DNA from: an uncultured Shinella sp.
GTDB lineage: Bacteria; Pseudomonadota; Alphaproteobacteria; Rhizobiales; Rhizobiaceae
Assembly (NCBI GenBank): GCA_946481465.1
Contig: CAMLOC010000020.1
Location: 1 to 14,817 of the forward strand
Direction of reading: 5' to 3'
Length of the DNA: 14,817 nucleotides
Part shown: positions 1 through 14,817 of the stretch, one piece after another
Numbering within the stretch: position 1 is the stretch's first letter
How the letters are laid out: every line of letters begins with the position of its first letter
Translations under genes and position numbers: made by a program
Notes under the pieces: model-generated
Database searches by the model: none
What the model was told of the DNA's origin: nothing
Seen by the model: only the letters and a program-made list of their open reading frames with translations

Positions 1-654
1 GAGCGTGCCGAGGCCGCCCGAGGTGTTGAAGGCTTCGTAGGTCACCCCGTCGAGCGAGAATTCCTCACGCTCCTCGAGGGCCGGAACCTCGATCAGCGCG
101 CTTTCGACGATCGCCTCGCAGGGCTCGATATATTCGTTGATGACGCCGTCCGTGCTCCAGGTGAGGTTATAGTTGAGCGCGTTGGACGGGTACTGCGGCA
201 GCGCGCCGACGCGCATGCGCACGCTTTCGAGCGAATCGAAACGGCTGGCGAGATCGTTGGCGACAATGGAAATGAAGCCGGGGGCGAGCCCGCACTGCGG
301 GATGAAGGCCGTCTTGGCGTTTTCTGCAATGCGCTTGACCTGGCGGGTGGATTCGACGTCTTCCGTGAGGTCGAGATAGTGCAGGCCGGCGTCCGCGGCA
401 GCTTCCGCGATGGCGACCGTCAGGTGATAGGGCGCGGCGGAGAGGACGGCGAACTTGCCGGCGAGCAGCGCGCGGAGTGCGGCACCGTCGGCAATGTCGA
501 CAACGGCGGTCGAGACGGCATCGTGGCGCTCGATGGCGGCACGCTGCTCGTCCGAACGGTCCGCGACGGTGACGCGGTAATCCCCGCTGTGAGCCAGCAT
601 GCGGGCGATGGTGGAGCCGATTTTGCCTGCGCCGATGACGACGATGTCCTTCAT
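1..654 (-). CDS. Saccharopine-dehydrogenase-like NAD(P) oxidoreductase, probably L-lysine 6-dehydrogenase (C-terminus cut by window edge)
   Basis: The reading frame is open from the ATG at 654 to the window edge, giving 218 residues of a protein whose family usually has about 370-390. Seen: an N-terminal Rossmann motif (MKDIVVIGAGKIG, glycines 8, 10 and 13), a CGLAPGF segment near residue 120 and a YEAFNTSGGLGTL segment at the visible end, all typical of the saccharopine dehydrogenase/lysine dehydrogenase fold. A good Shine-Dalgarno (GGAGGG) precedes the ATG. Known: L-lysine 6-dehydrogenases of this fold oxidise the epsilon-amino group of lysine to 2-aminoadipate 6-semialdehyde, and this activity has been described in Agrobacterium. 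Inferred: the divergent Lrp-type regulator and the downstream amaB, aminotransferase and hglS genes make lysine 6-dehydrogenase the best reading. A saccharopine-forming or saccharopine-cleaving enzyme is the alternative. The fold is secure; the substrate is moderately supported. Confidence 0.75.
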   Translation of the reverse strand, partial: MKDIVVIGAGKIGSTIARMLAHSGDYRVTVADRSDEQRAAIERHDAVSTAVVDIADGAALRALLAGKFAVLSAAPYHLTVAIAEAAADAGLHYLDLTEDVESTRQVKRIAENAKTAFIPQCGLAPGFISIVANDLASRFDSLESVRMRVGALPQYPSNALNYNLTWSTDGVINEYIEPCEAIVESALIEVPALEEREEFSLDGVTYEAFNTSGGLGTL

Positions 655-754
655 GTGATTTCCCTCCGGCATGAATTGATGCTGATATTTTGCGGGCAGA
701 GGGTGTCGATTTAAAGCGCCGTATCCGGCATAATACATCATCGATATCGGCAGA
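655..754. promoter_or_regulatory. Divergent control region between lysine-dehydrogenase-like gene and Lrp-type regulator
   Basis: These 100 nt separate two divergent starts and must hold both promoters. An 8-bp direct repeat, TCCGGCAT, occurs at 665-672 and 724-731, spaced 59 bp apart, close to a whole number of helical turns. AT-rich stretches lie between the copies and just downstream of the second. CATAAT at 729-734 could be a -10 for the regulator, but no convincing -35 is visible. Lrp/AsnC proteins often bind between themselves and a divergent target, so autoregulation plus control of the dehydrogenase is a reasonable inference. The exact site is not established. Confidence 0.35.
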
Positions 755-1207
755 ATGACGGTAAAAATGAGCATTTCGACGCTAGGCGCCAAGGATCGGG
801 AACTGCTCGCCATCCTCAGCGAGAACGCCCGCGAGCAGACCGCGACCATCGCCCGCAAACTGGGCCTGTCGCGCACGACCGTGCAGGCGAAGATCGACCG
901 GCTGGAGCGGGACGGGGTGATCGCCGGCTATGGCGTGAAACTGTCCGACGCCTACGAGAGCGGCATGGTGAAGGCGCATGTGCTGATCACCATCGCGCCG
1001 AAGACCTTGGCGCGCATCACGACGGAGCTGCACGCCATTTCGGCGGTGCGGACGCTGCATTCCGTCAGCGGCAGCTTCGACCTGATCGCCGTGGTCGAGG
1101 CCGCCTCGATCGCCGAACTCGACCACCTGATCGACCGCATCGGCGCCATCGACGGCGTGGAGCGCACGCTGTCGTCGATCATCCTGTCGACGCGGATCAG
1201 GCGGTAG
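755..1207 (+). CDS. Lrp/AsnC family transcriptional regulator
   Basis: The 150-residue product has the standard length and layout of Lrp/AsnC proteins. An N-terminal winged helix-turn-helix at about residues 10-60 includes TIARKLGLSRTTVQAKIDRL. The linker IAGYGVKLS is typical, and a C-terminal RAM/ligand-binding domain follows, with the family-like segment VSGSFDLIAVVE. Such proteins bind amino acids and control their catabolic or export genes. It is divergent from the lysine-dehydrogenase-like gene with a 100-nt gap, the common arrangement of a local regulator and its target, so lysine or a related amino acid is the likely effector. The ATG at 755 has no clear Shine-Dalgarno. An in-frame ATG at 767 would remove only four residues and cannot be excluded. 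The family is certain; ligand and target are inferred. Confidence 0.9.
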   Translation: MTVKMSISTLGAKDRELLAILSENAREQTATIARKLGLSRTTVQAKIDRLERDGVIAGYGVKLSDAYESGMVKAHVLITIAPKTLARITTELHAISAVRTLHSVSGSFDLIAVVEAASIAELDHLIDRIGAIDGVERTLSSIILSTRIRR

Positions 1208-1231
1208 GCGCTAGCGTTGAACCAAGGCTCC

Positions 1232-1329
1232 CCTTCGTCATCCTCGGGCTTGACCCGAGGATCCACGCCACGAACTCAGGGCGTGCCGCAAGGCTTGGAT
1301 CCTCGGGTCAAGCCCGAGGATGACGAAGG
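1232..1329. repeat. Intergenic inverted repeat with perfect 34-bp arms (Rhizobiales-type palindromic repeat)
   Basis: The arm at 1232-1265 is the exact reverse complement of 1296-1329, with a 30-nt centre. Each arm also contains its own small hairpin, CCTCGGG-CTTGA-CCCGAGG at 1242-1260 and its mirror at 1301-1319, so the element can be seen as two head-to-head copies of one palindromic unit. Units with a core resembling TCGGGCTTGACCCGA are dispersed between genes in many Rhizobiales genomes (from general knowledge, not checked here). It sits between the 3' ends of the convergent Lrp-type and dadA-like genes, where a very stable RNA hairpin could end transcription in both directions. No run of T follows either side, so an intrinsic terminator role is only a possibility. 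The whole gene-free stretch is 1208-1411, and nothing else is evident in it. Confidence 0.9.
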
Positions 1330-1411
1330 AGAGGGGTAATGACGGTCTACTACAAATCAGCGCCGGGTATGAGCCGTCGGCGCCTCCGGCAGCGAATGCT
1401 TTCGCGTGCCC

Positions 1412-2665
1412 TCACGCGATGAACCGCTCCGGCCGGTAGGGCCCGATATTGATCACCGTCCGCTCGCCCAGCATTTTTTCCGCCAGGACGCGGCCGGTGA
1501 TCGGCCCGAGCGTCATGCCGTGATGGGCGTGGCCGAAGGCGAACCAGAGGCCGGCGTGGCGCGGTGCCTTGCCGATGATCGGCATCATGTCGGGCGTGCA
1601 GGGGCGGCAGCCCATCCAGGGTTCCTCGTCGCGCCGTTCGGCAAGCGGGAAGAATTCGCGCGCCACCTTTTCTGCGCGGCGAAGCTGGACCGGGGTCTTG
1701 CGCGTATCGCGCCTGGCGAATTCGGCGCCGGTGGTCAGGCGAATGCCGCGCTGCATGGGCGCGAGGAAATAGCCTCGCTCGGCATCGAGCACCCAGTTGT
1801 TGAGGGTCGCGCCGTCTTCCGCGCCGTAGTGCATATGGTAGCCGCGCTTGACGGCGAGCGGGAAGCGGTAGCCGAGCTTGCGCGTCACCGTATCGGCCCA
1901 CGGCCCGAGCGCCACCACGACTTCCTTGCCTTCAAGCGGGCCTTCGGGCGTGGCGATGCGCCAGCCCTCGCCATCCAGCACATGCTCGATGGTTGCCGCA
2001 TCGCCCGATTTCAGTTCGCCGCCCAGCGACTGGAAATAGGCGAGGTAGCGTTTCAAGAGGTTCTGCGGATCGAGGATCGACCACGGATCGGTCCAGCGCA
2101 GGCCGCCGGTAAGTTCGGCGCGGATGGAAGGTTCGGCCGCCGCCACCTCCGCCGTCGTCAGCTTCTGGTGGTTGACGCCGAAATTGGCCGAAAGTTTTTC
2201 TGCATCCGCATAGGCCTTGTCGCGCTCCTTCTCAGTGCGAAAAACCTTCATCCAGCCGTCCTTGCGGATGAGGTCTTCCGCGCCGGAAGCGGCAATGAGG
2301 TCGGCGTGCTCGGAAATCGAGTTCTCGATGAGCGGCGCATAGAGATGGGCGATGCTCTGGTGCTGGCGGAAGCCGGAATGCCACCAGTAGCGGGCAAGGA
2401 ACGGGATGATGCCGGGGATCGCCGACGGGTGGTAATGCGCGTCGATCGTGTTGTTCAGCGCGTAGCGGAAGAGCGCGCCGAAATCGTGCGGGAAGCCGTA
2501 GGGGAAGACGCCCTCGCGCTGGATGAGGCCGGCATTGCCGTAGGAGGTCTCTTCCGCCGCCCCGCGCCGGTCGACGAGCACCACCGACTTGCCGCGCCGG
2601 AGAAGATGGATCGCGGTCGAAATGCCGACCACGCCCGCGCCGAGAACAATGACATCCGTCTTCAT
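1412..2665 (-). CDS. D-amino-acid dehydrogenase (DadA)-like FAD oxidoreductase
   Basis: The 417-residue protein matches the usual DadA length. Seen: an N-terminal FAD-binding dinucleotide fold (MKTDVIVLGAGVVG, glycines 9, 11 and 14) followed by the acidic ribose ligand in VVLVD. SYGNAGLI follows near residues 41-48. The C-terminal FAD/substrate segment contains CRPCTPDMMPIIG and FGHAHHGMTLGP. The family oxidises D-amino acids to 2-oxo acids and ammonia (or cyclic imines) at the membrane, passing electrons to quinones. The ATG at 2665 is preferred over an in-frame TTG at 2677, which has no Shine-Dalgarno. It lies 67 nt downstream of the gntR gene on the same strand, so co-transcription is likely. 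D-lysine, D-pipecolate-like or D-proline-type substrates would fit the neighbours, but sequence alone does not choose. The family is secure, the substrate open. Confidence 0.85.
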   Translation of the reverse strand: MKTDVIVLGAGVVGISTAIHLLRRGKSVVLVDRRGAAEETSYGNAGLIQREGVFPYGFPHDFGALFRYALNNTIDAHYHPSAIPGIIPFLARYWWHSGFRQHQSIAHLYAPLIENSISEHADLIAASGAEDLIRKDGWMKVFRTEKERDKAYADAEKLSANFGVNHQKLTTAEVAAAEPSIRAELTGGLRWTDPWSILDPQNLLKRYLAYFQSLGGELKSGDAATIEHVLDGEGWRIATPEGPLEGKEVVVALGPWADTVTRKLGYRFPLAVKRGYHMHYGAEDGATLNNWVLDAERGYFLAPMQRGIRLTTGAEFARRDTRKTPVQLRRAEKVAREFFPLAERRDEEPWMGCRPCTPDMMPIIGKAPRHAGLWFAFGHAHHGMTLGPITGRVLAEKMLGERTVINIGPYRPERFIA

Positions 2666-2732
2666 GTGCCGCCCCAAGGATCTTTCGTTTGCGCATCAAT
2701 GCATGCGGGCTGCCGGCAAGGCAAGGCGCCCG

Positions 2733-3428
2733 CTATTGGCCCGCCAGCCGCAGCAGGTTCTCGATCGCCGCCCGCTCGAAGCCGCCGATGCCCTCGGAAA
2801 TATCGGCCTTGATCGCCGCCGCCACGGCGTCCTCGTCGCGCTTGCGCAGCGCCTCGATGGCCTCCTGGTGGCGGTCGACGAAATAGAGCTGGGCGACATG
2901 CTCCATGGCGATGCCGAGGAAGGGGCCGAGCTGGAGCCAGACGCTCTCCACCATCGGCAGGATCACCTGCTCGGGATTGGCGGTGTAGAGCGTGCGATGG
3001 AATTCCTGGTTCAGCAGCAGGGCGTTCGCATTGTCCTTGCGGGCGATCGCCTCGTCCTGCGCCTTGTCGATCTCCTCCAGCCTGTCGATCCGGCGCTCCG
3101 TGATGTGCGGGACGGCCCGGCGGGCGGCGTGCTGCTCCAGCACGGAGCGCAGCGAGACGAGTTCGCTGAACCGGTCCGCGGTCATGCGCGGCACCATGAT
3201 GCGCCGGTTGTCGAGCACGCGCAGCGCGCCTTCCGACGAAAGGCGGCGCAGTGCCTCGCGCACCGGCGTCGGGCTACTCTCCATCGCTTCGGCGATGCCG
3301 CGGATCGTCAGCGATTCCCCCGGCCGGATCGAGCCGACCATGATCGCCTGGCGCAGGCGCCGATGCGCATATTCATGCGTCGTCATGCCGTCCGGCCGGT
3401 CAAGCGGCTCAAGCGCCAAATTGCCCAA
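2733..3428 (-). CDS. GntR family transcriptional regulator (FadR/FCD subfamily)
   Basis: The product is 231 residues from a TTG start. A GntR winged helix-turn-helix occupies about residues 20-80 and includes SLTIRGIAEAMESSPTPVRE and RRLSSEGAL. A helical FCD effector-binding domain follows to the end, with the conserved FHRTLYTAN (H144) and DRHQEAIEAL (H187) segments. The His often found near the FCD C-terminus (M..H) is not obvious; D209 lies in that region. A strong Shine-Dalgarno (GAGGAGG) sits about six nt before the TTG at 3428. The alternative ATG at 3386 removes 14 residues and has no clear ribosome site. The gene is divergent from the glutamine-synthetase-like operon and upstream of the dadA-like gene, so it most likely controls both through the 135-nt intergenic region. 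The effector is unknown. Confidence 0.87.
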   Translation of the reverse strand: MGNLALEPLDRPDGMTTHEYAHRRLRQAIMVGSIRPGESLTIRGIAEAMESSPTPVREALRRLSSEGALRVLDNRRIMVPRMTADRFSELVSLRSVLEQHAARRAVPHITERRIDRLEEIDKAQDEAIARKDNANALLLNQEFHRTLYTANPEQVILPMVESVWLQLGPFLGIAMEHVAQLYFVDRHQEAIEALRKRDEDAVAAAIKADISEGIGGFERAAIENLLRLAGQ

Positions 3429-3460
3429 TCCATCCCTCCTCAAAGGCTGCGACGTGCTAC

Positions 3461-3478
3461 CCTGTCCATTGTGACAGG
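3461..3478. promoter_or_regulatory. Perfect 6-bp inverted repeat, candidate operator upstream of the ligase operon
   Basis: CCTGTC at 3461-3466 and GACAGG at 3473-3478 are exact reverse complements around a 6-nt centre (CATTGT). The site lies just upstream of the -35 of the plus-strand promoter at 3489 and inside the 5' leader of the divergent gntR gene. It has the geometry of a dimeric repressor site and is far too short for a terminator. Binding by the GntR protein is a guess. Confidence 0.35.
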
Positions 3479-3488
3479 TTCTAGCAGC

Positions 3489-3517
3489 TTGACCCCCGAC
3501 AAGAAAGTGTGCATATT
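3489..3517 (+). promoter_or_regulatory. Sigma-70 type promoter for the glutamine-synthetase-like operon
   Basis: TTGACC at 3489-3494 matches five of six -35 consensus bases. A 17-nt spacer separates it from CATATT at 3512-3517, an acceptable -10. Transcription would start near 3524, about 40 nt before the ATG at 3564. It is the best promoter I can read in the window. It is a direct sequence match without experimental support. Confidence 0.6.
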
Positions 3518-3523
3518 TTGAAA

Positions 3524-3550
3524 ATGTGATCACAAAAATAATTATGTGAT
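3524..3550. promoter_or_regulatory. Candidate GntR operator: TGTGATCACA palindrome plus second half-site
   Basis: TGTGATCACA at 3525-3534 is a perfect 10-bp palindrome at the predicted transcription start. The heptamer ATGTGAT at 3524-3530 recurs at 3544-3550, exactly 20 bp on, placing both on the same face of the helix. A protein bound here would block the plus-strand promoter, which suits repression by the divergent GntR protein and relief by the pathway substrate. TGTGA/TCACA halves also resemble CRP sites, but the spacing is too short for a normal CRP site. Confidence 0.5.
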
Positions 3551-3563
3551 ACGGAAGGGAACC

Positions 3564-4913
3564 ATGACTCCGAACGACGATGCCAATTGGCTGATCAATG
3601 CCGACGGCGTGGAGAGCATCCAGGCCGTGGTCTGCGACCTGAACGGCATCCTGCGTGGCAAGCGCGTGCCCGTCGGGCAGGCGGAAAAGGTGCTGAAGGG
3701 CGGTATCCGCATGCCGCTGTCCATCGTGGGCGTGGACGTGTGGGGCGAGGATATCGTCGGCTCCAGCCATGTCTTCGCCTCGGGCGACATGGACGGCATC
3801 TGCAGCCCGACCGGCCGCGGCGCGCTGCCCGTCAACTGGACGCTGAAGCCCTCCGCCGTCGTGCCGCTCTGGCTGTTCAAGGAGGACGGCAACCCCTTTC
3901 TCGCCGATCCGCGCCAGGCGCTCGCCCATATCGTGCGGCAGTACCATGAACTCGGCCTGCGCCCCGTCGTCGCCTCGGAAATGGAATTCTACCTGATCGA
4001 CGCCGAGCCCGACCATGCCGAGCCGCCGATCTCGCCCTATACCGGCAAGCGGCTCGATTCCGACGCCATCCTCTCGATCGACGAACTCGACGATTTCGGC
4101 CAGTTCTTCTCCGACGTCTATGCGGAATGCGAGCGGCAGAACGTGCCAGCGGATTCGGCCGTCGCGGAAAACGGCATCGGCCAGTTCGAAATCAACCTGA
4201 TGCATTCCGACGACCCGTTGAAGGCCGCCGACGACGCGCTGTTCTTCAAGCGCATCATCAAGGGCGTGGCGCGCAAGCACGGTTTTGCCGCCACCTTCAT
4301 GGCAAAGCCCTACGGCATGCGTTCGGGCAGCGGCATGCACATGCATTTCAGCCTCATCGACGAGGACGGCAACAACGTCTTCGACAACGGCACGCCGGAA
4401 GGCTCCGACATCATGAAGCACGCCGTCGCGGGCCTGACGCGCGGCATGGCGGAATCGACGCTGCTCTTCGCGCCGCATTTCAACTCCTATCGCCGCCTGC
4501 GCCCGGACACCCATGCGCCGACCTCCGTCTCCTGGGGCTACGAGAACCGCACCGCCGCCATCCGCATTCCCGGCGGCAACAACAAGGCCCGGCGCATCGA
4601 GCACCGCGTCGCCGGCGCGGATGCCAATCCCTATCTCGTCATGGCCGGCATTCTCGGCGCCGCCCTCGTCGGCATCCGCAACAACTGGGAGCCGCCGGCG
4701 CCGGTCTCGGGCCGCGCCTATCTCTCGCAACTGCCGCGCATTCCCTCGGAATGGGGTTCGGCCGTCACCGCCTTCGAGAACGGCTCGATCGTCTCGGAAA
4801 TCTTCGATGCGGATCTCCGCTCCATGCTGATCGCCTGCAAGCGGCAGGAAATCGCCGGTTTCGCCGAACAGGTGACCGACTTCGAGTTCAGCGCCTACCT
4901 GGAAATCGTCTGA
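3564..4913 (+). CDS. Glutamine-synthetase-family ligase (gamma-glutamylamine synthetase / PuuA-like)
   Basis: The 449-residue product has the size of PuuA-type ligases. Seen in order: N-terminal beta-grasp region (VVCDLNGILRGKRVP), metal-binding SEMEFYL (E139, E141), AENGIGQFEINL (E202, E209), the MAKPYG...GSGMHMHFSL ATP/metal segment (H259), and the nucleotide/glutamate site with NSYRRLRP, ENRTAAIRIPG and RRIEHR (E346). The adenylylation loop of housekeeping GlnA was not found. The family uses ATP to join glutamate to ammonia or an amine; PuuA makes gamma-glutamylputrescine. The ATG at 3564 follows GGAAGGGA at good spacing. A GTG at 3546 in the same frame is less likely. The next gene overlaps by one base (TGATG), so a flavin oxidase probably acts on the glutamylated product, as in the Puu pathway. 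The amine substrate is not known; a lysine- or polyamine-derived amine is plausible. Confidence 0.85.
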   Translation: MTPNDDANWLINADGVESIQAVVCDLNGILRGKRVPVGQAEKVLKGGIRMPLSIVGVDVWGEDIVGSSHVFASGDMDGICSPTGRGALPVNWTLKPSAVVPLWLFKEDGNPFLADPRQALAHIVRQYHELGLRPVVASEMEFYLIDAEPDHAEPPISPYTGKRLDSDAILSIDELDDFGQFFSDVYAECERQNVPADSAVAENGIGQFEINLMHSDDPLKAADDALFFKRIIKGVARKHGFAATFMAKPYGMRSGSGMHMHFSLIDEDGNNVFDNGTPEGSDIMKHAVAGLTRGMAESTLLFAPHFNSYRRLRPDTHAPTSVSWGYENRTAAIRIPGGNNKARRIEHRVAGADANPYLVMAGILGAALVGIRNNWEPPAPVSGRAYLSQLPRIPSEWGSAVTAFENGSIVSEIFDADLRSMLIACKRQEIAGFAEQVTDFEFSAYLEIV

Positions 4914-6220
4914 TGGCCAACAACCAGTCTTATGCCGGCAACGGCGCCTATCCCGAAAGCTACTACGCCGCCTCCCGCAACATCATCCGCACCCCGAAGG
5001 TGCTGGAGGGCGCGGTCACGGCCGACGTCGCCGTTCTCGGCGCCGGCTATTCCGGCCTTTCCACCGCAATCCACCTTGCCGAGAAGGGCTACAAGGTCGT
5101 GATGGTCGAGGGCGCGGGCATCGGCTGGGGCGCCTCCGGCCGCAATGGCGGCCAGGTCGTCAACGGCCTCAATGCCAGCCTCGACACCATCAAGCGCCGC
5201 TACGGCGAGGAAGCCGGCGCCTTCGTCGGCAGCCTGGTGCAGGAGGGCGGCAAGATCATCCGCCGCCTGGTCTCGCAGTATGAGATCGATTGCGACCTGA
5301 AGAACGGCAACATCTATGCCGCCTACACGCCCGCCCACATGAAGGAGCTCGAGCAGAAGAAGGCGCTGTGGAAGAGCTACGGCATGGACGACCACCAGAT
5401 GCTCGACAAGGCGGCGATCCAGAAGCTGGTGAAGACCGACGCCTATATCGGCGGCATGCTGGACACGACCGGCGGCCACATGCACCCGCTCAACCTCACG
5501 CTCGGCGAGGCCAGGGCGCTGGAGACGCTCGGCGGCGTCATCTACGAACAGTCGCCCGTCATCCGCGTCGAGCACGAGGCGGAAAAGCCCGTCATCCATA
5601 CGGCCAAGGGCAGCGTGACGGCCAATGTCGCGGTCATCTGCGGCAATGCCTATCTCGGCCATGTCGTGCCGAAGCTCGTCTCGCGCGTCATGCCCGTTTC
5701 CACCCAGATGATTGCCACCGAACCGCTCGGCGCCGAGCGCGCCGACGCGCTGATCCCCAGCGACATGTGCGTGGAGGACGTGCGCTACATCCTCGATTAT
5801 TTCCGCCTGTCGGCCGACAAGCGCATGATCTTCGGCGGCGGCACCGTCTATGGCGGCACGGACCCGGCCGACGTGCGTGCGAAAATCCGCCCGAACCTTG
5901 AAAAGGTCTTCCCCTCGCTGAAGGGCGTGAAGATCGATTATGCCTGGAGCGGCAATTTTGCGCTTTCCTTCTCGCGCGTGCCGCAGATGGGCAAGATCGG
6001 CAGAAACACCTATTTCGCGCACGGCTACAGCGGCCACGGCGTCACCGGTTCGCATCTTTTCGGCCGCATCCTCAGCGAGGCGATCGACGGCGACCTTTCG
6101 CGCTTCAGCCAGTTCGAGAAGCTGCCCTGGATTCCCTTCCCGGGTGGACGCATGTTCCGCGCGCAATATTCCACCATCGGCTCCTGGTGGTATCAGTTCA
6201 AGGACGCCTTCGGCCTTTGA
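4913..6220 (+). CDS. FAD-dependent amine/imino-acid oxidase (PuuB/AmaA-like)
   Basis: The 435-residue protein belongs to the DAO-fold oxidoreductases that include gamma-glutamylputrescine oxidase PuuB and L-pipecolate oxidase AmaA. Seen: the N-terminal family segment YPESYYAAS (13-21), the FAD dinucleotide motif VLGAGYSGLS (GxGxxG at 43-48), GASGRNGGQVVNG (73-85), and the C-terminal FAD/substrate segment FAHGYSGHGVTGSHLFG. Its ATG overlaps the ligase stop codon (TGATG), indicating translational coupling. Coupling to a PuuA-like ligase favours oxidation of a gamma-glutamylated amine to an aldehyde plus ammonia and hydrogen peroxide. The neighbouring lysine operon instead favours an AmaA role, oxidising L-pipecolate to piperideine-6-carboxylate, which amaB would take on. 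Family certain, choice between the two roles open. An intrinsic terminator lies about 140 nt downstream. Confidence 0.87.
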   Translation: MANNQSYAGNGAYPESYYAASRNIIRTPKVLEGAVTADVAVLGAGYSGLSTAIHLAEKGYKVVMVEGAGIGWGASGRNGGQVVNGLNASLDTIKRRYGEEAGAFVGSLVQEGGKIIRRLVSQYEIDCDLKNGNIYAAYTPAHMKELEQKKALWKSYGMDDHQMLDKAAIQKLVKTDAYIGGMLDTTGGHMHPLNLTLGEARALETLGGVIYEQSPVIRVEHEAEKPVIHTAKGSVTANVAVICGNAYLGHVVPKLVSRVMPVSTQMIATEPLGAERADALIPSDMCVEDVRYILDYFRLSADKRMIFGGGTVYGGTDPADVRAKIRPNLEKVFPSLKGVKIDYAWSGNFALSFSRVPQMGKIGRNTYFAHGYSGHGVTGSHLFGRILSEAIDGDLSRFSQFEKLPWIPFPGGRMFRAQYSTIGSWWYQFKDAFGL

Positions 6221-6321
6221 GGCCCGCCGCCCGGAAGATCAGGAAGATCGCAATGGCTCCCACGGGGGTGCCACAACCAGCGCCCGTAATCGAAAGACCT
6301 TCCGGCGCCTGATATCGATGC

Positions 6322-6345
6322 CCCGCTCAAAAATGACGGGGTTTG
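6322..6345 (+). terminator. Weak hairpin upstream of the main terminator
   Basis: CCCCG at 6322-6326 pairs with CGGGG at 6338-6342. An inner TCA/TGA pairing across one bulged base closes an AAAA loop, giving about eight base pairs. Only TTT follows, so it could be the first of two tandem terminators or simply an intergenic hairpin. Confidence 0.3.
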
Positions 6346-6356
6346 CCAGCGGTCCG

Positions 6357-6385
6357 GGGGCCTCTTTCGAGGCCCCTTTTGTTTT
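6357..6385 (+). terminator. Rho-independent terminator of the ligase/flavin-oxidase operon
   Basis: GGGGCCTC at 6357-6364 pairs perfectly with GAGGCCCC at 6369-6376 around a TTTC loop. It is followed directly by TTTTGTTTT at 6377-6385. This is a textbook intrinsic terminator for plus-strand transcription. It lies 16 nt from the stop of the convergent aminotransferase gene, but in the minus direction no T run follows the stem, so it is mainly one-way. Confidence 0.85.
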
Positions 6386-6401
6386 GCCGGTTGTCCGTTG
6401 C

Positions 6402-7640
<1,239 letters not shown>

Positions 7641-9164
7641 TTACTCGATGTCGAAGGAGACGCCCTGCGCGAGCGGCAGAGCCTTCGAATAGTTCACCGT
7701 GTTGGTGGCGCGACGCATGTAAGCCTTCCAGGCGTCAGAGCCGCTCTCGCGGCCGCCACCGGTTTCCTTCTCGCCGCCGAACGCGCCGCCGATCTCGGCG
7801 CCCGAGGTGCCGATGTTGACGTTTGCGATGCCGCAATCCGAACCGTCGACCGACAGGAAGCGCTCGGCCTCCTGGACATTGAGCGTGAAGATCGACGAGG
7901 AGAGGCCGGCGGCCACTGCATTGTGATCGTCCAGCACGGCGTCGAAGTCGGAATATTTCATGACATAGAGGATCGGCGCGAAGGTCTCTTCGAGAACCGG
8001 ACCGGCCTGCTTCGGCATTTCGACGATGGCGGGCTTGACGTAGTAGGCGGTGTCCTTGCCGGCATCCGTGACGCGCTCGCCGCCGGTGACGGTGCCGCCT
8101 TCGGCCTTGGCGGCTTCCAGCGCCTTCTGCATGCCGTCGAAGGCCTGGCGGTCGACGAGCGGGCCGACCAGCGCCGAAGTTTCCAGCGGGTTGCCGACGG
8201 AAACGCTGGTGTATGCCTTCTTCAGGCGCGGCACGAGCTGGTCGTAGACGCTGTCATGCACGAAGAGGCGGCGCAGCGTCGTGCAGCGCTGGCCGGCGGT
8301 GCCCATGGCGCCGAAGGCGATGGCGCGCAGCGCCATGTCGAGATCGGCCGAGGGGCAGACGATGCCGGCATTGTTGCCGCCGAGCTCGAGGATCGAGCGG
8401 GCGAAACGCTTGGCGAGGCGCGGGCCGACTTCCTTGCCCATGCGGGTGGAGCCGGTAGCCGAGACGAGCGCGACCTTGCGGTTGTCAACAAGGGCTTCGC
8501 CGATCGTGCGGTCGCCGATGAGGACCTGGGAAAGGTTCGCCGGGGCATCGCCGAAGCGGGCGAGCGCCCGTTCGAAGATCGCCTGGCAGGCGAGCGCCGT
8601 CAGCGGGGTCTTTTCGGAGGGCTTCCAGACGATGGAGTTGCCGGCGACGAGCGCGAGCGCGGCGTTCCACGACCAGACGGCGACCGGGAAGTTGAAGGCC
8701 GAGATGATGCCGACGACGCCGAGCGGGTGCCAGGTCTCCATCATGCGGTGGCCGGGGCGCTCGGTGGCGATGGTGAGGCCGTAGAGCTGGCGGGAGAGAC
8801 CGACGGCGAAATCGCAGATGTCGATCATTTCCTGCACTTCGCCGAGGCCTTCGGAGGTGATCTTGCCGGCCTCGATGGAGACGAGGCGGCCGAGATCGGC
8901 CTTGGAGGCGCGCAGTTCCTCGCCGAGCAGGCGAACGAGCTCGCCGCGCTTGGGGGCGGGCACGAGGCGCCAGGCCTTGAAGGCGTCGTGGGCGGCGTCG
9001 ATGGCCTTGTCTGCCCCGGCGGCCGAGACGGTCTTCAGCCTAGCGACTTCCTCGCCGCTGACGGGGCTGTAGGAGGCCATGTCGCCGCCCTTCCACGCGC
9101 TGCTGGCGACGCCGAGCTTGTCGAGGAGGGCTGCGGTTTCCTGTTTCACGTCGACTTTCGTCAT
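7641..9164 (-). CDS. amaB: L-2-aminoadipate-6-semialdehyde / piperideine-6-carboxylate dehydrogenase (ALDH7 family)
   Basis: The 507-residue protein is an aldehyde dehydrogenase of the antiquitin (ALDH7) type. Seen: the oxyanion asparagine N158 in ISAFNFPVAVWSWN, NAD-binding K181 (VWKPSEKTPL), the general base E260 in LELGGNNAGIV and the catalytic cysteine C294 in GTAGQRCTTLRRLF. The VQEMIDICDFAVGLSR segment (110-125) and the Arg just after the Cys loop lie where ALDH7 enzymes hold the aminoadipate head group. It oxidises 2-aminoadipate 6-semialdehyde (in equilibrium with piperideine-6-carboxylate) to 2-aminoadipate with NAD+, in the cytoplasm. An AGGGAG ribosome site precedes the ATG. It lies 21 nt after the D-2-hydroxyglutarate-dehydrogenase-type gene and 6 nt before the aminotransferase. 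Substrate assignment is strong because hglS is in the same operon. Confidence 0.92.
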   Translation of the reverse strand: MTKVDVKQETAALLDKLGVASSAWKGGDMASYSPVSGEEVARLKTVSAAGADKAIDAAHDAFKAWRLVPAPKRGELVRLLGEELRASKADLGRLVSIEAGKITSEGLGEVQEMIDICDFAVGLSRQLYGLTIATERPGHRMMETWHPLGVVGIISAFNFPVAVWSWNAALALVAGNSIVWKPSEKTPLTALACQAIFERALARFGDAPANLSQVLIGDRTIGEALVDNRKVALVSATGSTRMGKEVGPRLAKRFARSILELGGNNAGIVCPSADLDMALRAIAFGAMGTAGQRCTTLRRLFVHDSVYDQLVPRLKKAYTSVSVGNPLETSALVGPLVDRQAFDGMQKALEAAKAEGGTVTGGERVTDAGKDTAYYVKPAIVEMPKQAGPVLEETFAPILYVMKYSDFDAVLDDHNAVAAGLSSSIFTLNVQEAERFLSVDGSDCGIANVNIGTSGAEIGGAFGGEKETGGGRESGSDAWKAYMRRATNTVNYSKALPLAQGVSFDIE

Positions 9165-9185
9165 GGGTGTCTCCCTGTCGGTTTT

Positions 9186-10604
9186 CTAGAATTCGATGGC
9201 GCCGAGCGGGCCCGGCGAGGTGATGGTCTTCAGCCCGGCCGCAAGGTCGCGGATCTTTTCCGGGGTGTATCTGTCGTAAAAGGCCTGGTTTTTGCGGCCG
9301 ATGGCGTGTTCCGCCGAAAAGCTGCCGCCGAACTGTTCGACCGCCACGGTGAAGACGAAGTCGCGCAGGTCCGCCTCGAAATCGGGATCGGCAAGCCGTG
9401 GATCGTCCTTCGCGACAACGAGGTTGAAGTGCACGCCGCCATCGCCGATATGGCCGAAATCGCAGATCGTCACATCCTCGAAGTGATCGGGCATCTCCGC
9501 CTTCATATGGGCGAGGAAGGGCATGATGTCACCTCGGCGGAAGGACAGATCGAAGGCGATCAATCGCCCGCTATGCTTCACGCCTTCCGAAAGCGCATGG
9601 CGCAGCGCCCAGATCTCGTGCGGCGGGCCGACGAAGGCGTCGGCGAGCGGCGCGTCCTCGCGCTCCCAGATCGCGGCCAGCACCTCTTCCAGCACCGCAT
9701 CGAGCGGCTGTTCGCCCTCGCGTGGCGGGGTCGAGCGGGAGATTTCGGCAAGGATGACGAAATCGGGCACCACGCCGCCCTGGAAAGGGTTGCGCAGCGA
9801 CGGCACATGGTCGAGCGCGGCGCTGACGGCATTGCCGGACATGCCCTCGAAAGCCGAGAGGTAGCCGCCGAGCGCGTCTTCCATTGCGACCAGGAGCGGG
9901 GCGACCTGCTCGGCGGAGGCAGGCACGAGGAGCGCGGTGGCCGATTGCTTTGGCGCCGGTTCCAGATTGAGGACGCATTCGGTGACGATGCCGAAGGCGC
10001 CCGATGTGCCGATGAAGAGCTGCTTCCAGTCGACGCCGGTATTGTTCTTGCGCAGGTCCGAGGAAAGGTCGAGCACGGTGCCGGCCTCGTCGGCGAGGAC
10101 GACGGTGAGCCCCAAAACGTTGCGGCGCACGTCGCCGTAGCGCAGGAAGCGCGAGCCGCCGGTATTCGTCGCGATCATGCCGCCGAGGCGCGGATCAGCG
10201 CCAAGGTCGATCGGGAAGAACAGGCCGCTGTCTTCCAGCCTGCCGTTGAGATCGGAAAGGCGCAGGCCCGCCCCGGCCTTCACCGAGCGGTTCACCCGGT
10301 CGAGGTCGAAGGGGGCGGTCAGGCGGTCGAGACTGAGCACGCCCTGACGGCCGCTCCCGTCGGGCGTCGAGCCGGAGACGAGGCCGGTATTGCCGGATTG
10401 CGGCACGAGGGCGATGGCGTTCCGCACGCAATAGGACACGATGGCGGAAACCTCGGCCGTGGTGGCCGGGCGGGCGACGAAGGCGGCGCGGCCCCTGTCG
10501 TAGCGCGCGCCGGTCTCGTAGGCGGCCATGTCGGCTTCTTCGGTGAGAAGACCCTTCTCGCCGGCAAGGCCCTTCAGCGCTTCGATATGGCGTGCCTCGA
10601 TCAT
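9186..10604 (-). CDS. FAD-linked oxidase, probable D-2-hydroxyglutarate dehydrogenase (VAO/PCMH fold)
   Basis: The 472-residue protein has the two-domain layout of D-2-hydroxyacid dehydrogenases. The N-terminal PCMH FAD domain shows VPQSGNTGLVSGSTPDGSG (68-86) and DLGADPRLGGMIATNTGGSR (133-152). The C-terminal domain shows the metal-site pattern FGHIGDGGVHFNLV (H385, H392) and SAEHAIGRK (E432). Human D2HGDH uses the same His/His/Glu set. The usual NPGK-like tail is replaced by TSPGPLGAIEF. The start is the ATG at 10604, 10 nt after the hglS stop, with a clear GGAGG. The frame is open further upstream but that would run into hglS. HglS makes D-2-hydroxyglutarate, so an adjacent enzyme oxidising it to 2-oxoglutarate is the natural reading. 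A D-lactate or glycolate oxidase activity is the alternative. The linked position is noteworthy. Confidence 0.85.
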   Translation of the reverse strand: MIEARHIEALKGLAGEKGLLTEEADMAAYETGARYDRGRAAFVARPATTAEVSAIVSYCVRNAIALVPQSGNTGLVSGSTPDGSGRQGVLSLDRLTAPFDLDRVNRSVKAGAGLRLSDLNGRLEDSGLFFPIDLGADPRLGGMIATNTGGSRFLRYGDVRRNVLGLTVVLADEAGTVLDLSSDLRKNNTGVDWKQLFIGTSGAFGIVTECVLNLEPAPKQSATALLVPASAEQVAPLLVAMEDALGGYLSAFEGMSGNAVSAALDHVPSLRNPFQGGVVPDFVILAEISRSTPPREGEQPLDAVLEEVLAAIWEREDAPLADAFVGPPHEIWALRHALSEGVKHSGRLIAFDLSFRRGDIMPFLAHMKAEMPDHFEDVTICDFGHIGDGGVHFNLVVAKDDPRLADPDFEADLRDFVFTVAVEQFGGSFSAEHAIGRKNQAFYDRYTPEKIRDLAAGLKTITSPGPLGAIEF

Positions 10605-10614
10605 GCGCCCTCCG

Positions 10615-12012
10615 TCACTCCGCAGCGGCAGCCATGTTGACGATGCCGAGGCACATTTCAAGCGATGCGCGCTGGATGGCGCCGTAGTGGGCGAATTCGT
10701 CAAGCACGGCGCTGCCGAGATCGCGCTCGAACATCACCTGGTTCGGGCTGGCGACGAAGTCCTGGGTTGCGTCGTCGCCGAGATTCGACTGGAAGATGCC
10801 CGCGGCGCTGACCGGCAGGAAATCCTCGTAGACGATCGGGTCGAAGCAGATGAGGCCGGCTTCGATCGCCGTTTCGAGATCGGCGTTGCGGCCGGTGGCG
10901 GCCCTGCCCTTCTCCGTCAGGGCGTAGGTGAAATAGCCGAGGCCCGCCTTGCGGATGCCATCCCAGTCGTCGGGGAAGGCCTTGAAGACCTCGGCGAGTG
11001 CGGCCTCGTATTCGGCGGCGTTGGAGCCGTCGGCGGCCGGGCGCACGCGGGTGCGCGTCTCGGCAAGCAGCCTGTCGTAGAGCGCGCGGCCCTTCGGCGT
11101 CAGTGCCACGCCGCGCTGCTCGATCTCGCCGAAGCGGGCCGTGTGGGAGCCTTCCTGCCAGGCGCCGTCGGCGCCGATGAAGGAGACGGCCTCTTCCAGC
11201 GCCTTGAACGAGGTCTGGCGCAGGAGGATCGGGCAGGCACGGGTCGGCGGGCCCTCGACGACGGCCTTGGGGGCGATGCCCTCTTGCGGCATCAGCGCCT
11301 GTACCTTGTCGATATCGAGCGTGCGCGGCGTCAGGTGGTTGATGTGCGGGCCCTTGAAGGAGACGACGTCGGCGATCAGCCGGTGGGCGTCGTGCAGGCG
11401 CTTGTACATGTCGGCGCTGACGATGGCCTGATCGTGCCAGCGGAAGGTTTCCAGCACTTCGGTGACGAAACGGGCGGCATCGGCGGCATCGAGGCCCCCG
11501 TCACGCTCGGCCTTCCCGACGAGCTTGACGGCCTCGTTCGTGAAGATCTTTCGCGCACCGAGCACGTCGGCGGCTTCCTGCCGCAGTGTCTCGTCGGCGA
11601 TGAGATCGAGGCGCAGCAGCGAGGTGAAAACGCGGAAGGGGTTGCGGTTGAGGCTTTCGGCGCCAACCGGACGGAAGGCGGTGGAATGCACGGGAACGCC
11701 CGCGGTGGAGAGATCGTAGTAGCCGACCGGATACATGCCCATGACGGCGAAGACGCGCCGCATCATGGAAAGCTCGTCCGGCGTGCCGAGGCGGATGGCG
11801 CCGTGGCGCTCCTCGGAGATGCGCTCCAGCGTGTCGGTCGCCTCGAGGCGTGCCTTGAGGGCGGGGTCGGCGGCGAGCGTCTCGTCATTCACCGCGGCGA
11901 CCAGCGCCATCAGCGTGCCGTAGGCCGGAACCTCCTCGCGATACATCGCGGACATGGCGGCAGAGAAATCCGAGCGGATCTTGTCCGCGCAAACATACGA
12001 ATTTGCTTTCAT
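10615..12012 (-). CDS. hglS: 2-oxoadipate dioxygenase/decarboxylase (D-2-hydroxyglutarate synthase, DUF1338/YdcJ family)
   Basis: The 465-residue protein matches HglS of Pseudomonas putida in size and key residues. HglS is an Fe(II)-dependent enzyme that uses oxygen to turn 2-oxoadipate into D-2-hydroxyglutarate and CO2. From the ATG at 12012 the sequence carries H70 and R74 (ERHGAIRLG), H226 (GPHINHLTP) and E296 (RFGEIEQRG). As I recall, the P. putida iron ligands are H70, H226 and E294 with R74 contacting substrate, so the first three fall at identical numbers. That supports this start over an in-frame ATG at 12027 (five residues longer); neither has a good ribosome site. EEVPAYGTL near residue 26 is another family segment. 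It is the first gene of the four-gene operon and divergent from lysR, an arrangement like that remembered for P. putida. Confidence 0.93.
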   Translation of the reverse strand: MKANSYVCADKIRSDFSAAMSAMYREEVPAYGTLMALVAAVNDETLAADPALKARLEATDTLERISEERHGAIRLGTPDELSMMRRVFAVMGMYPVGYYDLSTAGVPVHSTAFRPVGAESLNRNPFRVFTSLLRLDLIADETLRQEAADVLGARKIFTNEAVKLVGKAERDGGLDAADAARFVTEVLETFRWHDQAIVSADMYKRLHDAHRLIADVVSFKGPHINHLTPRTLDIDKVQALMPQEGIAPKAVVEGPPTRACPILLRQTSFKALEEAVSFIGADGAWQEGSHTARFGEIEQRGVALTPKGRALYDRLLAETRTRVRPAADGSNAAEYEAALAEVFKAFPDDWDGIRKAGLGYFTYALTEKGRAATGRNADLETAIEAGLICFDPIVYEDFLPVSAAGIFQSNLGDDATQDFVASPNQVMFERDLGSAVLDEFAHYGAIQRASLEMCLGIVNMAAAAE

Positions 12013-12061
12013 GGGAAGCGGTCTCATCCTACAAGGGTGGGAAGGCCCTGTTCATTCTCAA

Positions 12062-12082
12062 AACGGATCATAACCGATCGTT
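12062..12082. promoter_or_regulatory. Near-palindrome over the hglS -10 region, candidate LysR site
   Basis: In the 117-nt gap between hglS and lysR, AACG at 12062-12065 mirrors CGTT at 12079-12082. The inner GATC at 12066-12069 and 12076-12079 extends the symmetry with one base out of step. On the minus strand TATGAT (12072 to 12067) is a good -10 for hglS but has no recognisable -35 at 17 nt. That is typical of an activator-dependent promoter. Binding by the divergent LysR protein is inferred; other T-N11-A spacings exist nearby. Confidence 0.35.
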
Positions 12083-12129
12083 TTTCCAAGCGATTGCGAC
12101 CGTTCTGACTATGTTGATGCGAGGAAAGA

Positions 12130-13026
12130 ATGAAGCTCAGTCGAAGGCTGATCCCTGACGTCACCACGCTGCAGGCGTTCGAATGCGCCGCCCGCCATGG
12201 CAGCTTCACGCAGGCGGCCCACGAGCTCAACCTCACCCAGAGCGCCGTCAGCCGCCAGATCAAGGACCTCGAGGAACAGCTCGGCGTGCTGCTCTTCGAG
12301 CGCGTGCGCCAGCGCGTGGTGCTATCCGACGACGGCCGCCGCTTCCTGCCGGAAGTGCGCAAGCTCCTGCACCAGACGGAGGAGACCATGCTGCGCGCCA
12401 TGGCGTCGGCCTCCTCCGAGCACAGCCTCTCCATCGCCACGCTGCCGACCTTCGGCAGCCGCTGGCTGACGCCGCGCATTCCGGGCTTCCTTGCGGAAAA
12501 TCCCGGCACGATCATCAACATCGCCTCGCGCTCGGCGCCGTTCGATTTCGACGAGGAGAATTTCGACCTCGCGATCCACTACGGCCAGCCGGTCTGGGCG
12601 CGGGCGGCCTGCTCCTATCTGTGCAGCGAGGTCATCCTGCCCGCCGCGAGCCCGGAACTGGTGAAATCCTGGAACCTTGCCGAGCCGAAGGACCTGGAAA
12701 GGGCGCCGCTCCTGCATCTTGCGACCCGGCCGAAGCTCTGGGCGCAATGGTTCGAGCTGAACGGCGGTTCGGCCGATACCGCCTATCGCGGCCATCGGTT
12801 CGACCAGTTCTCCATGGTCATCGAGACGGCCGTCGCCGGGCTCGGCTTTGCGCTCCTGCCGCACTACCTGATCGAGCAGGAGCTGGCGAGCGGCCGGCTT
12901 GCCGTCGTCTTCGACCGGCCGATGGAGACGGAGAACAGCTACTATCTCGTCGTACCGGAAGGAAAGCTCGAAAACCCGCTGAGCCAGGCGTTTCGCGCCT
13001 GGATCTCCCGGCAGGTCCCGGCATAG
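12130..13026 (+). CDS. LysR family transcriptional regulator (GcvA-like), probable regulator of the hglS operon
   Basis: The 298-residue product is a standard-length LysR protein. The N-terminal helix-turn-helix spans about residues 12-65 and includes AFECAARHGSFTQAAHELN, TQSAVSRQIKDLE and LGVLLFERV. A periplasmic-binding-protein-like effector domain follows, with LSIATLPTFGSRWLTPRIPGF, FDLAIHYG and ETAVAGLGFALLPHYL typical of the GcvA group. A ribosome site AGGAAAG precedes the ATG. It is divergent from hglS across 117 nt. In P. putida a LysR gene (PP_5259, from memory) also lies between amaB and hglS. It therefore probably activates the lysine operon in response to a pathway intermediate such as 2-aminoadipate or 2-oxoadipate; the effector is a guess. 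The downstream flavin oxidase gene may be read from the same transcript or from its own promoter. Confidence 0.9.
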   Translation: MKLSRRLIPDVTTLQAFECAARHGSFTQAAHELNLTQSAVSRQIKDLEEQLGVLLFERVRQRVVLSDDGRRFLPEVRKLLHQTEETMLRAMASASSEHSLSIATLPTFGSRWLTPRIPGFLAENPGTIINIASRSAPFDFDEENFDLAIHYGQPVWARAACSYLCSEVILPAASPELVKSWNLAEPKDLERAPLLHLATRPKLWAQWFELNGGSADTAYRGHRFDQFSMVIETAVAGLGFALLPHYLIEQELASGRLAVVFDRPMETENSYYLVVPEGKLENPLSQAFRAWISRQVPA

Positions 13027-13049
13027 GATTTTCGCGGCCGATCATGCGG

Positions 13050-13077
13050 CGGGGGCATGACCCCGTTCTCATTTTTT
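13050..13077 (+). terminator. Possible weak terminator after lysR
   Basis: CGGGG at 13050-13054 pairs with CCCCG at 13061-13065 around a 6-nt loop. A run of six T occurs at 13072-13077, six nt after the stem. The short stem and gap make this a weak intrinsic terminator at best. If it works, the next gene needs its own promoter in the 70 nt that follow. Confidence 0.4.
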
Positions 13078-13148
13078 GCTTTAGTCGCGATGCCGCATGG
13101 CCGATTGTGCGGTGAGAAATCCTCCTCCTCCGGAAAAGACCGACGCCC

Positions 13149-14432
13149 ATGCTCAACGATCCGCGCTCCCATGGCCTCTGGGAGATGACCGCTCCGCCCG
13201 CCCCCGAAACCGTGGCCTTTTCGGGCACAGCGGAGGCGGATGTCGTCATCGTCGGCGGCGGCTATACGGGGTTCTCGACCGCGCTCCACCTTGCCGAGCG
13301 CGGCACGCGGGTCATCCTGCTGGAAGCGGCGGAGATCGGCTATGGCGGTTCGGGCCGCAATGTCGGCCTCGTCAATGCCGGCATGTGGGTGATGCCGGAC
13401 GAACTGCCCGGCGTGCTCGGCGATCTCTATGGCAGCCGGTTGCTGGAGCTTCTCGGCAATGCGCCCCGCGCGGTGTTCGACATTGTGGAAAAGCACGCCA
13501 TCGATTGCGAGATCAATCCGGCGGGCACGCTGCATTGCGCGGTCGGAACCGCCGGCCTCGACGAACTGAAGCAGCGCGCGGAGCAATGGGCCCGCCGCGG
13601 CGCCCCGGTGCGCCTGCTGGATGCCGCCGAGACGGCGGCGAAGGTGGGCACGGAGGCCTATGCGGGCGCGCTTCTCGACATGCGCGCCGGCACGATCCAG
13701 CCGCTTGCCTATGCGCGCGGCCTTGCCCGCGCGGCGATTAAGGCGGGCGCGACGGTCTTCACGGTAAGCCCGGTGACAGGCGCGGAGCGGAACGGAAAAC
13801 GCTGGACGGTGAAGACCGCGCGCGGCGCCGTCACCGCGGACTGGGTGGTCGTCGCCACCAATGCCTATACGGTCGCGCCGTGGAACGAGGTGCGGGCCGA
13901 ACTCGTGCACCTGCCCTATTTCAACTTCGCCACCGTGCCGCTCTCGCCCGAGATGCAGGCGAAGATCCTGCCGGAGCGGCAGGGCGCCTGGGACACGAAG
14001 GAGGTGCTGTCCTCCTTCCGCTTCGACAGGCGCGGCCGGCTGGTCTTCGGCAGCGTCGGGGCGCTGCGCGGCGCGGGCACCGGCATCCACAAGGCCTGGG
14101 CGCGGCGTGCGCTGAAAAAGCTCTTCCCCGATATCGGCGACGTCGCCTTCGAGGCGGAATGGTACGGCAAGATCGGCATGACGACGGACAACCTGCCGCG
14201 CTTCCACCGCCTTGCCGAGAACGTCATCGGGTTTTCCGGCTACAATGGCCGCGGCATCGCGCCGGGCACCGTCTTCGGCCGCACATTGGCGGACCTCGTT
14301 TCCGGCGCGGTCACCGAGGGGGACCTGCCGCTGCCGGTGAGCGAGCCTGAGGCGCAGTCCTTCCGCACGATGCGTGAGGGCTATTACGAACTCGGCGCGC
14401 AGATCGCCCATTTCGCCGGCGCCCGCTTCTAG
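13149..14432 (+). CDS. FAD-dependent oxidoreductase, second AmaA/PuuB-like paralogue
   Basis: The 427-residue protein is a DAO-fold flavoprotein of the same superfamily as the product at 4913-6220. Seen: an N-terminal segment DPRSHGLWEMTAPPAP, the FAD motif VIVGGGYTGFS (GxGxxG at 36-41), YGGSGRNVGLVNAGMW (65-80) in place of the usual GASGRNGGQ, and the C-terminal FSGYNGRGIAPGTVFGR segment. Such enzymes oxidise secondary amines or imino acids with oxygen or a quinone. It follows lysR by 122 nt on the same strand, so it sits in the lysine-catabolic neighbourhood. It is an equal candidate for L-pipecolate oxidase, feeding piperideine-6-carboxylate to amaB. The NVGL substitution near the flavin suggests different substrate or oxidant use from its paralogue. 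Upstream ribosome signal is weak. Family secure; substrate unknown. Confidence 0.85.
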   Translation: MLNDPRSHGLWEMTAPPAPETVAFSGTAEADVVIVGGGYTGFSTALHLAERGTRVILLEAAEIGYGGSGRNVGLVNAGMWVMPDELPGVLGDLYGSRLLELLGNAPRAVFDIVEKHAIDCEINPAGTLHCAVGTAGLDELKQRAEQWARRGAPVRLLDAAETAAKVGTEAYAGALLDMRAGTIQPLAYARGLARAAIKAGATVFTVSPVTGAERNGKRWTVKTARGAVTADWVVVATNAYTVAPWNEVRAELVHLPYFNFATVPLSPEMQAKILPERQGAWDTKEVLSSFRFDRRGRLVFGSVGALRGAGTGIHKAWARRALKKLFPDIGDVAFEAEWYGKIGMTTDNLPRFHRLAENVIGFSGYNGRGIAPGTVFGRTLADLVSGAVTEGDLPLPVSEPEAQSFRTMREGYYELGAQIAHFAGARF

Positions 14433-14443
14433 GGGCTCGGGAA

Positions 14444-14462
14444 GGCGGCGCCGCCCGCCGCC
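14444..14462. other. GC hairpin between convergent genes
   Basis: GGCGGCG at 14444-14450 pairs with CGCCGCC at 14456-14462 around a 5-nt loop in the 39-nt gap between convergent stops. It is very stable but has no T run on either side, so it may slow transcription without being a classical terminator. Confidence 0.35.
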
Positions 14463-14471
14463 CCGTCCGGA

Positions 14472-14817
14472 TCAGAGGCGCAGGCCCGGGATGGCGAGGG
14501 GATTGTCGGACAGCGCGGCGCGGTCCGGCCGGTCGATCTTCGGCGTTCCGGTGAAGGCGTCGAAGAGATCGCGCACAAAGGCTTCCGGCAGATCCCGGGT
14601 GATCAGCACCAGCCGCGTGCGGCGGTCGGCCGGGTCGGGCCAGGCGGAAAGCCGCTCGGGCGGATGGAAGACGCTCTGCACGCCCTGCAGCACCAGCGGC
14701 CGCTCCGGTGTGTTGGCCATCAGCACGATGCCCTTCATGCGCAGCAGCTTTTCCCCATGCGCGGAGCGCAGGAGGTCGATGAACATCTCCAGCGCCATCG
14801 GGTCGATCGGCCGGTCG
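14472..14817 (-). CDS. CobW/COG0523-type GTPase, C-terminal part (N-terminus beyond window)
   Basis: The frame is open from the right window edge to the TGA at 14472, giving 115 residues of the C-terminal end of a larger protein. The segment GEKLLRMKGIVLMANTPERPLVLQGVQSVFHPP, then TRLVLITRDLPEAFVRDLFDAF, is characteristic of the CobW C-terminal domain. The visible Met at 14798 is internal, because the same frame continues upstream with DRPIDP. The full proteins are G3E-family GTPases of about 300-400 residues that act as metal chaperones or in cobalamin and zinc homeostasis. The GTPase motifs, CxCC metal site and substrate metal cannot be judged here. It is convergent with the flavin oxidase gene and has no evident link to lysine catabolism. 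Confidence 0.8.
   Translation of the reverse strand, partial: DRPIDPMALEMFIDLLRSAHGEKLLRMKGIVLMANTPERPLVLQGVQSVFHPPERLSAWPDPADRRTRLVLITRDLPEAFVRDLFDAFTGTPKIDRPDRAALSDNPLAIPGLRL

Follow-up and report, generated by a model that had tools for sequence, protein, structure and literature searches.

In Pseudomonas putida, the D-lysine route contains HglS, which turns 2-oxoadipate into D-2-hydroxyglutarate, from which 2-oxoglutarate is formed, and published S. meliloti fitness data have been cited in favor of the enzyme's role being conserved (PMC7286885). Both the chemistry and the role of HglS are already in print. The P. putida route also uses AmaB, PP_4108, and YdiJ (PP_4493), with PP_4108 and PP_4493 at separate loci. 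A sequence-only reading of the DNA described here had regarded the P. putida steps as spread over several loci, which would be only partly right, given that amaA, amaB, a LysR gene, and hglS are adjacent there (PP_5257-PP_5260). S. meliloti has an hglS cluster of the same order as the one reported here, lysR / hglS-FAD oxidoreductase-aldehyde dehydrogenase-aminotransferase (L088), but differs in that amaA and lysDH were not found in the examined stretches (L038, L088).

The window, the whole 14,817-nucleotide stretch of DNA that was analyzed, is Shinella-like, and its host is a soil bacterium related to rhizobia.

The compact lysine cluster in the window is real, and it is probably a lysine/pipecolate catabolic module. 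As in the D-lysine route of P. putida, 2-oxoadipate would be converted by HglS to D-2-hydroxyglutarate and further to 2-oxoglutarate. Unlike P. putida, the cluster has a LysDH-like entry for L-lysine, an AatB-type aminotransferase, and an in-operon short flavoprotein in place of YdiJ. The less expected parts are that the aminotransferase is orthologous to S. meliloti AatB and that the dehydrogenase is without the lysine that human D2HGDH needs. The cluster illustrates the packaging of a glutaryl-CoA-free lysine route in plant-associated bacteria, suggests a likely physiological role for S. meliloti AatB, and hints at a D-2-hydroxyglutarate dehydrogenase whose substrate pocket differs. The latter deserves attention, as D-2-hydroxyglutarate is a harmful compound and D-2-hydroxyglutarate dehydrogenases serve as biosensors. 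With one operon and one neighboring regulator, the system is easily tested gene by gene.

The hglS operon and its conservation

Four genes on the minus strand form the operon: hglS (10615..12012), the gene of a short D2HGDH-like flavoprotein (9186..10604), amaB (7641..9164), and an aminotransferase gene (6402..7634). The open reading frames and the intergenic gaps of 10, 21, and 6 nt, in this order, confirmed the tight operon proposed earlier. A LysR gene is located divergently from the operon.

The first gene product, HglS, scored 753.3 bits against the curated equivalog model NF049974 (cut-off 550), carries PF07063, and matched the HglS structure (PDB ID: 6w1g) with 568.7 bits. Features described for HglS are an "HHE" metal triad, the specificity residue Arg74, and a Val402/Ser403 loop (PMC7286885). 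The window protein has H70, R74, H226, E296, V401, and S402 (window numbering) all present. In the alignment of HglS proteins, R74 is kept in 88 of 89 rows and the other five residues in 89/89. AmaB, a piperideine-6-carboxylate/2-aminoadipate semialdehyde dehydrogenase, reached 822.9 bits with its curated equivalog model NF050084 (cut-off 730), and its structural relatives are PDB entries 6dbb and 6rtr (Pcd) and ALDH7A1 relatives. Judged by sequence, HglS belongs to the 2-oxoadipate dioxygenase/decarboxylase family and AmaB to its own, and the tight same-strand gene order and the conserved association of the genes are established at the same level.

For a comparison of gene order, as the sequence-only reading had proposed, the loci of the best 80 of 200 confirmed HglS relatives were inspected over up to 10 kb on each side, and a gene was counted as present at an identity of at least 50%. 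The operon order is conserved among these loci, beyond what chance would give. The regulator gene lysR was present in 76 of them, amaB in 78, and the aminotransferase gene in 72; 35 loci contained both lysDH and lrp. The arrangement lysR / hglS-d2hg-amaB-aminotransferase was flanked by amaA and lysDH/lrp in 17/80 loci and occurred without those flanks in 27/80. In a survey of 151 Rhizobiaceae genomes, 46 carried HglS, and 40 of these had amaB no more than 12 kb away from hglS. The description of the cluster as a compact rhizobial version holds, with the reservation that its compactness is not special to the window.

Entry enzymes and the substrate of the pathway

The lysDH-like gene lies on the minus strand at 1..654, but only the N-terminal 218 residues are encoded, because the window edge cuts the gene; the open reading frame claimed earlier is thus present, though incomplete. 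A full-length relative in locus L001 has 366 residues and the same start. The LysDH-like protein contains the saccharopine-dehydrogenase-like NAD(P) domain PF03435 and the C-terminal domain PF16653. Both domains are shared with P. horikoshii PH1688 (PDB ID: 3abi), a distant relative that matched the L001 protein with 75.9 bits over residues 4-286. PH1688 has been characterized as a LysDH; the PDB lists it as "Putative uncharacterized protein PH1688". Another relative, 82% identical (P0072), is named L-lysine dehydrogenase; no NCBIfam equivalog matched LysDH above its cut-off. The predicted substrate of LysDH is L-lysine, with piperideine-6-carboxylate as product.

A putative second entry point is the amaA-like gene at 13149..14432 on the plus strand. 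When three flavoproteins were compared with the AmaA model NF050086 (curated cut-off 600), its product scored best with 472.4 bits, followed by 4913-6220 with 201.7 bits and 1412-2665 with 46.3 bits; 4913-6220 was consequently rejected as pipecolate oxidase. Pipecolate-oxidase-like flavoproteins had been expected within 1..12012, and a candidate does exist, but the best one lies outside that range. Four genomes (L081-L084) carry amaA relatives of 65-68% identity inside the hglS operon, two of which scored 456.4 and 460.8 bits on NF050086. From this context, the enzyme probably works like an L-pipecolate oxidase. With these genes, the earlier claim that the neighborhood holds a candidate for every step from lysine to 2-oxoglutarate is supported.

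The route would very likely lead from lysine or pipecolate via piperideine-6-carboxylate, 2-aminoadipate, 2-oxoadipate, and D-2-hydroxyglutarate to 2-oxoglutarate. In this scheme, LysDH would deaminate L-lysine at the epsilon position and the AmaA-like oxidase would oxidize L-pipecolate, both forming piperideine-6-carboxylate, which would be in equilibrium with 2-aminoadipate semialdehyde. AmaB would oxidize this intermediate to 2-aminoadipate, which the AatB-type aminotransferase would convert to 2-oxoadipate. With O2 and Fe(II), HglS would yield D-2-hydroxyglutarate and CO2, and the short flavoprotein dehydrogenase would form 2-oxoglutarate, bypassing glutaryl-CoA. We infer the substrates of the aminotransferase, the short dehydrogenase, LysDH, and the AmaA-like enzyme, as well as all regulation. 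The lysine module reading draws on the operon order, the amaA relatives and the LysDH homologue inside the operon, the non-orthologous exchange of the D-2-hydroxyglutarate dehydrogenase, and the co-occurrence of HglS and LysDH.

Alternatively, plant-derived pipecolate, 2-aminoadipate, or an opine-like conjugate could be what the operon mainly serves for; L-lysine would then be of minor importance and lysDH an independent neighbor. This explanation, which we consider unlikely, agrees with the finding that 45 of the 80 stretches, inspected over up to 10 kb on each side, yielded no lysDH although hglS, mostly with its operon, stays, and that it is amaA, not lysDH, that lies within the operon in the four genomes mentioned. 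In addition, a copy of the operon is found on an Agrobacterium Ti plasmid with ABC transporter genes adjoining. On the other hand, HglS and LysDH co-occur genome-wide: of the 151 Rhizobiaceae genomes, 46 have HglS, 45 have LysDH (counted at an identity of at least 64%), and 32 have both (Fisher p 6e-12, uncorrected for kinship). Furthermore, one locus (L085) has a distant LysDH homologue (40% identity) within the hglS operon. Speaking against the lysine module reading, an NCBIfam scan of this homologue matched no family, 24 of the 32 genomes with both enzymes encode LysDH on a different contig or at a distance of over 12 kb from hglS, and 13 of the 151 genomes have LysDH without HglS. Because the lysine and pipecolate entries lead to the same intermediate, the two readings are not exclusive.

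The short flavoprotein and the aminotransferase

The lysine module would end with the short FAD-dependent enzyme (PF01565 and PF02913), for which a conversion of D-2-hydroxyglutarate to 2-oxoglutarate is proposed. Its nearest structures are human D2HGDH (PDB ID: 6lpn) with 189.2 bits and 3pm9 with 188.2 bits, both ahead of D-LDH. It is similar to the human enzyme in fold and in the metal, C1-carboxyl, and base residues: His434, His441, and Glu475 (metal), Arg386, and the base His476 correspond to H385, H392, E432, R335, and H433, which are kept in 50/50 orthologues, and the equivalent of Asn443 is also retained. However, the C5-carboxylate pocket differs, with Ser at human Thr390, Ala at Lys401, and Phe at Tyr432. 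Lys401 is needed for the C5 carboxylate, its loss abolished human D2HGDH activity, and the position is small in D-LDH and GlcD too (PMC7801405). In the window enzyme the residue is Ala350, and Ala is found in 50/50 orthologues. As Lys401 is absent, the enzyme is not assigned to the human-type D2HGDH family and would only work like a member of it. Lys343, His336, and Arg357 are each invariant in 50 rows and are no more than candidates for a compensating basic residue; none is claimed, since the AlphaFold model (pLDDT 75.1, pTM 0.69) is weak near the active site, with residues 431-436 below 50.

The place of the short flavoprotein in the lysine route is suggested by context, with one active-site residue speaking against it. 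Among the best 80 of 200 HglS loci, the dehydrogenase slot is filled by the short flavoprotein in 49 and by YdiJ in 20, with both in none and neither within reach in 11. One YdiJ from this slot was scanned and scored 1468.5 bits (cut-off 1350). When loci with neither gene are left out, 2 switches along the HglS tree suffice to explain the exclusion, so that the distribution does not represent 69 independent events and was rejected as independent evidence per genome. A D2HGDH-like gene is present in 21 of the 151 Rhizobiaceae genomes (E <= 1e-100), and 20 of the 21 copies share the strand of hglS and are separated from it by 39-69 nt, as measured by match coordinates.

It is improbable that the short flavoprotein acts on another D-2-hydroxyacid and that D-2-hydroxyglutarate is oxidized by an enzyme encoded elsewhere. 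The exchange of Lys401, the similarly small residue in D-LDH and GlcD, and four genomes (G014, G060, G078, G095) in which the short enzyme is encoded next to hglS and a different contig gives a YdiJ match, below the cut-off in G060, would fit such a situation. It is opposed by the retained active-site residues, the nearest structures, the position next to hglS, and the occupation of the same slot by YdiJ in other loci. Moreover, the scanned YdiJ has, by motif position, an Arg where human D2HGDH has Asn443, and the C5 pocket therefore seems to vary among D2HGDH-like enzymes.

The class I aminotransferase is 80.4% identical to "Aspartate aminotransferase B" (PDB ID: 6f35), and the S. meliloti hglS operon encodes an aminotransferase with 98.8% identity to the same entry, which makes the window enzyme the AatB orthologue. 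An S. meliloti enzyme named AatB is reported to prefer, among pyruvate transaminases, ornithine, putrescine, and agmatine, and the word "lysine" is absent from the main text of that report (PMC7268258). Titles and abstract openings of the open-access papers listed for HglS, lysine catabolism, AatB, and D2HGDH contained no link between AatB and 2-aminoadipate. From its context, the enzyme is tentatively assigned a conversion of 2-aminoadipate to 2-oxoadipate. There is little likelihood that it is a general aspartate/aromatic aminotransferase merely co-expressed with the operon, with another enzyme transaminating 2-aminoadipate: the name of 6f35, the reported preferences, and 8 of 80 loci without the gene are in favor, but it directly follows amaB in 70/80 loci (median gap 19 nt, match coordinates) and fills exactly the step between AmaB and HglS. 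An evenly balanced proposal is that Rhizobiaceae AatB is dedicated to the transamination of 2-aminoadipate in lysine catabolism, and that the short flavoprotein forms a separate D-2-hydroxyglutarate dehydrogenase class, which recognizes the C5 carboxylate although the canonical lysine is missing and which can be exchanged for YdiJ, a much longer protein.

Regulators and neighboring genes

The divergent LysR-type regulator (12130..13026, plus strand) is GcvA-like, with 274.3 bits on NF008352, below the cut-off of 288, and may control the hglS operon. A promoter scan found no sigma-70 promoter upstream of hglS, and no RNA elements were found at gathering thresholds. A control region is predicted between lysR and hglS (12013..12129, minus strand), where an alignment of 77 upstream regions, the window included, revealed conserved stretches. 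The Lrp/AsnC regulator (755..1207, plus strand; PF01037 and PF13404) is divergent from lysDH, which it may control; its best NCBIfam model was LysM with 81.7 bits (cut-off 180), and lrp was present in 35/35 loci having lysDH.

In the window, lysDH is separated from the hglS operon by a dadA-gntR-gs-puuB block (1412-6220) without a known link to lysine. The block was rejected as a core part, as close relatives of one or more of the block's genes occurred in 14/80 stretches. In locus L007, it is found on the opposite side of the cluster.

Gene content and the predicted lysine route

Thirteen credible genes were called in the window. At their centre lies a minus-strand operon running from 12012 down to 6402, in the order hglS (10615-12012), a D-2-hydroxyglutarate dehydrogenase (D2HGDH)-like gene (9186-10604), amaB (7641-9164) and an aminotransferase gene (6402-7634); the gaps of 10, 21 and 6 nt reported in the sequence-only reading are borne out by the gene calls. 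Beyond hglS follow lysR (12130-13026, plus), an AmaA-like flavoprotein gene (13149-14432, plus) and the end of a CobW-like gene (14472-14816, minus). The other side holds a lysine dehydrogenase (LysDH)-like gene cut by the window edge (1-654, minus), lrp (755-1207, plus), a DadA-like flavoprotein gene (1412-2665, minus), gntR (2733-3386, minus), a glutamine-synthetase-like gene (3546-4913, plus) and a PuuB-like flavoprotein gene (4913-6220, plus). Short conserved stretches between lysR and hglS, seen in an alignment of 77 sequences, possibly mark a site for LysR and a promoter; a consensus scan of this region found no sigma-70 promoter.

HglS and AmaB are established as family members by sequence. 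HglS, whose closest relatives are from Shinella (92% identity to S. yambaruensis and S. granuli), which places the window in that genus or near it, scores 753.3 against an equivalog cut-off of 550 and retains H70, R74, H226, E296 and the V401/S402 loop. PMC7286885 connects 2-oxoadipate with the HHE triad and Arg74 and also cites S. meliloti fitness data on HglS. In the Mycoplana dimorpha locus L011 the motif HGAIR reads HGAIW, with the specificity residue Arg74 replaced by Trp (one of 89 rows), either an error in the sequence or a shift in substrate. AmaB scores 822.9 against a cut-off of 730, and the structures it clusters with are those of Pcd and ALDH7A1. PDB 6f35 shares 98.8% identity with the aminotransferase encoded in the S. 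meliloti hglS operon (L088) and 80.4% with that of the window, which identifies the latter, at sequence level, as an AatB orthologue. An S. meliloti AatB, matched here by gene name only, is placed in PMC7268258 among pyruvate transaminases preferring ornithine, putrescine and agmatine.

In the predicted route, LysDH (from lysine) or AmaA (from pipecolate) would yield piperideine-6-carboxylate/2-aminoadipate semialdehyde, which AmaB would oxidize to 2-aminoadipate and AatB would convert to 2-oxoadipate. HglS, with O2 and Fe(II), would then form D-2-hydroxyglutarate, to be oxidized to 2-oxoglutarate by the short D2HGDH-like enzyme or the much longer YdiJ. The proposal of a lysine pathway gathered in one neighbourhood holds up as real and coherent, with membership demonstrated for HglS and AmaB and the other steps deduced from family and conserved context. 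The chemistry and the role of HglS are already in print, and compact linkage in rhizobia is no new kind of system.

Proposed entry of lysine and pipecolate

The LysDH-like gene is full length (366 aa) in the related locus L001; its part in the window matches PF03435/PF16653, and the protein scores 75.9 bits against PDB 3abi. Among the best 120 of 7999 scored relatives, one (82%) is named L-lysine dehydrogenase, and the remaining names given denote saccharopine-dehydrogenase or NAD(P)H-binding proteins. LysDH and its Lrp partner lie beside the operon in 35 of the 80 closest hglS loci. The Lrp-type regulator accompanies lysDH in all 35; its best model, the Lrp-type LysM, gives 81.7, far under the cut-off of 180.

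In 151 evenly drawn Rhizobiaceae genomes, HglS was found in 46 and LysDH (identity at least 64%) in 45: both in 32, HglS only in 14, LysDH only in 13 and neither in 92 (Fisher p 6e-12, uncorrected for kinship). Three of the HglS-only genomes (G015, G112 and G118) do carry a more distant LysDH homologue, at 40-42% identity. Of the 32 genomes with both genes, 8 have them no more than 12 kb apart, with more possibly hidden by contig ends. AmaB occurs in 89 of the 151 genomes; 42 of the 46 HglS-bearing genomes have it, and in 40 it lies no further than 12 kb from hglS. In G112 (L085) a 40% LysDH homologue, matching no NCBIfam family, is the first gene of a lysDH-AT-amaB-hglS operon divergent from lysR, and the adjacent aminotransferase (AT) is only 49% identical to that of the window. 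G131 and G032 each carry a second LysDH-like gene (43-44% identity) besides the close one.

The AmaA-like gene is not filed as AmaA by the score test, since its 472.4 falls short of the cut-off of 600. In G032, G026, G082 and G103 (L081-L084), however, the hglS operon itself contains a gene with 65-68% identity to it, and two of these genes gave 460.8 and 456.4 on the same model.

The dehydrogenase slot

The short flavoprotein scores best against the structures 6lpn (human D2HGDH, 189.2 bits) and 3pm9 (188.2 bits); D-lactate dehydrogenases rank lower, and Foldseek with a moderate predicted model gave the same picture. Compared with the D2HGDH residues described in PMC7801405, it retains Arg386, His434, His441, Asn443, Glu475 and His476. 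Tyr432 is Phe, Thr390 is Ser in 49 of 50 rows (window plus 49 loci) and Pro in one, and Lys401 is Ala in all 50. According to that paper, loss of Lys401 abolished the activity of human D2HGDH, and D-LDH/GlcD have small residues there; the Ala therefore genuinely speaks against a canonical D2HGDH. The conserved context beside hglS, in contrast, favours a D2HGDH role. Judged by motif position, the one YdiJ scanned from the 80 loci has Arg in place of the human Asn two residues after His441, where the intermediate alignment is gapped, which suggests that such dehydrogenases bind the C5 carboxylate by differing means. Open-access literature, searched mainly by listing, gave no prior mention of the Lys401-less dehydrogenase or the AatB assignment.

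At E <= 1e-100 the short enzyme occurs in 21 of the 151 genomes; 20 copies share the strand of hglS at a distance of 39-69 nt, and the last, 50% identical, comes from a genome with no HglS match. Among the 80 loci (identity at least 50%; L025, L029, L048, L050 and L076 span less than 21 kb), 49 have the short enzyme, 20 have YdiJ downstream of the aminotransferase, none has both and 11 have neither. The scanned YdiJ scores 1468.5 bits against a cut-off of 1350. With the "neither" loci set aside, the switch needs 2 changes on the HglS tree, a quick tree of 89 rows in which 34 of the 86 inner branches are open; the exclusion therefore amounts to some two natural replacements rather than dozens. 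It breaks down across whole genomes: G014, G060, G078 and G095 combine the short enzyme beside hglS with a YdiJ match on another contig. YdiJ at E <= 1e-200 occurs in 14 of the 151 genomes, 11 over the cut-off, and lies within 12 kb of hglS in G050 and G103. G103 has a third layout, its YdiJ-like protein (1141.3 bits, under the cut-off) encoded between hglS and amaA. In L089, a Paracoccus sp. MA plasmid, the sole annotation between hglS and an aldehyde dehydrogenase gene is a 498-nt "FAD-binding protein" (8386-8883), perhaps a remnant or truncated dehydrogenase.

Layouts and rearrangements

The 80 loci are the closest of 200 confirmed HglS relatives, and the counts thus speak for Rhizobiaceae and near kin, not for bacteria at large. 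The layout lysR/hglS-d2hg-amaB-AT (d2hg, the short enzyme) was found in 27, and 17 more have, in addition, amaA to the left and lysDH/lrp close by, the gene set of the window. The order lysR/hglS-amaB-AT-ydiJ occurs with lysDH/lrp in 16 and without lysDH in 4; nine rarer layouts make up the remaining 16.

The window block that begins with lysDH (1-6357) has the opposite orientation in L001 and L003, and in L002 only the gntR-gs-puuB part has the window's orientation relative to the operon. One breakpoint lies no later than 6357 and probably beyond 6229, adjoined by a terminator-like hairpin (6356-6377); the second lies beyond the window start. The dadA-like, gntR, glutamine-synthetase-like and puuB-like genes (1412-6220), none of which reaches any NCBIfam cut-off, move together as a block, located beyond lysDH in several Shinella and left of amaA in L007. 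Dispersed palindromic elements are common in Rhizobiales, and a strong palindrome between lrp and dadA (1228-1333; arms 42 nt, 95% complementary, spacer 22 nt) looks like one.

The same four-gene operon with its LysR gene is present on the Agrobacterium leguminum Ti plasmid pTiCFBP4996 (L090, NZ_CP120216.1 296596-313975), with identities to the window of 88% (hglS), 91% (d2hg), 95% (amaB) and 94% (AT). Its HglS is placed beside those of Shinella in the tree, which suggests lateral transfer. The operon adjoins ABC transporter, aminotransferase and lysA-like genes, and a connection with a lysine-derived opine is conceivable.
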